Both the position numbers and the translations under genes were made by a program. From Thalassococcus sp. S3 (GTDB taxonomy: Bacteria > Pseudomonadota > Alphaproteobacteria > Rhodobacterales > Rhodobacteraceae), in NCBI RefSeq assembly GCF_004216475.1, contig NZ_CP022303.1, positions 3,968,001-4,032,000 on the forward strand: a DNA stretch of 64,000 nucleotides. Direction: 5' to 3'. The notes beneath the pieces were generated by a model. It was not told where the DNA came from. It made no database searches and saw only the letters and a program-made list of their open reading frames with translations. The number at the start of each line of letters is the position of its first letter. Position 1 is the first letter of the stretch. Positions 1 through 64,000 of this stretch are shown one piece after another.

Positions 1-1162
1 ACCGCGCCGTTTCTAGTCCGGGGCCGAGGGTCTTGGCGTTCAGCTCATCCGCGAGCTTTTGCGAGACCTGCAGACGGATCGGCGTCGGTTCAGCTTCCTC
101 TTCCGACGGCGGGCTCGCTTGGGCGCCTGTGTCCTTGGCACCTTGTTCCTCCGATTTCTCGGTGGCGCCATCAGCCGATCCTGTTTGCCCTGCCCGGTTC
201 CAAGTCAGAAACGTCGCTGCCCCGAAGATGGCGGCAAGCAGGCCAAGGATCGCCGTCGGAAATCCGGGAATGAGACCCAGGGCCATAAGTGCCACGGCGG
301 CAAGCCCCAAAGCGCGCGGCTCCGCGCCAAGCTGGCCGATAATGTCGGCACCCAGGTTGACCTGCGCCTTGCCCGGCACGCGCGTCACGATGGAGGCCGC
401 CGCAAGCGAGATCATCAGCGCGGGCAATTGAGAAATCAGCGCGTCGCCGATTGACAGCAACGCATATTGGCCAATTGCATCCTGCGCCGTCATGCCCCGC
501 TGAACGACGCCGATGGTAATGCCGCCGACCAGGTTGACGAAAATGATGATCAGCCCTGCGATACTGTCGCCTTTGACGAACTTCATCGCCCCATCCATTG
601 CGCCGTAGAGCTGGCTTTCGCGCTGCAGAAGTTTACGGCGGCGGCCGGCCTCCTCGGCATCGATGTCCCCGTTTCGCATCTCTGCGTCGATGCTCATCTG
701 CTTGCCCGGCATCGCATCTAGCGTAAACCGGGCGGCGACTTCGGCGATGCGCTCGGCCCCTTTCGAGATGACCATGAACTGCACGATGGTAACGATGAAA
801 AAGACGACCAGCCCGACCACCACGTTGCCGGCGATCACGAATTGCCCGAAGGTGACAATGATCGCGCCCGCGTCGCCCTGGGCCAGGATCAAACGCGTCG
901 TGGTCACCGAAAGGGCCAGCCGGAAGATGGTAGAGACGAGGATGATCCCGGGCAGGCTGGACAGATCCAGTGCATGCTTGAGGTAGATGGATGTCATCAA
1001 CAACAGGATCGCAACCGCGAAGTTAAAGCCGATCAGCATGTCGACAATCACGGTCGGCATGGGCATGATCATCAACATCACGGTCAAAAAGAGCAGGAGC
1101 GCAAGGGCCGCATCCCGCGCAGTCGCCAGGATGTTGAAGGTCGAAAGAAGCTTGGCCAGCAT
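1..1162 (-). CDS. sctV: T3SS export gate protein SctV, N-terminal part (runs off the left edge)
   Basis: FHIPEP-family inner-membrane component of the T3SS export apparatus; its nonameric cytoplasmic ring receives substrates. Translating the minus strand from the ATG at 1162 gives about 387 residues open to the window edge. Seen: a run of hydrophobic helices from residue ~15 to ~125, then the family's cytoplasmic FHIPEP loop around residues 150-175 (KGAERIAEVAARF, LDAMPGKQMSID), more membrane helices to ~310, and the acidic linker that precedes the C-terminal ring domain. About 300 C-terminal residues are outside the window. The start overlaps the stop of the yscY-like gene (TAATG), so the two are translationally coupled. 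The order yscX-yscY-sctV matches the Yersinia virA operon. SctV versus flagellar FlhA is decided by the neighbours. Confidence 0.95.
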   Translation of the reverse strand, partial: MLAKLLSTFNILATARDAALALLLFLTVMLMIMPMPTVIVDMLIGFNFAVAILLLMTSIYLKHALDLSSLPGIILVSTIFRLALSVTTTRLILAQGDAGAIIVTFGQFVIAGNVVVGLVVFFIVTIVQFMVISKGAERIAEVAARFTLDAMPGKQMSIDAEMRNGDIDAEEAGRRRKLLQRESQLYGAMDGAMKFVKGDSIAGLIIIFVNLVGGITIGVVQRGMTAQDAIGQYALLSIGDALISQLPALMISLAAASIVTRVPGKAQVNLGADIIGQLGAEPRALGLAAVALMALGLIPGFPTAILGLLAAIFGAATFLTWNRAGQTGSADGATEKSEEQGAKDTGAQASPPSEEEAEPTPIRLQVSQKLADELNAKTLGPGLETAR

Positions 1163-1527
1163 TATGGGATCCGACGCCCGCTGATTGCGCCGAAACAGGC
1201 CCGCGCAGCCTCCCTTGCGCCGCTCCGCAGCAGCGTCAGCACATGCAGCACCTGAAATCGGCGGTCCGGTGTGCGAGTGCAAAGCTCTTCGGTCAAGCGA
1301 CAGGCGGCGTCATGGCGCCCCAGCGCCTGATAGGCGCGGGCCAACTGGCCCAGCGCTTCGATGTCTTTCCGGTCACCCGTCAGGGGATGCAGCAGAAGCA
1401 CGGCGCGCGACGGCTGCCCAGCGTTCAAGGCCGCGCCCGCCATCATCAGGATGATATGCCTCTGACGTTCCGAGATCCCCGGCAAAGGGCGCGCGCGACG
1501 CTTAGCGAAAGGGACAACCTTGCTCAC
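1162..1527 (-). CDS. sctY: YscY/SctY-like TPR protein of the T3SS
   Basis: A 121-residue helical protein with TPR-like repeats (residues ~25-110; A-x-L-N-A-G-Q-P and Q-L-A-R-A-Y-Q-A-L-G are typical TPR helices) and a basic N-terminus. In Ysc-type systems YscY (~114 aa) binds YscX and both act with the SctV ring to allow export of early substrates. Support here is length, helical repeat character and position between a yscX-like gene and sctV. The start is a GTG at 1527 overlapping the stop of the upstream gene (GTGA); the stop overlaps the sctV start. Sequence identity to YscY was not measured, so this could instead be a generic small TPR chaperone. Confidence 0.6.
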   Translation of the reverse strand: MSKVVPFAKRRARPLPGISERQRHIILMMAGAALNAGQPSRAVLLLHPLTGDRKDIEALGQLARAYQALGRHDAACRLTEELCTRTPDRRFQVLHVLTLLRSGAREAARACFGAISGRRIP

Positions 1528-1916
1528 TTTGGGTCCCCTAGAACGGACTGAGCGTCATCAAAACGCGCTTGCAGTTGGGCATAAAGCAGCGCCTCGCGTT
1601 CGAATTGCCGAACGGCAGCCACGTCGCGTCGCGTGCTGCTGGGGGAGAGCTGAGCCCTGAATTGTCGTGCAAGGGCGCGCAGTTCCGTGGCCATCTCATC
1701 CTGCGAAATGGGGGCAATCGCAATTGCCGACGGCGCGTCGATCTGCGTCGGTTCGGCACTTCTGGCAATGCGGCGTGCGGGACTTGTTTCGCGCGAAACT
1801 GATTGATTGGGCGCCGCGGGCAAGACGCGGTCGTCTATCCGCAGACCGTCAGGCCGCCGCGGGACGGACGGGGCAGTGCGCGGGCTTGCGGGTTTATGAG
1901 AGTATGAGGTGATCAT
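1524..1916 (-). CDS. sctX: Putative YscX/SctX-like early T3SS substrate
   Basis: A 130-residue protein directly upstream of the yscY-like gene and overlapping it by 4 bp. The N-terminal ~70 residues are Ser/Pro/Arg-rich and look disordered, as expected of an exported N-terminus; the C-terminal ~60 residues are helical and charged. A short stretch (residues ~19-38, with D-G-L, D-D-R-V-L-P) faintly resembles the conserved N-terminal box of YscX (PDRYALPPDG). YscX (~122 aa) is itself exported and needed for needle assembly. The call rests mainly on length and gene order (X-Y-V). No good Shine-Dalgarno precedes the ATG at 1916, so the start is uncertain. Confidence 0.45.
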   Translation of the reverse strand: MITSYSHKPASPRTAPSVPRRPDGLRIDDRVLPAAPNQSVSRETSPARRIARSAEPTQIDAPSAIAIAPISQDEMATELRALARQFRAQLSPSSTRRDVAAVRQFEREALLYAQLQARFDDAQSVLGDPK

Positions 1917-1943
1917 AGTTTGAAGCGGTCGCCGCCATCATGT

Positions 1944-2921
1944 TCAGTATTCGACTGTTATGAGTTCTCCCTCGAACTCGAATACGGTGCTCGACACCCC
2001 GATCTCCCGGACACGCCAGCCGCTTGGCAAAATCGACCCGGCGTGAAACTGCGACCCGCCCACGGATATGGCGGAACGGTCGCCGGGCCAGACCGCCTCG
2101 ATCCGGGGCGGGCGCAGCTTTTCGGGAGCCGATGGCGCGACGAAACGGGCATGGCTGCGCAGGGCAACATTGGGGCCGTGAACCCGGTCGAACCAATGGC
2201 GCACGCGAAGCCACTCGCCCCGTTTGGTCTCGTCGATCTCTCCTTCGACGAAAAGGGCGTCGTCACGGCGTATCACCGTGAGCCGATCCAGGCCGGATAT
2301 CGCGGTGATGCGTGAAACAAGAGCCTTTTGCGCCTCCTGAAGCTCAACAGTGCGGTCAGGGACCTGCGATGTCTGCTTTCCAGTGTCTGCGGCCAAGGCC
2401 ACCTGTTCCATCGCAGGTCCCGAACGGGTCTCGCGAGGTGATCCATCGACCGGGATCGCGCTGATGAAATGGTAAAGGAAGGCGCCACCAAATCCCGCCA
2501 GCATCGCCGTTACGGGCCCAAGTTGACGCAGCGGACTGGTGAAGCGTGTCGCAGGAGCCGAGGCGATTTCGTTTCTTGGCGGGAGCGTTGACACAGCCGG
2601 TTCGGCAGCCCGCTCTTCAACCTCGCCGAAATGGAGAACGGTTTCACCGATCGTGACCTCGAAAGGGCTTTCCACGTCGATCTCCATACCGGAGGGCAGC
2701 AGACCCCGGCCCGAAAGGGTTAAATCGGCTTCGACAGCGCGAAGCAGGAGGCCGGTGTCCTGAGCAATCAGCGTGAGCGCGTGATCGGGAAGATCGGACA
2801 AGGACAGCACGATGTCGCAGGCCAGCGCGCGGCCCAGGCTTATCCGATCCCGGTCTGCCCAATCGCAGCAGACCCTTGCCCCACGATGGGGACCGGACTG
2901 CACTTGAATTTCGACCGGCAT
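1944..2921 (-). CDS. sctD: T3SS inner-membrane ring protein SctD
   Basis: A 325-residue protein with the SctD domain order: an N-terminal FHA-like cytoplasmic domain (residues ~1-100; R-I-S-L-G-R-A-L near 26-33 is the FHA-type strand), a linker, one membrane helix at ~135-157 (VTAMLAGFGGAFLYHFI), then a periplasmic part with a BON/ring-building domain (~200-265, F-V-E-G-E-I-D followed by W-F-D-R-V-H-G-P). SctD forms the outer ring of the inner-membrane basal body and contacts SctJ and the secretin. It is shorter than the usual ~400 residues, so the periplasmic region has probably lost one ring domain. A GAGG sequence precedes the ATG. It is the third gene before sctV in this operon. Confidence 0.85.
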   Translation of the reverse strand: MPVEIQVQSGPHRGARVCCDWADRDRISLGRALACDIVLSLSDLPDHALTLIAQDTGLLLRAVEADLTLSGRGLLPSGMEIDVESPFEVTIGETVLHFGEVEERAAEPAVSTLPPRNEIASAPATRFTSPLRQLGPVTAMLAGFGGAFLYHFISAIPVDGSPRETRSGPAMEQVALAADTGKQTSQVPDRTVELQEAQKALVSRITAISGLDRLTVIRRDDALFVEGEIDETKRGEWLRVRHWFDRVHGPNVALRSHARFVAPSAPEKLRPPRIEAVWPGDRSAISVGGSQFHAGSILPSGWRVREIGVSSTVFEFEGELITVEY

Positions 2922-2998
2922 GGCAGACCTCGCTCAAGACAGACTGAAGAAGGAGGTTGACCGAGCCACGCCGGTCAACCCGCGCTCTTACCGACGGA

Positions 2999-3220
2999 TT
3001 ATGCCGGGATGGTCATCTTCGCTGCGGTACTCTGCAGTTTCTTGCCCGCTTCGAATTCCTTGAACTGGGCGTTCCAGGCAGCGGCGGCATCGGATGTCTT
3101 GCCCACTCGGTCCTGGTATTCATTCGCGCCGGTGAAATCGACGCCGTTTTCGCCTTCGGACTGGGTGACGAGATCCTTGGCGGAGTTTGAGCTGATGCCT
3201 TCGGGCGGTGTAACGGACAT
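2999..3220 (-). CDS. 73-aa protein, candidate T3SS needle or rod subunit
   Basis: A small acidic protein preceded by a strong Shine-Dalgarno (GAAAGGAGA) that is almost identical to those of the two genes upstream, suggesting high-level coordinate synthesis. It has no signal peptide or membrane helix. The N-terminal half is polar, and the C-terminal ~35 residues form a probable amphipathic helix (AAAAWNAQFKEFEAGKKLQ), as in needle subunits, which are 65-85 residues and polymerise through a C-terminal helix. Rhizobial pilus protein NopA has a similar size. I cannot show homology to SctF, and the 82-aa protein at 4657-4905 is an equally possible needle. It lies immediately upstream of sctD. Confidence 0.55.
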   Translation of the reverse strand: MSVTPPEGISSNSAKDLVTQSEGENGVDFTGANEYQDRVGKTSDAAAAWNAQFKEFEAGKKLQSTAAKMTIPA

Positions 3221-3277
3221 TGTAAGTCTCCTTTCAATTAAGTCTTTCGTTCGGTTGATCTTCTGGGCGCGCCAAGG

Positions 3278-4594
3278 TCAGGCGCTGACCATTTCCCCGA
3301 TGGCGGATTGAACGCCGGTCAGTGCGGACAGGATGTCTGGCGAATTCGTCTGGCTTTGGCCGATGAGCGCCAGAACCCCTCGATACCCTTCGAGCAGATC
3401 GTCACGCTCTCCCTCGGTTACGCCGAAGCCAAGATCGCTGTCATCGGACAGGATGTTCGAGAAGATATCCGACGTGTTGGTCAGGGCATTCAGGGTGGAG
3501 CGCTGAAGCTCGGGCGTAAGCCCGGACTCGTTACTGGCGACCGCCTGGGTGAGATCCTTGGTGGAGTTCCCCAATGCGGTGATGGCCTCCTCCGAAGCAC
3601 CCTCGTCGAACATCGGCGTGTCATCGGCGGTGATTTTCAGGCCCGCAAGCGTGAAATCACTGTCGGTGCCACGTGCCTTTGACAGCTTGATTTCAGCCGC
3701 ATCCGTATCGACCGGAATATCGACTTTTCCGCCCGCCTTGCCATTGATCCGCATGTTGATGGACTTGCCATCCTCGGTCTTGATCTTGACATCGACGGCC
3801 TCGTCCTCTTCGAGCCCTTCCAGGGACAACTTGGAAGATGCCGTCCCTTCCGGAGGCCGGACTGTAAGGACATCGCCGCCACCGATACCGTTCTGGCCGA
3901 TCGAGATGCTGTTGGTGTCCGGCATGAACTGAAAGCCGCCGGGTTTGTTGGAACTGACATAGTCAATCAGCTCCATCCCGGTCATCTTTTTGCTTTCGCC
4001 AGGCTTCAGACCGGTATCGCCGACGGTCTTGGGAAGCGACGGTTCCGAAGGTCCGCCCGTTTTGCCACCCCCGGCCAGCGCATTGTCGATCATCGCAATG
4101 ATGTTTTGGGCCATGCCGAGAACCGTCGAAGGGTCACCCCCGCCGGGCGCGAAGATGTTCACCGTGCCGACGTTGCCAAACATCGGGGCTTGAGAGGCAT
4201 TTGCGCCGCTGGATCCCGAATTGCTTGTGCCGAGGTTGTTTTCGACGTTCTGCGCCAGGTTCATAAGGCGCGCGGTCGAAACGTTGCCCTGTTTGTCATA
4301 GACGGTGTTGTCCAGCATCCGTGTCACAGCGTTCAGATATTGGCCGGTTTCGCCGTTTTGGCCGCCGTCGATCTCATTGTTCTTGGCGGCAACCTGATTT
4401 GACACCTTGCGGAAATGGGACATGGCTGTCGTCACTTCGACATCGCTCTTGCTGACCATGTCGGGCTTACCTGCAAGCGCATCGACCAATTGCCCAGCGG
4501 CCGTCGACAGTTTGAACTGATCGGCAGCCCACATTTGAAGTGTGCCCATGTCGCTGCTGATGCTGACCGGGGCGGGTGATGTAACATCACTCAT
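3278..4594 (-). CDS. 438-aa protein of unknown family, candidate secreted T3SS component
   Basis: No recognised family. Three parts can be seen. A helical N-terminus (residues ~1-125) includes a patch conserved in style with filament proteins (VSNQVAAKNNEI, N-x-x-T-R-M-L). A central Gly/Ser/Pro-rich linker (~125-215) leads into a beta-rich domain (~215-330, with repeated D-V-K-I-K-T-E-D-G type strands). The C-terminus is helical (~335-438). There is no signal peptide and no Cys, and the protein is acidic, all consistent with export through a narrow T3SS channel. A perfect AGGAG precedes the ATG. Lying between two small filament-like genes and upstream of sctD, it could be a needle-tip protein, hydrophilic translocator or effector. 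Confidence 0.6.
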   Translation of the reverse strand: MSDVTSPAPVSISSDMGTLQMWAADQFKLSTAAGQLVDALAGKPDMVSKSDVEVTTAMSHFRKVSNQVAAKNNEIDGGQNGETGQYLNAVTRMLDNTVYDKQGNVSTARLMNLAQNVENNLGTSNSGSSGANASQAPMFGNVGTVNIFAPGGGDPSTVLGMAQNIIAMIDNALAGGGKTGGPSEPSLPKTVGDTGLKPGESKKMTGMELIDYVSSNKPGGFQFMPDTNSISIGQNGIGGGDVLTVRPPEGTASSKLSLEGLEEDEAVDVKIKTEDGKSINMRINGKAGGKVDIPVDTDAAEIKLSKARGTDSDFTLAGLKITADDTPMFDEGASEEAITALGNSTKDLTQAVASNESGLTPELQRSTLNALTNTSDIFSNILSDDSDLGFGVTEGERDDLLEGYRGVLALIGQSQTNSPDILSALTGVQSAIGEMVSA

Positions 4595-4656
4595 CTTGAT
4601 CTCCTTTCTGAATGATGTGGCAGTCGCACTTGTCGCGGCTGCCTTGGGTAGCGGCG

Positions 4657-4905
4657 TTAGGTGACGTCGAAGCTGTAAAGCATCGATTTCAGGTTCTGGT
4701 TGGCCTGCCGCTGCTGGATGGCATCCGCATCGACCTCCCTGTCGCCCGCACCGGTGTCGAAGCTGGAGATCAACTGGGCCACAGTATTGACCTGCTGAGC
4801 GCCTGGTACGAAACCGCTGAGCGGACCTGCAACCTTGCCGACCTGACCGGCAAAGTCTTTCACGCCCTCGATGACATCAGATACGATCGGGATCTTGATA
4901 CCCAT
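4657..4905 (-). CDS. 82-aa protein, candidate T3SS rod/needle protein or small substrate
   Basis: First gene of the leftward operon, with a strong AAAGGAG six bases before its ATG. The N-terminal ~30 residues form an amphipathic helix (IPIVSDVIEGVKDFAGQVGK), a Gly/Pro kink follows, and the C-terminal ~25 residues form a polar helix (AIQQRQANQNLKSMLYSF). Small size, no signal peptide, absence of Cys and a helical C-terminus fit inner rod or needle subunits, but no sequence match to SctF or SctI can be claimed. SctI is better assigned to the nolB-like gene at 18794, which leaves this or the 73-aa protein as the needle. The 212 bp upstream, up to the divergent gene at 5118, must hold the operon promoter. 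Confidence 0.5.
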   Translation of the reverse strand: MGIKIPIVSDVIEGVKDFAGQVGKVAGPLSGFVPGAQQVNTVAQLISSFDTGAGDREVDADAIQQRQANQNLKSMLYSFDVT

Positions 4906-5117
4906 CTTGTTCTCCTTTCGGTTGGCCGGGCCTTGGTCCGGCGGCTGATGAAAGGACGTTGGAACAAGATGCTTGCGTGGACCTGACAGAACCGATCAAA
5001 AACCACGACGCGTCGCAGGAAGGGAAAATCATTGATCCCGACACGCTGTAAGGCTGCGGTCAACTGGCGGTGTTAGGCGTCGTGCTCATTCGTTTTCCGT
5101 GAGATGAAAGAGATCGC

Positions 5118-8100
5118 ATGTCCACCACACCGCCCAACCTGCCCAAGCCACCAGCCCTCGTTGCAACCACATACGGCCTGGATTTTCCCGGTTCCGGGGT
5201 TGATGATCTTAATCCCGCCATTCTTCTTATCAGCTTGCTTGTCGGCATTTGGAATGGTGCAAATTACATCGGAAGCTTGCCGGGGGAGTTGGGCGCCGCC
5301 TTGCGGGCGGAGGTGGACCGTCAGGCGAAATTGCCCAATCACGCACGCCGAAACGAGGTAGAGAGAACCTTCGACAAGCTTGCCGAAGATCCCGTTTTGC
5401 AGCGCGGCACCGATGATCACGGTCGCACCGTCATCAAGAACGTCTTCAGCGGAGAGGTCATCGTTCGCAGGGCAAGCGCAAATAGCGTCGAGTTGCAGGC
5501 GGGGCCAGGATTGCAGGCCTATCTGGCCTCCAAAAATCCCGATCTGGCGGCGGCGCTCAAGCTTCCCGCTCCTCCGGTCGAGTTGAAGGACCCGCTTCAG
5601 CAGATGACCGAGATGTCCCGAAACCTCGATGCGGCCTTGAGCCAACCGGTATCTCCGTCACAGCCGACCGCTCCCGCAACGCCGGCCTATGACCCAAGCG
5701 CCGATCAGGCGCTGGTCCGGAAATCGTTTGACGCGAATGCCCTGGGTCGCAACGGGGGCATACCATCCGAAAAGCTGACGGAGGCGGTCAACAGGCTGGT
5801 CAGCGCCGGAGCACTGTCCGAAAAGGACGGTCGCTATGCGCTTGCCCTGCGGGGCGTGACCGACATTCAGCAGGGCGCGGACAAGCTGATCGACATTCAG
5901 AAATCGGTCGCGGATATCGGCGCCCCGCAATATGCAGGGCACTTCACCAATACCGGCGAAATGAAAACTGGACTGACCGAAGTCGCGCAGCGCTTCCAGG
6001 GCACACCGCTGGAACAGCGTGTTGCAGAGGTCGTCGCCTTGCTGGGACGTGCAGATGCCGTGTCACAGGCCCGGGCCACGGTGCAGGCATTCGCGTTCGG
6101 CCAGGATGTGCCAGAAAAGGCTGTGAACGATGCAATACATGTCCTCAAACAGCACGATCCGGCGCTGGCATCGTCCAGGGAATACCTCGGCTTGCTAGAC
6201 GCTCTGCACGCCAAAAGCCGCAACCGAAATGAAATCAACACCGGGGATGGCGGTTCGGTAAATGATCCGAACGAAGAGGCCGGCGCGCAGCGTACGCCAC
6301 CGCCCATTCCCGCCGATCACGATGCATGGGGCAACCCGCCGTTTGGCGAAACGCTTCCTCCGGCAGCGACACCTGACCCTGCGCGTCCCGGACCGAGACC
6401 GGCCGCACCGGAACGGGACCCGGACACGATCCCCGACTTCAGCCCCCCAGCCCGGCCCGGTGCGGTGCCCGGCCCGGTTCAGCCCGTTGCCGAAACGCAG
6501 CCACGGCCCGAAGTCGTGACGCCGGACGCGGTGGCCGCGGCCCCGCAGCCATCCGGCCCGCCGGGCAACAACAATGACGACCAAGAGCCCAAAACGATCA
6601 AGCAGAAGCTTGTCGATTTCTGGGCCACGTTGGGAGCCGATATCACCAAGGATGGTGTCGGCGCGGTCGGCGCCAACGCCATCGCCGCGACCAGCGCTGC
6701 GGTGTTCTATGGCGGATTGAAGGAGGTCCGCACTAGCACACCGCTTACCACTCAAAACGTGCAGGCAGAGCTGGCCAAGCTGCAGGCCAAGCCGGACGAG
6801 TATATCGGCGCGAACTACACCAACGAAGTGAACCTGCCCTATATCGGCTGGAGCGTCGGCGACAAAGCAGGAGGTCAAAGCCTTTACAACATCTCAGGGC
6901 ATTTGCTGCAGCGCGACAACGGCAACGGCTCCATCGACACGTTCCGCATCGTGCCGGAAGACATGTATGACACGCTCAAGGAGCTGCAAAAGTCCGAGGG
7001 CATCATGTCGGACCGGGTTTTTGTACGCGAGCAGATCAAAGACAATGACGGTAAGGCAGTGACCGTCTGGGTCGAGATCAAGCCGCCGGCCCGTGCGCGT
7101 CTAGACGAACTGGTCGACGTTTCGCTCAAAGCCGAGAGCAACGAGAATGCCCCGGGCTTCGAACTTTCGCCACGGCTTCGGATCGGGACCGAATTCTACG
7201 ACTTCTCCGCAAGCCTCTACTTCGGTATCGGACCCAAGCGCAAGGATGGCGAGTATACCGCCCGGCTGGGTATGGACCCGAACAATCCCAGCAAGGTCAT
7301 CGATGGCGATCTGCGCTATCAACAGACAACGCGTCTGGCTGGGATCGGCGGCGGCTTTGCGAGTAATTTCAATTCCGACCAGATCCGCGACCTGACCGAT
7401 CCCGACAGCCTGCTGAACGGCAAATCCGCCAAAGTCGGAGGCTTTGGCGTCGGTGCCGACATCATTGGCCGGACTAGATATCGCTTGGGTGTCATCGGTG
7501 AGGGCGGGTTCGGCGCGCAGCTTTTGCGGGCCCGTGAACAGATCGCCGGCGTCGAGATCGGAAGCTATCCGGTCTATGTGGAATATGACGGCAAGCAGCT
7601 CAAGAAATATACCGAATTCCAGATCTATCCCTTGAACGTCAAAGGCGAGTCTGGTCTGACCAATCCGCTTAAGATGGAGAATTACTTTAACAAGACAAAG
7701 CCGATCGACTTTGGCTCCCTGCCAAACGCCAAGGTGGGTTTTGACGTGGCTTATCAGGTCACCACGAAGGCCAAGAATGCGGGCCTGCCGGAGCTTCCGA
7801 CCATACCTTACCCTGACTGGGAAACCCACAAGCCTCTGGCCGGAAAGATGGCCATCGTGGGGCCTGATCGGATCGAGGCAGCGGATATCACCGTCTCCTC
7901 TGACGTACTCTGGCAGGGGCAAAACAACGAGGATCGGTCGATCATCGACATTCGCCTGGCCGATGGCAAAGACGCCCGTTATCTCGAATACAAGGGACAG
8001 GCCTATATCGTCGTGCCGGACGAGAACGCGGTATTCAAGGCGCCGGTCAACGCTTATTCGATGTCGATGTATTCGATGGAGCGTGTCGGCGCCCAACCGC

Positions 8101-8126
8101 CCTCTCTGGTCAACAAGCGTCTCTGA
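5118..8126 (+). CDS. 1002-aa protein of unknown family, candidate T3SS substrate
   Basis: No recognised family. Seen: a disordered N-terminus with one hydrophobic segment at residues ~32-48 (PAILLISLLVGIWNGANYI) but no signal peptide; a helical region (~55-370) with long amphipathic helices; a Pro-rich linker (~385-480) with many P-x-P runs; and a beta-rich C-terminal region (~540-1000) with alternating strands and Gly-rich turns (L-A-G-I-G-G-G-F, I-G-E-G-G-F-G). Cys is absent or nearly so. GAAAGAG precedes the ATG. It diverges from the sctD-sctV operon and is followed by a smaller beta-rich protein. Size, modular build and position inside the T3SS locus suggest a secreted effector or translocator; the function is unknown. 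Confidence 0.6.
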   Translation: MSTTPPNLPKPPALVATTYGLDFPGSGVDDLNPAILLISLLVGIWNGANYIGSLPGELGAALRAEVDRQAKLPNHARRNEVERTFDKLAEDPVLQRGTDDHGRTVIKNVFSGEVIVRRASANSVELQAGPGLQAYLASKNPDLAAALKLPAPPVELKDPLQQMTEMSRNLDAALSQPVSPSQPTAPATPAYDPSADQALVRKSFDANALGRNGGIPSEKLTEAVNRLVSAGALSEKDGRYALALRGVTDIQQGADKLIDIQKSVADIGAPQYAGHFTNTGEMKTGLTEVAQRFQGTPLEQRVAEVVALLGRADAVSQARATVQAFAFGQDVPEKAVNDAIHVLKQHDPALASSREYLGLLDALHAKSRNRNEINTGDGGSVNDPNEEAGAQRTPPPIPADHDAWGNPPFGETLPPAATPDPARPGPRPAAPERDPDTIPDFSPPARPGAVPGPVQPVAETQPRPEVVTPDAVAAAPQPSGPPGNNNDDQEPKTIKQKLVDFWATLGADITKDGVGAVGANAIAATSAAVFYGGLKEVRTSTPLTTQNVQAELAKLQAKPDEYIGANYTNEVNLPYIGWSVGDKAGGQSLYNISGHLLQRDNGNGSIDTFRIVPEDMYDTLKELQKSEGIMSDRVFVREQIKDNDGKAVTVWVEIKPPARARLDELVDVSLKAESNENAPGFELSPRLRIGTEFYDFSASLYFGIGPKRKDGEYTARLGMDPNNPSKVIDGDLRYQQTTRLAGIGGGFASNFNSDQIRDLTDPDSLLNGKSAKVGGFGVGADIIGRTRYRLGVIGEGGFGAQLLRAREQIAGVEIGSYPVYVEYDGKQLKKYTEFQIYPLNVKGESGLTNPLKMENYFNKTKPIDFGSLPNAKVGFDVAYQVTTKAKNAGLPELPTIPYPDWETHKPLAGKMAIVGPDRIEAADITVSSDVLWQGQNNEDRSIIDIRLADGKDARYLEYKGQAYIVVPDENAVFKAPVNAYSMSMYSMERVGAQPPSLVNKRL

Positions 8127-8140
8127 TCCCAGCGGGGTCA

Positions 8141-8158
8141 GGCCTGTGTAAGCAGGCC
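8141..8158 (+). repeat. Short inverted repeat after the 1002-aa gene
   Basis: GGCCTG and CAGGCC form a 6-bp stem around a 6-nt loop, 14 bp past the stop codon. No T-run follows, so it is at best a weak terminator or an RNA-stabilising stem between the 1002-aa and 177-aa genes, which are otherwise probably co-transcribed. Confidence 0.35.
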
Positions 8159-8231
8159 GTCCTAAAGACGTCGGCATACGGCAGCAGTGCCGTTTTCGAA
8201 AAGATCTCTCTTCCTCATCCAGAAAGGACAC

Positions 8232-8765
8232 ATGATGTCTGTTCCGCCCGTCACGCAAAAAGCACCCTCCGATATCCCGCCGGAACCCCAAAGCGAAGTG
8301 CCGTTCAACCCGATCCCACGCGACCGCCGCCTGCCCAAGGCGACCGATCTGCCCAAGACGATTGATCTGGGCGACCTGAAGGTCAAACCGCTGCCCGAAG
8401 GCCGTGGCGGCGCCGAGATTACGGCACCCGTGACACCATCGACGGACGTCACAATCGGCGGCAAGCTGGGTGAGCCCGCGTCGGTCGGTGTCTCGCAAGA
8501 TGCCGGTCCCCTTGGCGTCACCATCAAGCGCGATCTGTCAGGTCCCCCAAACACGCGCGGAGAGGTGGAAGCCACACTTGGCGATAAGGAGGACGTCAAT
8601 CTGAAGGGCACGGTCGAGATCAATCCCTCTGCCGACAACAAGGTCCGCGGGTCGGCCACGTTGACCGTACCACTGGGCGATAACCTTTCGGTCGAAGGGT
8701 CGGTCAAAGAAAGCGCCGATGGCAAATCCGCGTCGGGTGAAGCGGTCATTCTCTATCGTAAGTAG
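8232..8765 (+). CDS. 177-aa beta-rich protein, companion of the 1002-aa protein
   Basis: Start chosen at ATGATG (8232/8235), which follows GAAAGGA; the longer frame from 8187 has no ribosome-binding site. Residues 1-55 are Pro-rich and disordered. Residues ~60-177 are a series of regularly spaced amphipathic strands of the type V-x-L-x-G-x-V-E (NLKGTVEINP, RGSATLTVPL, SVEGSVKESA), each 10-12 residues, which suggests a small beta-sandwich or beta-meander. It contains no Cys and no signal peptide. No family is recognised. Lying 105 bp downstream of the 1002-aa gene on the same strand, it may be a second secreted substrate or a partner sharing the same beta fold. Confidence 0.55.
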   Translation: MMSVPPVTQKAPSDIPPEPQSEVPFNPIPRDRRLPKATDLPKTIDLGDLKVKPLPEGRGGAEITAPVTPSTDVTIGGKLGEPASVGVSQDAGPLGVTIKRDLSGPPNTRGEVEATLGDKEDVNLKGTVEINPSADNKVRGSATLTVPLGDNLSVEGSVKESADGKSASGEAVILYRK

Positions 8766-8776
8766 TGGGCGCATCT

Positions 8777-8821
8777 GCCATTTGCCTTCCAGTGCAGTGC
8801 AAGGCGCGGAAGGCAAATGGC
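8777..8821 (+). repeat. 14-bp perfect inverted repeat, possible terminator or operator
   Basis: GCCATTTGCCTTCC (8777-8790) and GGAAGGCAAATGGC (8808-8821) are exact reverse complements separated by 17 nt, starting 11 bp after the stop of the 177-aa gene. A stable stem-loop is expected. No T-run follows, so it is not a canonical intrinsic terminator; mRNA 3'-end protection or a regulatory site is also possible. Confidence 0.5.
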
Positions 8822-9048
8822 GGCTTGCAGATATTCGTTGGTAAATTCCGCAAGACAATTCTTTTGTATATTAGCGACGTACAATTCATTCCCCGCTGCA
8901 ATACAGGCAAAAATCCGCCGTAATTTCCACAATTGAGAACATCGTTTCAAAAATGCTCTAACAGTTACCTGCGCTGTGTTAAGTATACGCAAACGCGGGC
9001 GATAATTCAGCAATAGACTGAGGCCGCCCACAGGCACGAGGCAGTGAA
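8822..9048 (+). promoter_or_regulatory. AT-rich leader region of the secretin gene
   Basis: This 227-bp stretch has no gene and is clearly more AT-rich than its surroundings, as expected for the promoter of the secretin gene at 9049. It contains AAGTATACGC at 8981-8990, a 10-mer also present 121 bp upstream of the AraC-type regulator gene (22813-22822). Promoter hexamers could not be assigned with confidence. Confidence 0.35.
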
Positions 9049-11106
9049 ATGTATATCAGGCTCGCCGTTTGCGGAGCGCTATGCGCTTTGTTGATCGGGT
9101 GTGATCGCACGGACCCCAATTCCGACAGGCAATCCCAAGCCGATCTGGAAGACTGGAGAGCCCGGACAATCCTGGGCGGTTCGGACCCCGCAAGGGTCGA
9201 CCGACGGGAGGGCCGCATCTTCGGAGCCCGTCGTCAGCGCAATGACAGCGCGTCTCTTTTCCCAGGCCGTCAGCCCATTGTGCGGCAAAGCGAATTTGCC
9301 GACGAAGACGGCGCCGCCCTGGTCGATCTGAACCTCATAGACGTGTCGATCGAAGATGCAGCAAAAGCCTTTATCGGCGACCTGCTCGACGAGAATTACA
9401 TGGTCGATCCTTTGGTCAGCGGCACCATCAACCTCGAATCCGCGCGCCCGGTCACCCGCACGACGGCCATCGAGGCTTTTGAAATCGCGTTGCGCCAGAA
9501 CAATGCAGTACTGGTCCGACGCAACGAAATTTTCACCATCGTTCCCGTGACCGCCGACCTCGCTATCAGTACCTCGACAGCGCGCGACGTTCTTCCCGGC
9601 TATACCCTGCGCGTTATTCCACTGCGCAACATTGGCGCGCAGGAAATGGCGGCCATTCTTGAGCCTTTTGCACAGGATGGAATTGTCGGTATTGATGCGC
9701 AACGCAATATTCTTGTGTTGGCGGGAACGTCGGCGGATCAAAGAAGCTGGCAGGACACGATCAACAGTTTCGATGTCGACTGGCTGGCCAATCGGTCCGT
9801 TGGACTTTTTCCGATCCGGGGCCGCTCTGCCCAATCCATCGTAAACGGGCTGGAGCGTGTGGTTGAATCCGACGAAGACTTTCGTCCTTTGGTCGTGTTT
9901 GAGGTCATACCCGAAAACAATTCAATTTTGGCCGTGGCGAAAACACCCCGCGCCCTGGAGAACATCGCCGTCTGGATCAAGCGGCTTACGCAAGACAGCA
10001 CAAATGACGCCCAGATCTACTCGTATGACATGCGCTATGCGCGCGCCGAAGACATCGCGCCCACCTTGTCACAGATCCTTGGCATCGCGGTTGAAACTTC
10101 GCAAGCGGTGGAAGAACCGGATGATGCTGCCGTTCTTTTCGCCCGCACGAGCAACGACCAAAACGCCACCCGCGTAGTTGCGAGTGCGGCCAACAATACG
10201 CTCCTGATCCGGGCCACACACGACGAATATGAACGTGTTCTGGGAATTCTGCACCGTCTTGACGTACCCCCGCGCCAAGTCCTGGTTGAAGCAACTATTC
10301 TTGAGGTGTCGCTGGACGACAACCTCAGATACGGGGTCCAGTACTTCTTTGAAGGGGGCGACGGTACGATTGGTCTGACACGCGGCAGGCGTGCGACGAT
10401 CAGCCCGGAACGACCCGGTTTCAGCCTGACGCTTGGCGTGCCGGCCAACGTGATCATCGACGCGCTCGACGATGTGACGGAGGTCAACGTCGTATCCTCC
10501 CCCAACCTGATGATCCTGAACAACGAAGCAGCGCGTCTGGTGGTCGGTGACCAGGTGCCGATCGCCACGCAGCGCGCCAATGACCGCTTTGCCGAAACGG
10601 GCATCGCTGTCGAAACGGTCGAGTTCCGCGACACCGGTGTGATTTTCGACGTCACGCCCCGGATCAACTCTTCAGGCACCGTGGTTCTGGACATTCAACA
10701 GGAAGTCAGCTCCGTCGGCCCGAGATCGGGGGAGTCGCTGACGCCTACCATCTCTCAGCGGGTCGTGTCGTCCTCGATCGCCGTCGATACCGGAGAGACC
10801 ATCGTGCTGGGCGGTCTTTTTTCCAAGGAAAACAGTCTTGGCAATAGCGGAATACCCGGTCTAAAAAACATCCCCGTCGCCGGCAATCTCTTTGGGCGCA
10901 CGAACAAGCGGTCGCGGCAAACCGAGCTTTTGGTCCTGATCACGCCAAAGATCGTGAACAATCCGATGGATGCAAGGCAGGTCACGTCGCAGTTAAGGTC
11001 GCGCATCGAAGCTTTTGACGTCGATGACGCCACGCTCCAAGCGAGGATCCGGCCCATGCGCACGGAAAACTCCGCCTTGATCGAAGCGCAGGGAACGGAC
11101 GGTTAG
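9049..11106 (+). CDS. GspD-type outer-membrane secretin lipoprotein, probable T3SS pore (RhcC2-like role)
   Basis: A 685-residue secretin. Seen: a lipoprotein signal with lipobox L-I-G-C (Cys18); an N0-like domain (~80-165); N1-N3-type domains (~175-420, including Y-T-L-R-V-I-P-L-R-N and repeated N-x-I-L-V/A-V/L-A strands); then the secretin core (~425-650), with V-L-V-E-A-T-I-L-E-V, V-V-S-S-P-N-L-M-I-L-N-N and the C-terminal signature TIVLGGLFSKE followed by GIPGLKNIPVAGNLFG and L-L-V-L-I-T-P-K-I-V. These C-terminal motifs are those of type II GspD rather than classical SctC. No other type II genes are nearby. With the nolW-like gene supplying only N-domains, this protein most likely forms the T3SS outer-membrane channel. 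It is convergent with sctU, with 8 bp between the stops. Confidence 0.88.
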   Translation: MYIRLAVCGALCALLIGCDRTDPNSDRQSQADLEDWRARTILGGSDPARVDRREGRIFGARRQRNDSASLFPGRQPIVRQSEFADEDGAALVDLNLIDVSIEDAAKAFIGDLLDENYMVDPLVSGTINLESARPVTRTTAIEAFEIALRQNNAVLVRRNEIFTIVPVTADLAISTSTARDVLPGYTLRVIPLRNIGAQEMAAILEPFAQDGIVGIDAQRNILVLAGTSADQRSWQDTINSFDVDWLANRSVGLFPIRGRSAQSIVNGLERVVESDEDFRPLVVFEVIPENNSILAVAKTPRALENIAVWIKRLTQDSTNDAQIYSYDMRYARAEDIAPTLSQILGIAVETSQAVEEPDDAAVLFARTSNDQNATRVVASAANNTLLIRATHDEYERVLGILHRLDVPPRQVLVEATILEVSLDDNLRYGVQYFFEGGDGTIGLTRGRRATISPERPGFSLTLGVPANVIIDALDDVTEVNVVSSPNLMILNNEAARLVVGDQVPIATQRANDRFAETGIAVETVEFRDTGVIFDVTPRINSSGTVVLDIQQEVSSVGPRSGESLTPTISQRVVSSSIAVDTGETIVLGGLFSKENSLGNSGIPGLKNIPVAGNLFGRTNKRSRQTELLVLITPKIVNNPMDARQVTSQLRSRIEAFDVDDATLQARIRPMRTENSALIEAQGTDG

Positions 11107-11114
11107 CCCGGGCC

Positions 11115-12161
11115 TTATCCTTCTGGAAGCTGTCCAAGGTGGATTGCGCGGGCAACCTCTCCGTAAAGATCAGACGGGACAAGCTGTCCGGGGGCGCATT
11201 TGCTTGCCAACGTGTCGGCCAAAGTGGTGCTGTAATAGAAAGGAGTTGCCCGTTCAAAAGCGGATCGCATGTTCTTCAACGCCGTCTGGTTGGCTGAGCG
11301 GGACACGACCACCGGGATCGGCGTATCGCCTTCGACGTAGCGAATGCCGATGGCGCGTTTCTCGTGATAGATCACAAGGGTCGCTTGTTTGATCCCGAGC
11401 TTCTGCGCCGGGCCCTGGCTCATCTCCCTGCGCAGGCGGTTTTGCTCTTGCTTTATCTCGGGCGATCCGTGGATGTTTTTCTGTTCCATCTTTGTCTCCG
11501 TTTTGGTCATTTTCTGCTGGTCGAGGAAAAGGTGCTTTTGAACCGGCATATCCAGCGCGCCGATGACAAGAACGATGGCCGCCATCGCAAACAGCAGCAT
11601 CTGGGTGAGCGCATGAATGGCCACCAACGTGCAGTCGAGCCCGCACGGCGGAAGATGGATCAGCGTCCCGACAGCGCCGTTCGAGATCACCCAGCACGTC
11701 GCACCCAGCAGAACGAGCTTGAGCAGGGTCTTCACAAAGGCGACGATGGCCATCTTCCCGAAGATGCGCTTCACTCCGGCGATGGGCGACAGGTTCTGCA
11801 AACGCGGCGTCAGCGGGTCGAGCGAGAAGACGATCCCCTGATTGACGACGATCTTGCCAATGATCAATTGACCAACGATCGCGGCCAGGAGCGGGATCAG
11901 CAGGTTCATCGCGACGTTGAGATAAGCGATGGCCAATTCCAGAACGACCGCGTCAAAGGGCTCACTGGCACTGGCGGTCGTCACCACGATGGTTTCTGCC
12001 AGTTCTTCGAAGAGCGCCGGCGCGCGGGCAAGGATCACGGCGATGCCGACAAGAAAGCCCAGACCGATGGAGAGATCCTGATATTGGGCAATTTGTCCCT
12101 TGCCGCGCGCATCCTTCAGCTTTTTCGGGGTGGCGGCCTCGGTTTTCTCTTCGCTGCTCAT
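11115..12161 (-). CDS. sctU: T3SS export switch protein SctU lacking the NPTH cleavage motif
   Basis: A 348-residue FlhB/YscU-family protein. The family N-terminus is present (EEKTEAATPKKLKDARGKGQ, residues 4-23), followed by four membrane helices (~32-46, ~75-105, ~140-165, ~180-205) and a cytoplasmic domain from ~210 (S-P-E-I-K-Q-E-Q-N-R-L-R-R-E-M). In the family this domain normally cleaves itself at Asn-Pro in NPTH to switch substrate class. Here the aligned residues 265-268 are YHEK, flanked by conserved context on both sides (T-L-V-I before, A-I-G-I-R-Y after). The codons read cleanly, with no frameshift. It overlaps sctT by 4 bp and is the last gene of the nolB-sctU operon. Confidence 0.95.
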   Translation of the reverse strand: MSSEEKTEAATPKKLKDARGKGQIAQYQDLSIGLGFLVGIAVILARAPALFEELAETIVVTTASASEPFDAVVLELAIAYLNVAMNLLIPLLAAIVGQLIIGKIVVNQGIVFSLDPLTPRLQNLSPIAGVKRIFGKMAIVAFVKTLLKLVLLGATCWVISNGAVGTLIHLPPCGLDCTLVAIHALTQMLLFAMAAIVLVIGALDMPVQKHLFLDQQKMTKTETKMEQKNIHGSPEIKQEQNRLRREMSQGPAQKLGIKQATLVIYHEKRAIGIRYVEGDTPIPVVVSRSANQTALKNMRSAFERATPFYYSTTLADTLASKCAPGQLVPSDLYGEVARAIHLGQLPEG

Positions 12162-12976
12162 GGCGTCAGCATCCGTTCAAGTTCGAAAAGAACCAGGGCG
12201 CGTGTGGGCAAGGCCTCGCGCATGTAGCCCAGAAGAGTGCTGGCATAGGCCAGAATGAAAACAGCAAAGATCAGGTTCTTGAAGGCAGCGCCCGTGCTTT
12301 GCCCCACCATGTTGGGCGCAACCTTTCCAAGCCCCGCAACGGAGAGATCGGTGATCAGGAACAGAACGATGAACGGTGCCGCCAACGCCATCGCGGACAA
12401 AAACATCAGGTGGATCATCCGGATCAGACCGGAAAAGCTGTCGGTCGTGAAGGCAGGCATGTATCGGTTGAGCGGCCAGATCTCATAGCTGCCGTAAAGC
12501 GCACCCACCAGCGTCTCCATCCCGCCGGACGAGACGAAAAGCGCCAATGCGATAAAGCCGAAAAGGGTTCCCGACGCGGTCGCCTGTGACTTGGCGCTTG
12601 GGTCGTCGGTGTCCGCGTTCACGATCTCGCGCTGTGTGTCGGTGATATCGCCGGCGGCGCGGATTGCAAAAATGGGTGCACCCATGAAAAGGCCCATCAG
12701 CGCGCCCACCGCGGCTTCTTTGAGAGAAAAGAAGGCCACCTGCAAAGGGGAGCTGAGATCGAGGTTCAGCATGTCCACGCTCATCGGTGCCTGAAGCGGC
12801 AAGGCAAGTGCGATGGCAATGGCGCCTTTGGTCGTCCGCCCCAGCTGCACGCGGGTGAAAAGCGGAAAGACAAGCATCAGCCCGTATATGCGCCCCGACA
12901 GCAGGGCAATCGCGCCGATCGGCCCCCAAATCGCTTGCGAGAGCTCGTTGAGAAGATCGAAATCGAACGCGCTCAT
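12158..12976 (-). CDS. sctT: T3SS export apparatus protein SctT
   Basis: A 272-residue FliR/YscT-family membrane protein with about six hydrophobic helices spread over its length (e.g. IGAIALLSGRIYGLMLVFPLF near 18-38). The family landmark N-R-Y-M-P-A-F follows the middle helices. SctT, with SctR and SctS, builds the helical entry portal in the inner membrane. It sits between sctS (15 bp upstream) and sctU (ATGA overlap), the order found in most T3SS operons. Confidence 0.93.
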   Translation of the reverse strand: MSAFDFDLLNELSQAIWGPIGAIALLSGRIYGLMLVFPLFTRVQLGRTTKGAIAIALALPLQAPMSVDMLNLDLSSPLQVAFFSLKEAAVGALMGLFMGAPIFAIRAAGDITDTQREIVNADTDDPSAKSQATASGTLFGFIALALFVSSGGMETLVGALYGSYEIWPLNRYMPAFTTDSFSGLIRMIHLMFLSAMALAAPFIVLFLITDLSVAGLGKVAPNMVGQSTGAAFKNLIFAVFILAYASTLLGYMREALPTRALVLFELERMLTP

Positions 12977-12991
12977 CCGGGCCCTCCACCG

Positions 12992-13264
12992 TTACCGCAC
13001 CATCTTGGGAAAGTCGCGGAAAAGCGTTTCGGTGAACTCCGACAACGGATAGAGCAGCGACCCTCCGACAGCTGCGTAGACCGCGATGACCACGAACAGT
13101 TTGACCGATTGCGGCAGGGTCTGATCCTGGATTTGCGTGGCGGTCTGCAGGATCCCGATGAGAAGCCCGCCAATGATCGCGGCCCCCAGAGGGATGCCGA
13201 TAGCCACAAGAAATATCGAAAGCGCTTCGAAAATCGGAGCGAAAAGGGTCGAGCCGCCCATCAT
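12992..13264 (-). CDS. sctS: T3SS export apparatus protein SctS
   Basis: A 90-residue FliQ/YscS-family protein with two membrane helices (residues ~14-38 and ~52-74) separated by the conserved polar loop containing Q-T-A-T-Q-I-Q-D-Q-T-L. A frame extending further upstream was rejected because it would run deep into sctR; the tandem ATGs at 13264 and 13261 overlap the sctR stop (ATGATGA), giving the normal family length. It forms the export gate with SctR and SctT. Confidence 0.93.
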   Translation of the reverse strand: MMGGSTLFAPIFEALSIFLVAIGIPLGAAIIGGLLIGILQTATQIQDQTLPQSVKLFVVIAVYAAVGGSLLYPLSEFTETLFRDFPKMVR

Positions 13265-13923
13265 TGCGCTCCGGCATAGCTGGTGAGCAGTCCGGTCAGG
13301 ATAAGCGTCCATCCTTCCACGGAGACAAAGAGAAAGAGCTTGAACGGCGTCGAGATGATGCTGGGGGTCACCTGCGACATCCCCATGGCCATCAGGATCG
13401 TGGTGACAATCAGATCGACGGTGACAAAGGGCAGATAAATCAGGAAACCGATCTCAAAGGCCCGCCTGAGCTCGGCCATCAGAAAGGACGGGACGAGGAT
13501 GACCAGTTGATCCGGCGCCGCGCTCAGATCGGCGTCAGCTGGCCAGGCCTGCTGCGCGGCAGAGACGAAAAAGGCCCGCTCCTGTTCCGTCGTCAACGCC
13601 ATCATGAAGTCACGCAGCGGCACCTGCGCGCGCTGAAAGGCGGCGACCCAGGTGTCGAATGACGTAAAATCCGTCCCGCCTGCCTGGATTTCCGTGATCA
13701 TCGCGCTGGCAACCGGCGCGCCCACGAAACCCGTCAGCGCAAGCGCGATGGTGTAAAGCACGATGTTGGGCGGAGTTTGCTGGACGCCAAGGGCGCTGCG
13801 CAGAATGAAAAGAACGACGGCAACCTTCACGAAGGAGGTCGTTGCAAGCACGACAAAGGGCATCATGCCAAGACCCAGAAGGATCGTCAGCATGGTCAGG
13901 ATCGTTGGACCCTGGTCACCCAT
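13261..13923 (-). CDS. sctR: T3SS export apparatus protein SctR
   Basis: A 220-residue FliP/YscR-family protein. Start chosen at the ATG at 13923, eight bases inside the end of sctQ, which gives the usual family length (a longer frame to 14019 lies wholly within sctQ). Seen: an N-terminal pair of hydrophobic helices with T-S-F-V-K-V and L-R-S-A-L-G-V-Q-Q-T-P-P-N (the FliP hallmark), a periplasmic-side loop, and two C-terminal helices with A-F-E-I-G-F, DLIVTTILMAMGM and P-F-K-L-F-L-F-V. No cleavable signal is apparent. It forms the core of the export gate with SctS and SctT. Confidence 0.95.
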   Translation of the reverse strand: MGDQGPTILTMLTILLGLGMMPFVVLATTSFVKVAVVLFILRSALGVQQTPPNIVLYTIALALTGFVGAPVASAMITEIQAGGTDFTSFDTWVAAFQRAQVPLRDFMMALTTEQERAFFVSAAQQAWPADADLSAAPDQLVILVPSFLMAELRRAFEIGFLIYLPFVTVDLIVTTILMAMGMSQVTPSIISTPFKLFLFVSVEGWTLILTGLLTSYAGAQ

Positions 13924-14962
13924 GGTCGCAGAGACGAACGATCTGGACGGCGACCGTATCGCCGATCTGGACCAGCGCCCCCCGGGCAATCCGCCGACCG
14001 TTGGCCAGCAGCGCCACATCGTCCAGCGACAGATCCGGAAGGTCGATCAGCTGACCCGGGCCTAACCGGTCAAGCTCGTTTATGGTCAAGCCGACACGGG
14101 CCACCTCGATCCGCAAGGTGACGGTAATGTCCTCGATCATACCGGTCGGCAGGCTCAGGTCCGCCTCGTCCTCGGTTGATATCTCAGATAGCTGTTCCAT
14201 GCTCCAGGTCTCCTCAACGACAAGCTGCCCCGCCTCAATCCTAACCGGCGCGCACCAGCCCTGCAGGCAAAGCAACCCTTGGTTCGGATGGATCGCCCTT
14301 TGGGGAAGGATGACATCCTGCACTTTAAGCCCCCGCAGATCCGCAACCGGGATCCGGCAGCACCCGATTTCGAGACTGGGGAAAACCGGGATACGGTCCT
14401 TGGCCGTCCCAATCCGATTTGGTCTGGATCGCTTGAAGATCTCTGCAAGCGCACGGGGCGTGTCGCAGATCAGCCTGGTGCTGACTGTCAGGCTCTCGAG
14501 CTGGAACGCTATGCCTTCCACCAGGGACTGATCGGGGGGGTCTGATACCCCGACACAGGTGGTGTGGGACATCGCCTTCGACTCAACACCGGTCAGAAGA
14601 CGGTCGAAAGCTACGTCAATCGTGTGCGCGGCCGTCAGTGGGTCCGACAGGCTCTTCAAGGCCGCCCGCCCGCCTTGGCGCATCACCGCGCCGCGCACGA
14701 GGCGCCAGGGCACATAAAACCCAAGCTCGATGCCCGAGGCCGAAAAGCGCAGGCGACAGGTCTCGGCAACGGGATGGAGGCCCGGCCTGAGCGACGCGAA
14801 GACCTCCAATTCGTAAATCTGTGAGAGGATGTCGCTCAGCACCGAAACACGGGATGCCCGGATTGCGGTCTCCGCGCTCTGGCCCGGCGTCTGCTGTGTC
14901 AGACGGAGCGGAACCGGCTCGCCGAAAGGGAGGCTGGCATGCATCATCACGGGCTGCTCCAT
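13916..14962 (-). CDS. sctQ: T3SS cytoplasmic ring/sorting platform protein SctQ
   Basis: A 348-residue protein ending in a SpoA (FliN-type surface presentation) domain at ~270-345, with V-T-L-R-I-E-V-A-R-V-G-L and a P-G-x-L-I-D-L strand. The N-terminal two-thirds is poorly conserved, as usual for SctQ. SctQ forms the pods of the cytoplasmic sorting platform with SctK and SctL. It overlaps the sctO-like gene by 16 bp and sctR by 8 bp. Many SctQ genes have an internal start yielding a separate C-terminal fragment; a Met at ~residue 273 could serve, but this is not shown. Confidence 0.88.
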   Translation of the reverse strand: MEQPVMMHASLPFGEPVPLRLTQQTPGQSAETAIRASRVSVLSDILSQIYELEVFASLRPGLHPVAETCRLRFSASGIELGFYVPWRLVRGAVMRQGGRAALKSLSDPLTAAHTIDVAFDRLLTGVESKAMSHTTCVGVSDPPDQSLVEGIAFQLESLTVSTRLICDTPRALAEIFKRSRPNRIGTAKDRIPVFPSLEIGCCRIPVADLRGLKVQDVILPQRAIHPNQGLLCLQGWCAPVRIEAGQLVVEETWSMEQLSEISTEDEADLSLPTGMIEDITVTLRIEVARVGLTINELDRLGPGQLIDLPDLSLDDVALLANGRRIARGALVQIGDTVAVQIVRLCDHG

Positions 14963-15450
14963 GACTGATATTGTTCGGCAAGCGCATCATCGGCAGCGTT
15001 GGCCCTTCGGCGGCTCAGCCGGCGGCGTTCCGGTTTGACCGATGTGTCGTAAAACTGGGCGATGGCCTCAGCGGCCCGGCGGGCGGCCTGTTCTTCGATC
15101 TGCGCGCGCTCAAGCGCCTCGCTCGCCTCAGACAGCGCGTCGATGCTTTCTCGAAGCTGATCGGCAGCCCTTATGACGGTCTGCTGTATCGCTTCCAGCC
15201 TCAGGGCAATTCCATGGAACCGCCCGTCCGCCAGCGGTTGACCCGGCAAAGCGCGGTAGAGTTCCGCTTCGGCCTCCTGTGCCTCCCGCCGGGATATATC
15301 CAATTTCTGTCGGTCCTCCGCAGCGACTTGGCTTTGTTTCAGCATGCGCCGCCTTTGGCGCGCCACGGCCCGCTGCGCCTGTTCCGCGCGCCGGATCTTG
15401 AGCCGCTTTAGCTGGTCAGCAGTCTCGATAGTCGCCTCAGACATCGACAT
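14947..15450 (-). CDS. sctO: T3SS stalk protein SctO (YscO/FliJ-like)
   Basis: A 167-residue, highly charged protein that is almost entirely predicted helix, with two long heptad-rich stretches (residues ~15-70 and ~85-145) typical of the antiparallel coiled coil of SctO/FliJ. SctO inserts into the ATPase hexamer and contacts SctV. Sequence is poorly conserved in this family, so the call rests on length, coiled-coil character and its position directly between sctN and sctQ, with a 14-bp overlap with sctN. It corresponds to the y4yJ position of rhizobial loci. Confidence 0.8.
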   Translation of the reverse strand: MSMSEATIETADQLKRLKIRRAEQAQRAVARQRRRMLKQSQVAAEDRQKLDISRREAQEAEAELYRALPGQPLADGRFHGIALRLEAIQQTVIRAADQLRESIDALSEASEALERAQIEEQAARRAAEAIAQFYDTSVKPERRRLSRRRANAADDALAEQYQSWSSP

Positions 15451-16792
15451 TGTTCGAGTTGCCCTCCGCCAGTTGCGACATGATTTGCGCCAGTTGGTCT
15501 CTGGTGTCGGAAAACGCCTGCGGCATGTTCGCGTCCTGAACCAGAAAGGCGCGGATCGCGGGATAGAGCGCGATGGCCCGATCGGCGACAGGATCCGAAC
15601 CAGCCTCGTACTCGCCGCAGCGCACCAGAAACTCCACGTCGCGATACGCCGCCAGCATGCGCCGCAGATCGGCGGCTTCTGTCACATGCTCACGGCTCAC
15701 AACCGCATCCATCAGGCGGCTTCGGCTCCGCAGCAGATCAATGGCCGGATAGTGATTTTCACGGGCCAGCTCTGCGGACAGAACCAGATGACCATCGAGG
15801 ATCCCGCGCACCTCTTCGGCAACGGGATCATCCTCGCCATCGCCTTCCACGAGCACCGTATAAAAAGCGGTGATCGTGCCCTTCGCCGCCGGGCCCGCAC
15901 GCTCTAAAAGGTCAGGCAAGCCCGAAAAGGTCGACACTGGAAAGCCCCGCCGTACCGGGGCCTCACCTGCGGCGAGGCCCACCTCCCGCTGCGCCCGAGC
16001 AAAGCGGGTCAGGCTGTCGATCAGCAGCAGGACGTTCTGCCCCTGGTCCCTAAAGTATTCTGCCACGGATGTCGCGGCATAGGCGGCGAGCATACGTTCT
16101 CCGGCAGGCCGGTCCGAGGTCGACGCCACAATGACGCCGCGCCTGCGGGCGGTATCATCAAGCTGATGTTCAAAAAATTCCCGAACCTCCCGGCCGCGTT
16201 CGCCTATCATGCCAATGACGCAGGTCTGGGCGGTGCATCCCTTCACGATAGAGGCCATGAGCGTCGATTTTCCGCCGCCCGCCTCGCCGAAAATACCCAC
16301 GCGCTGTCCGATAGCGGTGGTTGCGACGGCATCGATGGACCGGACACCCACGGGAAAGGGTTTATCAATGACGGGCCGGCTCATCGGGTCTGGCGCGGCG
16401 GCATGTGCCGACACGTCCCTACCTGATCCCGATATGGGCCCTGCCCCGTCGATCGGCGTCAGTCTCGCATCCACGACCCGTCCCAGAAGATCCGGACCGG
16501 CGCGAAGGGTGAGCCCTTCGCCGCACGGGCGTACCATCGTTTGCGGCCCGATCCCCGTCAGGCTCCCAAGCGGGCTCAAGATCGCGGTATCGCCGGAGAA
16601 GCCGACGATCTGCCCCTCTATCAGCATCTCACCCGCATCGTCGAGCAATTCGCATATCGCACCGATCCTGCCATGCGGGACATGCGCATGAACCACCGTC
16701 CCGCGAACCGCTGTGACCTGGCCAAGCGGGCGACGCGGTTGATGCCGCTCAAGCCTTTCGCTGATTTCCGAGAGAAATTGCGCGCCCGTCAT
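15437..16792 (-). CDS. sctN: T3SS ATPase SctN
   Basis: A 451-residue F1-like hexameric ATPase that unfolds substrates and releases chaperones at the base of the export gate. Seen: an N-terminal beta-barrel domain (~25-90), Walker A GEAGGGKST at 169-177, GMIGERGREV with the catalytic Glu at ~198, Walker B VLLLIDS ending at Asp259, the L-T-R-F-A-R-A-Q-R-E motif, and a helical C-terminal domain (P-A-I-R-A-F-L-V-Q). All catalytic residues are intact. The start overlaps the sctL stop (ATGA). The neighbours assign it to the T3SS rather than to flagellar FliI. Confidence 0.96.
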   Translation of the reverse strand: MTGAQFLSEISERLERHQPRRPLGQVTAVRGTVVHAHVPHGRIGAICELLDDAGEMLIEGQIVGFSGDTAILSPLGSLTGIGPQTMVRPCGEGLTLRAGPDLLGRVVDARLTPIDGAGPISGSGRDVSAHAAAPDPMSRPVIDKPFPVGVRSIDAVATTAIGQRVGIFGEAGGGKSTLMASIVKGCTAQTCVIGMIGERGREVREFFEHQLDDTARRRGVIVASTSDRPAGERMLAAYAATSVAEYFRDQGQNVLLLIDSLTRFARAQREVGLAAGEAPVRRGFPVSTFSGLPDLLERAGPAAKGTITAFYTVLVEGDGEDDPVAEEVRGILDGHLVLSAELARENHYPAIDLLRSRSRLMDAVVSREHVTEAADLRRMLAAYRDVEFLVRCGEYEAGSDPVADRAIALYPAIRAFLVQDANMPQAFSDTRDQLAQIMSQLAEGNSNNVDV

Positions 16793-17394
16793 CGGCTTGC
16801 CCGTGTAGTCAGCGCCGTCTGGATCGCGCGCAATTGTCTGTCAGGGTCGATGGCGATGCGGTCCGGGCCGACTTGCAGGGTAATGGCATTTTTCGGATCT
16901 CCGGGATCGACCTCCAGGGTAATCTGCATCCCCGATGCCATGATTTCAGCGTGGATCGCCTGCCGTATGTCTTCGGGCATCGCGGCCGGGATGCACAGTC
17001 TCATCTCATCCGCCTGCCGATGCTCGGCCAGAGCAACCTTTACGATGCGGCCCAGCCGGTCCGCCTCTGGCATCTCGCCGATCAATTGTCGTGCGATCTT
17101 GAGCGCAAGGGTGATGAGGGCTTCGTCCTCCAGCGTGCGCGCCTGTCGCCACGTTCGCATCTCCTTCAACGCCTGATGGAAAGCCATCTCCATGCCCAGG
17201 CACTGACCGATACGAAACCCCTTCGCCATCGCCCGGAAATATCCCCGCCGGAGCAGCCGTTTGCGATCGCTGAGACGCGCCTCAAGCCGGTTTTTAAGCC
17301 GCGAGACAGAGCACAGATCCGCGATTTCGGCGGCGCGAACAATCTGCCCCGGTTGCGGGGTCGGAACCGTATCGGGCCAATCAAACCGTCTCAT
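16789..17394 (-). CDS. sctL: T3SS ATPase stator SctL (NolV-like)
   Basis: A 201-residue FliH/YscL-type protein. The N-terminal ~90 residues are helical, and the C-terminal half is the peripheral-stalk domain with I-A-R-Q-L-I-G-E-M-P, R-L-C-I-P-A-A and the closing strand L-Q-V-G-P-D-R-I-A-I-D-P. It links SctN to SctQ and restrains the ATPase. The position between the sctK-like gene (14-bp overlap) and sctN is that of nolV in the rhizobial nolBTUV operon. Confidence 0.88.
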   Translation of the reverse strand: MRRFDWPDTVPTPQPGQIVRAAEIADLCSVSRLKNRLEARLSDRKRLLRRGYFRAMAKGFRIGQCLGMEMAFHQALKEMRTWRQARTLEDEALITLALKIARQLIGEMPEADRLGRIVKVALAEHRQADEMRLCIPAAMPEDIRQAIHAEIMASGMQITLEVDPGDPKNAITLQVGPDRIAIDPDRQLRAIQTALTTRASR

Positions 17395-17971
17395 CTCTGG
17401 CCCTTTCAGAAAAACGGTGTGTGACGGCCATCTGAAACGCCTCGATGGCGGCCTCCGTCGGTGCGCAATCGATAGCGGCTGGGCCCCAGATCACGTCAAG
17501 CCACCGCCTGTCCATCTCGGGTTGACCTTGACGCCAAGCCGCTTCCGCAAGCTTGCCCGAACGCTCCACCAGATCCATGACCCCAGTCAGATCCGCAGCA
17601 TGGGTCCCCATGCGTTGGGCCTGGTTCAGGGCAAGGGTCCAGCCATCCGCGCAGATAACCTGCGTTATTTCGGCGATGACCTCCCGATTAAGCAGACCCG
17701 CCAGCGCATCAGCCTGCAGGACCGCACCTGCCAGCATCGCCAGCCCGCTCCGTTCATCTGCTGACATCCGCAGTAGAAATCGGCAGGAGGATGTTGGAGG
17801 GTCCATAAGGTTGTGGCGTTCGCGCAGACGGGACCTGGACAGGCGCTGTAACCGCGCGCTCTGCTCGATCACCGGGCGCGCCCAGGACATCTTCACCGTT
17901 AGTGCATCCAGACAGCACGCCAGATCAATGAGGTCGTCCGGCCCCGAGATGTTTTGCGCAAGCTGGTTCAT
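17381..17971 (-). CDS. sctK: T3SS sorting platform protein SctK (NolU-like)
   Basis: A 196-residue helical protein. Start chosen at the ATG at 17971, which overlaps the sctJ stop (ATGA); a longer frame to 18139 lies within sctJ. Family members are weakly conserved. Visible features are W-A-R-P near residue 33, a long central helix region and a final W-L-D-V-I-W-G-P patch. The position between sctJ and sctL is that of nolU. SctK connects the SctQ pods to SctD. Confidence 0.75.
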   Translation of the reverse strand: MNQLAQNISGPDDLIDLACCLDALTVKMSWARPVIEQSARLQRLSRSRLRERHNLMDPPTSSCRFLLRMSADERSGLAMLAGAVLQADALAGLLNREVIAEITQVICADGWTLALNQAQRMGTHAADLTGVMDLVERSGKLAEAAWRQGQPEMDRRWLDVIWGPAAIDCAPTEAAIEAFQMAVTHRFSERARDETV

Positions 17972-18789
17972 CCGGACACGCCCTCCTGGGTCTTTCGCGC
18001 TTCGGCGATCACCCCGAAATGCGCTTGAGCTGGCAGCGCATTCCCTGTCGACCTTCCATCGTCGGCCTTCCTGCGCACCCGCAGCAACAGCGTGGCCCCG
18101 ATAAAGAGCACCGTGATCAAGGTCGCCGCAAAGGCCCAAAGGGATGCTGGTGTCTTCTTGGCTGCCGGACCTGGCGGCTGAGGCTTTGTCACCGGCTCGG
18201 CCATGCCCTGAACCAGGAAAACCGACACGTTGTCATAGTGAAGGCCTTCGATACTGTTGGCGACGAGGATCTTGATCTCAGGCACCATGTCGCGCAGGTC
18301 GGTCCCTTCGACATGGCGCAGAAACACAGAGGCGGACGCCGCTTCGCGGGGTTTGCCGATGACTTCTTCGGATGGCAGCACCGCATGCACGCGGGCCGAA
18401 AGGACACCATCAATTTCGGAAAGAGTGTGAGACAATTCCTCGGAGATCGCAAAAACCAGACGGGCCCGTTCCTCGACTGGTGAAACGACGAACCCGTCGC
18501 CGGCGAAGACATCGCTCAAGGTTGCATAGCTCTTGCGGGGAAGTCCCCGGTTGTCCAGGACTTCGATCGCCCGGGCGAAATCGTCCTGATGGACTTGCAC
18601 CGTCACCTCGGAAGGGCTGGTAACGACCCGGCTTGCTGAGATGCCGGAGGAGGCAAGCACCGCCACGATTTGGTTGGCATCCCGCTCCGTCAAGTTGGTG
18701 TAAAGATCGGTCTGACAGGCCGAAAGCGCGGCAAGGCACCCCACCATAGCGAGACGACGAAAACGGGCGCATGCGTCAGGGCCGGGCAT
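17968..18789 (-). CDS. sctJ: T3SS inner-membrane ring lipoprotein SctJ (NolT/RhcJ-like)
   Basis: A YscJ/PrgK-family lipoprotein of about 273 residues. Seen: a signal peptide with lipobox L-S-A-C (Cys at ~25), followed by the family motif L-Y-T-N-L-T-E-R-D-A-N-Q-I. Two ring-building motifs follow (~30-90 and ~110-195, with A-R-V-H-A-V-L-P). A single C-terminal membrane helix lies at ~215-238, before a basic tail. Start at the ATG at 18789; a GTG lies one codon upstream. It forms the 24-subunit inner ring with SctD. It is the second gene of the operon, at the nolT position. Confidence 0.95.
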   Translation of the reverse strand: MPGPDACARFRRLAMVGCLAALSACQTDLYTNLTERDANQIVAVLASSGISASRVVTSPSEVTVQVHQDDFARAIEVLDNRGLPRKSYATLSDVFAGDGFVVSPVEERARLVFAISEELSHTLSEIDGVLSARVHAVLPSEEVIGKPREAASASVFLRHVEGTDLRDMVPEIKILVANSIEGLHYDNVSVFLVQGMAEPVTKPQPPGPAAKKTPASLWAFAATLITVLFIGATLLLRVRRKADDGRSTGNALPAQAHFGVIAEARKTQEGVSG

Positions 18790-18793
18790 CACA

Positions 18794-19270
18794 TCAGCCC
18801 TGCGACAGCTTATTGAAACCCTGGCCGGCGGACTTACCGATGCCGATTGCGAAATTCACCAGGTTGGCCTGATTGGCGATCCGGTCGTATCGCATGAGTA
18901 TTTCGTCCGCCGCTGCCAGAGATTCCTTGAAGTCAGGTCCCTTCCGGTCTTCCGGGGACCGCTTTGCGGCATCCTCGGCATTCGGACCGTAAGCGACGCT
19001 CACCTCTGCATCCTGGCTCAGCAGACCGCTCGTCAGGGGCCTTGAGACCGCAAGATCGACGCTGGCGATCGATTGACCGTAACTCCGCATCAGATCACCA
19101 ACCTTGGCGTCTTCTGCCTCCGGATTGCTGAGCGTCTGTTTGGACAGATCTCGCAGATGTTCGGCGAAGGCCGATGCATTCTGGTCTTTGGGTTCGATAT
19201 TCTGATCGCTCACAGGCTCGTTGCCCGTGAGCGCCGATGCGCCTTCAAGTCCCATGACATCCCCGATCAT
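18794..19270 (-). CDS. sctI: T3SS inner rod protein SctI (NolB-like)
   Basis: First gene of the sctI-sctU operon. Start chosen at the ATG at 19270 (158 aa), preceded by GAAG; a longer frame reaches 19402 but would overlap the divergent nolW-like gene. The N-terminal ~100 residues are polar. The C-terminal ~50 residues are helical (E-I-L-M-R-Y-D-R-I-A-N-Q-A-N-L-V-N-F), with the Asn/Leu-rich end helix typical of SctI rod proteins. NolB of rhizobia has similar length and the same position beside nolT. SctI anchors the needle to the export gate. Confidence 0.75.
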   Translation of the reverse strand: MIGDVMGLEGASALTGNEPVSDQNIEPKDQNASAFAEHLRDLSKQTLSNPEAEDAKVGDLMRSYGQSIASVDLAVSRPLTSGLLSQDAEVSVAYGPNAEDAAKRSPEDRKGPDFKESLAAADEILMRYDRIANQANLVNFAIGIGKSAGQGFNKLSQG

Positions 19271-19401
19271 CGTAGCTTCGCCGGGAAGGTATGAATGCAG
19301 TCTTACGGCAACCTGACAGCATTCAAGCTGGCGGATCCGGACACCGTTCCCTAGGCTCGGCATGATATCCGAGCAAACGTTCCCAAGGGGGCTGTTGAGC
19401 A
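19271..19401. promoter_or_regulatory. Divergent promoter region of sctI operon and nolW-like gene
   Basis: This 131-bp gap between divergently transcribed operons must carry promoters for both. No sequence matching the rhizobial tts box could be recognised by eye, and no strong inverted repeat stands out. Confidence 0.4.
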
Positions 19402-19986
19402 ATGCGATATGCGAGTTTGATCCGGCACGGGCTAAGACATCTGGCTGTCATGACCTGCCTCATACAAACGGCCGATGCGGCCCCCCTGCCCGACGGTGAC
19501 CCTGTCTCGCTGGCGATCATTCATCAGGATGTGAAGGATGTCCTTCAGGATTTCAGCCTGAGGATCGGCATACCCATCGGCGTATCGCCCGATGTCTCAG
19601 GCATTGTCCGTGATCTGAAAGGTTCGTTCGCGCCACGGGACTTTCTGGATAGGCTGAGCACACGGCACAAGCTTACCTGGTACTATGACGGCGATATCAT
19701 CCATGTCACGCCCGTGTCTGCCAATCGCACCCTGCTGATCGAATTGGGACTTGGCGATTTCGACGCCCTGGCACGTACTCTGAATGATCTTGAGATTGCC
19801 GATGACCGCTATGTCGTGCGCCGGACACCGGATGCCCGCGTCGCGCGGCTGTCAGGGCCACCGGCCTTCGTAAATCTGGTCGAAAAGACCGTGGGTGTCC
19901 TTCCCTCTTCAACACCCAAGCCGCCCGCTGCGGTTCAAAACCCTCCCACAGTTCCAAGCCGGCCACGCTTCTGCATCGGCTGCTAG
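19402..19986 (+). CDS. rhcC1: Split-secretin N-terminal subunit (NolW/RhcC1-like, SctC N0-N1 domains)
   Basis: A 194-residue exported protein: a signal peptide with a probable cleavage after A-D-A near residue 26, then the SctC N0 domain (~35-105, with D-V-L-Q-D-F-S, G-I-P-I-G-V-S-P-D-V-S-G and the SctC hallmark L-T-W-Y-Y-D-G-D-I-I-H-V) and an N1-like domain (~115-165). The protein ends soon after, with a Pro-rich tail and a final C-I-G-C, and has no secretin pore domain. This is the architecture of rhizobial NolW/RhcC1, which is likewise divergent from nolBTUV. It probably contacts SctD and works with the separate secretin at 9049-11106. Confidence 0.85.
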   Translation: MRYASLIRHGLRHLAVMTCLIQTADAAPLPDGDPVSLAIIHQDVKDVLQDFSLRIGIPIGVSPDVSGIVRDLKGSFAPRDFLDRLSTRHKLTWYYDGDIIHVTPVSANRTLLIELGLGDFDALARTLNDLEIADDRYVVRRTPDARVARLSGPPAFVNLVEKTVGVLPSSTPKPPAAVQNPPTVPSRPRFCIGC

Positions 19987-20094
19987 GCTGCGGGCGTCAG
20001 GCTTTGGTCAGATGCCTGTGTTCAACTCAGAACGGAGCGGTGACGCATGACCGTTCGGCACATTACGTCTCATGATCAGAGCCAGGAGGAACCA

Positions 20095-20715
20095 ATGGCC
20101 ACCATAGACAGTCTTCAGGGCAATTCACCGGTTCAGACGGATGCGATTGCATCTGTCGCCGAAGACACCAAAGCGAAATTCACCCTACCGTCCAATAGCG
20201 GCGAAGCGATCAACTTGATGATTGGCGACGGAGGAAAGCCCATCTCCAAGCCCGGGGGAGATGACCCGCTTAGCGTCGATAGCCTGGTCGACTCCCCGCA
20301 GGATGTCTCGAAATACCCCAACACGGCCGAAGGCGCGCAACAGCGCGTCAACGACGCGGTCAGCGGGCTGCAATCGTCCTTCGGAGAGTTGCAAGACGCA
20401 CTGAAAACGTTGGAAAGCTTCAATAGCAAAACGGCAGGACCGGAAGGCACCGAGAAAGGCGATGGTACACCCGAAACCCAGGGCAAGGACGCCGCTGAGA
20501 AGGCAGAAAAGGCCAACGAGGCAGAGGAAACCGAGAATGACGAGCAGACTGTTCTGCTGAAACTTCTGCTTTTGCTGCTAAGGATGCTGGGCGACAAAAA
20601 CATTCCTCAGGAAATGAAGGATGAGATCAAGGCATTACTTCCGCAGTTGGCCAAAAACCCACAGCTTCAGGAGCTGATGGGAGGCGCGATGGGCACCGAG
20701 GCCGGCAAGCCGTAA
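20095..20715 (+). CDS. 206-aa acidic helical protein, candidate T3SS substrate or regulator
   Basis: Start chosen at the ATG at 20095, which follows a perfect AGGAGGA; an in-frame ATG at 20047 has no such site. No family is recognised. The N-terminal ~70 residues are polar and likely disordered; helical stretches follow (~80-115). A Lys/Glu-rich charged helix (~130-160) leads into a striking Leu run (LLKLLLLLLRMLGDK, ~162-176) and a final amphipathic helix. There is no signal peptide and no Cys. It lies downstream of the nolW-like gene and ends in an intrinsic terminator. It could be a secreted protein, a translocator or a needle-length or gatekeeper factor. Confidence 0.6.
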   Translation: MATIDSLQGNSPVQTDAIASVAEDTKAKFTLPSNSGEAINLMIGDGGKPISKPGGDDPLSVDSLVDSPQDVSKYPNTAEGAQQRVNDAVSGLQSSFGELQDALKTLESFNSKTAGPEGTEKGDGTPETQGKDAAEKAEKANEAEETENDEQTVLLKLLLLLLRMLGDKNIPQEMKDEIKALLPQLAKNPQLQELMGGAMGTEAGKP

Positions 20716-20723
20716 AGAGGCCC

Positions 20724-20766
20724 GCAGGCCCGATCTGATCTGGATCGGGCCTGCGCTTTTATTTTA
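20724..20766 (+). terminator. Rho-independent terminator of the nolW transcript
   Basis: GCAGGCCCGATC (20724-20735) and its exact complement GATCGGGCCTGC (20743-20754) form a 12-bp stem with a 7-nt loop, followed directly by a T-rich tract (GCTTTTATTTTA). It starts 8 bp after the stop codon of the 206-aa gene and closes the rightward transcript. Confidence 0.9.
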
Positions 20767-21017
20767 GGGCTAAACATTTATTCAAGGTATATCATCTGAG
20801 ATTTCATGCTTATTCCTTAAATTGGCGAACTTTCGCCATATGTCGGTTATTTGCAAGACCGTAGAGCTTCCATTCTGCAAGGCTTGGGTAAGCTTTGGTG
20901 AATAGTAACGACAGGGAAGGGATTTACGGATAAAGCCCAGGGTAAAACCCCGTCTTTCGCTTCCGGAATAGAAAAGCCACTCCTTCTCTAAAACTCTGGA
21001 ATTGGATCAGTTCTAAA

Positions 21018-21692
21018 ATGAAAATTCTGCTTTTAGAAGACGATCTGCAATGTGCTGACTTGGTTCGGTCTTTTCTGATCCGAAGCGGCTTCGTGGTTGA
21101 CCACGCGGATCGAATTGCCGATGCGGATGAGTTCGTCGGGGCCGCCACCTACGACGCTATGATCCTTGATCGTAATCTTCCCGATGGCGACAGTCAGTCT
21201 TGGCTCAGCCAACAGCGCAAAAGGCACAACCGTACCCCAGCGATCTTTATGTCCGTCTGGTCCGACAGCGATACGAAGATTGACGGTCTCGATGCTGGCG
21301 GGGATGATTATGTTCCCAAAAACATACCGTTAGAGGAGCTCGCCGCACGCACACGGGCCATCATGCGGCGCGCACAGCGCGACAGCTATCCGACGTTCCA
21401 GCTTGGAAATCTCGAATTCGATCCGGCGAACCGAACAGTGATTGTGGATGATCGCAACATACATCTGACACGGCGCGAGATCGACCTTCTGGAGGTGCTG
21501 ATCAGACGTGAAGGACGGACGGTGACACGCGAGACGCTGGAGCAAAGTCTTTATTGTTTTGACAAGGACTTCACCCCGAACTCGATTGAGGTGTGTGTCT
21601 GTCGGCTTCGAAAGTCGCTTAAACACTTCAAGGCCAGCGTTCAAATCTCCACGGTTCGTGGCTTAGGTTATATTCTGCAGGAGTTGGAGTAA
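21018..21692 (+). CDS. OmpR/PhoB-family response regulator
   Basis: A 224-residue regulator. The receiver domain (~1-115) has the acidic cluster E7-D8-D9, phosphoacceptor Asp51 (M-I-L-D-R-N-L-P-D-G), a Ser for the conserved Ser/Thr position, and Lys101. The DNA-binding winged helix (~125-222) has R-R-E-I-D-L-L-E-V-L and V-C-V-C-R-L-R-K-S-L followed by T-V-R-G-L-G-Y. It is followed 38 bp later by a histidine kinase gene, so the two form a two-component system. It lies between the T3SS structural genes and the AraC-type regulator and probably controls the T3SS, as response regulator TtsI does in rhizobia. The upstream 250 bp are AT-rich and carry the palindrome GGCGAACTTTCGCC (20824-20837). Confidence 0.9.
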   Translation: MKILLLEDDLQCADLVRSFLIRSGFVVDHADRIADADEFVGAATYDAMILDRNLPDGDSQSWLSQQRKRHNRTPAIFMSVWSDSDTKIDGLDAGGDDYVPKNIPLEELAARTRAIMRRAQRDSYPTFQLGNLEFDPANRTVIVDDRNIHLTRREIDLLEVLIRREGRTVTRETLEQSLYCFDKDFTPNSIEVCVCRLRKSLKHFKASVQISTVRGLGYILQELE

Positions 21693-21730
21693 ATAGTAGA
21701 AAATAACAAATCACGCCAACGGGGGCTAAT

Positions 21731-22687
21731 ATGATTACGCACATGTCAGAATACGGGTATATGCAGGCCTCCTTTACTCTCCTTTCCTTTCTACTCCTAT
21801 TCATCATATTATTGGTTAGTCAGCTCTCCCTTGATTCACGATACGTTATCTTGTGTGAATTTCAGCCACTTGTTCGATTTATTCGCAACATAAGTGCGAT
21901 GCAGATTGAAAAGTCTCACTCTGCCGACGGCGGCCAGTCCAGACCGCCGTATCTCGAAAAAATCCGACCCGCCCGCCCGTTGAAGCCACAGCGCCCGTCG
22001 ACCCAAGGCGATGTTTACAATCGATTTCGTGCAGCCGTCGCAAGGATGCGCCGTTTCTTTCGCAACCATGACATCGGCGCGGATACTGCCCATCAACTCA
22101 AAACCCCTCTTGCAATCATGAAGATGCGCCTGTCCGAGGCGTCGGATTTCGAGGAGCGGGAAGATCTGGCGAAGGACCTTGCTCATCTGGAAAATGTTGT
22201 GGAAACGATGCTGATGTCCGCACGGCTTGATCGGGTGAAAAAGCGTGATTTCAGGGAAATGGACCTGACCTCAGTGTGCCGCGACGTTGCCGCAAAAGCC
22301 GCACCGCACATCATCGCACAGGGGCACGATTTCGAGTTCCTGGAAGAGGTACGCGAACCCGACAAATATCGGGGAGATCGCCATCTGATCGGCCAGGCCG
22401 TACACGCTTGCCTTGAAAACGCGGCGAAATACAGCCCGCCGCCCGGTCAGGTTTCTCTCGCCGTCACAAAGCACGGCGTTGAGATCCGGGACCGCGGCCC
22501 AGGCGTTCCAAAGACCGAGCGCGCGCGCATCTTTCGAGCCTATGAACGCGGAGCAACATCCGTGTCGCGGGAAGGCTCGGGGTTGGGTCTGTCAATCGCG
22601 TCGCGCATTGTCGCATTGCATGGCGGGGAGATCGCCGTTTCGGACCGCCAAGGCGGTGGTGCAGTTTTCCAGCTACGCCTGCGGTGA
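21731..22687 (+). CDS. Sensor histidine kinase, partner of the response regulator
   Basis: A 318-residue kinase. One N-terminal membrane helix (~14-33) follows a short cytoplasmic lead; no large periplasmic sensor domain is present. The HisKA motif is D-T-A-H-Q-L-K-T-P-L with His121. The ATPase domain has an N-box (E-N-A-A-K-Y, Asn230), a G1 box D-R-G-P-G-V near 254-259, and a G2 box G-S-G-L-G-L-S near 282-288. All catalytic residues are present, so it should autophosphorylate. With a single membrane helix it may sense a membrane or cytoplasmic signal, or a partner protein. The first ~60 codons are noticeably AT-rich compared with the rest of the gene. Confidence 0.88.
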   Translation: MITHMSEYGYMQASFTLLSFLLLFIILLVSQLSLDSRYVILCEFQPLVRFIRNISAMQIEKSHSADGGQSRPPYLEKIRPARPLKPQRPSTQGDVYNRFRAAVARMRRFFRNHDIGADTAHQLKTPLAIMKMRLSEASDFEEREDLAKDLAHLENVVETMLMSARLDRVKKRDFREMDLTSVCRDVAAKAAPHIIAQGHDFEFLEEVREPDKYRGDRHLIGQAVHACLENAAKYSPPPGQVSLAVTKHGVEIRDRGPGVPKTERARIFRAYERGATSVSREGSGLGLSIASRIVALHGGEIAVSDRQGGGAVFQLRLR

Positions 22688-22943
22688 CGATCGGACCCGT
22701 CGGTCAACGAAAGATCATGTAGCGACGTGCGTCATCCCGCCGAAAGAGACGAAACGCCGAAACAGGCGACGTGCTGCTGATTGAGCGGCCTGAACTAGCG
22801 AAGCATCGCATAAAGTATACGCTTGCATCCCGGATCCGAAGATATCTCGGCGGTATGCTCTAAAAGATGCATACCACTCTCCTTTTTACGAATGATTCCC
22901 CAAGAGCCTCACCGAAGCTCAAAACATCAAACAGGATCGCGTT

Positions 22944-23825
22944 ATGATGTCTTCTCTACCTCCCCTGCCCGGGGAAGCGGACCCAAAACCGCTGAGATAT
23001 GCCGTGCGCAAACAGCGTCTGTGCGGTCTGGTGTTTCTGCAGGAAGGAAACCAGATCTATTCCGAAGCGATATCGAAAGACAGAGATACTCGTTGGCCTA
23101 TCGACCTGTCGACGGGCCTCTCCTGCACCTTGACTGTAAGGGAGTGCAATTCTCCCCGATCGAAGGCGAAATTTCCGATCAACGCACCCGTCGGCGCGGA
23201 AAACGCGTCTTTCGCCCGCCTTTTCCTTTTGGATACCGATGCTGTGGGTCCCCTGCTCAGGCGCGACTATGGCGTGCAGCCCAGCCCCCATTCGATCCGG
23301 TCGCATGTCGCGCCCGTATCGGCAAGCCTGTCGCTGCTGCTGGACGACATTCTGCGGGCTGTGCGGGGCAACGGACGCCGCGCGCTGGTGGCCGAATACT
23401 TCATCAGCGAATGCGCGCATCTGATCGCGACCGAAGGGCTTGGACTAGCCTCGCAGCGGATGGGCACACGCAACCTGTTGTTGCCGCAGATACACGCCCT
23501 GGATCGCTACATGCAGCGGCACAGCGGCGATGTCAGCCTCGAGGATATGGCGGCGATCTGCGAGCTGGGCCCTCGTCAGTTCCTGCGCGCCTTCCGCAAC
23601 ACATTCGGAACCACGCCGATGCAGTTCGAACAGAAGGTGCGCCTGATCCGTGCGCGCAAGCTGTTGCAGGAGCCGCGGCGTGCCTTGGCACATATCGCGG
23701 TCGATACCGGATTTCACGATCAGGCGCATTTCACCAATGCCTTTCGCCGCGCCTTTGGCCAAACGCCGGGGCAATACCGACAGGCTGCCCGGAAGCAATA
23801 TGAAAAGAATGCGCGGCAGATCTGA
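22944..23825 (+). CDS. AraC-family transcriptional regulator
   Basis: A 293-residue protein with a C-terminal double helix-turn-helix AraC domain (~185-285: D-V-S-L-E-D-M-A, R-Q-F-L-R-A-F-R-N-T-F-G, then I-A-V-D-T-G-F-H-D-Q-A-H-F-T-N-A-F-R-R and G-Q-T-P-G-Q-Y-R-Q). The N-terminal ~170 residues are of the cupin-like AraC_binding_2 type. AraC regulators such as ExsA, LcrF and HrpB are common T3SS master activators, and this gene lies between the T3SS two-component system and a large candidate effector gene with which it converges (16 bp between stops). A role in the T3SS is therefore likely but inferred. AAGTATACGC occurs 121 bp before its start and also upstream of the secretin gene. Confidence 0.88.
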   Translation: MMSSLPPLPGEADPKPLRYAVRKQRLCGLVFLQEGNQIYSEAISKDRDTRWPIDLSTGLSCTLTVRECNSPRSKAKFPINAPVGAENASFARLFLLDTDAVGPLLRRDYGVQPSPHSIRSHVAPVSASLSLLLDDILRAVRGNGRRALVAEYFISECAHLIATEGLGLASQRMGTRNLLLPQIHALDRYMQRHSGDVSLEDMAAICELGPRQFLRAFRNTFGTTPMQFEQKVRLIRARKLLQEPRRALAHIAVDTGFHDQAHFTNAFRRAFGQTPGQYRQAARKQYEKNARQI

Positions 23826-23841
23826 CAGAGAGGTGCGAGCT

Positions 23842-26800
23842 TCATTGCGACGAGATACCGATGCCCGTGCTGATATCTGCATCTCGCATCGCGCGCATGA
23901 GCTTGAGAAGTTCGACACGCACCATTCCCCGCACCGATGTTCCCTCGGTCTGCTGTTCCAGCAATAAGTGCAGGCGCTCGAAATCGATCTGCGAAAGCGC
24001 AGTTTCAGGTCCCTTGGGCAGGCTTTGCAGATAGTCGGAGATCGCCGCCTTGCCGCCTCTTGGCAGCGCACCCCCCTCAAGAGCGATGGCAAGGGCATCA
24101 GGGACCATCGTTGCGTAGGACGATTTGTTTATCAAAACCAGCGTCTGATCGCGGGTTTGACCGTCCGGCGCACCAACCTTGATCGATTCGAGCCTGCCAA
24201 TCGGCGACGGTGTGACATGGCCACGCCGGGTGGGTTCCGAACGTCCACCATTCGCTAGGTCGGCATCCGATTTCAATCGCCCGGTATCGTTGATCTTCAG
24301 AATGCGCTTCGGATTGAAAGCAGGGGTAACGGCGTCGCCGGCGGGGGTGAGCAGTTCCACGCGGACAGGTCCCTCCTCCATCCGTGCGGAGGGCGTTTCA
24401 AGGGGCCGCGGCAAGGCGCCGGTCACGACCTGAGCCTTTGGAAAGACCCGCTTTATCAGAAAGGCGGTGGCGGCGATCTCGGGGTGTTGTGCCAGAAATG
24501 CCTGCTGCCCACCGGGCCCGCCACTCACAAGCCGCAGGACGTCATCCACAACAGCACCAATCGAGAATGTCTTGATCGACCGGATCGTGTGCTGCCCTTC
24601 AAGCTTGAGAGGCGCGGTCAGAACGTCCACCGGATTGATCGGCGTCCCGTTTTCTCCCTCCGGGGTTGTCCGCGTGCCACCAGCCGCTTCGTTCACGCGC
24701 CGGTCCAGACGGTTCTCGAACGGGATATCGACTTTCCAACCTTCGCTGAGCGGTTTGCCCGGGGCCGAGAAGATGCGCAGGTTCGCCTCGACATTTCCAA
24801 TGCGTCCGTTGACGGCATCGACGAATTCCTTTGGCAGGATCGCGCCCTTGGGGATGCGCATGTCGGCGCCGTCGCTGCGCTTCCATTCCTGCTGGTTTCT
24901 CATGATGAATGGCACCTCGGTGATCTGGGCCGCTTTGTCGATGTCCCAGTCCGCGCCAAGGCGATAGTATTGCTCGGATCGCGAGGAACCGAAAAAGCCG
25001 GATTGCCCGGTCGGCAGGTCCACCGGTTCGACGTTCAGCCTGTAGTTCGTAACACCGTCTCGGATCACCGGCAGAAAGAGATCGGGCCGCGCATGTAGCG
25101 TCTGGGAGGTGATCTGCAGATAAGACCGTTTAAGCTGTGTGTTCGTCGCTGTCAGCGGCAGATCCGCCTGCGGGACAAGGTCATCGGCACGCGCCAGAGC
25201 CTGGCCGACATTGTCGGTAGCCAATGTGGGGCTTTGCAGACCCTGGAGATTGTGCATCGACAGCCCCATGGCCTCGCCGATCAATTGGCGCAGACGGGTC
25301 ATATCACCGTTGGAGATGGCTTGGCCGATGGCGGCCCTGTTCTTGAAAAGCGACTTTATCGTGCGGGTGTTGAAGAACGGCGCGGATCGGTGAAGCTCGC
25401 CGTATTCAAGCCCCGAAGGTCCCTGACCCGCGGCGCGATCCAGATCCGCGACGCTTAGGCCCAATGACGGCGACAAGACCCGGATGTCGTTGTCGCGCAC
25501 CCTCTTTTCAGCGCCTGCAAGCACATGTGTCGCGTCTTCCAGTTCAGCCTTGCGGGCCTCGACATTTGCCACCAGATCAGCCCGAGGGCGGTCCCGGATC
25601 GGGGATGGATCCTGATCCCATTTGCGCAATTCGCGTTCTGCCTCGCGCAGCGACGCGCGTTGATCCGAAACCAGGCGCTTTGCCTGTTTGACGAGGTCCC
25701 GGTTGGCGCGATGCGCATCTTCAAGGGCACGGGCCCGCGCGGCCATCTGGGACCTGACGCCGCGCATCGCTCCGCGATAGATCGGTCGGTACTGATCTGA
25801 AAAGTCGGGACTGTCCGTAGCATCCGGAAATGATGGGACGGTTTCGCTTTGAACGGGCGGCGGGTCGTTCCGTGCGACCCGTCCGGAAGGCGTTACCGTG
25901 AACCCGTTCGAGGCACCGGTCGGATCCGGAACATTCACCCCCTCCTGCGTGATCGGAGTGACGGCAACAAAGGGAGCGGACGGGCCCGTCGGCGTGTTCT
26001 TCCGCGCCGCATCAAGCGACGGAGAAATCAGGCCAGCGGGCGTCAAGCCGAATTGCGGCGGCTGGGTGCGTGGTCTGTTCTCTTCGGGATCAGGCTCTGG
26101 CGCTGCGGTGCCAGGCCGGCGGATCCCGCCTCCGTTCGAGCCGCCATCGCCTCCGGCTTCGCTTGGCGGCGCCTGCGTATCCGGTGGTTGCGGCTGCGAC
26201 GGCCTGGCCCCCTCCGTCCGATCCTCCGATTGCTCGGTCGTGGCCTTGATGCGCTGATCAATGCCCTTTTTTGAAAGACCGGACCCGGCCAGAACAGCAA
26301 GCGCATCTTCGGAAACATCGAAAGACGCCGACGCATTCAGGTTCTTCAGCGCCCCCGCAAAGCCCTGCCCCACGGCGCCGACATCGATCCCCCGGTAAAG
26401 CAACGCCCCGTCTGTAACCAGCCCGCCGGGATCCTGATAAGAGAACGGAATCGCGATGCTGACAAGACGGTTCTGACCGCCATTGTCGATCATCGCTTGC
26501 TGCTGCCCAGCGGTGACATCCCCGTAAACCAAAGGCTGAAAGCCTGAGAAGGGATAGGCGGCCTTGCCGATCTTCACCGCAAGCTCTTCACCGGTCATGC
26601 CCGTCGCCGGGCGGGTTTGTGGCACATCCGACGCAGGCCGCAGCCGGGGCGGCGACACCTGATCGCCTGTGACCTTCGGGACAACCGCCGCTGTTCTGGG
26701 AGACAGACGCGCCAGCGCCGCGCCGGCATCTGGATCGCCTGAAAACTGCGTCAGGCGATCGACCAATGCTTTGAAGACATCCGGGGTGCGCTGACGCATC

Positions 26801-27696
26801 CCTTCGATGAACTCAGGCGTCATCGACCTGACCGTCTCGACAACTTGCGCTTTCGGCGCCGTCTCGATGCCCGCCTTCACGTCGCGCACGAAATCGGGGG
26901 CCAGCCCCCGGTTTAACGTCGGGCCGCCCGGTGCACCGACGGGACGCCCGTCAGGGGACGACTTTCCCTTCGCCTTCTTTCCCGACGGCACGAACATCGA
27001 CAGAAATTCACCCGCTTTGAACATGAAGCTATCCGGGTCGGCACCCACATTCTTCGCGGCATCCCTGCGAATGCCATCAAAGAAATTGTCCACGCTGGAG
27101 TCTTCACCGAACTGCGCCCGGCGCTCGACGTTCAGGGTGTTGCTTAAACCGTTCGTCGGCGCGTCGAGACCGGTGATCCCGGAAAAGGTCGCTTCGGCCA
27201 TAGCACCCAGAGAGCCGCCAAAGGCCACGCTGCTGTCGATCAGCTTTTCCGGCAAGCCCAGGATCGTCTGGCCCGTGCCCACCAGCAGATCCAGACTGCC
27301 GCCGACCAAAGCATCCCAAGGGTTTCCGACATTCACGTCGCCTTTCGGATCGACCACGTTGCCCCTGCCATTCATGCGGCGCACGGTCTCCTTAAGTTTT
27401 CGCGTCATGTCGGACGAGTAGCCGAAATCACTGTCCTTCGCGGGCGCGTCCTGCGTCGCCACAAGCATGTCGTCAACCTTGCGCTGATCCGGGTGCAAGG
27501 TTTGCAATCGGACCTCGTATTTGCCGGTATCCGCGATCCTTTTTTCGTAAAGGAGCACTTCACGCCCCTTGAATATCGCGCTTCTGAAAACCTGAAGAAC
27601 ACGCGGTGCAGCTTCTTTTTCCGACGATGTCGTTTCGGGTGCGCCAGACTGAAACGTAGGCGCGCCTGGACCGATGGCCGAGGTAACCTGTCCCAT
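23842..27696 (-). CDS. 1284-aa protein of unknown family, candidate T3SS effector
   Basis: Start chosen at the ATG at 27696, preceded by AGGAG; the frame extends to an ATG at 27798 without a ribosome-binding site. No family is recognised. Seen, in order: a polar N-terminus without a signal peptide; a small domain (~25-100); a Gly-rich moderately hydrophobic stretch (~125-190, LLVGTGQTILGLPEKLI); a helical region; a long Pro/Gly linker (~500-650); a coiled coil (~665-750, R-A-R-A-L-E-D-A-H-R-A-N-R-D and A-E-R-E-L-R-K-W); and a C-terminal mixed region. It contains almost no Cys. Size, modular disorder and position next to T3SS regulators resemble the 1002-aa protein at 5118. Function unknown. 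Confidence 0.6.
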   Translation of the reverse strand: MGQVTSAIGPGAPTFQSGAPETTSSEKEAAPRVLQVFRSAIFKGREVLLYEKRIADTGKYEVRLQTLHPDQRKVDDMLVATQDAPAKDSDFGYSSDMTRKLKETVRRMNGRGNVVDPKGDVNVGNPWDALVGGSLDLLVGTGQTILGLPEKLIDSSVAFGGSLGAMAEATFSGITGLDAPTNGLSNTLNVERRAQFGEDSSVDNFFDGIRRDAAKNVGADPDSFMFKAGEFLSMFVPSGKKAKGKSSPDGRPVGAPGGPTLNRGLAPDFVRDVKAGIETAPKAQVVETVRSMTPEFIEGMRQRTPDVFKALVDRLTQFSGDPDAGAALARLSPRTAAVVPKVTGDQVSPPRLRPASDVPQTRPATGMTGEELAVKIGKAAYPFSGFQPLVYGDVTAGQQQAMIDNGGQNRLVSIAIPFSYQDPGGLVTDGALLYRGIDVGAVGQGFAGALKNLNASASFDVSEDALAVLAGSGLSKKGIDQRIKATTEQSEDRTEGARPSQPQPPDTQAPPSEAGGDGGSNGGGIRRPGTAAPEPDPEENRPRTQPPQFGLTPAGLISPSLDAARKNTPTGPSAPFVAVTPITQEGVNVPDPTGASNGFTVTPSGRVARNDPPPVQSETVPSFPDATDSPDFSDQYRPIYRGAMRGVRSQMAARARALEDAHRANRDLVKQAKRLVSDQRASLREAERELRKWDQDPSPIRDRPRADLVANVEARKAELEDATHVLAGAEKRVRDNDIRVLSPSLGLSVADLDRAAGQGPSGLEYGELHRSAPFFNTRTIKSLFKNRAAIGQAISNGDMTRLRQLIGEAMGLSMHNLQGLQSPTLATDNVGQALARADDLVPQADLPLTATNTQLKRSYLQITSQTLHARPDLFLPVIRDGVTNYRLNVEPVDLPTGQSGFFGSSRSEQYYRLGADWDIDKAAQITEVPFIMRNQQEWKRSDGADMRIPKGAILPKEFVDAVNGRIGNVEANLRIFSAPGKPLSEGWKVDIPFENRLDRRVNEAAGGTRTTPEGENGTPINPVDVLTAPLKLEGQHTIRSIKTFSIGAVVDDVLRLVSGGPGGQQAFLAQHPEIAATAFLIKRVFPKAQVVTGALPRPLETPSARMEEGPVRVELLTPAGDAVTPAFNPKRILKINDTGRLKSDADLANGGRSEPTRRGHVTPSPIGRLESIKVGAPDGQTRDQTLVLINKSSYATMVPDALAIALEGGALPRGGKAAISDYLQSLPKGPETALSQIDFERLHLLLEQQTEGTSVRGMVRVELLKLMRAMRDADISTGIGISSQ

Positions 27697-28394
27697 GAAA
27701 GCTCCTGTTGAGGATAAAGATGTCAAAGGTGTATCTGCCGACAGGATGCCCGGCGGAGCTTGCGGGCCGCTTGCCAGCGCTTGAAGCTTTCGTGACATTT
27801 ATGCTGGGATCGCGGTGCGTCGGAGTTTTGTAACGAAGACAAAGGGGCTGCCGGTAGGTCCGGGCCTTTGTCTGTCCCGGGCCACGTTGCGGCCAATCTC
27901 GCAACCATGATAGCCGCAATGGTCCTGACGGACACGACGAACAGCCTTGCCGACTTTGATGTTATCCTGACATCGCCCCAGCGGCGCAGCGCAGTTGAGT
28001 CGACGCGCATCAGTAGCGCGCAATCCACGATGACGACGCGGTGGTCCGACAGAACGGCAAGTGGCGCGTTGCTAATGTTTGTTTCGACCCTTCTGGGATT
28101 ACTCGGAGCGTCGCTCGGCATCGCGCGCAGTCTTTCACTGATTGAAAGGAGGGGGCGGCGACGACCAATCGGGGTGAGTGATCTTCGCCGCCGCCGGAGA
28201 TTGAGTATCATTATGGTGCAAGAACACTATTGCTCTGCTTGGAACGGCCCATTCCTGCCATTCACCAAAGGGTCAAGATGCTGCGGTCACATCCTTCTTT
28301 GCGGCCATTCGCGGCAAGCGCGAACTCCCGCCTTCACCCAATTCACAAATCGCGGGACACAGCCTCCTTTTTGTTTGGCAGGTTGAATGTTCGC
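27697..28394. other. About 700 bp without a supported gene
   Basis: Open frames exist on both strands (up to ~170 codons), but none has a ribosome-binding site, recognised domain or consistent protein-like composition; they are Arg/Ser-rich mirror images of each other. The region separates the T3SS locus from the accessory stretch and must hold the promoter of the 1284-aa gene. It could be decayed coding sequence; nothing in it can be named. Confidence 0.5.
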
Positions 28395-29585
28395 TTATCG
28401 AGCTTTGGCAAGTGTTGCTGCAACGAACGCCACAAACGCAATCCCTGCTCCAACATACCCAAGAGCCGCGAAGCCGATTGAACCAACGACCAAACCACCG
28501 ACCCCCGCGCCGATCCCTTGTCCAAGATAGATGACGGATGTGTTGAGCGCGAGCGTGAGCGCGCTCTGCCGTGGATCGGCCTGCACCAATGCCTTTTCGA
28601 TAGCCGGAGACGGTGCGATGAGCGTTGCGGATGTCAGGAAAATCACCAGAGCGACCAAAGCGATATTGATCCAGGTGCCTGAATTATCGGTCAGGAAGAC
28701 AAAGCTCCATGTTGCGAGAACAAGCGCAAAGGCCAGATACATGACGCGCATGTTTGGCAGGAATGCACGGCGATCCGCGAATACACTGCCGACGATGAGG
28801 CCGCCGACCGACCCAAAACCGATGGCGGATTGCATTGCACCGATGCCCGCACCTTCCAGACCAGTCGTTGCCGTGATGATCGGACCAAGATAAGCGATAA
28901 TCGGATATGCAGCGATGAAAGATATACCGATCAGGAAAAGCCCAAGCAGGACAATCGGCTGTTTCAAGACCGACCAGTCAGACTTCGGCGGTATGTCATC
29001 TGCGGCACTGGATGGCACGACGAAGACGATGGCCGGGATCACAGAAAAAGCGACGATAGCGGCGAATACGAAGGTTGCGCGCCATCCGAATGCACTGCCT
29101 ACCACCGTGCCAAGCGGGACGCCGACAATGAATGCGATTGTGAGGCCGGACAAGATGATGCCAAGCGCTTTACCCTAACGATCTACTGAAACCAGGCTCG
29201 CACCAATTGCGCCTGCCATTGGCATGACCCCCGCAGAGACGATGGCGACCACCACGCGCGCTACAAGGAAGCCTTCAAAGACGGGTAAGAATGCCGTGGC
29301 GAGGTTCACGACAGAAACCCCCGCCAGCGATGCGATCAGCACCTTTTTCCGCTCAAATCGCGACAGCGCGCTGACGATCAAAGGTGACGCGATGGCGCTG
29401 GTAATGGCAAAGGCCGCGATGAGCTGACCCGCTGTTGAGACAGACACTTCGAGGTCAGTCGCGAGGTCTGCCAGAAGGCCCGAGAAAACGTAGCTCTGCG
29501 TTCCGACGACAAAAGCGGCAAGTGCGAGGATGTAGATCGCGAGGGGCATGGGCCAGATCCAATGAGGAGGGTTACTTCTGGCCAT
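28395..29585 (-). pseudogene. MFS drug/sugar efflux transporter interrupted by an in-frame TAG
   Basis: The complete frame from 29585 to 28395 encodes a ~396-residue, 12-helix major facilitator of the AraJ/YdhP type, beginning IYILALAAFVVGTQSYVFSG and containing the family's helix-loop patterns throughout. A single TAG at 29177-29175 (codon 137) breaks it between S-L-V-S-V-D-R and G-K-A-L-G-I-I-L-S-G-L; in relatives the loop reads D-R-x-G-K-A, so a sense codon such as CAG or CGG has probably become TAG. The frame continues without a shift for another 260 codons. It is either a recent pseudogene, a sequencing error, or a read-through gene. It diverges from a LysR gene that probably regulated it. 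Confidence 0.85.
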
Positions 29586-29634
29586 ACATCTAATGCTGCA
29601 CTAAAGTAGAAAAGGCAATCACAAGCGCAGGCAG

Positions 29635-29647
29635 TGCGCATTGGTGC
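29635..29647. promoter_or_regulatory. Candidate LysR operator, site 1
   Basis: TGCGCATTGGTGC, 12 bp before the lysR start and in the divergent lysR/MFS promoter region. The identical 13-mer occurs in reverse orientation at 30526-30538, just past the end of lysR and before the NmrA-type gene. An exact 13-bp repeat flanking a regulator gene is a likely binding site for its product. Confidence 0.5.
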
Positions 29648-29658
29648 AGCATAGCGAT

Positions 29659-30516
29659 ATGGACAATTGGAACGAAATTCGAACGGCAGCGCAGGTCGCA
29701 CGGTATGGAACAATAAGTGCGGCCTCGGCAGCTTTGGGTGTCCACCGTGCGACTGTGACACGGCATATTGATGCCCTTGAAGGCATTTTGGGTGCCAAGC
29801 TTTTCCAACGGCACGCGCGCGGCTTTACGCCGACTGAGTTAGGTCAGGAACTTTTAAGGATCGCGGATGCAACCGATGCACAGTTTGGCGAACTGCACCG
29901 CCTGGCGCGGGGCGCATCAGACGCGATCAGCGGCACGGTCGTCGTCACGGCGCTGGATGTCCTGGTCCCGTTCATCCTACCGATGATCGGTGAGGTCCAA
30001 GCCACGCATCCCAGCTTGACCATCGACTTGGTCAGCAGTGATCGGGTGCTGAAGCTGGAATACGGGGAGGCTGCGCTGGCGTTTCGGATTGGGCACAAGC
30101 CGGATCATCCGGACAATGTGGTTGTACGGGTGGGCACAGTTGAAATGGGTCTCTATGCAGCCTCGAGTTACGTTAAACGATACGGTCTGCCCCAAAGCGA
30201 TAGCTTCTCGGATCATGCCTTTGTCGGACCGAATGAGGCCGCACCGCGCCCGCCCTATTTCGACTGGCTTACTGAGACGATCCCGGAGGCCACAATCAAG
30301 CTACGCACCAATTCGGTTGCGTCGTCTTTCGAGGCGGTGAAAGCCGGACTTGGCATTGGGTTTCTCCCTAAGGTGACCGCTGACAAGATGGGCTGCGTCG
30401 CCCTGAGAGATCCAGAGCCATCCTGGCACGAGGCGATCTGGGGTGTCACGCACATGGACCTTCACAGAATGTCAAAAGTGCAGGCGATCCTAGGTGTGCT
30501 GCGCAAACACCGATGA
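29659..30516 (+). CDS. LysR-family transcriptional regulator
   Basis: A 285-residue regulator; the ATG at 29659 is preferred over the TTG at 29641. The N-terminal winged helix-turn-helix (~1-60) has Y-G-T-I-S-A-A-S-A-A-L-G-V-H-R-A-T-V-T-R-H-I and L-G-A-K-L-F-Q-R. The substrate-binding domain (~85-280) has the periplasmic-binding-like fold with S-S-D-R-V-L-K-L and A-V-K-A-G-L-G-I-G-F-L-P. It diverges from the interrupted MFS gene and precedes the NmrA, DUF924, SnoaL and glutathionyl-hydroquinone reductase genes on the same strand, all of which it may control; the effector is unknown, perhaps an electrophile or quinone given the target genes. Confidence 0.9.
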   Translation: MDNWNEIRTAAQVARYGTISAASAALGVHRATVTRHIDALEGILGAKLFQRHARGFTPTELGQELLRIADATDAQFGELHRLARGASDAISGTVVVTALDVLVPFILPMIGEVQATHPSLTIDLVSSDRVLKLEYGEAALAFRIGHKPDHPDNVVVRVGTVEMGLYAASSYVKRYGLPQSDSFSDHAFVGPNEAAPRPPYFDWLTETIPEATIKLRTNSVASSFEAVKAGLGIGFLPKVTADKMGCVALRDPEPSWHEAIWGVTHMDLHRMSKVQAILGVLRKHR

Positions 30517-30525
30517 CTTGATGAC

Positions 30526-30551
30526 GCACCAATGCGCATAGAATGCGCATT
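30526..30551. promoter_or_regulatory. Candidate LysR operator, site 2, with palindrome
   Basis: GCACCAATGCGCA (30526-30538) is the exact reverse complement of the motif at 29635. It overlaps a 9-bp perfect inverted repeat, AATGCGCAT (30531-30539) and ATGCGCATT (30543-30551), with a 3-nt spacer. It lies between lysR and the NmrA-type gene, in promoter position for the latter. Confidence 0.5.
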
Positions 30552-30623
30552 TCGCAATCTACTTAGCATAAGGGCAACACTCCATCTCTCGGGCAACGTT
30601 AATCAGCCCGGAGTGCTTAGCCA

Positions 30624-31499
30624 ATGTCGTCTTCTCGGAAAATCTATGACCGCCCCATTGTTGTGTCTGGCTCGACTGGCAAGCAGGGTGGCGCGGTTGC
30701 CAAACATCTTCTGGCCAACGGCCATTCGGTGCGTGCATTGACGCGCAGCCCTGACAAGCCCGCCGCCAAAGCACTGGCGGATGCAGGAGCGGAGGTCGTG
30801 CAGGCCGATCTTGAGGATCGTGCCTCGCTGGATGCGGCGCTAAAGGGCGCGGTTGGTCTCTACTCGGTGCAGGATTTTCTGGAAGCCTGTGTCGAGGCCG
30901 AGGAGCGGCAGGGTATTACCCTTACCCAAGCAGCCGCTGCGTCAGATATTGAGCACATCGTCTATACTGGCGCGTCTACGATGGACCGCAACACAGGTGT
31001 TCCGCATCTCGACAGTAAATGGAACATTGAAATGGCGATCCGCAACTCCGGTAAGCCCTGGACCGTCTTCCGCCCCACCGCCTTCATGGACAATTGGCAG
31101 TGGGAGCGTGAGAGCATCGCTGAGAATGGGGCAATCCACTATCCGATGCGGCCTGATATGCCGTACGCCCAGATCGCGTGTGATGATATCGGCCGCATGG
31201 TGGCACTGGCGTTCGAGCGCCCGGATATGTGGGCGAACAAGGCATCTCCGATCACCGGAGACATTTCCACCATGAAGGAGGTTGCCGCGACCCTTGAGCG
31301 GGTGATGGGCCGCGACGTGGCGTACAACCGTGTCAGCTATGAGGAGGCCGAGAAGGCCATGGGCGAAGAGCTTATGCTGATGTTCAAATCTTTCGATTAC
31401 ATCGGGATGGACGGCAGCCCCTACAATCTCCGCCAGTGGCTTGGGGAGATTACCGACTTTGAAACCTATCTGCGCAATGCCGGATGGAGCCAAGGCTGA
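30624..31499 (+). CDS. NmrA/HSCARG-type NAD(P)-binding protein
   Basis: A 291-residue atypical short-chain dehydrogenase of the NmrA family. The nucleotide-binding glycine motif is G-S-T-G-K-Q-G-G (~15-22), followed by R-A-L-T-R-S-P that favours NADP, and D-L-E-D-R-A-S-L at the adenine side. Family landmarks H-I-V-Y-T-G-A-S and F-R-P-T-A-F-M-D-N are present. Members act as redox sensors or quinone/flavonoid-type reductases; the substrate here is not evident. It is the first gene of a rightward cluster and ends 62 bp before the DUF924 gene. Confidence 0.87.
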   Translation: MSSSRKIYDRPIVVSGSTGKQGGAVAKHLLANGHSVRALTRSPDKPAAKALADAGAEVVQADLEDRASLDAALKGAVGLYSVQDFLEACVEAEERQGITLTQAAAASDIEHIVYTGASTMDRNTGVPHLDSKWNIEMAIRNSGKPWTVFRPTAFMDNWQWERESIAENGAIHYPMRPDMPYAQIACDDIGRMVALAFERPDMWANKASPITGDISTMKEVAATLERVMGRDVAYNRVSYEEAEKAMGEELMLMFKSFDYIGMDGSPYNLRQWLGEITDFETYLRNAGWSQG

Positions 31500-31560
31500 T
31501 TCAGTAAAGAGGGCGCGGCGGCTTGGGAGCCGCCCGCCCTGGCGAGAGAGGATTTTCAAG

Positions 31561-32118
31561 ATGATCGGCACTTTTCACAACGTACTGGAATTCTGGTTTG
31601 CCGAAGGCATGGCCCGTAATTGGTTCGGTGGCCACGATGCCTTTGATGCCGAAGTGAAAGAACGCTTTGGATCTACGCTGCAAGCAGCGGCAGCGGGCCA
31701 GCTTGAAGACTGGAAAGAGACGGTCGATGGACGATTGGCCCTTATCATCGTCCTCGACCAGTTTAGCCGCAATATCCACCGCGACGATGCAGCGGCTTAT
31801 GACAACGACCCCGCCGCGTTGGCGCTGGCGCAACATGCGTTTCGGATGGGTGATGACCTCTGGCTCAAGACGTATCGCCCGGATGACTGGCGGACGTTTC
31901 TCTACCTGCCCTTCATGCACAGCGAGGATCTGGAAGATCAGCGCCGCTGCCTTGAGCTATACCAGATGCACGGCCCCGAACATGGCGTTGTCCATGCCCG
32001 CCACCACCTCGATATCGTGGCCCGCTTTGGCCGGTTCCCGCATCGCAACGCGATCCTAGGCCGCGACAGCACACCCGAAGAGCTCGCCTTCCTGGCCGTG
32101 AAGGAAATCGCAGGATGA
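31561..32118 (+). CDS. DUF924 family protein
   Basis: A 185-residue protein; start at the ATG at 31561, preceded by GAGAGG, rather than the further upstream start of the frame. Family features seen: V-L-E-F-W-F near residue 9, W-F-G-G at ~21, the highly conserved L-I-I-V-L-D-Q-F-S-R-N-I-H-R (~61-74), L-Y-L-P-F-M-H-S-E-D and R-H-H-L-D-I-V-A-R-F-G-R-F-P-H-R-N at the end. DUF924 proteins are helical TPR-like proteins common in proteobacteria, with no established biochemical role. It overlaps the SnoaL-like gene by 4 bp (ATGA). Confidence 0.92.
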   Translation: MIGTFHNVLEFWFAEGMARNWFGGHDAFDAEVKERFGSTLQAAAAGQLEDWKETVDGRLALIIVLDQFSRNIHRDDAAAYDNDPAALALAQHAFRMGDDLWLKTYRPDDWRTFLYLPFMHSEDLEDQRRCLELYQMHGPEHGVVHARHHLDIVARFGRFPHRNAILGRDSTPEELAFLAVKEIAG

Positions 32119-32576
32119 CCCGCACTTATCAGACGGGCGAGGACGTGACCCGCGCCTTCTTCGATGCCTGGAACGTGCAAGACCTCGATTGGCTGGCCGA
32201 TCTGTTCGTTGAGGACGCCGATTTCGTGAATGTCGTGGGCTTCTGGTGGACCACGCGCCGCCAAATCCGAAAGGCGCATGACTACGGCTTTCGCAAGATA
32301 TTCCAAGACGCGCGCGTCGAGATCGTCACGCTGAAATCCCGGCCGATAGGCGAAGACGTAGAGGTTGTTCACACTGTCTCGACTCTCGACGGCCAGAATG
32401 ACGAACACGGTGTCACCGCAGGCCAGCGTGTTGCCGTCATCACCATCGTTGCGCACCGGCAGAGCGAGGGCGGCTTCCGCATCGTCAGCTGCCACAACAC
32501 CGACCGCGTGGACGGTGCGGACACCCATCTCAACAGTGATGCTGGCTTCCGCCCCGCGTCCTATCAGACAGACTAA
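32115..32576 (+). CDS. SnoaL/NTF2-like (SgcJ/EcaC type) protein
   Basis: A 153-residue protein with the NTF2-like cone fold pattern: an N-terminal helix with A-F-F-D-A-W-N-V-Q-D-L-D-W-L-A-D-L-F-V-E-D-A-D-F-V-N, typical of the SgcJ/EcaC/SnoaL group, then a beta sheet with D-V-E-V-V-H-T-V and I-V-S-C-H-N-T. Such proteins are small-molecule binders or isomerases/hydrolases with varied activities, so no reaction can be given. Translationally coupled to the DUF924 gene and 10 bp upstream of the glutathionyl-hydroquinone reductase frame. Confidence 0.82.
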   Translation: MTRTYQTGEDVTRAFFDAWNVQDLDWLADLFVEDADFVNVVGFWWTTRRQIRKAHDYGFRKIFQDARVEIVTLKSRPIGEDVEVVHTVSTLDGQNDEHGVTAGQRVAVITIVAHRQSEGGFRIVSCHNTDRVDGADTHLNSDAGFRPASYQTD

Positions 32577-32586
32577 GGAGACACCG

Positions 32587-33594
32587 ATGGGCGTTCTCAG
32601 TGAAGGCAGGTGGTATCCTGAAGGCTACGACACAGAGGTTGTCGATGGCGCGTTTCAAATGACCACATCTAAGTTTCGCAACTGGATCACGGCGGACGGT
32701 TCGACTGGTCCAACCGGAGAAAGCGGCTTCATGGCAGAAAGCGGTCGCTACCACCTTTATGTCTCCTATGCCTGCCCTTGGGCGCACCGCACACTGCTCT
32801 TCCGTGTCCTCAAGGGCTTGGAAAATCACATCGACGTTTCCGTCGTTTCGCCGTTTCTGGATGATGAAAGCTGGACCTTCGAGCAGGACGCCAAAGATAC
32901 CACCGGCGACAAGCTGATGGGTCACAAATAGCTGCGCGACATCTACGTTGCATCTGAGCCGAAAGCGTCTGGTCGTGTCACTGTGCCAGTCCTTTGGGAC
33001 ACCAAAAGCGAGAAGACCGTTTCGAACGAGAGCGCCGAGATTATCCGGATGTTCAACACCGCATTCGACGGGATCACAGGGAACACCGCGGATTATTGCC
33101 CCATCGAATTGTTCGATGAGATCGGCCAGATGAACGCGCGGGTTTTTGAGGCGATCAACAGCGGCGTGTATGCGGCCGCGTTCGCCACAGCCCAAGCGGC
33201 CTATGAAGACGCCGTTGGAAAGCTCTTCGAGATGCTCGATCAACTCGGGAAGGTAGTTGGGCGCCAGAGATACCTGACCGGCGACAGGCTCACCGACGCT
33301 GACTGGCGGATCGTCACATCGCTGGTGCGCTTCGATCACGTCTACCCCGGGCACTTCAAGTGCAACCGTCGCAGGTTGATCGACTATCCAAACCCAATCG
33401 AATGGTTACACGAGCTTTATCAGATGCCGGGGATTGCCGCGACTGTTCGCTTCGGTCGCATCATTCCACACTATTATGCGAGCCACGATTGGATCAATCC
33501 GAGCCGGGTGGTAGCTGTTAGGCCGGACGTAACTTTTGATCGCCCAACCAATCGAGAGAACCTGCACGCCAACCCAGCGACGCAAGAACCCTAA
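32587..33594 (+). pseudogene. Glutathionyl-hydroquinone reductase (Xi-class GST, YqjG/ECM4) interrupted by an in-frame TAG
   Basis: The frame 32587-33594 encodes a full-length (~336 codon) Xi-class glutathione transferase that reduces glutathionyl-hydroquinones. The catalytic motif Y-A-C-P-W-A-H-R (Cys63), T-V-P-V-L-W-D, S-A-E-I-I-R-M, and the C-terminal half with L-T-G-D-R-L-T-D-A-D-W-R and H-V-Y-P-G-H-F-K-C-N-R are all intact. One TAG at 32929-32931 (codon 115) separates H-K from L-R-D-I-Y; relatives have Tyr there (Y-L-x-x-I-Y), one base change from TAG. No frameshift is present. Either a recently broken gene, a sequencing error or read-through. An alternative start downstream would lack the catalytic Cys. 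Confidence 0.88.
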
Positions 33595-33774
33595 TTGGCC
33601 GCGTTGCGCTAGTCGTGTGGGTTTCGGCTCGCTGAGATCGTTAGGTTTGGCGCAGCATCCCTAGTTGAGTACGTGTTTCAATCCGACCCAGGACGGCCCA
33701 GAGTAACCGATGCTGCGAAGTGCGCGAGTATCCGCTGTTTTGCTCCTGGCCACATTCCAGCGCGGCGAACAAAC

Positions 33775-34068
33775 TCAGCAAACTTCGAAGCCAGATGACG
33801 AGGCGGCGAAGCGCGCGACTGCGGTTGCGGTGGCTTCTTTGATATCGTGCGGAAGTGCTTGCGCCTGAAGCAGTTTGGACAGATGTTCAGATATCGCGAT
33901 TGCCTCCAGCGAACTCACTTGAGTGCACAAATGATGCTCAAGTGTTTGCGCTCGCTCATCACTAATGATTCGGGCTCGGACGATTTCAGATGCAACCGGC
34001 CTCCACCTCGCATTCGTAAGCTGAAGGTCGTTGGATTTGTCCGAGTTGTCGATCAGGATGAAGGTCAT
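33775..34068 (-). CDS. 97-aa hypothetical protein
   Basis: A small frame on the minus strand with protein-like composition: an N-terminal strand region (T-F-I-L-I-D-N-S, L-Q-L-T-N-A-R-W-R-P-V-A) followed by two helices (E-R-A-Q-T-L-E-H-H-L and I-A-I-S-E-H-L-S-K-L-L). No family is recognised and the ribosome-binding site is weak. It stands alone in a 650-bp gap between the broken reductase gene and the IS remnant. May be a real small gene or chance. Confidence 0.4.
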   Translation of the reverse strand: MTFILIDNSDKSNDLQLTNARWRPVASEIVRARIISDERAQTLEHHLCTQVSSLEAIAISEHLSKLLQAQALPHDIKEATATAVARFAASSSGFEVC

Positions 34069-34242
34069 TGCAGAGCTTTGCGGGCAACTTCTCAGTAGGC
34101 TGACACAGGCGAAAGCCTCTACTCGTTTTCACATGCAGACATTGATTGATCAATTGCCTACGACCGCAAGGGGCCGCAAACCGGACGTTGAAGCTCGTCG
34201 GGACAATTGCGAAGCGTCTTGCAGTAAGAAAGGTCAGCTAAG

Positions 34243-34452
34243 TCATGTAAACAGATGGCGCACCCAAAGACTGACAGAAGCGACGTCGATGAGCCCCAGA
34301 TCGCTTTCAGCGGCTTTATCGTCGCGTGTGGTAACGCGGCGGGCGTTCTTGAGCTTGTTGAAGCAGCGTTCGACCATGTTTCTTAGGCGATAAATATCCT
34401 GATCCACACCGACGCGCATCTTGCAGGACGTGCGCTTTGGGATCTGAAGCAA
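34243..34452 (-). mobile_element. IS5-family transposase remnant (C-terminal fragment)
   Basis: The frame encodes the last ~60 residues of an IS5-type (IS427-like) DDE transposase: Y-R-L-R-N-M-V-E-R-C-F-N-K-L-K-N-A-R-R-V-T-T-R, including the catalytic-region Glu and the K-N/R-R patch, then a degraded tail. The upstream coding part and the terminal inverted repeats cannot be found in the adjacent bases, so only a fragment remains. It marks a past insertion at the junction between the accessory stretch and the yeh-type operon. Confidence 0.8.
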
Positions 34453-34652
34453 GATGCTCCTTTCATTGAGACGTGCGGGTGCAGCGTTGCGTCCGGTGAT
34501 CGCCAGAAGCAGTCACTTCGTCATCGATTGGGCAGTGGCGTGAAGTCGCATGTGACCCCAGCTATCACTGTACCCAAATTGATCAGAATCTGCGGATTTT
34601 CTTTGTTTTCAGCGGTTTTTGCACCCTTCGTGACAATATATCCACAGCGCTT

Positions 34653-34671
34653 TGCGTCAATTCTTGACGCA
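34653..34671. repeat. 8-bp inverted repeat downstream of the SWIM gene
   Basis: TGCGTCAA and TTGACGCA are exact reverse complements with a 3-nt spacer, 68 bp past the end of the leftward five-gene operon. No T-run follows on the minus strand, so a terminator role is uncertain. The surrounding 280 bp (34453-34738) hold no gene I can support and are AT-richer than their neighbours. Confidence 0.35.
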
Positions 34672-34738
34672 GCTCTGGCGCTTCCGGATAGCATCGGCTC
34701 GCGCCAACCCGCGTGCCGTGCGTTTTAGATCCAGGCGG

Positions 34739-36616
34739 CTACCTTTCGCCCCGCGCCAGGTCACGTCCCGCGCTGAGGACATAGGCAAGCCTTAAAGCGG
34801 CGCGAACGTCTTTGTCCGCCCGCCACGCTTCATCAGCGGCAAGCACCTGCCCAAGCCCAAGCGATTGCGCGTCCGAGACAAGCGATTGCGGGAGCCCGGC
34901 TCGCCCCGAAAGGTTCGTGGCAACCGCTTCCAAGGCGCGTTCGAAGTAAAGCGCGAGAGGATCCAGCGGGGCGATCTCGCTTTCTGCCCTTGGTATGGCC
35001 CGTTCAAGAAAACGGTCCATCATCGCCCCGACCCCCTTTGGCTTGGGGAGCTGGTCGAGCCCGAGGCAAAGGGGACCTGCATCATCCATCCAGACCGACA
35101 GAAGGCGCCCCAGGCCGCCGCCGGGCGGAAAGGCGACAAGACCGGCCTTGATGCGGCGCACCAGCGCGGCGAGCTTCGCACGAAGGCCCGGATCATCCGG
35201 AAGCTTCAGCGTCACGCAAGAGCCGTTCGCATCCATCCAATCCCAAACCGCCACCTGCGCGTAGCCGTCAAAGCCGATCCCGGCGAGGCTGTCGGGCTTG
35301 AGGATGATCAAGGCGTCCCCCGCCCTTTGCCGCAGGCCTTCGCCGAGTTGATGGCGCACAGCCTGGTGCAACTCTTGCCAATCTGTCTGCACGCCCAGCA
35401 AATCGCCAAGGCCGATTGCAGCGCCGAATATTGCCGTCTGGTTCAGGCCGAGACCGTTATCCCCTGCAATGGCCGCATCGGGCAAGGTGATGGTACGCCC
35501 TGCCATTGCCGAGGGTTTTGCAAGGCTCCAGAGCGTGGTTGTCCATTGATGCATGGGATTGAAGGTCAGATCTGTCCCTGCAGCGCGGGCCTGGACTGCG
35601 CGGTAGATGGTGCCATCCTCCAGATCCGAAAACATCATCGTCAGCCCCCTTGCGCCGGCTGGCGTTTGCCAGATTTCCGCACCGACAAAGGCCAGAGACT
35701 TGGGGCCGGAGGGGGCGAACGTGCGGGCCAGCACGCCGACCAGTGCGGGATCGTCGGGGGCGAGGCGCAGGGCTTCGGCAAGCGCATAGCTCCGTGCGAT
35801 ACCGCCCAAAAGGTCCGTCGGGGTCACACTGGCGGTGCGCAATGCTTCGGGGTCCATATTCTTGGACAATCCGCGCAATTCGGCGGCGATGCGGGGGATA
35901 GCCTCGGCCCTTGTGTCGACCGCGATGTTGAAGAGATGGGCCTGCGCCTGCGCGAATGTGCCCGCCGCGAGTGATATTGCGGCCATTTCCAAAGCTGCCG
36001 TGATCCGGTCAAGTGTGCCAGCATCTGCATACGGCGCGCTGGTTTGGGCCACGATTTCCGGCAAGGCTGCTCCGTTCGCCCGTGCCACGGCAAGGGCGGC
36101 CGCCGCGATGGAACGTCTTTTGTGTGCCGCCACGGGTCCCTTATAAATCGCGTCGCGCAGGCCGCCTCCGTTCGGAAACGTCACCTTTGCGGCGCTCTCG
36201 GCAAAACTGGCGATGACTGTGCCTTTCGTGTCGGGCACCTGGGCCTCCTCGGCCAGGCCGCAAGCCGCAGGCCAGTCTTTGCCTGCGAACTTTTCGATCT
36301 CTTGCAACGTGAAATCCAGGGGTACCGGCCCCGCGTCGGTGGTTACCTCCGCCTGGTCCCGAAGAAATATGACCGCCGCGACGATGTGACGACAGATCCC
36401 CGTGGCCGGACAGGTACAGCGCGCCGTGTCGAGGGATTTGGCGTTCAGCGTCAAGACCTCTCCGGCCACGTTGAATGTGGCGCTGTCCTTTTCCTGCGCG
36501 CTCAGTGTGACTTTGCCGGCATCGACGTCTTTCTTTGCGCGGATTAGCACACCCTTCGATGTAAGCGCCGCCAGAGCATCATCGTCGGAAGAGGCCAGAA
36601 GGGCAGCGAGGCTCAT
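34739..36616 (-). CDS. SWIM zinc-finger protein (YehQ-like)
   Basis: A 625-residue protein with a SWIM zinc-binding motif near the N-terminus: C-T-C (Cys67, Cys69) then C-R-H (Cys75, His77), in the C-x-C-x(n)-C-x-H pattern. The remainder is a long helical region without a recognised catalytic site. SWIM domains bind DNA or proteins. E. coli YehQ is a SWIM protein at the end of the yehLMPQ cluster, and this gene is likewise the last of an operon with MoxR ATPase, DUF5682 and VWA genes; it overlaps the VWA gene by 4 bp. The cellular role is unknown. Confidence 0.85.
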   Translation of the reverse strand: MSLAALLASSDDDALAALTSKGVLIRAKKDVDAGKVTLSAQEKDSATFNVAGEVLTLNAKSLDTARCTCPATGICRHIVAAVIFLRDQAEVTTDAGPVPLDFTLQEIEKFAGKDWPAACGLAEEAQVPDTKGTVIASFAESAAKVTFPNGGGLRDAIYKGPVAAHKRRSIAAAALAVARANGAALPEIVAQTSAPYADAGTLDRITAALEMAAISLAAGTFAQAQAHLFNIAVDTRAEAIPRIAAELRGLSKNMDPEALRTASVTPTDLLGGIARSYALAEALRLAPDDPALVGVLARTFAPSGPKSLAFVGAEIWQTPAGARGLTMMFSDLEDGTIYRAVQARAAGTDLTFNPMHQWTTTLWSLAKPSAMAGRTITLPDAAIAGDNGLGLNQTAIFGAAIGLGDLLGVQTDWQELHQAVRHQLGEGLRQRAGDALIILKPDSLAGIGFDGYAQVAVWDWMDANGSCVTLKLPDDPGLRAKLAALVRRIKAGLVAFPPGGGLGRLLSVWMDDAGPLCLGLDQLPKPKGVGAMMDRFLERAIPRAESEIAPLDPLALYFERALEAVATNLSGRAGLPQSLVSDAQSLGLGQVLAADEAWRADKDVRAALRLAYVLSAGRDLARGER

Positions 36617-37746
36617 CGCATTACCCCGGCCAGCCAGTCCGCAAAGGCATCGGGCGTCATCGCCCCGACATTCATGCCCAGTTGCGCCAGCTTGCCCGCC
36701 ATATCCCGGTCGAAATCCGCAACGCCCCGGTCGTCCAGTGCGGCAATCCCCAGCATTTTGACCCGCGCCTCGTTCAACCGGGCCACGGCGGCCAGAAGCG
36801 CCCTGGGGGCCGCACCCTCATAAAAGTCCGACACCAGTGCAAAGACTGTCCGATTGGGCTGCTCAACCAAATCTTCGCAATAGCTGACCGCCTTGCCGAT
36901 GTTCGTTCCGCCGCCCAACTGCACCGACAAGAGCAGGGACAGGGGATCGTCCAGTTCGCCGGTGACATCGACCACCGACGTGTCGAAGAGCACCATCTTG
37001 ACCTGCACCCCCGGCAGCCCGCCGAGAACCGCCGCCATCAGCGCTGAAAAGATCAGGCTTTCCGTCATCGACCCCGATTGATCGACGCATAGGATCACGG
37101 TCCAGTCGAGATGGCGCTTTTGCCGGGACATAAAGCGAAGCTGGTCGGCGATCAGCAGTTTACGCTCGTCATCCCAGGTTTTCAGGTTCGCGCGGATCGT
37201 GCCGCGGGCGTCGAAGTTTGCGGCTGACTTCATGGGCGAGCGCATATGGCGGTTGCGCCGCCCGGACATGGAGCGGGCGAGCTTTGCCTTCAGCTTCTCC
37301 ATGATCTCGTCAATCACCTTCTGGGCGATGCGGCGCACTTCGGCCTGAACCTGCGGGTCGGCGCGGTCGCGAAAGGTCAAAAGCGCACGCAACATGCCGG
37401 GCGTGCTGGGCATCTCCTCCCAGACTTTTGGATCTTTCAAAAGGTCTGTCAGTTGGTAGCGCTCGATCGCGTCGGTTTGCAGTGTTTCAAAGACTTTCTG
37501 CGGGAAAAGCCCTTTCGTATCGCTCAACCAATCGAGGGCTTTCATCTGGGTGGGATCCAATCCGGCGGATCGGGGCCCACCGGCAGGCCTGACACCGCGC
37601 TGCTGGTACTCACGCCCGTAAAGGTAGTCCAAGGCCCGATCACGGCGGGTGTCCATCCCGCCCAGACATGCGCCGAATTGCCGGTCCGCATAACGGCCCA
37701 GCAGTAGGCGCCAGCGGTCAACCGGTCGGCGCATCGGAAGCTCCAT
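36613..37746 (-). CDS. VWA-domain protein (YehP-like), MoxR partner
   Basis: A 377-residue protein. The C-terminal von Willebrand A domain (~212-375) carries an intact metal-ion-dependent adhesion site, D-Q-S-G-S-M (Asp222, Ser224, Ser226), G-G-G-T-N-I-G-K for the second loop, and S-D-F-Y-E-G for the third. The N-terminal ~200 residues are helical and basic near R-R-N-R-H-M. VWA proteins of this kind bind a MoxR AAA+ partner and act as substrate or metal-insertion adaptors. It overlaps the DUF5682 gene by 29 bp and the SWIM gene by 4 bp. Confidence 0.9.
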   Translation of the reverse strand: MELPMRRPVDRWRLLLGRYADRQFGACLGGMDTRRDRALDYLYGREYQQRGVRPAGGPRSAGLDPTQMKALDWLSDTKGLFPQKVFETLQTDAIERYQLTDLLKDPKVWEEMPSTPGMLRALLTFRDRADPQVQAEVRRIAQKVIDEIMEKLKAKLARSMSGRRNRHMRSPMKSAANFDARGTIRANLKTWDDERKLLIADQLRFMSRQKRHLDWTVILCVDQSGSMTESLIFSALMAAVLGGLPGVQVKMVLFDTSVVDVTGELDDPLSLLLSVQLGGGTNIGKAVSYCEDLVEQPNRTVFALVSDFYEGAAPRALLAAVARLNEARVKMLGIAALDDRGVADFDRDMAGKLAQLGMNVGAMTPDAFADWLAGVMR

Positions 37747-40075
37747 TTGCCTTCAGGATTGCGGCGATGGCCCGGTCGATCCGCAGGGCGCGTGCCAGAT
37801 CTGCCTCGGTAAAGCGCGACGGTCCCTGACGCAGGGATCCGCCATCAAGGCCCAGCAGATCCACCAATTCTTCGGCAAGCCGGTCGGTTTCATGAGGGTT
37901 CAGCTGGGTCAGCGACCGGCGCAGCGCGGGCAGGACGGCCAGAAACGCATCATCGTCCAGCGCGGCCAGCGCATCCTCGGCCCCCTGCAGCACCGTCCGG
38001 CTTTGCCACAGCAACATGGGCGCGGTCATCAGAAGGCCGTTCAGTGCTGCGGCTGCCTCGGCAGGGTCCAGACCGACACCCCCCAACGTGCCGCGTAAAA
38101 GCGTGGCCAGCGCCGTATCCTCCCGCAGCCCGGCCTGTACCAAAAGTCCCATCAGCGCCCCGGCCAAGAGCGGTGGGCAGGCCTCATCCTCCAAAAGCTC
38201 TTCAACGGCGCGGTCGAACCGGTCCCGATCAAACCGGTCCGCCTGCGGCCCGCGCAGAACGCCGGCCACGATATGCAGGGCCTTGATGCGCGACGGCAGG
38301 CTTTCTTCGGGGGTCTGCGTCAGATCCGCCATCAGATAGATCAGCCGATCAAACGCGCTTTTCGCGACGGCCAGCAGATCGGGCGCGCCCGGATCGTGCA
38401 GCGGATCGCCGGGCATCGCGACGGCCTGCAGACGCAGCACAATCTGGGCCAGCCCCTCAAAATCACCCGATAGCTCGACGGCGTCTGCCAGATCCCCGGT
38501 CAATGTCGGCAGAAAGGGACCAAGCCCGGCGCGCAGGCCCGTCAACACAAGGGTCAGCACAGCGTCGAGATTCGTCCCCTGGCCCTCGTCAAAAAGCCGG
38601 GCACGGTCCCGCATTAGCGCGTTCAAGGCGGCCCGGGGAACGGTCGCACCAAGGGGCGCTGCCTTGATCAACGCCCCTTCGACAAAGGGAGACCAGCCGA
38701 CGGACCATTCGGCAAACAGAAGATCAACGCGGCTGCCCAACAGGAAGTCAGGGCCGGCCTCCAAGCTGGCCAGACCGGTCTCGAGCAAGGCCATCTGGTA
38801 GAAGTATTGCTGTGCCTCGCGATGGCTGGCCTTGCGCCTGATATCAAGCTTACGCCTTTTGCGGGCGCTGTCGGTCAGATCCACGCGATGGGTTTTGGCG
38901 CGGGTGCGGGCATCGGCCACCAGGGGCGGCTGGCCTGCAGATTTGGGCACCTCGCCCAGGCGGGTGCCCCTCAGGAATGCGTGCATACGTTCGGTATAGG
39001 GCTCTCCCGGTCCGGCCTCTGTCTTGATCAGCGCTGTGCGCATGCCGTCGAACAGATCCGGCAGCATCACCGCGTCCCGGCCTTTCATCTGTGCCAGACC
39101 TTGGGCAATGGCCACCATTTCCGTGAGTTGAGGCAAGGGAACCCTTCGGTCATCCCCTGCCATTTGCCCGGCAAACCCGACGGCAGTCTCAACGGCAAGA
39201 GCGGACCAATCCGGCACGCCATTGGCCGTCAACGTCGCTTCCCATGCCTGATTGTACCATCCCGGATAGCGCAGCCCGGCCCCATAGCCCGACAACGCAT
39301 CCAGCGCATCCTCGCCATAGGCGACCAGATAGCTTTCAACACTGGGTGGTGCTTTGGGCGTCTCAGAGAGCTCGGCTTGCAACAAGGCCGGCGTGTGAAA
39401 CCCGCCGGTCAGAACGATGGCGCGCTTGCCCTGCAGCTCTGCAATGTGGCGGCGCATTTCGGCCTCCCGCGCCAAGGTCGCATCCACCTCCATCAGCGCG
39501 GGATCGGTCGTTTCCCGCATCGCGAGGCAGTAGGCGTAGACGTCGCAAAAGAAGCCGCGCCAGTCAGACTGTCCCAGCCGCGTCTCGAACAGATGATCCC
39601 ACAGCTCCGCACCGTCCCGCAGACCCAGCGCCTTACAGGTCTCGGCAATGAAATCCGCAGCGGTGAAGGCAAACTCTGACTGGAGACTTTCGGGCACATG
39701 CTCCATCCGCGCTCCGCATGGCATGTCGATAAAACGGACCTCCACCCCTTGGGCCATGCCGTCCCGGATGGCCACGAATTCTGGCGCATGGGCAGACAGC
39801 GGGTAGTAGGTCACGGGGCGCGGCCCCTCGTCGTCGACAGGCCCCATCGCGGCAATGGCGATGGGCGGGACTGTGCCCGGTTCTGCAAGCATCGGGATGT
39901 GGTGGCTCAGATCCGATGGCCCTTCGATCAGGATCACCTCTGGTTGCCACTCTGCAATCATCGCGCGCAACATCCAGGCGCAGGCGGGCGAATGGTGGCG
40001 GATAGGCGCGAAGGCCAAACGCTCTCCGAAGAGCGCCGCCTCTGCCGCCACGCGGGTGGTCAGATCTTCGGTCAC
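37718..40075 (-). CDS. DUF5682 family protein (YehM-like)
   Basis: A 785-residue protein; start taken as the GTG at 40075, which overlaps the moxR stop (GTGA), although an in-frame ATG at 40120 lies within moxR. The N-terminal ~280 residues hold the family-type motifs F-A-P-I-R-H-H-S-P-A-C-A, E-G-P-S-D and a later T-G-G-F-H-T-P-A, with conserved His/Asp/Glu residues suggestive of a catalytic or metal-binding domain related to TraB/EreA-type folds. The rest is helical. DUF5682 proteins are habitually encoded beside MoxR and VWA genes, as E. coli yehM is. Biochemical function unknown. Confidence 0.85.
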   Translation of the reverse strand: MTEDLTTRVAAEAALFGERLAFAPIRHHSPACAWMLRAMIAEWQPEVILIEGPSDLSHHIPMLAEPGTVPPIAIAAMGPVDDEGPRPVTYYPLSAHAPEFVAIRDGMAQGVEVRFIDMPCGARMEHVPESLQSEFAFTAADFIAETCKALGLRDGAELWDHLFETRLGQSDWRGFFCDVYAYCLAMRETTDPALMEVDATLAREAEMRRHIAELQGKRAIVLTGGFHTPALLQAELSETPKAPPSVESYLVAYGEDALDALSGYGAGLRYPGWYNQAWEATLTANGVPDWSALAVETAVGFAGQMAGDDRRVPLPQLTEMVAIAQGLAQMKGRDAVMLPDLFDGMRTALIKTEAGPGEPYTERMHAFLRGTRLGEVPKSAGQPPLVADARTRAKTHRVDLTDSARKRRKLDIRRKASHREAQQYFYQMALLETGLASLEAGPDFLLGSRVDLLFAEWSVGWSPFVEGALIKAAPLGATVPRAALNALMRDRARLFDEGQGTNLDAVLTLVLTGLRAGLGPFLPTLTGDLADAVELSGDFEGLAQIVLRLQAVAMPGDPLHDPGAPDLLAVAKSAFDRLIYLMADLTQTPEESLPSRIKALHIVAGVLRGPQADRFDRDRFDRAVEELLEDEACPPLLAGALMGLLVQAGLREDTALATLLRGTLGGVGLDPAEAAAALNGLLMTAPMLLWQSRTVLQGAEDALAALDDDAFLAVLPALRRSLTQLNPHETDRLAEELVDLLGLDGGSLRQGPSRFTEADLARALRIDRAIAAILKANGASDAPTG

Positions 40076-41172
40076 TTGGCCTTCAGCGATCTGCTGGCAG
40101 CCTCGTAAAAATCCTTCCATTCCGGCGACTTGCGTGCACGGTCCCGGGCCACAAGGTCGACATAGCTGGCCAGCTTGCGTGCATCCTCCGGATCGTCCTT
40201 GAACACAACGCCCTGGAGTTGCCTTGCGATATGACGCCCCCCGACAGCCCCCGCGTCGAGATAGGTGGCGTCCAATGTCGCCGCATGGGCGATATTCACG
40301 CTCTCCGCCGTGGACATCACGGCCTTGGGGGCCGCGACAGCCGTTCCATCCTCCAGCTTGCCATGACGCAAATCGCGGAAGACGGTCACCAGCATGGTCA
40401 GAACATCGTCCGACGGCGCAGCCGCTTGAGGATGTTCGGCCATGCGTTCGGCCACTTGCTGTGCGACCAGCGCCTTTTCAAACGCAGGATCGGCAATTGG
40501 CAGGACAGTTTCAAAATTGAACCGCCGTTTCAGGGCCGACGACATATCGTGCACACCCCTGTCCCGCAGGTTGGCCGTCGCAATCACGTTAAAGCCCGGC
40601 TTGGCACGCACTTCGTAGTCTGTGCCCAGTTCGGGCACCGTCATCGTCTTTTCGGACATCAGAGAGATCAGGACATCTTGCACTTCCGGCGCGCAGCGTG
40701 TGATTTCCTCGATCCGCACCAGATGCCCGTCCTGCATCGCCGTCAGCACCGGAGAGGGCACCATCGCATCAACGCTCGGTCCGTTGGCAAGCAGCATGGC
40801 ATAGTTCCAGCCATAGCGCAGGTGATCCTCGATAATCCCCGCAGAGCCTTGAATGACCGCCGTCGAACGACCCGAGATCGCGGCTGCCAAAAGCTCGGAC
40901 AACAAAGACTTCGCCGTGCCCGGCTCGCCCACCAGCATCAGACCCTGGCGGCCCATCAGCGACACGATGCAGCGATCAACCAACGCGTCGTCGCCCACGA
41001 ATTTCGCTGCTATGCCAAGGTCTTCGTCCCCCACGATGAACCGACGCACGGCGCGTGGGGTGAGCGCCCAGCCAGCAGGGCGAGGACCGTCATCCTCCGC
41101 CGCGAGCCTTTTCAGTTGGTCGGCATAGACCGTTTCCGCCGATTGACGCAAAACGGTGTCGGGCGCGTCCAT
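40072..41172 (-). CDS. MoxR-type AAA+ ATPase (YehL-like)
   Basis: A 366-residue AAA+ ATPase; start at the ATG at 41172, which overlaps the upstream stop (TGATG). Walker A is G-E-P-G-T-A-K-S (82-89), Walker B is R-I-E-E (~153-156), sensor 1 N-V-I-A-T-A-N-L-R-D-R-G (~205-216) and the Arg-finger region S-S-A-L-K-R-R-F-N-F follow in the order of the MoxR/YehL group. These hexameric chaperones remodel or activate partners, usually through a VWA protein, which is encoded two genes downstream. All catalytic residues are intact. Confidence 0.93.
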   Translation of the reverse strand: MDAPDTVLRQSAETVYADQLKRLAAEDDGPRPAGWALTPRAVRRFIVGDEDLGIAAKFVGDDALVDRCIVSLMGRQGLMLVGEPGTAKSLLSELLAAAISGRSTAVIQGSAGIIEDHLRYGWNYAMLLANGPSVDAMVPSPVLTAMQDGHLVRIEEITRCAPEVQDVLISLMSEKTMTVPELGTDYEVRAKPGFNVIATANLRDRGVHDMSSALKRRFNFETVLPIADPAFEKALVAQQVAERMAEHPQAAAPSDDVLTMLVTVFRDLRHGKLEDGTAVAAPKAVMSTAESVNIAHAATLDATYLDAGAVGGRHIARQLQGVVFKDDPEDARKLASYVDLVARDRARKSPEWKDFYEAASRSLKAK

Positions 41173-44100
41173 CAATACAAACCCTTCTTCTCCCAATCCG
41201 AGTCGAAGGCGCCGACACTGGCAATCTCGTGCAGGTCATTCCAGGCCTCGGACAGCACCATCGCCGGGACATCCCCCAGCTCCATTGCCGTTGTACGCCG
41301 ATTTCCCATTTTGAAGAACTGCAAGTCGATGATGGCAACCGGAATGTTTTCTTCCGGCACATAGCTCCCCGTGAATTGCAACTCCGCCCGCACACCTGCA
41401 TTTCGGAATTCCTTGACGTAAAGGTAAAAGCCTGCGCCGTCCTCGACCGGGCCACGTTCAAAGCCCGCCTTGCTTGTGGCACTGCGCAGCTTGAACGCTT
41501 CTGTCAGCCACCCCTTGCGGTCCTCGATGGCCGTCAGCTTCGCTTCCTTCTCATCCAGCACGCGCATCGGGCGGGAGATTTGCGGGAAGAGCGGCGTAAC
41601 CTCGAAATCCTCCAGATGAGACAGCCAGGCCTGGCGCGTTTCCTCATCCACCGTCGCGGTGTGGGCGATATCGACATAGGCCACAGCGGACAGATCCGCA
41701 TCGTCGCCATCGGCTGTCAGTCGGTCCCCCTCGGGCGTCGGACGAAACAGGACTGCCACGCTGCCATCTTCCTTCAGCCCCCTCCAGATCACCCGTTCGA
41801 TCAACCGCACCATGATGGGATGGCCGGCAAGATCGGCTTCCCAATCGGCGATAGGCCATTTGCGGGTGCCGATCATCGCGTCGTAGAGCCGGGCAGCCTG
41901 CTGACCGACCACCGTCTTGACCGTTTTCTTGGCGCCGCTCAGAAGCTTCTTGGCTTCCTTGGTGTTGTCATCCTTCCCCGCCGGCAGGGCCTTGACCTCT
42001 TTGCCGTCCGGGTTGAACAGCTTGACGGTCAGGTCACTGGCGAGGCGGGCGGAATATGACTTGGCCTCTTCGCCCACCTCGAGCAGCATCACGCCGTCCT
42101 CTTCGATCCCGCCGGTCGGGATTGAGCGATCGGCCAGTTCATCCTCGCTCCAACCGCGCTCCTCGGCGACCTGCGCCACGCAGGCCTCGGCCAGTTCACG
42201 CACCGTCCTTTGTTTGAAGCGGGTTGCGGTGGCCACCAGCACCTGAAGCGCTTCCGGCTTGCCCATCGCGGTCAAAACCTCAACCAGGCACTTGGCCTGA
42301 GACACCCTTTTGCCATGCGCCTTGAGATAGCTTGCAATGGCAACCGTCGCTTTGTCAGGCGTCGCCCGGTGCGTCAGCGCCAGGATCCCCTTCGCATCCG
42401 TGCCGCTGTTGGGATACTTGCTCAACATCCCCGGCAGGAACATCGCGACAATCTCATCGACGGTGTATTTCTGGTACCAGCCGTGCCGTGAAGCTTTCCT
42501 TTGCTTGGCGTCCTTGTAGGCTTGCTCACGCAAGACATCCGTGGCCGGTTTCCACGAGTCGTAGGAGATCCAGCTTGTCAAAAGCCAGTCGCAAAATGCC
42601 GTGACCGAGGCCGGGTCGAGCTGATCGAAATAGAGCCCGAAAAGCGGCGAGCCACCGGGCGATTTCAGCTTCAGCGCCAGACGAAGCCATGCATCGGGAA
42701 CAACCGGATCGACCGGCTTGCCATCGGCCCATTTCAGCGCGGGCGCGGTTGCCATTTCCAACCAATCCAGCTTGGCATTTGGCAGCTTCTTTGCCAGCGC
42801 CTCAGCCTCTTTCATAAGCGCTGCCTTGCCCAGATAGGGTGTTGTGTCACCGCCCAGACGGGAGACAGCCGAGATCAGGTCGGCCTTCGCGCTCTCTGAT
42901 TTCTCGGTTTTGAGACGTTTGATCAGAGCCGGTACCGCGTCCTTGTGTCCGCGATCCGCAAGAAAGCGTGCGGCGCGGGCGCGGACGGCCTGACGTTTGT
43001 CGGTCAAGGCAGCGATCAGCCGCGCGTCAATCCCATCGACGTTCAGCAACAATTGCTGCGCGCGTTCGCTGATGCGGAGGCGGTCGTCTAGCGCGGTGTA
43101 AAGCACCGTGTCGATGGCCGATTTCGGCAGCTTGGGCAAATGCCCCAGCAATTCCAGGGCGCGCACATTTCTATGCGCCTCAAGCGTACGCGGCGGCAAA
43201 GCGTCGATGACCATGTCCAGATGAGCGGCTGTGATCGGCCAGCTCTGCGGCAGGCTTGCCACGCCGGATCCACTATAGCGTTCGTTCAACTCAAGAGCGA
43301 GAACGCCTGCCTGGTCAGATGCGAAGTATTCGGTGCTGCCGTAAATGTCACCCGCGGAAAGCCTTTTCTGCCGGGCAACGTCCAGCACCTGGCGGATGTC
43401 GATTGTCCCGTCCAGAATTCGGTTATTCAGTTCTGCGCTATACGGGTTGTAAAAATGTGCCATTGCCGACCGCACATCGCGCGAGCTTCCAAGGGTCAAG
43501 GCGACCAATCTCAAGTCCGGTAGACGGGAGGCGGCCTTTCGTACCCAGGGGTCAAAGTGATAAGGATGACGATCTGCAAGCCTGTGGCTCGCTCCGCGTC
43601 TGGACCTGTCGACCACTGCGGGTTCGATCTTCGCTGGGGTGTTCAGCGTCTCCAGGAAACGCTTTGCATAGCTTTCCTTGTGAGGCCTCGTGGGTTTCGG
43701 CCGCTTTCGAAGCCATTTATCCCCCGCATTGTAAAGCTCCAGATGCTTTTCGTACCGCGCCACTTCGCGTTCATGCTCTTTTTCATCGAGCACGATCAGC
43801 TCCTCCAGATCGCTCTGTCCAAAAGGCGCCTCATCGGTCTCGGCAAGCGGTTCATAGGAGGGGATGTCTACGAGCGTGTCATCTGCCGCCAGGTATTGGC
43901 CTTCGAGCGCGTCGGATGCTGGCTCGGCGCTTGCCCCGACGAAGTGATTGATAGCCGTCAGCACGTCCTGGCTCTTCTCGACCTCAGCACGGGCGCGCAT
44001 TGCGTCCAAGGCCGGCTTTGATCCGATGTAGCCCAAGATCTGCACCGCGCTGGCGCGCGTGCCGGCGGCCCGGGCGTCCAGCATCGGGATCGCCCGCACG

Positions 44101-44888
44101 ACAACCTCATCGTTCGATTGAAACTCCAAGAGCCGATGGGTGGCAGCTCTGACCTGTGCCGACCCTGCCGTTGCGCTTTCCATCAGAAAATCCAGAAATG
44201 CAGGGTCCCCCGCGACCGGATAAGCCGCCAGCTGCTTCATCACCTTGGCCCGGTCTGTCGCCTTGCGACGGGTGAGGGAGACAACGAAATGCTCCGCTGC
44301 AATATCGCGGATATGCTCGGATACTGGTTTCCCATCGACACTAAATTCAGCTCGGGAGTATCCACATGGCACAACATTGGTAATGATGTCTGCCGGTGTC
44401 CCGCCCAAAATCTCGATTGCTCTCAACAGATCCTCAAAGGTGGTCAGCGGCTCAACCGGCGGGATCGGTCTGTTGTCGGCTGTGTGAGGCATCGTCCTCA
44501 TAAACTGCAGCAGGTTCGCGACGAGATCCGGCATATCATCGGTCAGTTCTGTGTTATAATTCGAGCGATAGGGTTTTACCCCGAAAGCGGCCGAGACAGC
44601 CTCGACATATCGGCTGAGCGCTTCGGGGTGGCCGCCGAACGATTTGACGAACGAAAAAACGATGTACTGCTCGCTCCGCTCCCGCACCCAGTCAATTTGT
44701 TGTTTGGGCGCCGGTCGCGCGGCAGAAAGCGCCGCCAGGACGGGTCGGTCATCGCCGTCCCGTACATATTTCATCGTTCTCTTCGACAGGCCCTTTTGCC
44801 ACCGATCAAAGATGCCCAATGCCTGCTCAAATGGCTCCTTCCCGTCATTTGCCCCACCAAAAATCCTCGAGAAAACACCGCCGGCCAT
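41172..44888 (-). CDS. DUF4132 protein with HEAT-like repeats (YehI/MolR-like)
   Basis: A 1238-residue protein; start chosen at the ATG at 44888 (preceded by AGGA) rather than the 45005 start of the frame. Repeated paired helices of the HEAT/ARM type are visible (~210-330 and ~640-720; e.g. A-L-T-D-K-R-Q-A-V-R-A-R-A-A-R-F-L-A-D-R-G). The C-terminal region (~1030-1230) has the DUF4132 pattern: R-L-I-E-R-V-I-W-R-G-L, V-L-F-R-P-T, D-I-A-H-T-A, and F-P-Q-I-S-R-P. E. coli YehI (MolR) belongs to this family and sits next to yehL/M/P/Q. No WGR domain is seen at the N-terminus. First gene of the operon; its promoter should lie in 44889-45175. Confidence 0.85.
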   Translation of the reverse strand: MAGGVFSRIFGGANDGKEPFEQALGIFDRWQKGLSKRTMKYVRDGDDRPVLAALSAARPAPKQQIDWVRERSEQYIVFSFVKSFGGHPEALSRYVEAVSAAFGVKPYRSNYNTELTDDMPDLVANLLQFMRTMPHTADNRPIPPVEPLTTFEDLLRAIEILGGTPADIITNVVPCGYSRAEFSVDGKPVSEHIRDIAAEHFVVSLTRRKATDRAKVMKQLAAYPVAGDPAFLDFLMESATAGSAQVRAATHRLLEFQSNDEVVVRAIPMLDARAAGTRASAVQILGYIGSKPALDAMRARAEVEKSQDVLTAINHFVGASAEPASDALEGQYLAADDTLVDIPSYEPLAETDEAPFGQSDLEELIVLDEKEHEREVARYEKHLELYNAGDKWLRKRPKPTRPHKESYAKRFLETLNTPAKIEPAVVDRSRRGASHRLADRHPYHFDPWVRKAASRLPDLRLVALTLGSSRDVRSAMAHFYNPYSAELNNRILDGTIDIRQVLDVARQKRLSAGDIYGSTEYFASDQAGVLALELNERYSGSGVASLPQSWPITAAHLDMVIDALPPRTLEAHRNVRALELLGHLPKLPKSAIDTVLYTALDDRLRISERAQQLLLNVDGIDARLIAALTDKRQAVRARAARFLADRGHKDAVPALIKRLKTEKSESAKADLISAVSRLGGDTTPYLGKAALMKEAEALAKKLPNAKLDWLEMATAPALKWADGKPVDPVVPDAWLRLALKLKSPGGSPLFGLYFDQLDPASVTAFCDWLLTSWISYDSWKPATDVLREQAYKDAKQRKASRHGWYQKYTVDEIVAMFLPGMLSKYPNSGTDAKGILALTHRATPDKATVAIASYLKAHGKRVSQAKCLVEVLTAMGKPEALQVLVATATRFKQRTVRELAEACVAQVAEERGWSEDELADRSIPTGGIEEDGVMLLEVGEEAKSYSARLASDLTVKLFNPDGKEVKALPAGKDDNTKEAKKLLSGAKKTVKTVVGQQAARLYDAMIGTRKWPIADWEADLAGHPIMVRLIERVIWRGLKEDGSVAVLFRPTPEGDRLTADGDDADLSAVAYVDIAHTATVDEETRQAWLSHLEDFEVTPLFPQISRPMRVLDEKEAKLTAIEDRKGWLTEAFKLRSATSKAGFERGPVEDGAGFYLYVKEFRNAGVRAELQFTGSYVPEENIPVAIIDLQFFKMGNRRTTAMELGDVPAMVLSEAWNDLHEIASVGAFDSDWEKKGLY

Positions 44889-45175
44889 GCCAAATCCTGT
44901 AAACGATTCGCTTTTCAAAGTAAGTCTGTCAAAGCGTTTGCGAGGTCTCACTGAGTAACAACCGTAATCCCGCGGATAGGAGGAAAACGGCTCACGGGAT
45001 CGCAATCGTCAAAAAATGAAAAACGAGCATGAGGGTGGTCTGATCACCACATTGCCCCTTCTGTTCTTGCCTTCCGAACGTGCCGTATCGCTGTCGCGAG
45101 AGAGGGGATTTGCGAGACACCGGGCAAATGATGCCTTTCAATTCAAAGCTGACCGCTGGCTAAGGGGCGAACTGA

Positions 45176-45685
45176 CTAGACCCGCCCTTCGATGTGGGCG
45201 TCGCGAAATGGCGTCAGGTCCAGGTTTGCATCATGGGTCCAGATCCCGCCCATGATCTCCAGGTTCTTGGCCTCGATCTCACCGATCTCTGCGCGGGCCA
45301 AAGACAGATTGGCCAGCAACACCGCGTCGGTGAGGATCAGTTTGCCCACACGCGCATCGTCCAGCCAAAGGACGCCTTCCATGCGCAGGCCGGTCAGGTC
45401 GAGCGTCGGGCATTCGATCTCCTCCAGACGCAAATCGAACCGACACGTGGCGCCCGCGAGACGAAGCGAGGCGTCGAACCGCGCCTTTTGGAACCAGGCG
45501 AGGCCCAACAGCTCCGCCTGGCTCGCATCGACGGTCTTGGCAAACCGAGCCTCGCTCAGATCGAAGCCGCGCAGTCTGCGACCAGAGAGATCGAGCGCTG
45601 CATCGACCCGAAGACCGTGACCGTCAAAGTGCTCTCCGTGGCGCCAAGGCTTCAGCAATTCCGCGCGGAGCGCGTCGGGTGTCAT
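45176..45685 (-). CDS. Pentapeptide-repeat-like protein, last gene of the catabolic operon
   Basis: A 169-residue protein with loosely repeated A/L-(D/N)-L-x-x motifs from residue ~30 to ~150 (ALDLSGRRLRGFDLSEARF, ASLRLAGATC, T-L-D-L-T-G-L-R-M, N-L-S-L-A-R-A), suggesting a right-handed quadrilateral beta-helix of degenerate pentapeptide repeats. No catalytic domain is seen. The ATG at 45685 overlaps the flavodoxin stop by 4 bp, so it is translationally coupled to the redox genes. Its role is unknown; it may be a structural or inhibitory protein. Confidence 0.65.
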   Translation of the reverse strand: MTPDALRAELLKPWRHGEHFDGHGLRVDAALDLSGRRLRGFDLSEARFAKTVDASQAELLGLAWFQKARFDASLRLAGATCRFDLRLEEIECPTLDLTGLRMEGVLWLDDARVGKLILTDAVLLANLSLARAEIGEIEAKNLEIMGGIWTHDANLDLTPFRDAHIEGRV

Positions 45686-46116
45686 GCTGCCGCGGCCCGC
45701 GCGAGTGCGGCCTGCGCCCAGGCAATGGCCGCATCTTCGGGGAGTTCCGGCCCGTTCGCATCATGCAGCATTATCGGAGCAATCTCGACAGCCCCGCAGG
45801 ACAACAGCAGCGCGCGGAGGGACTTGGCACCACCGGCAAAGGTTTCATAGCTTCGGTCGCCAAGCCCGAATATGGCGAAAGGCACGCCACCCAGCTTTTG
45901 ATCTTGCGCAAGTGCCGCGGCGAATTCCTTTGCCGATGCAGGAAGTTCGCCTTCGCCGTAAGTCGAGCAAACGAAGAGATGGAGTGCCCCCGGATCCAAG
46001 TCGCTGGGCGTGATGTCTGACAGATTGACGATATAAGAGGCATCGATCGCGTCACCGGTATCTTCGGCCACCATCTCCGCATTGCCCGTTTCAGTGCCGT
46101 AAAGTACCAAAATCAT
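45682..46116 (-). CDS. Flavodoxin (MioC-like)
   Basis: A 144-residue FMN-binding flavodoxin. Start at the ATG at 46116 because GAGAGGAG precedes it at ideal spacing; an ATG at 46131 overlapping the upstream stop is possible. Phosphate-binding loop T-E-T-G-N-A-E (~8-14), the C-S-T-Y-G-E-G-E-L-P loop (~50-60) and I-F-G-L-G-D-R-S-Y (~82-90), whose Tyr stacks on FMN, are all present. It lies directly after a NADPH-dependent ferredoxin/flavodoxin reductase gene, so the pair should form an electron-transfer chain from NADPH, probably to the Rieske oxygenase of the same operon, which lacks its own ferredoxin gene. Confidence 0.9.
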   Translation of the reverse strand: MILVLYGTETGNAEMVAEDTGDAIDASYIVNLSDITPSDLDPGALHLFVCSTYGEGELPASAKEFAAALAQDQKLGGVPFAIFGLGDRSYETFAGGAKSLRALLLSCGAVEIAPIMLHDANGPELPEDAAIAWAQAALARAAAA

Positions 46117-46127
46117 GCGTGCTCCTC

Positions 46128-47279
46128 TCATTGCATCGCCTGAGCTGTAATCCGGTCCTGCGCTGTCCAGCTCGTTATCTTGCGCCGCACCCGATCCGCC
46201 GAGGCATAGGCTTGCTCCTCCTCATCGACAGCGCGCCAGGATGCCCAGTCCCACAAAGCGTCTGGCAATGCCTCTCTTTTCGGGGGCGGCCGGTCGGCAA
46301 GGGTTTCCAGAATCGTCTGGCACAGCGTCAGAGCGGCGCGTCGCGCCGCCGGCAATGCGCCGGTAGCACCACTGCACCAGCCCAAGCGATAAACATTCGG
46401 CAACGAGATATGCGCGTCTGTTTCGGTGCCGATTGCTGCGATGATCGACGACGCAAAGAGGCTCTCGCGCCCGCGTGGTGTATCCACCTCCAGGATGGCC
46501 TGCCCCTTGTCCGATTGTTTGATCGAAAGTGGCCGTCTGTTGAACTTCAGGCATAGACGAACCGCACCGTCGTGCATGATCTCACGCAAGGCCTTGCTTT
46601 TGGGATCATCGCCGGTCGGCATTGGATCGACCGAAATGCCGCCCCCGCGCAAGGTCGAGAGTTCGCGCACCATCGAGACATCGAACCGCGCCGCATCGGG
46701 CGCGCAGCGTGCGACCAGCGTTATCTGCCCCTGCAAGGGCGTCAAAAGCCAATCCGTCGCCTCGGGACCGAGATCGCTGCCGACGAGGCCATCTGCGTCC
46801 TTCAGAAGGAGCCGGACGAGATCCAAAGCCACATTGCCCGCGCCAACGATGACGGGCGTAGTGCCAAGATCCGGCAGACCCCGCGCCGCTGGATCATCGT
46901 TCAGTCGACGCAAGATCTCGTTGGCCGAGAACATGGGGACAAGATCGCCCCCCGGGATATCCAGCTTGCGATCCCGCGCCGCGCCGGTGGCCAGCACCAC
47001 GACGTGATACCGGGTCCGCAAATCGTCCAGAGAGATGTCGCGCCCCAGCTCCATGCGGCCGAAAAACCGTGCCTGTCCCCTCTCGAAAGGTCGCGCGAGT
47101 TGCCGTGCGACGGCCTTGGTGCCCTGATGGTCGGCGGCCACGCCATGGCGCAGCAATCCGAACGGCACCGACAGCCGTTCGAACACGTCCAATTGCACGG
47201 GGTCCCTGGCGCGCACCAAAGCACCCACGAGGTAAAGACCGGCAGGCCCCGCGCCCACGACGGCGACACGGGGGATCAT
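46128..47279 (-). CDS. FprA-type ferredoxin/flavodoxin-NADP reductase
   Basis: A 383-residue FAD enzyme of the adrenodoxin reductase/FprA family. Start at the ATG at 47279 overlapping the aldehyde dehydrogenase stop (ATGA). The FAD motif V-G-A-G-P-A-G-L-Y is at ~8-16, V-P-F-G-L-L-R-H-G-V-A-x-D-H near 40-53 is diagnostic, and the NADPH motif G-A-G-N-V-A-L-D is at ~148-155. The family's closing W-x-S-G-A-T-G region is R-L-G-W-C-S-G-A-T-G-A-L. Family members are ~450 residues, so this is a short version. It probably passes electrons from NADPH to the flavodoxin encoded next. Confidence 0.9.
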   Translation of the reverse strand: MIPRVAVVGAGPAGLYLVGALVRARDPVQLDVFERLSVPFGLLRHGVAADHQGTKAVARQLARPFERGQARFFGRMELGRDISLDDLRTRYHVVVLATGAARDRKLDIPGGDLVPMFSANEILRRLNDDPAARGLPDLGTTPVIVGAGNVALDLVRLLLKDADGLVGSDLGPEATDWLLTPLQGQITLVARCAPDAARFDVSMVRELSTLRGGGISVDPMPTGDDPKSKALREIMHDGAVRLCLKFNRRPLSIKQSDKGQAILEVDTPRGRESLFASSIIAAIGTETDAHISLPNVYRLGWCSGATGALPAARRAALTLCQTILETLADRPPPKREALPDALWDWASWRAVDEEEQAYASADRVRRKITSWTAQDRITAQAMQ

Positions 47280-48727
47280 GCCACACCCCAAGGGATCGTG
47301 GCGCCCGTCAGATCGGCGTAGATGCCTTTCTGGCGCTGCCAGACCCGCAAGCCCTCGCGCCCCTTTTCGCGACCTTGTCCGCTGGCCCCGTCGGCGCCGA
47401 AGGGGGTCGATGCACTGAATTGCTTGTAGGTGTTGATCCAGATCGTGCCCGCCTGCCAGGCCCCAGCCACCCGCCAGGCGCGGTCGAAGTCGCGCGTCCA
47501 GATACCTGCGGCCAAGCCATATTCGTTGTCATTGCCCTTCGCGATGAGATCGGCCTCGTCATCGAATGGCAGCAGCGACAGGATCGGGCCAAAGACCTCC
47601 TCGCGACAAAGGGCGGCGTTATTGTCCAGCCCCTCGACAATCGTGGGGTAAAAGAGACGCCCGTCTCCTGGCCCGCCGCATAAAACCCTGCCGCCATCGG
47701 CGCGTGCCCGCTCAAGGTGCGCGGTCACGTCAGCGTGGTGATCGGGATGAATGAGGGGGCCGACCCGGGTCGCGGGCGCGTTGGGATCACCCACGACCAG
47801 CTTTTTGGTCGCCACGACCAGGCGGTCGCGGAATGCCTCGTAGATCTTGGCCTGAACAAAGAGACGCGACCCCGCGATGCAGGACTGCCCCGAGGAGGAA
47901 AAAATGCCAAACAGCACACCGGCTATCGCGCGGTCCATATCCGCGTCGGCGAAGACAGCGACGGGGGACTTCCCCCCAAGTTCCAGCGAGACCGGCATCA
48001 GTTTCGCCGCAGCCTGCGCCGCAAGCTGCCGCCCCGTGGATGTGCCACCGGTAAAGGCGACACGACCGATGGCGGGATGGTTCACGAGGAGCGATCCGAT
48101 CTCGCGCCCCGCACCCGGCAGGACGGACAGAAGGCCAGCCGGCAACCCGGCCTCGTTCGCGATCTCTGCCAGCAGAAGTGCCGTCAGTGGCGCCCATGAG
48201 GCCGGTTTCAAAAGCACCGCGTTTCCGGCGGCAAGCGCGGGGGCAACCTTTTGTGCGTCCGACGCAATGGGCGAGTTCCAGGGTGTGATCGCCGCGGTGA
48301 CCCCGATGGGTTCGTGAACGGAAAACGTGGTCGCGGGGCCGCGGCGGGGCGTGATGGCATCCTCGGCCGTTTCGGCAAGCGCGGCAAAATAGCGAAAGGT
48401 GCCCGCCGCCGACAGGGCGAGCGCGCGGGTTTCGGCCCGGGTCTTGCCGGTATCCATGGTCTGCAATGCGCTGATGCGGTCTGCATTGGCCTCGATCCCG
48501 TCACCGATCCGGCGCAGCACTGCGGCACGCTCCGTGGGAAGGGCTGCACCCCAGGCAGGCTGCGCGGCCTCGGCATGCGCGATAGCCCTTTCCCCATCCT
48601 GCTCTGACGCGCCACGAAGCGTTCCAATCTCGGACCAATCCCACGGGTTATGGCTCGTGATCGGGGCGCCGGCCCCCTCCTCCCAGCGCCCTCCGACAAA
48701 CAGCTGCAGGCGCGGCACGGTCATAGC
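47276..48727 (-). CDS. NAD(P)-dependent aldehyde dehydrogenase
   Basis: A 483-residue ALDH-superfamily enzyme; start at the ATG at 48727 inside the end of the preceding gene, giving the normal length. Active-site residues are intact: Asn150 (T-P-W-N-S-P), Lys173, Glu248 (L-E-L-G-G-K-S-P) and nucleophile Cys282 (S-S-G-Q-S-C). The closing E-E-V-F-G-P-I-L motif is present. In this operon it likely oxidises an aldehyde formed by ring cleavage or by the ThDP enzyme, in the manner of hydroxymuconic semialdehyde or benzaldehyde dehydrogenases; the exact substrate cannot be read from sequence. Confidence 0.92.
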   Translation of the reverse strand, partial: AMTVPRLQLFVGGRWEEGAGAPITSHNPWDWSEIGTLRGASEQDGERAIAHAEAAQPAWGAALPTERAAVLRRIGDGIEANADRISALQTMDTGKTRAETRALALSAAGTFRYFAALAETAEDAITPRRGPATTFSVHEPIGVTAAITPWNSPIASDAQKVAPALAAGNAVLLKPASWAPLTALLLAEIANEAGLPAGLLSVLPGAGREIGSLLVNHPAIGRVAFTGGTSTGRQLAAQAAAKLMPVSLELGGKSPVAVFADADMDRAIAGVLFGIFSSSGQSCIAGSRLFVQAKIYEAFRDRLVVATKKLVVGDPNAPATRVGPLIHPDHHADVTAHLERARADGGRVLCGGPGDGRLFYPTIVEGLDNNAALCREEVFGPILSLLPFDDEADLIAKGNDNEYGLAAGIWTRDFDRAWRVAGAWQAGTIWINTYKQFSASTPFGADGASGQGREKGREGLRVWQRQKGIYADLTGATIPWGVA

Positions 48728-49440
48728 GCGATCTCCGATGTCAGGTTGCGCACGGTGCGGTGCAGTGCGTGAACGGTCAGCGCCGACGTCGCGGCATTGC
48801 CCTCGGTCGGCAGGCTGGTCACGGTCATCGACAGCACGACGCCACCGCCCTTGGCCTCCCAAGCATGGGTGTTTCCTTCAGCGCGCGCATCGCTGCGAAG
48901 GGTGACGCGGGTCGCGTCCAGTCCAGGGCCGGCAAGTGCCAGCGTCGCTGCCACATTGGCATTTTTCGGATAGCGCGTTGCAGCCTCGCGCGCGCTGCCT
49001 TGAAAGAACGTGCCGTCGGGCGTCCCGGCGGGCCAGGCCCGTGGCGGCTTGGTCCCGGTATAACTCAGCGTCGTGTTACCGGGGAGCGCCGCAAGCGCGT
49101 CGATCCCACCCACCGCACCTGCGGGCAGGTGTAATCGCGTACCGCCCTCCTTGGCGGCTTGACGCAGGCGTGCGCTCAGCCCGTCATCGGCCAAGGCGCC
49201 GACCGAGGCGGCGATCAGGGGGATCCCGGCGCGCAACACCTCTGTGCCCACTTGTGCCAACGCGTCCTGGCCTGCGGCCTCCACCACAAGTGCTGGGCGT
49301 GCGGCCAGCAGATCATCCAGATCCGCCACCTGATCCTCACCCGCTTCATTGCGCACCAGGCTAAGCACGTCATGCCCATCCGCACGCAGCAATGGGATCA
49401 ACGCGGTGGCGATGGCCCCGCGACCGATAAGACCGATCAT
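48721..49440 (-). CDS. Aspartate-dehydrogenase-like (DUF108) oxidoreductase
   Basis: A 239-residue protein of the L-aspartate dehydrogenase/NadX family. The N-terminal Rossmann motif is G-L-I-G-R-G-A-I (~3-10), then V-V-E-A-A-G-Q-D-A-L (~52-61). The family's signature Y-P-K-N-A-N-V-A-A-T-L (~157-167) closes the catalytic domain. It overlaps both neighbours by 4-7 bp. Family members make or consume oxaloacetate/iminoaspartate, but a copy inside an aromatic operon may act on another amino or imino acid, for example a nitrogen-containing ring-cleavage product. Confidence 0.85.
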   Translation of the reverse strand: MIGLIGRGAIATALIPLLRADGHDVLSLVRNEAGEDQVADLDDLLAARPALVVEAAGQDALAQVGTEVLRAGIPLIAASVGALADDGLSARLRQAAKEGGTRLHLPAGAVGGIDALAALPGNTTLSYTGTKPPRAWPAGTPDGTFFQGSAREAATRYPKNANVAATLALAGPGLDATRVTLRSDARAEGNTHAWEAKGGGVVLSMTVTSLPTEGNAATSALTVHALHRTVRNLTSEIAL

Positions 49441-51086
49441 TTTTGTGCAGCCCCCGCTGGTGGCCCGGCAAAGGCTTCGGCAAAGGGACCGATGGACGTC
49501 ATGTCGACCTCAACCATGACCGGGCCGTCCGCTCCAAGGGCATTCACCAGAATATGCTCGAACTCGGCAACGTCGCGGACGACATGATGCGCCAGACCGA
49601 TGGAGGCGCACACCTTCTCGAAGTCGGGCGTCAGAAGGGCGGAATGCGACTGCCGCCCGTTATATTGCGCGTTCTGGATATTTTGAATGACACCGTAAGC
49701 CCTGTCATTCATCAGCACATAGACAAGTGGGGCCCGCTCCTGCACCGCGGTGGCAAGCTCGGCAAGACCAAGCTGGGCACCGCCATCACCCACCAGCGTG
49801 ATCGCCTTTGTGTCAGAGGCCAGCGCGGCACCGATGCCCATCGCGATGCCTTGGCCGATGCCACCGCCCAGGGCATGCACACCCAGATGCGGCGCGGTCA
49901 GCGGAATGTAGCGATTGCCGAAGGTCGAATTGCTTATGGTGACATCACGCACCCAGGGGTGACGGCCCTCGGGCACGATACGAGCCAGGACATCCGCGAT
50001 CACCTGATAGGGGCCAAGCGTGACGCGCAGACGGCCCTCGGATTTCGCACGGGCGATGGTCACGTCGTGGGCCAACGTCGGATCGGCGGCATAATCGCCA
50101 AGCGCAGTGTCGAGCCGATCCAACACATCTGCCGCGTCCCCCTGCACGGCCAGGTCAACCGCATAGTTGCGGCCCAGCTGAGAGGCATCCGCATCGATCT
50201 GCGCGAGTGGCGGAAGCGGCAGTTTGTTGTTGCGCGTCTCATTGCCGCGCAGTCGCGAGCCCGCGACGATCATCAGATCGCAGGTCTCATAAAGCGCGGC
50301 GGCTTCGGGCGTCATGTTGAACGCCCCGAGGGAGCCTGGCCGGTCCTCGGGGAAAATACCCCGCCCCTGCGTCGAGCTGACGATGCCGATGCCCCGCGCG
50401 GCCAGTCTGGCCACAGCTCCGGTGGCTTCCCGCGCGCCGCCGCCCAGCCACAGCATGGGGCGGCGCGCGGCGCGGACTTTCTTGACGAGCGCGGCAAGGG
50501 ACGCGTCAGCAGCACGCACCGAGGCGATGTCACCCGGGAAACTCTGGCCAAGGATACAAGCGGCACGCTGCACGTCGACGGGCAGTTCCAGAGATACCGG
50601 CCCCGAGGGGGCCGCGCGGCAGAGCGCAATCGCCTGCAGCAAGGCCCCTACCGCGCCGTTTGCGTCCCAGGCACGGATCACGGCCTTTGAGACCCCCTCC
50701 AGCATTCGGGGCTGGCGCGGGACGTCGTGAATGGCCGCTCGGTCACGGTCGGCCATTCCCGCGTCCACCTGCGTGGTGATGTGCAACAGGCGGCTGCCTG
50801 CGACCAAAGCCTCGGCTTGCCCGCCAGCGGCATTGCCCGCCGCCGTTCCGGTCGATGTGAGGCACACGCCAAGACCGCCCGACACGCGCGAAAACGCATC
50901 GGCCATGTTCATCGCCCCCGCCTCGCCCCGCGCGGGCACGAACCGGATAACGCCCGCACGGTCGATCGCATCGAGCAACGGCATATTGTGGATCGAGATA
51001 ACACCGAAGACATGGGTGACACCGACCTCGGCCAGGGTATGGGCAAGCCGATCAGAGACGGTGAGGTTCATCGTTTCATGTTTCAT
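49437..51086 (-). CDS. Thiamine-diphosphate-dependent decarboxylase/ligase-type enzyme
   Basis: A 549-residue enzyme of the acetolactate synthase/benzoylformate decarboxylase superfamily. Start at the ATG at 51086, after AGAGAG, instead of the 51368 frame start. The PYR-domain catalytic Glu55 is in P-A-R-G-E-A-G-A-M; the central domain follows at ~190-330; the PP domain has the ThDP-magnesium motif beginning G-D-G-G-A-Q-L-G and ending M-N-D-R-A-Y-G-V-I-Q. Related enzymes decarboxylate 2-oxo acids or join them to aldehydes. With the aldehyde dehydrogenase downstream it may decarboxylate an aromatic or aliphatic 2-oxo acid to an aldehyde that is then oxidised. Confidence 0.88.
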   Translation of the reverse strand: MKHETMNLTVSDRLAHTLAEVGVTHVFGVISIHNMPLLDAIDRAGVIRFVPARGEAGAMNMADAFSRVSGGLGVCLTSTGTAAGNAAGGQAEALVAGSRLLHITTQVDAGMADRDRAAIHDVPRQPRMLEGVSKAVIRAWDANGAVGALLQAIALCRAAPSGPVSLELPVDVQRAACILGQSFPGDIASVRAADASLAALVKKVRAARRPMLWLGGGAREATGAVARLAARGIGIVSSTQGRGIFPEDRPGSLGAFNMTPEAAALYETCDLMIVAGSRLRGNETRNNKLPLPPLAQIDADASQLGRNYAVDLAVQGDAADVLDRLDTALGDYAADPTLAHDVTIARAKSEGRLRVTLGPYQVIADVLARIVPEGRHPWVRDVTISNSTFGNRYIPLTAPHLGVHALGGGIGQGIAMGIGAALASDTKAITLVGDGGAQLGLAELATAVQERAPLVYVLMNDRAYGVIQNIQNAQYNGRQSHSALLTPDFEKVCASIGLAHHVVRDVAEFEHILVNALGADGPVMVEVDMTSIGPFAEAFAGPPAGAAQK

Positions 51087-51096
51087 GCGATCTCTC

Positions 51097-51882
51097 TTAA
51101 ATGTGGCGCGCAAGGCCGCCTGATACGTCAAGCGTGGCGCCGGTAATGTAGGAGGCTGCCGGAGAGGCCAGAAACCCGATGGCCGCCGCCGCCTCCGAGG
51201 GATCACCCAGGCGCCCCAGCGGGATGCCTTTGCGGCGGGCAAGATCGCCGTACCACTGCTCGCGGCTGACGGACTGGTCTTCGCGCTCAGCAAAACGCTT
51301 GGTCCATTGACCCGACCCGACGAGCCCCAGCACGATGCCGTTGACGCGCACATCGGGTGCCCATTCAACCGAAAGAGACTTCAGCAGGGACTGGACCCCT
51401 GCCCGCGCCGCCGAGGTGCAGACCATATGAGGTTCGGGCTGCAGCGCTAGAAGCGAATTGACCATGACCAAGGCGCCGTTTGATTGCCGGAGATCGGTTT
51501 CAAAGGCACGGGCCGGGTTGACCTGCGAAAAGAGCTTAAGCTCCCACTCATCCCGCCAAGCCGCGTCATCGGTATCGGCAAAGGTGGATTGCCGCCCCTG
51601 CCCTGCATTGTTCACGAGTGCATCCAGACCGCCGAAGGCGTCACGTACCTGTTGGGCGAACCTGCCAACAGTCTCTGCATCCAGCACGTCAACCGGCGCC
51701 GACAGCACATGGTCGTCGCCAAAGTCGCGCCGCAGCACGGCCGCAACGTCAGCCAGGCGGCTTTCGTTTCGGGCACAAATGGCGACACGTGCCCCGGCCT
51801 CCAGCAGCCAGCGCGCTGTGGCCAGACCAATTCCCGAAGAACCGCCGGTGACCACGACGCGCTTTTTTTCAAGACCCAGCAT
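51097..51882 (-). CDS. SDR-fold protein lacking the catalytic Tyr and Lys
   Basis: A 261-residue classical-SDR-fold protein; start at the ATG at 51882 overlapping the upstream stop (TGATG). The cofactor motif T-G-G-S-S-G-I-G (12-19) and N-N-A-G (91-94) are intact, and Ser143 is in place. At the catalytic Tyr and Lys positions (156 and 160, by the usual Ser-x12-Tyr-x3-Lys spacing) it has Thr and Arg (C-T-S-A-A-R). The protein therefore probably either binds NAD(P) without classical dehydrogenase chemistry or uses another mechanism. It lies between the extradiol-type dioxygenase and the ThDP enzyme. Confidence 0.88.
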   Translation of the reverse strand: MLGLEKKRVVVTGGSSGIGLATARWLLEAGARVAICARNESRLADVAAVLRRDFGDDHVLSAPVDVLDAETVGRFAQQVRDAFGGLDALVNNAGQGRQSTFADTDDAAWRDEWELKLFSQVNPARAFETDLRQSNGALVMVNSLLALQPEPHMVCTSAARAGVQSLLKSLSVEWAPDVRVNGIVLGLVGSGQWTKRFAEREDQSVSREQWYGDLARRKGIPLGRLGDPSEAAAAIGFLASPAASYITGATLDVSGGLARHI

Positions 51883-52802
51883 CAGGCCGGCTCGACCGGG
51901 GCCAGTTCGGGCCAACCGGGGTCAGGCCGACCCTGCATGACCGCACGCTGTGCCGCCGTCGGTGGCCCGGCGGTCATCCAGCGATCCATCAGTTCGGGTA
52001 CATCGCGTGGCCAGACCTGCGCCTCATGCGTGGTCTCGTCGATCTGCTGCACCTCTGAGGTGAATTCGATCACGAAGCCGGAGGGCGAGACGAAATAGGC
52101 AAACGGGTTGTTGCCCGGCCCGTGCCGCCCCGGCCCCCATGTGGGCACATGGCCCTTCTGCTTCATCCGACCGATGCCGCGCATGAATTCGTCGATGGTG
52201 GGCATCTCAAAAGCCACGTGGTTCACGGAAGGATACTGCCCGCGCACCAGGGCGATGGCGTGGTGTTCGGCATCACAGCGCAGGAACACCATCTGGTCGG
52301 CGGAATAGTCCGACACGCGAAATCCCAGCACACGGCAATACCAATCCGCGACACCGTCCATGTCCGGGGAGTTCAGGACAACGTGGCTGACCTTGCGGGG
52401 CTTTGCGTGTTCAGGCGCCTCGCCATGCTCCAAAGCATCGCAGCGGAAGCGCAGTCGCCGGTTATCGGGGTCGAGCATCTCGAAGCCCCAGCCGCCCGCG
52501 TAATCATCGAATTCCCCAGGCTTACCAAGCACCCGCGCGCCTTCGGCCACGGCCTGATCATGCAAGAGTGTCATCGAAGAGCGGTCGGGCATCGCGAAAT
52601 GCACGTATTCGATGCCAAAGACGTCCCCCTCCTTCAGACCATAGAGAAACGGTTCTGAGCCGGTGCCACGCAGATAGGCCGCGTCATCGCCCCGATGGGC
52701 GAGGCTGAGCCCCCACATGTCCTCGTAAAACGGCACGGTCGCTGTCAGCCCCGGCCCTCTCATCACGATGCCGCGCAGGCGGCCTGCTCTTACCTCGGTC
52801 AT
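51882..52802 (-). CDS. Extradiol ring-cleavage dioxygenase (type I, VOC fold)
   Basis: A 306-residue two-domain VOC protein; start at the ATG at 52802 overlapping the hydrolase stop (ATGA), because the frame further upstream lies in other genes. The C-terminal module matches BphC/XylE-type enzymes: metal ligands His140 (V-S-H-V-V-L), His195 (V-N-H-V-A-F-E-M) and Glu246 (S-G-F-V-I-E-F). Second-sphere His180-His181 and His227 (G-R-H-G-P-G-N-N), and Tyr236, are also in place. It should cleave a catechol-type ring next to the hydroxyls using Fe(II) and oxygen. An alpha/beta hydrolase that could act on the product is encoded just upstream. Confidence 0.9.
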   Translation of the reverse strand: MTEVRAGRLRGIVMRGPGLTATVPFYEDMWGLSLAHRGDDAAYLRGTGSEPFLYGLKEGDVFGIEYVHFAMPDRSSMTLLHDQAVAEGARVLGKPGEFDDYAGGWGFEMLDPDNRRLRFRCDALEHGEAPEHAKPRKVSHVVLNSPDMDGVADWYCRVLGFRVSDYSADQMVFLRCDAEHHAIALVRGQYPSVNHVAFEMPTIDEFMRGIGRMKQKGHVPTWGPGRHGPGNNPFAYFVSPSGFVIEFTSEVQQIDETTHEAQVWPRDVPELMDRWMTAGPPTAAQRAVMQGRPDPGWPELAPVEPA

Positions 52803-53524
52803 GTCGTCTCCATCATTGCGGTGGCGAGTGCCTCTGGGGCTTCGACGGTCAAGGCGTGGCCTGCCTCGGGCACTTCGGTGAAAGCGCCCTTGAGCGGCAG
52901 CGCGGCGTAGAGCCTGCGCGCTGCCCCGGGCGGAGTGATGACATCCGCCGCACCGACGATCACATCGGCGGGCAGCGTCAGCCTGCGCGCATCGGCCAAA
53001 AGGTCGCCCGATGACAGGATACGCGCGGCGGCCTCGTGCCCCGGCGCACGCAGCGCAGCCATCTGCGCGGTAACCTGCGCCAGCGCCGCGCCTTCGGGAC
53101 GCGCAAGAAGGCGCGGCGCACGGGCCGCGGCAAAGGCAGCCATATCTGTGACGCCCATGCGGTCCTTCGTGGCCGGCGACAGATCTGGCAGCGCAACGCC
53201 ATGGCCCAGGGCCGGAGACGCAAAGGTCAGGCGGCGCACGCGCAGCGGCGCCAGCAGCGCGACTCGGCCGGCGATCAGGCATCCCAGCGAATGCCCCAGC
53301 AGATCAAAAGTCTCGGGTGCTGCGTGCAGCAGCGCTTGGGCCACCGCATCAAGATCGCCGATGTCGGCATCGTCCGATTGTCCGTATCCCGGCATGTCCC
53401 ACGCCAATACCCGTCGGGCCGATGCGATCGCGAAGGCGGCAAAGCCCGCGCCGGAAGAGCCGATGCCATGCAGGGCGATAAGGGGCATGCCCGCCTCGGG
53501 CCCGTATCGGTGCCAGGCAATCAT
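52799..53524 (-). CDS. Alpha/beta hydrolase, probable meta-cleavage product hydrolase
   Basis: A 241-residue alpha/beta hydrolase with the oxyanion motif H-G-I-G-S-S-G (~19-25), nucleophile Ser79 in G-H-S-L-G, catalytic Asp in G-A-A-D-V-I-T-P-P (~195) and His in E-A-G-H-A-L (~227). All three triad members are intact. The gene lies between an SDR and an extradiol dioxygenase with 4-bp overlaps on both sides, which is the setting of C-C bond hydrolases of meta-cleavage pathways (BphD/MhpC type). An enol-lactonase or esterase role is an alternative. Confidence 0.87.
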   Translation of the reverse strand: MIAWHRYGPEAGMPLIALHGIGSSGAGFAAFAIASARRVLAWDMPGYGQSDDADIGDLDAVAQALLHAAPETFDLLGHSLGCLIAGRVALLAPLRVRRLTFASPALGHGVALPDLSPATKDRMGVTDMAAFAAARAPRLLARPEGAALAQVTAQMAALRAPGHEAAARILSSGDLLADARRLTLPADVIVGAADVITPPGAARRLYAALPLKGAFTEVPEAGHALTVEAPEALATAMMETT

Positions 53525-54246
53525 GTGAAGACAAAGCCGCGGTCTGTAGGCAGCGTCTGGCCGGTTAGGGTCAACGCGCCGTCGGTCAGCAAAAAGGCAA
53601 CCGTGGCCGCGACATCTTCGGGCGGTTGCGGCCCCGGCACGGCGCGTCCGTCGCTATAAAGCTGGTGGCGCTCTTCGGGCACGTATTCCGTGCTCGCTGT
53701 CGTCAGGATGCCTGGCGCTATCGCGGTGATGCCTACGCCATCCGGCCCCATCTCGCGGGCCAGCGAGCGGGTCATCGCCATCACCGCGCCTTTGGAGGCG
53801 ACGTAGGAGATCAGGTTCGGCGCTCCCCAGAGGGCCGTGTCAGAGGCGACGTTCACCACCCGGCCTTTCGTGGCACGCAACGCGGGCGCGCAGGCCTTTG
53901 TAATGGCCCAAGTGCCTTTCACGTTGACCCGCAGAACACGGTCGAATGTCTCTTCGTCAACCTCTTCGAACCCGATGCCACCTATGCCGGTCGCGATCGC
54001 GCCGTTGTTGACCAGACCATGCAGCGGACCCTCAAGCGTTGCTGCCAGCGCCGCGATAGAACTGGTGTCGCCCAGATCGACCGGATGGAAGGCCACTCCA
54101 AGCTCTGCCGCAACCGCGCGGCCTTCATCTTCGGCGATATCGGCCAATGTCAGCCTCGCGCCCTCAGCGGCCAGATGCCGGGCCAGCACGGCGCCAAGGC
54201 CGCGCGCGCCGCCCGTCAGCAGGATATGCCGCCCGTCGAGGATCAT
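53521..54246 (-). CDS. Short-chain dehydrogenase/reductase
   Basis: A 241-residue classical SDR: cofactor motif T-G-G-A-R-G-L-G (11-18), Asp36 at the end of the second strand (A-D-I) pointing to NAD(H), N-N-G-A (80-83), and a complete catalytic triad Ser135, Tyr148 and Lys152 (Y-V-A-S-K). Its position directly after the Rieske oxygenase gene (ATGA overlap) suggests a cis-dihydrodiol dehydrogenase that rearomatises the oxygenase product to a catechol, the substrate of the downstream extradiol enzyme. An alcohol dehydrogenase role is possible. Confidence 0.9.
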   Translation of the reverse strand: MILDGRHILLTGGARGLGAVLARHLAAEGARLTLADIAEDEGRAVAAELGVAFHPVDLGDTSSIAALAATLEGPLHGLVNNGAIATGIGGIGFEEVDEETFDRVLRVNVKGTWAITKACAPALRATKGRVVNVASDTALWGAPNLISYVASKGAVMAMTRSLAREMGPDGVGITAIAPGILTTASTEYVPEERHQLYSDGRAVPGPQPPEDVAATVAFLLTDGALTLTGQTLPTDRGFVFT

Positions 54247-55289
54247 TCCGCTGCCGTCTCCAGCGCGTCTTCGGCGGCCAGCTGTTCCTTGGCGCGCCGG
54301 TTCAGCGCGCGGCGCAGATGCGCGACCCCGATGTCATGCTGATAGAGCATCTCGCGCGTACGCGCATCGTCGGGCATCCCCTCAAGCATCACGCGGTCCT
54401 GTTCCAGCACGTTCCAATGCCGCTCTTCAAGATGCGTGCGGAACAGGAAACACCACGCCTCCCGTGCGAGCCCCTCGACCTTGCGCATGCGCCAGAAGAA
54501 CACTTTGCATCGCTGTGAGCCAACAGGCGTGACATAGCCAAGGATGCGCATGTGACCACCCGGCCCCGCAGCGGGCGGGTAAGGGATGTCGAGGAAGCAA
54601 TACATGCCCCCGTTTTTCACTTCGAATTCGGTCCAGTCGAAATTCTCGCCCACTTGCCCGACGCGGCTGACCCGGAAGCCGTCGTCGCGGCGATCAAGCT
54701 CCAGCAGGTCCTGTTTCGAACCGAACGCGAGCGTGAAGCTCTCGGCGTGCAAGTAGCACCCGTGCATCGGGTCGGCGAGGTTGTCGAGCGCGTAGCGGTA
54801 GTTGCAGTCCCACACCGCCGTGCAGAGGAACCCGGCCCAGGCCGGGTCCGACAATTCGGGCGGCAAGGGCAGCTCGGGCGGTTCGGGTCGATCCGCTGAC
54901 GGGATATAGACGAACACCGCGTCGGAGTGTTCGGCCACGTTGAAGTCCTTCAGTGCCTTGCGGCCCTCCATCGCGCAGTCCGGCATTGCGGGCACCCGCT
55001 GCACCGTGCCGGTGCCGTCGACGATCACGCCATGATAGCGGCAGCCGATATTGCCGTCGTGGATCTCGCCGTAAGACAGCGGCGCGCCGCGATGGGGGCA
55101 GAAATCCTCGATGCATTTGATCGCTCCATCAGCGCCACGCCACATCACCAGCCGTTCGCCCAGAACGGTGATCCCGTGCGGCCGGTCCTTGCGAATTTCG
55201 ACCGATTTGGCGACCGGGAACCACTGGCCCCGCAGGCCTTGGTTGATACGCTCTTCGACGCGGGCGCGCATGTCTGTTGATGTCGCCAT
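54243..55289 (-). CDS. Rieske non-heme iron ring-hydroxylating oxygenase
   Basis: A 348-residue oxygenase alpha subunit. The Rieske [2Fe-2S] ligands are Cys64, His66 (C-P-H-R-G-A) and Cys83, His86 (C-R-Y-H-G). The mononuclear iron site is in D-N-L-A-D-P-M-H-G-C-Y-L-H, with His176 and His181 as ligands and bridging Asp173; the second Asp ligand should lie further on. Length and lack of a beta-subunit gene place it with the phthalate/vanillate/toluenesulfonate monooxygenase group, alpha3 type. No cognate ferredoxin or Rieske-reductase gene is present; electrons may come from the FprA-type reductase and flavodoxin at the operon end. Confidence 0.93.
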   Translation of the reverse strand: MATSTDMRARVEERINQGLRGQWFPVAKSVEIRKDRPHGITVLGERLVMWRGADGAIKCIEDFCPHRGAPLSYGEIHDGNIGCRYHGVIVDGTGTVQRVPAMPDCAMEGRKALKDFNVAEHSDAVFVYIPSADRPEPPELPLPPELSDPAWAGFLCTAVWDCNYRYALDNLADPMHGCYLHAESFTLAFGSKQDLLELDRRDDGFRVSRVGQVGENFDWTEFEVKNGGMYCFLDIPYPPAAGPGGHMRILGYVTPVGSQRCKVFFWRMRKVEGLAREAWCFLFRTHLEERHWNVLEQDRVMLEGMPDDARTREMLYQHDIGVAHLRRALNRRAKEQLAAEDALETAAE

Positions 55290-55316
55290 AAAAGGTCTCC
55301 TTTGGTCTGGGGCCGA

Positions 55317-56159
55317 TCAGTGATCGGCGCGGGGCAGGTAATGCAGCACGCGCGTCTCGGCGCGCACAAGGGCGGAGTAGAGAACGATACCGATGAGGGT
55401 CAGCAGGATGATCGCGTTGAACACCATCGCCGCATTGGCCTGCCCGCCGCCGAAGGCGATCAGGAAGCCGAGGCCGGTATTGCCGCCCACCAACTCGCCC
55501 ACCGTCACGCCAATCACCGCAAGCGTGGAGGCGATGCGCAGACCTGCCATGAGGTTGGGCAGGGTCGAGGGCATCTCGATCTTGAAGAACACCCCCCAGC
55601 GGCCATAGCCATAGGCCCGCGCAAGCGACACCAGATCGCGATCGACGGTGCGCATGGCCTGCAGCACGTTGACCAGCACCGGGAAGAAGACGATCAGCAC
55701 CGTGACCAGCAGCTTGGGCGTCGCGTTATAGCCGAACCACATGATGAAGAGCGGGGCGAAGGCCACTTTCGGTGCGATCTGAAGGGCCAGGATATAGGGG
55801 CTTAGAACACGTTCCCAAAAGGCCGACATCCCCAGAAGGTATCCCATCGTCGCCCCGAGGACCGACCCGATCACGAAGCCGACAAGCGTCCAGATCGCGG
55901 TCGACCACAGATGCTGCGCCAAGTCTTCCTGCGCCCACATCCGCACCAGTTCTTCCAGGCATTGGCTGAATGTCGGAATGATGAAGCGCGGCACATCAAG
56001 CGCGGGCGGAAGGTATTCCCAGACCAAAAGGAAGAGGACCAGACCCGCCGCGGAGGTCAGCCCGACAGCATGCCGCATGACAAAAGGAACATGGGGTTTC
56101 TGCACGGCCTTGTTGTTTCGGGCAATCGGGGGCGTTTGTGTGGACGTTGTGTCAGACAT
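55317..56159 (-). CDS. ABC transporter permease (SsuC/TauC type)
   Basis: A 280-residue inner-membrane permease; the ATG at 56159, preceded by GGAG, is preferred over in-frame ATGs further upstream. Six hydrophobic helices are visible, the first at ~25-45. The cytoplasmic EAA loop that contacts the ATPase is A-R-A-Y-G-Y-G-R-W-G-V-F-F-K-I-E-M-P (~175-192). It belongs with the neighbouring binding protein and ATPase and probably imports the aromatic substrate of the operon. Confidence 0.92.
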   Translation of the reverse strand: MSDTTSTQTPPIARNNKAVQKPHVPFVMRHAVGLTSAAGLVLFLLVWEYLPPALDVPRFIIPTFSQCLEELVRMWAQEDLAQHLWSTAIWTLVGFVIGSVLGATMGYLLGMSAFWERVLSPYILALQIAPKVAFAPLFIMWFGYNATPKLLVTVLIVFFPVLVNVLQAMRTVDRDLVSLARAYGYGRWGVFFKIEMPSTLPNLMAGLRIASTLAVIGVTVGELVGGNTGLGFLIAFGGGQANAAMVFNAIILLTLIGIVLYSALVRAETRVLHYLPRADH

Positions 56160-56237
56160 CTGCTGCGTCTCCGTCATGCAGTGCAGAGAGGAACGAGGCC
56201 AGCCGGCAGTAGCAGACGGGCTGGCCTCCGACCGCAA

Positions 56238-57212
56238 TCACTCGGAAGCGACGAAGTCGTTTGTGTAGAGGTCTGCGACCGGCACCGCTTCGCGCACAAT
56301 TCCCGCTTCGAGGTAGAAGGCCTGCGCAGCTTCAAGCCGTTCGGGATTGAATGCGCCAAACGCAAACCCCTCGGCGGCCGGATAGACCTGCGTTGCATAG
56401 GCCTGCATGATCGCGGCGATCCCTGCCTCTTTGTCCGCGTGCTGCGGCACAAGCTGCACATATTGCGCGGCCGCCGCCGCCGGATCGGCGACGATATCGT
56501 TCACCGCGCGCGTCAGGGCCCTTACAAAACTGGTGATTACCTCGGGACGTTCGGCAATGATGTCGTCTGAGGCAAGCACAGCCTGCGCCATCGCTGGAAA
56601 GACCTCGTCAACCGGCATTTGCCCCAGTTCAACCCCCGCGCCCTGGATGGCCGCGATCCATTCGGGGACCGCAGAAACGGCATCGAGATCGCCCGAAATC
56701 ATGAGCTGGATGATGCCGCCGGGGCCAACCGCCTGCAGGTCTGCATCGCCGCGCGACAGACCTTCGGAGGCCAGAACACCCAGTATGTTATAATAGGTCG
56801 TGTCCTGGAAACTCATCACGCCTATGCGTTTGCCCTCCAGATCGGCAGGGCCGGTGATCCCGCTCTCCACGCGCCAGGCCAACTGCGTATAGCCGCGCCC
56901 GCCCAAAAGGGCGACACCGCGAACGTCCAGCCCATTGGCACGCACGATGATCGGCGTATCGCCGATCCCACCGCCGAGATCGGCATTGCCCACGGCGACC
57001 TGCCGGGCCACATCCGCCCCGCCCTGTCCCACACGGAACTCAACCTCAAGGCCCTCTTCCTCGAAATAGCCAAGGCCTTTTGCAAGCTGGAAGGGCGCAA
57101 AGGCCGGCAGGAAATCCGGCGCAGGAAAGAGATATGTCAGCTGTTCCTGCGCTGTCGCGGCAAGCGGCGCGATGGCGAGGGACATTGCCATGACGAGGGT
57201 TTTGATATTCAT
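56238..57212 (-). CDS. ABC transporter periplasmic binding protein (NMT1/SsuA-like)
   Basis: A 324-residue exported protein: a signal peptide with a cleavage after A-T-A at about residue 21, then an NMT1/THI5-like periplasmic binding fold (G-L-G-Y-F-E-E-E-G-L-E-V near 45-56, N-A-D-L-G-G-G near 76-82, G-K-R-I-G-V-M-S-F-Q near 127-136). Relatives bind sulfonates, nitriles, thiamine precursors or aromatic acids such as phthalate. The substrate here is presumably the compound attacked by the Rieske oxygenase. A GGAGAC precedes the ATG. Confidence 0.9.
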   Translation of the reverse strand: MNIKTLVMAMSLAIAPLAATAQEQLTYLFPAPDFLPAFAPFQLAKGLGYFEEEGLEVEFRVGQGGADVARQVAVGNADLGGGIGDTPIIVRANGLDVRGVALLGGRGYTQLAWRVESGITGPADLEGKRIGVMSFQDTTYYNILGVLASEGLSRGDADLQAVGPGGIIQLMISGDLDAVSAVPEWIAAIQGAGVELGQMPVDEVFPAMAQAVLASDDIIAERPEVITSFVRALTRAVNDIVADPAAAAAQYVQLVPQHADKEAGIAAIMQAYATQVYPAAEGFAFGAFNPERLEAAQAFYLEAGIVREAVPVADLYTNDFVASE

Positions 57213-57271
57213 CTTGGTCTCCGTTGTTGGAACGTGCCTCTAGCGGGCACTTTTGGGCAAAATGTCGATTT

Positions 57272-58042
57272 TTACGCAGCGGCCTTCTCGGTCAGTTTGA
57301 GATGGCCGAAAATCTCGGCGGCAATTGGTCCGACCTCTGGCATCACGCGCCGCTTGAGCGGGTGATCGCGATGGGGCAGATCGACCTTGATTTCGGCCAC
57401 GATCCGCCCGGGTCTTTCGGACAGAACCATGACCCGGTCGGCCATCAACACGGCCTCGGTCAGATCATGGGTGATCAGCAGAGTTGTCTTCTTTGCCTCC
57501 GCAATCGTCGTGGCGAAACTGTCCTGCAGCAGCAGTTTGGTCTGCGCGTCCAGCGCGCTGAAGGGTTCGTCGAGAAGAATGATCTCGGGGTCGATCGCCA
57601 GCGTCCGCGCAAGCGCTGCGCGCTGGCGCATCCCGCCGGACAGCTGATAGGGATATTTCCCTTCAAAGCCTCGCAACTGGCATCGGGCCAGTTCCGCCAT
57701 GGCCCGCTCCCGCCGCGCGACCTTCGACACGCCCCGCGCTTCGAGCCCGAATTCCACGTTCGACCGGATCGACCGCCAGGGCAAAAGCAGATCCTTTTGC
57801 AGCATGAACCCCACATGGGCGTTTGGCCCGGTCACCTCCTCACCCGATACAAGAACCGCACCGGCCGATGGCGCGTAAAGACCCGCCGTCATCGACAAAA
57901 GCGTGGATTTCCCGCAGCCGGAGGGGCCGACAACGGCGACAAATTCGCCTTCCTCGACGGAAAAGTCGATCCCGTCGACGGCGGTGACACCGGTTTGCGG
58001 ATCGCCAAAGGTCTTGCACACGTTCCGAAATTCAAGCGCCAT
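57272..58042 (-). CDS. ABC transporter ATPase (SsuB/TauB type)
   Basis: A 256-residue ATPase; start at the ATG at 58042, within the last bases of the preceding gene. Walker A is G-P-S-G-C-G-K-S-T (39-47), signature L-S-G-G-M-R-Q-R (~137-144), Walker B I-I-L-L-D-E-P-F-S-A-L-D (~155-166), followed by the H-loop T-H-D-L-T-E-A. Energises uptake through the neighbouring permease. The gene order ATPase, binding protein, permease is uninterrupted. Confidence 0.95.
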   Translation of the reverse strand: MALEFRNVCKTFGDPQTGVTAVDGIDFSVEEGEFVAVVGPSGCGKSTLLSMTAGLYAPSAGAVLVSGEEVTGPNAHVGFMLQKDLLLPWRSIRSNVEFGLEARGVSKVARRERAMAELARCQLRGFEGKYPYQLSGGMRQRAALARTLAIDPEIILLDEPFSALDAQTKLLLQDSFATTIAEAKKTTLLITHDLTEAVLMADRVMVLSERPGRIVAEIKVDLPHRDHPLKRRVMPEVGPIAAEIFGHLKLTEKAAA

Positions 58043-58337
58043 AACCGTGCTCCGAATAGGCGGCATCGAAAGACGCGTTTGCCGCCACAAGCTCAGCTTC
58101 AAGAAGGGCCTCGTCCCAGTCTGTCCTCCCCGAGATCGGCGCCACGATGCCACGCGCGGCGAGGGCCGCTGCCACCGCACCGAAGTCATGCTCTCCGGCT
58201 CCCATGATCTCCATCATGGCATGGGCAAGGGCGTGTTCGGGCTCTGAAACCGGGCGCCCCCTGCCCTGATGCGCGAGGTCCTTGGGCACCGGTCCACCCG
58301 CGACCTGGGCCAGACGATCCTTGAACGCGTCAGACAT
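58032..58337 (-). CDS. 101-aa small conserved helical protein of the catabolic operon
   Basis: A 101-residue protein; start at the ATG at 58337, overlapping the cupin gene end by 8 bp; its own end overlaps the ATPase start by 11 bp. Mostly helical, with P-E-H-A-L-A-H-A-M-M-E-I-M, a helix-turn-helix-like stretch (D-F-G-A-V-A-A-A-L-A-A-R-G-I-V-A-P, ~51-67) and the closing D-E-A-L-L-E-A-E-L-V-A-A-N-x-S-F-D. Similar short proteins are annotated in databases with a recombinase-like helix-turn-helix domain and lie beside Rieske and cupin genes. Regulatory or accessory role unknown. Confidence 0.7.
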   Translation of the reverse strand: MSDAFKDRLAQVAGGPVPKDLAHQGRGRPVSEPEHALAHAMMEIMGAGEHDFGAVAAALAARGIVAPISGRTDWDEALLEAELVAANASFDAAYSEHGYGA

Positions 58338-59295
58338 AGGGGCGCGCCTCGAAGGAAACGGTTTCCCCGCCCGATTGGCCGACGACAACCCATGCCGTGG
58401 CCGCGCCGGCACCGGCGTTTCTTATGAAATGGGATTGACCGGCCGGTGTGCGCACCAGGTCGCGCGGACCAAGCTCAACCAGGCTTTCGGTGCCGTCGTC
58501 ATCGACCCAGCCGATCTGCAGTGACCCCTCCAGACACATCACGGCCTCTTCCACATCGCGCGCATAGGGGGCGATGCCCGCGCGGGACGGCAAGCCCCAC
58601 ATCTCCTTGCGGCAACTGTCGTGCTGGACCGCGCCCGGCGCGTCACCCACATAGACCTTGCGGGTAAAGCCAGCGTCTTCCCAGATTGTCGGCAGTTCGG
58701 AATGGCGCACGACGTAGTCGGCCATCAGCTTCTGGACCGGATGATCGCCCTGCGGATCGTATGGCAGGGTCTTGCCCGGCTCAGCCCCGAAGGTCCGTGC
58801 CAGCTCTTTCGGATGCTCCTTGGGGTGGTAGTGATAGACCGGCGGCAGCGGTTTACCCACATCCACGCTGATCGTCATCAGCACCGGTTCAACCCCGTCA
58901 ACGCGAAAGCCGTGACCGATCTCGCGGGCGTTCAGGATCATGTCCTTGGGGCCAAGCTGCACTTCGACCACCTCTCCGTCACGCTCCCAACCGACCACGA
59001 GAGCGCCGTCGATCACCAGAAAGGATTCCTCGATCTCGTGACTATGACAGGCCGCGTATTTCCCCGGCTCCTTGTAGATCAGGCTCAGCGTGAAATGCTC
59101 GGGCTTCATCGTGGAGGTATCGCCCACCTTGGGCGATCCTCCTGCCCCGATATAGCGCATCTGGGCGCGGGCCAGCTCTTCAAAGCCGCGGTTCGACGGA
59201 AAGGCGTCCCAGTCGAACCGCTTATCGGCAAAGCGGGCCGTGGACGCCGTAAGGCGGTCGTCGAGGTCGGTCTTGATTGGCGTGGCAATGTTCAT
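58330..59295 (-). CDS. Bicupin protein, possible ring-cleavage or accessory dioxygenase
   Basis: A 321-residue protein with two cupin domains (~65-140 and ~235-310). The first has a complete metal motif: His84, His86, Glu90 (C-H-S-H-E-I-E-E) and a later His at ~128 (I-G-H-G-F). In the second the histidines are replaced (A-R-D-V-E-E-A-V), so only one metal site is expected, as in gentisate 1,2-dioxygenase-type bicupins where one site can be lost. It may act as a ring-cleaving dioxygenase or as a binding/isomerase protein. First gene of the 16-gene operon, divergent from the IclR gene. Confidence 0.8.
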   Translation of the reverse strand: MNIATPIKTDLDDRLTASTARFADKRFDWDAFPSNRGFEELARAQMRYIGAGGSPKVGDTSTMKPEHFTLSLIYKEPGKYAACHSHEIEESFLVIDGALVVGWERDGEVVEVQLGPKDMILNAREIGHGFRVDGVEPVLMTISVDVGKPLPPVYHYHPKEHPKELARTFGAEPGKTLPYDPQGDHPVQKLMADYVVRHSELPTIWEDAGFTRKVYVGDAPGAVQHDSCRKEMWGLPSRAGIAPYARDVEEAVMCLEGSLQIGWVDDDGTESLVELGPRDLVRTPAGQSHFIRNAGAGAATAWVVVGQSGGETVSFEARPYV

Positions 59296-59399
59296 CGAAT
59301 CCTCCTGAGCGGTTTCTTGAACCCTGCCAAACAGACGTTTTACAAGGAATATGGTATTTTGTATATGAAACAGACTCAGTCTCTTTAGTGGAGTCCGTC
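59296..59399. promoter_or_regulatory. Divergent promoter region between catabolic operon and iclR
   Basis: A 104-bp AT-rich gap between the bicupin and IclR genes that must hold both promoters and the regulator's operator. A short interrupted palindrome AGACTCAGTCT lies at 59372-59382, close to the IclR start, and TTTTGTATATGAAA just before it is partly symmetrical. Neither can be called an operator with confidence. Confidence 0.45.
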
Positions 59400-60146
59400 A
59401 TGCGAGATGATCCCTACATCGTGCCCGGGTTGATGCGCGGGCTGGCCGCCCTGCGCGCCTTCACGCCCGACCGGACGGAGATGACATTGAACGAGATCGC
59501 GGCGGCTGTCGGTGTCTCGAAATCAGCCGTGTTCAGAACCGTTCACACGCTGGCGGAGGCAGGCTATCTGCTGCCGGTGCAGAACAACGCGGCCTACAAG
59601 CTCGGCCCGGCGGTGGTGCGCCTAGCCTACGGCTACCACGCCGGTCGGGAGCTGTTGGAAGCCGCGACACCCACGCTGGAGACCCTGCGCGACCGGATTG
59701 ACTGGTCAACGCATCTTGGCGTGCTTGATGGCAGGCAAATCCTGTACCTGCTGCGCTTTCCGGCGACCGGGGGGCTTTCCTCGCTGGTCCATGTCGGCAG
59801 CAGATTGCCCGCGGCCTCGACATCAATGGGGCGCCTTCTGCTCTGTCACAAGAGCCCCGAATTCATCAAACGCCTCTACGCCGAAGCCGAACCTGGTACG
59901 GCGGCGCATGTCCTGCAGCGCCGGGAGCGGGATGCTAAACGCGATGTGGTCGTCAGCGTGGGTAATTTCGAAAGCGGTCTTTGTTCGGTCGCAGCCCCCG
60001 TGCACGACATTTCAGGTGAAGTCGTCGCGGCAATCAGCGTAACGAAAATGCTGGACGATGTGCCCGGCGACATCATCAAAGAAGTCCGCAACAGCGCGCG
60101 TCGGATTAGCGAACTGCTTGGCGGCGTCCCCTTTGCGAAGGATTAG
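59400..60146 (+). CDS. IclR-family transcriptional regulator
   Basis: A 248-residue regulator; the ATG at 59400 follows GGAG, and the frame upstream lies in the promoter region. N-terminal winged helix-turn-helix (~8-65: E-I-A-A-A-V-G-V-S-K-S-A-V-F-R-T-V-H-T-L), then the IclR effector-binding domain (~75-245, with G-R-L-L-L-C and V-A-A-I-S-V). IclR regulators commonly control aromatic catabolism in response to the substrate. Divergent from the 16-gene operon, and 150 bp from the convergent tctA stop; the two transporters may share its control. Confidence 0.92.
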   Translation: MRDDPYIVPGLMRGLAALRAFTPDRTEMTLNEIAAAVGVSKSAVFRTVHTLAEAGYLLPVQNNAAYKLGPAVVRLAYGYHAGRELLEAATPTLETLRDRIDWSTHLGVLDGRQILYLLRFPATGGLSSLVHVGSRLPAASTSMGRLLLCHKSPEFIKRLYAEAEPGTAAHVLQRRERDAKRDVVVSVGNFESGLCSVAAPVHDISGEVVAAISVTKMLDDVPGDIIKEVRNSARRISELLGGVPFAKD

Positions 60147-60296
60147 CTGGACGGGCGTCCCATTGTCCTCGCGGCGACATGGGCGGTTGCGCGTTGCTGA
60201 GCCTTGGATGTTCCGGGTTCCGGTTCCCTTGCGGCACATCGGGCAGCATGGCGTTGATCTTGATGGAGATCACCACGGCAAACCCAACGGCGACCG

Positions 60297-61814
60297 CTAT
60301 TCGGTCGCCCGGGCCAACTTGCGCCGACGTGTGAGCAGTTTCACGACTGGCAAGAAGATCAGAATAAGGGCGACGACAGTGATCGGGCCGGCAATTGGTC
60401 GGGTCAGGAAAATTGACGGATCGCCTGACGACAGTAGCAGGGATTGGCGCAGGGTGGGTTCAGCAATCGGGCCAAGAACAATTGCCAGGACCGCGGGCGC
60501 CAGAGGGTAGTCGAACTTACGCAAAAAGAACGCGCCGATCCCGAAGATGACCATCAGCCAAATGTCGAACATATCCCGCGTCGCTGCATAGCATCCCGCG
60601 ATGGAGAGCACGAAAATCATCGGTGCGAGGATCGTGAACGGCATACGCAGCATCCAGATGAAGAGCGGGATGAAGGCCAGATTGATCAGCACCGCCGCAA
60701 CATTGGAGACGTAGAAAGAGCCGATCAGACCCCAGACAAACTCGGTCTCATTCACGAAGAGCTGCGGACCCGGGACAAGACCCCAAATGACCATCCCACC
60801 CAGCAGGATCGCCGTGGTGGGGGAGCCAGGGATACCCAGGGTGAGCATCGGCAGCATCGACCCGGTCGAGGCCGAGTTGTTCGCCGCCTCGGGTGCGGCC
60901 ACACCATCCGGATTGCCCGCTCCGAAGCTTTCGGGCTTACGCGATATCATCTTTGCCACGCCGTACGACATCAGCGAACCCGGTGTTGCCCCGGCTGCGG
61001 GAAGAATGCCCACGAAAAAGCCCAGGAAAGAGCCGATCGTCGTTCCCTTCCAACTGCGTTTCGCCGCCTCTCTGGTGTCTTGCGCCATTCCCTTCATGGT
61101 CATTTTGGGATTGGACGATTTGATCTCTCCGCGCGTCTGTTCGATGGTCCAGAGCATTTCGCCGATCCCGTAGACACCAATGGCGAGCACGAGAAACCCG
61201 ATGCCTTGAAGAAACTGGTTCATCTCGAAAAGCACAAGGCGCGGTGCGCCTGAGATCTGATCGAAGCCGATTGAGCCCAGAACGAGGCCGAAGCAGATGG
61301 AGAAAATGGTCTTGGGGATGTCGTCCCCGCCAAGCCCCACGAAAGTGGCAAAGGCCAGAAGCATAAGCGCAAAGATCTCGGGCGGGCCGAAGGAGAGTGC
61401 GAGGTTCGCAAGGACAGGCGCAAAGAGAGTGAAGAGAACATTGGCCACCGTGCCGCCCACAAAGGACGCCAGGGCCGCGGTTACAAGCGCCAGGCTGGCC
61501 CGTCCTTGCCGGGCCAGGGGCTTGCCGTCGAAGGTCGTCGCGACCGCGGTGGACGCGCCGGGAATGCCAAGCGTGATGGACGAGATCGCGCCGCCATACA
61601 TGGCCCCATAATAGATCGCAGCAAGGAATATGATCGCGCCACTGGGGGGCACAAGGAAGGTCACCGGCAACAGGATGGCCACCCCATTGACCGAGCCGAG
61701 CCCCGGCATGGCCCCGATGAACAGCCCCAGCGTGACGCCAACGACGATCAGCAACAGGTTAAGCGGCTGCAGCGCCAGCACCATACCGTCAGCAAGAAGA
61801 GTGAGAACGTCCAT
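60297..61814 (-). CDS. tctA: Tripartite tricarboxylate transporter large permease TctA
   Basis: A 505-residue membrane protein of the TctA family with about 12 hydrophobic helices. Family motifs seen: G-x-x-I-G-A-M-P-G-L-G-S-V-N-G near the N-terminus (~32-46), Y-Y-G-A-M-Y-G-G-A-I-S-S-I-T-L-G-I-P-G (~68-86), and the matching inverted half with P-A-A-G-A-T-P-G-S and G-I-P-G-S-P-T-T-A. It moves a carboxylate with sodium or proton coupling, supplied by the TctC binding protein. Last gene of tctC-B-A. Confidence 0.95.
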   Translation of the reverse strand: MDVLTLLADGMVLALQPLNLLLIVVGVTLGLFIGAMPGLGSVNGVAILLPVTFLVPPSGAIIFLAAIYYGAMYGGAISSITLGIPGASTAVATTFDGKPLARQGRASLALVTAALASFVGGTVANVLFTLFAPVLANLALSFGPPEIFALMLLAFATFVGLGGDDIPKTIFSICFGLVLGSIGFDQISGAPRLVLFEMNQFLQGIGFLVLAIGVYGIGEMLWTIEQTRGEIKSSNPKMTMKGMAQDTREAAKRSWKGTTIGSFLGFFVGILPAAGATPGSLMSYGVAKMISRKPESFGAGNPDGVAAPEAANNSASTGSMLPMLTLGIPGSPTTAILLGGMVIWGLVPGPQLFVNETEFVWGLIGSFYVSNVAAVLINLAFIPLFIWMLRMPFTILAPMIFVLSIAGCYAATRDMFDIWLMVIFGIGAFFLRKFDYPLAPAVLAIVLGPIAEPTLRQSLLLSSGDPSIFLTRPIAGPITVVALILIFLPVVKLLTRRRKLARATE

Positions 61815-61841
61815 AAGCGAGATCTCTGGTGTTGGGCGGGA

Positions 61842-62345
61842 TCAGTAGATGATCTCGTAAAGGATGTTGAAGACCGGATCGGTAAAGGGCAGGCCGGTTG
61901 GCATGGTGATACGCATCGCCCCTTCGAAGAAAAAGAAGAACGCGATTGGGACCGGGAAGGCGATCGCCAGGGTGGTGAGCCACGAATGGCGCCCGAGAAA
62001 GCGGATGTAATACAGCAGAAACGCCATGATCGCGCCGTACATCGAGATGATATTGACCAGGGCGACGAAGGCGACGATGCCGCCGCCCACCAGAAACAGC
62101 ATCCGCCAGCCGTAATCGTCGAGAACGGACGCGTCAGACTGCGATGGCGGGCTGGTGCCGCGCCACCAGTTCCACGCAGTCATTGCACACGACAGCAGCA
62201 TGATGCCGGAGAGCCAGAACGGCCAGGCCCCTCCACCAGGGCCCTGGCCCGCGATATAGCCCACCGGCAGTTCGGTGCTTTTCCACATCAAATAGAGGGA
62301 AAGAAGGGCCAAAACGCCCGCGGTGATGATCTCGCCGTGTCGCAT
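61842..62345 (-). CDS. tctB: Tripartite tricarboxylate transporter small permease TctB
   Basis: A 167-residue membrane protein with four predicted helices (~7-22, ~43-62, ~82-115, ~122-140), the usual TctB size and position between tctC and tctA. TctB sequences are poorly conserved; G-P-G-G-G-A-W-P-F-W-L-S near residues 35-46 is a typical landmark. It probably stabilises TctA or shapes the complex. Confidence 0.88.
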   Translation of the reverse strand: MRHGEIITAGVLALLSLYLMWKSTELPVGYIAGQGPGGGAWPFWLSGIMLLSCAMTAWNWWRGTSPPSQSDASVLDDYGWRMLFLVGGGIVAFVALVNIISMYGAIMAFLLYYIRFLGRHSWLTTLAIAFPVPIAFFFFFEGAMRITMPTGLPFTDPVFNILYEIIY

Positions 62346-62396
62346 TCTGGCATGTCCCTATGACTTTGATGAGCGCGCGGCTCCCGGGCGTTGCGT

Positions 62397-63368
62397 TTAG
62401 CCGTCGAGCGACTGGAGCAGTTTGGTGTGATTTTCTACCTGAGTGGACCAGTAGGCCCGCTGCTCCTCCGCGTTCATCCAGAGGGGTGAGAGGCTTTCAG
62501 AGGTCAGGTAACCCTGCCAGTCCTCACTCTCGTAGATCTTGGTGAAAAGCTCTTGATAGTAGGCCGCAGCTTCATCCGACATGCCAGGTGCGCCAACCAC
62601 GGCACGCTGGTTGTAGTAAGAAAAGTCGTGCCCCATCTCCTTCATCGTCGGCACGTCCGGATAGGCCGGCAGGCGTTCATCGGAAAAGGCGACAAGCGGC
62701 ACGAAGTCGCCTGCTTCGTAAAAGCCCTTGGCCTCGGCCGGGTTGTTCACGGTGGCCATGATTTGCTTGCCTGCGAGGTCCTTTGCCACTGCGCCGCCGC
62801 CGTCATAGGGGATGTACTTGACGTCGAGGTCATAGGCGCCCGCCATGTAGGCGATGACGATGCTGTCTTCCTGTCCGGCACCAGTGCCGCCCATGACGAA
62901 CTCGCCATCCATCGACTTCACCTTTTCGACGTATTGGTCAAAACTGGTGATCTCGCTGTCCTTGTGAACCCACAACACAAACGGGTCGACGCCCATCATT
63001 GCGATTGGCGTGAAGGTCTGGATATCGATCCCCAAATTGCTTTGCCGCAGCGGTGTCGTGAAGAAAGAGTTCAACGTGACGAGGATCGTATGATCCGGAT
63101 CGCTCGCAGTGTTGACGTGGATCAGCGCTTCGGCGCCGGAACCGCCGCCCTTGTTGTTGGGCACCAGTGGGCGCCGGGTCATATCGCCCTTTTCGGCAAC
63201 CGACTGAACAAAGCGGGCAATCTGGTCCGCACCGCCGCCCGGACCTGCCATGATCACAAAGTCGATAGGCTTTCGTGGCTGCCAGCCGTCTGCCAGCGCC
63301 GTAAGGGGCGCCGTCGCTAGGGCCGTGGCACAGGCCATGGACAGAAAAACGCGTTTTGTGATCAACAT
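62397..63368 (-). CDS. tctC: Tripartite tricarboxylate transporter binding protein TctC
   Basis: A 323-residue exported binding protein: a signal peptide with cleavage after A-L-A near residue 26, then the Bug/TctC fold with G-W-Q-P-R-K-P-I-D-F-V-I-M-A-G-P-G-G-G-A-D near 28-48 and T-G-A-G-Q-E-D near 156-162, the dicarboxylate- or aromatic-acid-binding loops of the family. Some TctC proteins bind phthalate or terephthalate, so a link to the neighbouring catabolic operon is possible. The strong GAGGAGG ribosome-binding site is sequestered in a hairpin (see the 63376 entry). Confidence 0.93.
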   Translation of the reverse strand: MLITKRVFLSMACATALATAPLTALADGWQPRKPIDFVIMAGPGGGADQIARFVQSVAEKGDMTRRPLVPNNKGGGSGAEALIHVNTASDPDHTILVTLNSFFTTPLRQSNLGIDIQTFTPIAMMGVDPFVLWVHKDSEITSFDQYVEKVKSMDGEFVMGGTGAGQEDSIVIAYMAGAYDLDVKYIPYDGGGAVAKDLAGKQIMATVNNPAEAKGFYEAGDFVPLVAFSDERLPAYPDVPTMKEMGHDFSYYNQRAVVGAPGMSDEAAAYYQELFTKIYESEDWQGYLTSESLSPLWMNAEEQRAYWSTQVENHTKLLQSLDG

Positions 63369-63375
63369 TGATAAT

Positions 63376-63397
63376 CCTCCTCAGTTATCAGAGGAGG
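63376..63397 (-). promoter_or_regulatory. Ribosome-binding-site hairpin before tctC
   Basis: In the mRNA direction, CCTCCTC (63397-63391) is followed after 8 nt by GAGGAGG (63382-63376), its exact complement, which is also the Shine-Dalgarno sequence 7 nt before the tctC ATG. A 7-bp GC-rich stem would hide the ribosome-binding site. Confidence 0.65.
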
Positions 63398-63496
63398 CTG
63401 CGACAGAGCACCGCGGCAGCACCCTCGATCACCGAGTAATTATCTTGCGAAAAAGGTGTTTCAAGGAAAATTTTATTGCGTACAATCGTATGCAGG

Positions 63497-64000
63497 TCAG
63501 TGCGCCATCACCACAGCCATTTCAGCTTTGTCTACAACGGCTTGCGTATTTCCCCCCAGAAGGGTCTCACGCTCGTGACTGACGCTGTATGCGCCCATCA
63601 GCAACAGATCGGCCCCGGCACTGCTGGCTTCTGACAGCAAGGCGGCGCCGGGATTTTGTGCCTCGAACCGCCTTACGGACGCAGAGACGCCGCGCAGAGC
63701 GTAGTAGCCGACCAGCTCATCCACGGTTGTGCCATAGGTCAGTGGCTTGCCGCCATAAAGGATCGTGACAGTCTGGGCCGCCTCCACCAGGCCCAGGGTC
63801 AGCGCGACCATGCGGGCCGCCTCCAGGGATCCATTCCAGGCCACTGCCACATGCGCGCCGATCTCGGCGGGTGGCGCTGACTGGGCGGGGCACATCAGAA
63901 CCGGGCGACCTGTTTGAAAAAGCCCCGCCTTAAGGGTGTTGGTGCCAAGGTTTCTATCGCGGTCCGGCTTGGCGACAGCGATCAGATCGGCCAGCCGTCC
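63497..64000 (-). CDS. Universal stress protein (UspA family), 3' part; runs off the right edge
   Basis: The frame stays open from the window end to the stop at 63497, so at least 167 residues belong to one gene; the ATG at 63895 is internal. Seen: A-D-L-I-A-V-A-K-P-D-R-D near the edge, V-A-V-A-W-N-G-S-L-E-A-A-R beginning a second Usp-like strand-helix unit, and the closing A-D-L-L-L-M-G-A-Y-S-V-S-H-E-R with G-G-N-T-Q, the nucleotide-binding end of the fold (G-x2-G-x9-G-S/N). The two units suggest a tandem UspA protein of ~270-280 residues. Not obviously linked to the transporter genes. Confidence 0.85.
   Translation of the reverse strand, partial: GRLADLIAVAKPDRDRNLGTNTLKAGLFQTGRPVLMCPAQSAPPAEIGAHVAVAWNGSLEAARMVALTLGLVEAAQTVTILYGGKPLTYGTTVDELVGYYALRGVSASVRRFEAQNPGAALLSEASSAGADLLLMGAYSVSHERETLLGGNTQAVVDKAEMAVVMAH

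What the first reader, a model, noticed from the sequence alone, without database searches (positions are those of the whole stretch)
11115..12161. SctU with the NPTH autocleavage motif replaced by YHEK
FlhB/YscU proteins cut themselves between Asn and Pro of a near-invariant NPTH, which controls the switch from needle to translocator export. In this intact gene residues 265-268, which align without gaps to NPTH between conserved flanks, read YHEK. If the protein is functional it cannot use the Asn-cyclisation mechanism, so substrate switching must be done differently or not at all.
Basis: partly seen in the sequence, partly recalled or inferred. Interest (0 to 1): 0.75.

Follow-up and report, generated by a model that had tools for sequence, protein, structure and literature searches.

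The report
Uncleavable switch protein of rhizobial-type injectisomes
The gate protein of this bacterial protein-injection machine lacks the self-cutting site thought to be needed for switching cargo, and so does a large family of such machines, including one known to work in a root-nodule symbiont, so that switching step may not be universal.

Summary
The minus-strand gene at 11115-12161 is an intact SctU (PF01312), and residues 265-268 read YHEK where NPTH belongs. It is not a private oddity but a fixed trait of a large clade. In a tree of 102 SctU/FlhB rows, 60 lack Asn-Pro: 54 form one clade (100/99 support) with the Rhc-I and Rhc-II injectisomes of rhizobia and pseudomonads and most Rhodobacterales systems seen, this window included; six are a Thiotrichales-type group. 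Sinorhizobium fredii NGR234, whose T3SS secretes pilus-, translocon- and effector-type proteins, reads RGTA there. Other switch parts are missing too. SctN-SctR spacing leaves no extra room for the ruler SctP in 79 of 79 NP-less loci and is larger in 8 of 8 NP loci measured (duplicates included). The gatekeeper SctW occurs in 6 of 28 genomes, exactly the six with an NP-type injectisome SctU. The aromatic residue at the site of ruler-bypass mutations is mostly replaced. Best reading: these SctU are never cut and are permanently export-permissive; this is inferred, no protein was examined. SctP/SctW absence in Rhc was tabulated in 2012; I found no open-access statement that RhcU lacks NPTH.

The parts
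11115..12161 (-). SctU (export-gate switch protein), 348 aa, intact, no NPTH
11358..11369 (-). codons of residues 265-268 (YHEK), at the position of the NPTH autocleavage motif
   Evidence: AlphaFold2 model puts strands at 262-265 and 269-274 with the turn at 266-268
11205..11222 (-). codons of residues 314-319 (LADTLA), equivalent of the LARxLY motif; Ala319 stands where the ruler-bypass Tyr is
   Evidence: coordinates computed from the residue numbers
12158..12976 (-). SctT
   Evidence: TIGR01401 (153.8 bits, cut-off 163.05)
12992..13264 (-). SctS (start inferred inside the ORF 12992-13312)
   Evidence: match to NGR234 SctS 5.5e-18
13261..13923 (-). SctR (start inferred inside the ORF 13261-14019)
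   Evidence: TIGR01102 over cut-off
13916..14962 (-). SctQ; overlaps the sctO-type ORF directly, so there is no room for SctP
   Evidence: TIGR02551 over cut-off
14947..15450 (-). SctO-type small ORF after sctN, by position
   Evidence: no family match of weight
15437..16792 (-). SctN ATPase
   Evidence: TIGR02546 best match (544.8 bits, cut-off 604.75); TIGR01026 over cut-off
16789..17394 (-). SctL (weak profile matches only)
17381..17971 (-). probable SctK, by position only
   Evidence: no family match
17968..18792 (-). SctJ
   Evidence: TIGR02544 over cut-off
18794..19402 (-). probable SctI, by position only
   Evidence: no family match
19402..19986 (+). SctC1, the separate N-terminal secretin piece typical of Rhc systems
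   Evidence: TIGR02516 1.1e-22 over its first 132 positions; NGR234 NolW 9.9e-28
9049..11106 (+). secretin of GspD (type II) type beside sctU, candidate SctC2
   Evidence: TIGR02517 414.8 bits against cut-off 351.35
1944..2921 (-). SctD with a Y4YQ-type C-terminal domain
   Evidence: PF23893 and PF21934 over cut-off, TIGR02500 below it
1..1282 (-). 5' part of SctV, continuing about 940 bases to the left of the window; start not determined

Best explanation
This SctU belongs to a clade (Rhc-type injectisomes and their Rhodobacterales relatives) that has lost SctU autocleavage and runs without the canonical early-to-late substrate switch. Shown here by sequence: no Asn-Pro at the site in any clade member examined, no SctP-sized gene between sctO and sctQ, no SctW match in the genomes searched, and replacement of the aromatic residue at the LARxLY ruler-bypass site in most members. 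Inferred: SctU stays one continuous chain, its cytoplasmic domain is held from synthesis in a conformation that passes pilus/needle, translocator and effector proteins alike, and any order of export comes from gene regulation, chaperones or substrate affinity instead of an irreversible cut triggered by a length ruler.
For: Motif: 60 of 102 dereplicated rows lack NP; the 54 Rhc-side rows are one clade at 100/99 support and in 100% of 200 bootstrap trees; 5 of 5 further plasmid records lack it too. Function without NPTH: NGR234 RhcU reads ATLVYRGTAVLIGLRY and its second T3SS SctU AVLLIGEEGAVSVGIRY; [quoted passage not shown] Ruler: SctN-SctR distance is 1465-1810 bp in 79 NP-less loci (40 clusters) against 2196-2956 bp in 6 NP loci (4 clusters; L102 and L164 are the same Vibrio harveyi locus), and 2155 and 2866 bp in two more NP loci. 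The extra ORF matches TIGR02514 (YscP) in 4 of 6 NP loci tried, over the cut-off in one; Pfam HpaP over cut-off in three of these and FliK-like, below cut-off, in L163. TIGR02514 finds no place in an NP-less T3SS locus among 28 genomes. Gatekeeper: PF07201 in 6 of 28 genomes, the six that have an NP-type injectisome SctU (motifs); in the other 22 the PF01312 places read are NP-less or FlhB-type. PF07201 occurs in 2 of 394 same-family genomes, the two with NPTH/NPVH. Bypass site: aromatic or His in 39 of 42 NP rows (Tyr itself in 21), in 5 of 60 NP-less rows (Tyr in 0); substitution of this Tyr in HrcU or YscU suppresses loss of the ruler and, in HrcU, reduces cleavage (passages of PMC3040844). 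Selection on the piece after the site: dN/dS 0.11-0.26 in 6 of 8 pairs, 0.58 in one, not computable in one.
Against: No protein data: cleavage elsewhere is not excluded, and in Shigella the N257A mutant gave a different, 15 kDa fragment. In Shigella the uncleavable Spa40 lowers translocator and early-effector export and prevents pore formation, also in a ruler deletion, so the Rhc domain must differ in ways that AlphaFold2 does not show: the NPTH control P0012 (NPTH 263-266) gets the same hairpin, strands 259-263 and 267-272. The association rests on one or two evolutionary events. SctW is not a strict partner: Table 1 of PMC3574062 leaves it blank for two of three Hrc2 systems, and an Hrc2 record keeps NPTH and sctP with no SctW annotated in the stretch; blanks in that table are not always absences (it leaves SctP blank for EPEC, which has the ruler EscP by a title listed). 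The Tyr itself is not conserved in NP systems: 4 of 16 injectisome NP rows have it, the rest mostly Phe, His or Trp, two Met. No ruler model or other family matched the candidate SctP of L168 convincingly, so SctP absence rests mainly on gene order.
Confidence: 0.7

Rival explanations
1. SctU of this clade is still cut, by a host protease or at another peptide bond, so that a two-chain SctU and a cleavage-dependent switch persist by another chemistry.
For: Shigella Spa40 N257A still yields a 15 kDa fragment. The segment after the site is under purifying selection in most pairs tested. A few members have residues that could be labile, such as GDPG in Phyllobacterium.
Against: No Asn-Pro in any of 60 rows and no Asn at all in the segment in 57 of 60. 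The tetrapeptide varies freely (RGTA, TGRA, YHEK, VGQS, GTTDG), which argues against a specific recognition site. SctP and SctW, the partners of the switch, were not found either.
Confidence: 0.12
2. SctU is uncut, but an unrelated protein of Rhc systems measures the pilus and triggers an allosteric, reversible switch in SctU.
For: PMC3973906 itself raises unrelated rhizobial analogues of SctP. The window has several T3SS-adjacent ORFs with no family match over a cut-off.
Against: No conserved candidate found: the unassigned ORFs at 3278, 5118, 20047 and 23842 have no match at 1e-4 in the 18 related loci compared.
Confidence: 0.15
3. The window's T3SS is decaying and YHEK is a symptom of lost function.
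For: The secretin beside sctU is of GspD type instead of SctC type, and no NopX-like translocator was found by phmmer.
Against: The core genes are full-length and in conserved order. P0002 keeps YHEK at 76% identity. The trait is shared with working NGR234.
Confidence: 0.08
4. Sequencing or alignment artefact.
For: The surrounding segment is one residue shorter than canonical.
Against: Independent relatives read the same or equally NP-less segments; the frame is open to the end of the gene.
Confidence: 0.01

Closest known systems
RhcU of the Rhc-I T3SS of Sinorhizobium fredii NGR234 (pNGR234a)
   Same: Same gene order around it, split secretin with NolW-type C1, no gene between the sctO-position ORF and sctQ, no NPTH
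   Different: 33% identity. NGR234 has NopX; none was detected here. The neighbouring secretin here is GspD-like
Autocleaving FlhB/YscU/HrcU/EscU/Spa40 switch proteins
   Same: Same Pfam family and cytoplasmic fold: Foldseek matches YscU, EscU, Spa40 and FlhB domains. The top eight hits are mutants at the motif, at least partly because cleaved structures are deposited as two chains
   Different: No Asn-Pro; no SctW match in the genome and no ruler match in the T3SS locus
Xanthomonas HrcU Y318D and Yersinia YscU Y317D ruler-bypass mutants (PMC3040844, passages)
   Same: Altered residue at the LARxLY Tyr; late export without the ruler; HrcU cleavage reduced
   Different: Laboratory mutants of proteins that keep NPTH; here the replacement is natural and found in most of the clade

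Membership tests
SctU/FlhB protein family | PF01312 over the whole protein | tested here: met
   239 bits, residues 4-340; TIGR01404 SctU best NCBIfam match, 238.9 bits but below its cut-off of 358
SctU/FlhB protein family | four long membrane helices followed by a cytoplasmic domain of EscU/YscU fold | tested here: met
   helices 28-66, 69-107, 136-167, 175-215, mean pLDDT 88.7; EscU 3bzs target TM-score 0.88
Autocleaving FlhB/YscU switch proteins | NPTH (Asn-Pro) motif | tested here: not met
   YHEK
Autocleaving FlhB/YscU switch proteins | release of a C-terminal fragment of about 10 kDa | not testable with these tools
   needs an immunoblot
Rhc (rhizobial-type) T3SS | SctU groups with Rhc proteins | tested here: met
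   inside the 54-row clade, 100/99; in a starred set of seven rows, 99/98
Rhc (rhizobial-type) T3SS | split secretin with separate C1, next to the J-K-L-N-O-Q-R-S-T-U operon and in the opposite direction | tested here: met
   K and O by position only
Rhc (rhizobial-type) T3SS | no SctP/HrpP between SctO and SctQ | tested here: met
   the ORF after sctN overlaps sctQ; family trait in PMC3574062 (passage)
Rhc (rhizobial-type) T3SS | RhcC2 as the outer-membrane secretin | tested here: inconclusive
   the neighbouring secretin is GspD-type; not shown to serve the T3SS
Rhc (rhizobial-type) T3SS | Nop surface proteins (NopA, NopB/NolB, NopX) | tested here: inconclusive
   NopX and NolB found no match by phmmer; NopA not tested
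Rhc (rhizobial-type) T3SS | tts boxes and the TtsI regulator | not tested
   -

The most novel reading that the evidence does not exclude
An entire major family of working injectisomes runs with no canonical substrate-specificity switch at all: no SctU autocleavage, no length ruler, no gatekeeper, with SctU natively in the permissive state that other systems reach only by cutting themselves or by a suppressor mutation. The switch module would then be a dispensable add-on to the type III export gate, lost once or twice as a unit.
Probability: 0.55. Interest if true: 0.85.

Novelty: new variant of a known kind. Interest (0 to 1): 0.7.

Why it matters
[quoted passage not shown] its own alignment was of seven systems, none rhizobial) and that switching requires its cleavage (PMC7064499, passages). 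A well-studied symbiont system that secretes several substrate classes with an NP-less SctU is a natural counter-example. It makes testable what cleavage is for, because it offers SctU proteins evolved to work without it, and it ties cleavage to the ruler instead of to export as such.

Tried and rejected
Chance or error: rejected by P0002 and by the clade. A separate C-terminal FlhB-like fragment supplying the missing piece: the own genome has only two PF01312 places, flagellar-type FlhB and this gene. A ruler elsewhere in the own genome: PF02120 (four matches, one over cut-off) and TIGR02514 (one match, below cut-off) find nothing in the T3SS locus; both best places are at C1:115.6 kb, 12 kb from flagellar-type flhB. 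A distinct hairpin as structural signature: rejected, since the NPTH control P0012 is predicted with the same hairpin. Ruler candidates upstream of sctQ in the Thiotrichales-type locus L179 (ORFs of 400 and 466 aa): both are transglutaminase-domain proteins, not rulers. A single loss for all 60 rows: not settled; the quick tree needs one change, the careful tree two, and the AU test does not reject one (p 0.414). dN/dS of the window gene itself: not possible, because no DNA of P0002 was at hand; other pairs were used, where several synonymous rates were saturated.

Rows left out: of 219 collected SctU/FlhB sequences 136 stayed after dereplication at 80%. Before the tree I took out one frame-shifted row (L150), 25 P rows, all reading NPTH, and 12 of the 15 FlhB rows of L020-L034, all NP. 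Two more (L151, a duplicate; P0050, a long branch reading NPTH) were dropped and six added. The spacing count dropped three loci with truncated sctN: L150 786 bp and L161 1565 bp (NP-less), L165 1924 bp (NP). A looser regular expression wrongly called L100 NP-type; one search replaces it. Samples were capped: 80 of 531 related loci kept, 65 proteins from the 7998 candidates scored, 30 loci of the family search.

Literature: 10 searches of an open-access library. No paper holds RhcU with NPTH or Bradyrhizobium with NPTH. Seven papers were opened, and of each only search passages were seen. Subscription papers are mostly missing, so a statement there is not excluded.

Full report
What is there. 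The gene lies on the minus strand at 11115-12161, 348 aa, intact. It matches the SctU/FlhB family over its whole length. Residues 265-268 read YHEK (codons 11369-11358) where cleaving relatives read NPTH.

Context. The gene ends an operon sctI(?)-J-K(?)-L-N-O(?)-Q-R-S-T-U (question marks: by position only) with a divergent SctC1 piece at its head (19402-19986, match to NolW of NGR234 at 9.9e-28), SctD with a Y4YQ-type domain and SctV at the left edge of the window. This is the layout of the rhizobial Rhc family (passages of PMC3574062). The SctO-position ORF and SctQ overlap, leaving no place for SctP. The genome (5.0 Mb, 4 contigs) has one other family member, a flagellar-type FlhB with NPTH.

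Lineage. The closest protein (P0002, 76%) also has YHEK. The next relatives (P0003-P0008) have other NP-less segments: IGTK, RGRG, FGPG, YGAR, FGQN, RGTA. Over the fetched loci the systems of Bradyrhizobium, Mesorhizobium and Sinorhizobium (Rhc-I and relatives), the T3SS-2-like systems of Pseudomonas, Stutzerimonas and Salinicola (Rhc-II; subgroup names after PMC3574062) and most Rhodobacterales systems lack Asn-Pro; Vibrio harveyi and V. jasicida, two Oceanospirillales-type systems, two Rhodobacterales systems and the flagellar-type proteins keep it. In a maximum-likelihood tree of 102 rows built without the motif columns, 60 rows lack NP and 42 have it. The 54 Rhc-side rows are one clade (100/99; 100% of 200 bootstrap trees) and six Thiotrichales-type rows another (100/99); whether the two groups are one is open (AU p 0.414). 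All flagellar-type rows used have NP, so the NP-less state is taken as derived (inference). Several Rhc-II rows still have Pro near the second position, and Paracoccus kondratievae reads AAPH and Phyllobacterium GDPG. These look like remnants.

It works without NPTH. RhcU of NGR234 reads ATLVYRGTAVLIGLRY, and the SctU of its second T3SS also lacks NP. NGR234 secretes NopA, NopB, NopC, NopX, NopL and NopP, and an rhcN mutant is described as unable to secrete any Nops (passages of PMC10970691; that paper's table calls NopX a probable translocon subunit, NopP a probable effector and NopC pilus-linked). This contrasts with statements that NPTH is conserved in all homologs (PMC4875606) and that switching requires its cleavage (PMC7064499), and with mutants of Shigella, Erwinia and Xanthomonas, where loss of the motif Asn or of cleavage lowers or abolishes late export or virulence. 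In Xanthomonas the authors hold that efficient cleavage, not the cut as such, is required.

The rest of the switch was not found either. SctN-to-SctR spacing is 1465-1810 bp in 79 NP-less loci (40 clusters) and 2196-2956 bp in 6 NP loci (4 clusters, one genome twice); two more NP loci give 2155 and 2866 bp. The extra ORF matches the YscP model in L102 (over cut-off), L181, L109 and L113 (below it), HpaP over cut-off in L181, L109 and L113, and is FliK-like below cut-off in L163; the candidate in L168 has no ruler match. So the models are not sensitive to all rulers. In L179, the one Thiotrichales-type locus whose ORFs I read through, no ruler-sized same-strand ORF follows SctO directly, and the two ORFs ahead of sctQ are transglutaminase-domain proteins. 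SctW (PF07201) occurs in 6 of 28 genomes: G326, G142, G601, G394, G396, G399, exactly those with an NP-type injectisome SctU (motifs). In the other 22 genomes the SctU/FlhB places that I read are NP-less or of flagellar FlhB type, told by tree position or sequence, not by neighbours (two weak partial places in G054 and G147 were not read). As a wider check, 2 of 394 same-family genomes have SctW, again G326 and G142. The absence of SctP and SctW in Rhc systems was tabulated in 2012 (PMC3574062); the link to the SctU motif is what I add. SctW is not a strict partner, since the same table leaves it blank for two of three Hrc2 systems, which have SctP; the Hrc2 record fetched here has NPTH.

How it may work. 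In Xanthomonas HrcU, Y318D in the LARxLY motif near the PTH loop restores late export without the ruler, lowers cleavage and abolishes binding of the ruler HpaC and the early substrate HrpB2; YscU Y317D is reported to restore the yscP mutant (passages of PMC3040844). At this column NP rows have Tyr, Phe, Trp or His in 39 of 42 (Tyr in 21), NP-less rows in 5 of 60 (Tyr in none), and the window has Ala319. I infer that Rhc-type SctU carries a natural, fixed version of the bypass state: uncut, permissive for late substrates, with no partner to respond to. The fold is retained (model pLDDT 88.7; matches to EscU/YscU domains), and the last domain is under purifying selection in most pairs tested. 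The model shows no special hairpin compared with an NPTH control, so the structural cause of permissiveness is not shown.

Limits. No protein was observed; cleavage elsewhere remains possible. The association rests on one or two losses. Samples were capped, and completeness is low for a few searched genomes (G147 73%, G142 84%, G022 85%) and not told for others. The literature check covers open-access text only.

Noticed in passing
window 9049-11106 (+): The secretin beside sctU scores above cut-off as a type II secretin GspD (414.8 against 351.35 bits) and only 100 bits as SctC, while the genome has no GspE above cut-off (best 63 against 630.25). It may be an orphan GspD recruited as outer-membrane ring of the T3SS. 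Close relatives sit on other contigs than the sctU genes in G402 and G221.
   Followed up: partly
P0001 residues 173 and 177 (codons 11631-11645, minus strand): A CGxxC-like Cys pair in the loop between the third and fourth membrane helices is present in 97% of NP-less rows and 21% of NP rows; possibly a periplasmic disulfide.
   Followed up: no
window 21018-22687 (+): Response regulator and histidine kinase with strong matches inside T3SS neighbourhoods L035/L148 and L153 (only 18 loci, nearly all T3SS neighbourhoods, were compared); possible regulators of the system. An AraC-type regulator follows at 22944-23825.
   Followed up: partly
window 5118-8126 (+), 23842-27798 (-), 3278-4594 (-), 20047-20715 (+): T3SS-neighbour ORFs of 1002, 1318, 438 and 222 aa without a family match over a cut-off and without relatives at 1e-4 in the 18 loci compared; candidate secreted proteins.
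   Followed up: partly
window 34739-45005 (-): Cluster of a SWIM-type protein (just below cut-off), a VWA/CoxE protein, DUF5682, a MoxR-type AAA ATPase and a DUF4132/HEAT protein.
   Followed up: no
L142-L146 (genomes G398, G400, G396, G397, G394): Places that match only the last quarter of PF01312, beginning close to the NPTH position; look like free-standing FlhB C-terminal-like proteins. None was found in the window's genome.
   Followed up: no
L195 8986-10008 (Paracoccus kondratievae pKON1): SctU reads AAPH at the motif, looking like a half-eroded NPTH, in a locus where one small ORF alone lies between the ATPase and SctQ-type genes.
   Followed up: no
L179 3494-4696 and 5220-6620 (+): Two tandem ORFs with transglutaminase-type domains just ahead of sctQ in a Thiotrichales-type T3SS locus; candidate secreted proteins.
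   Followed up: no
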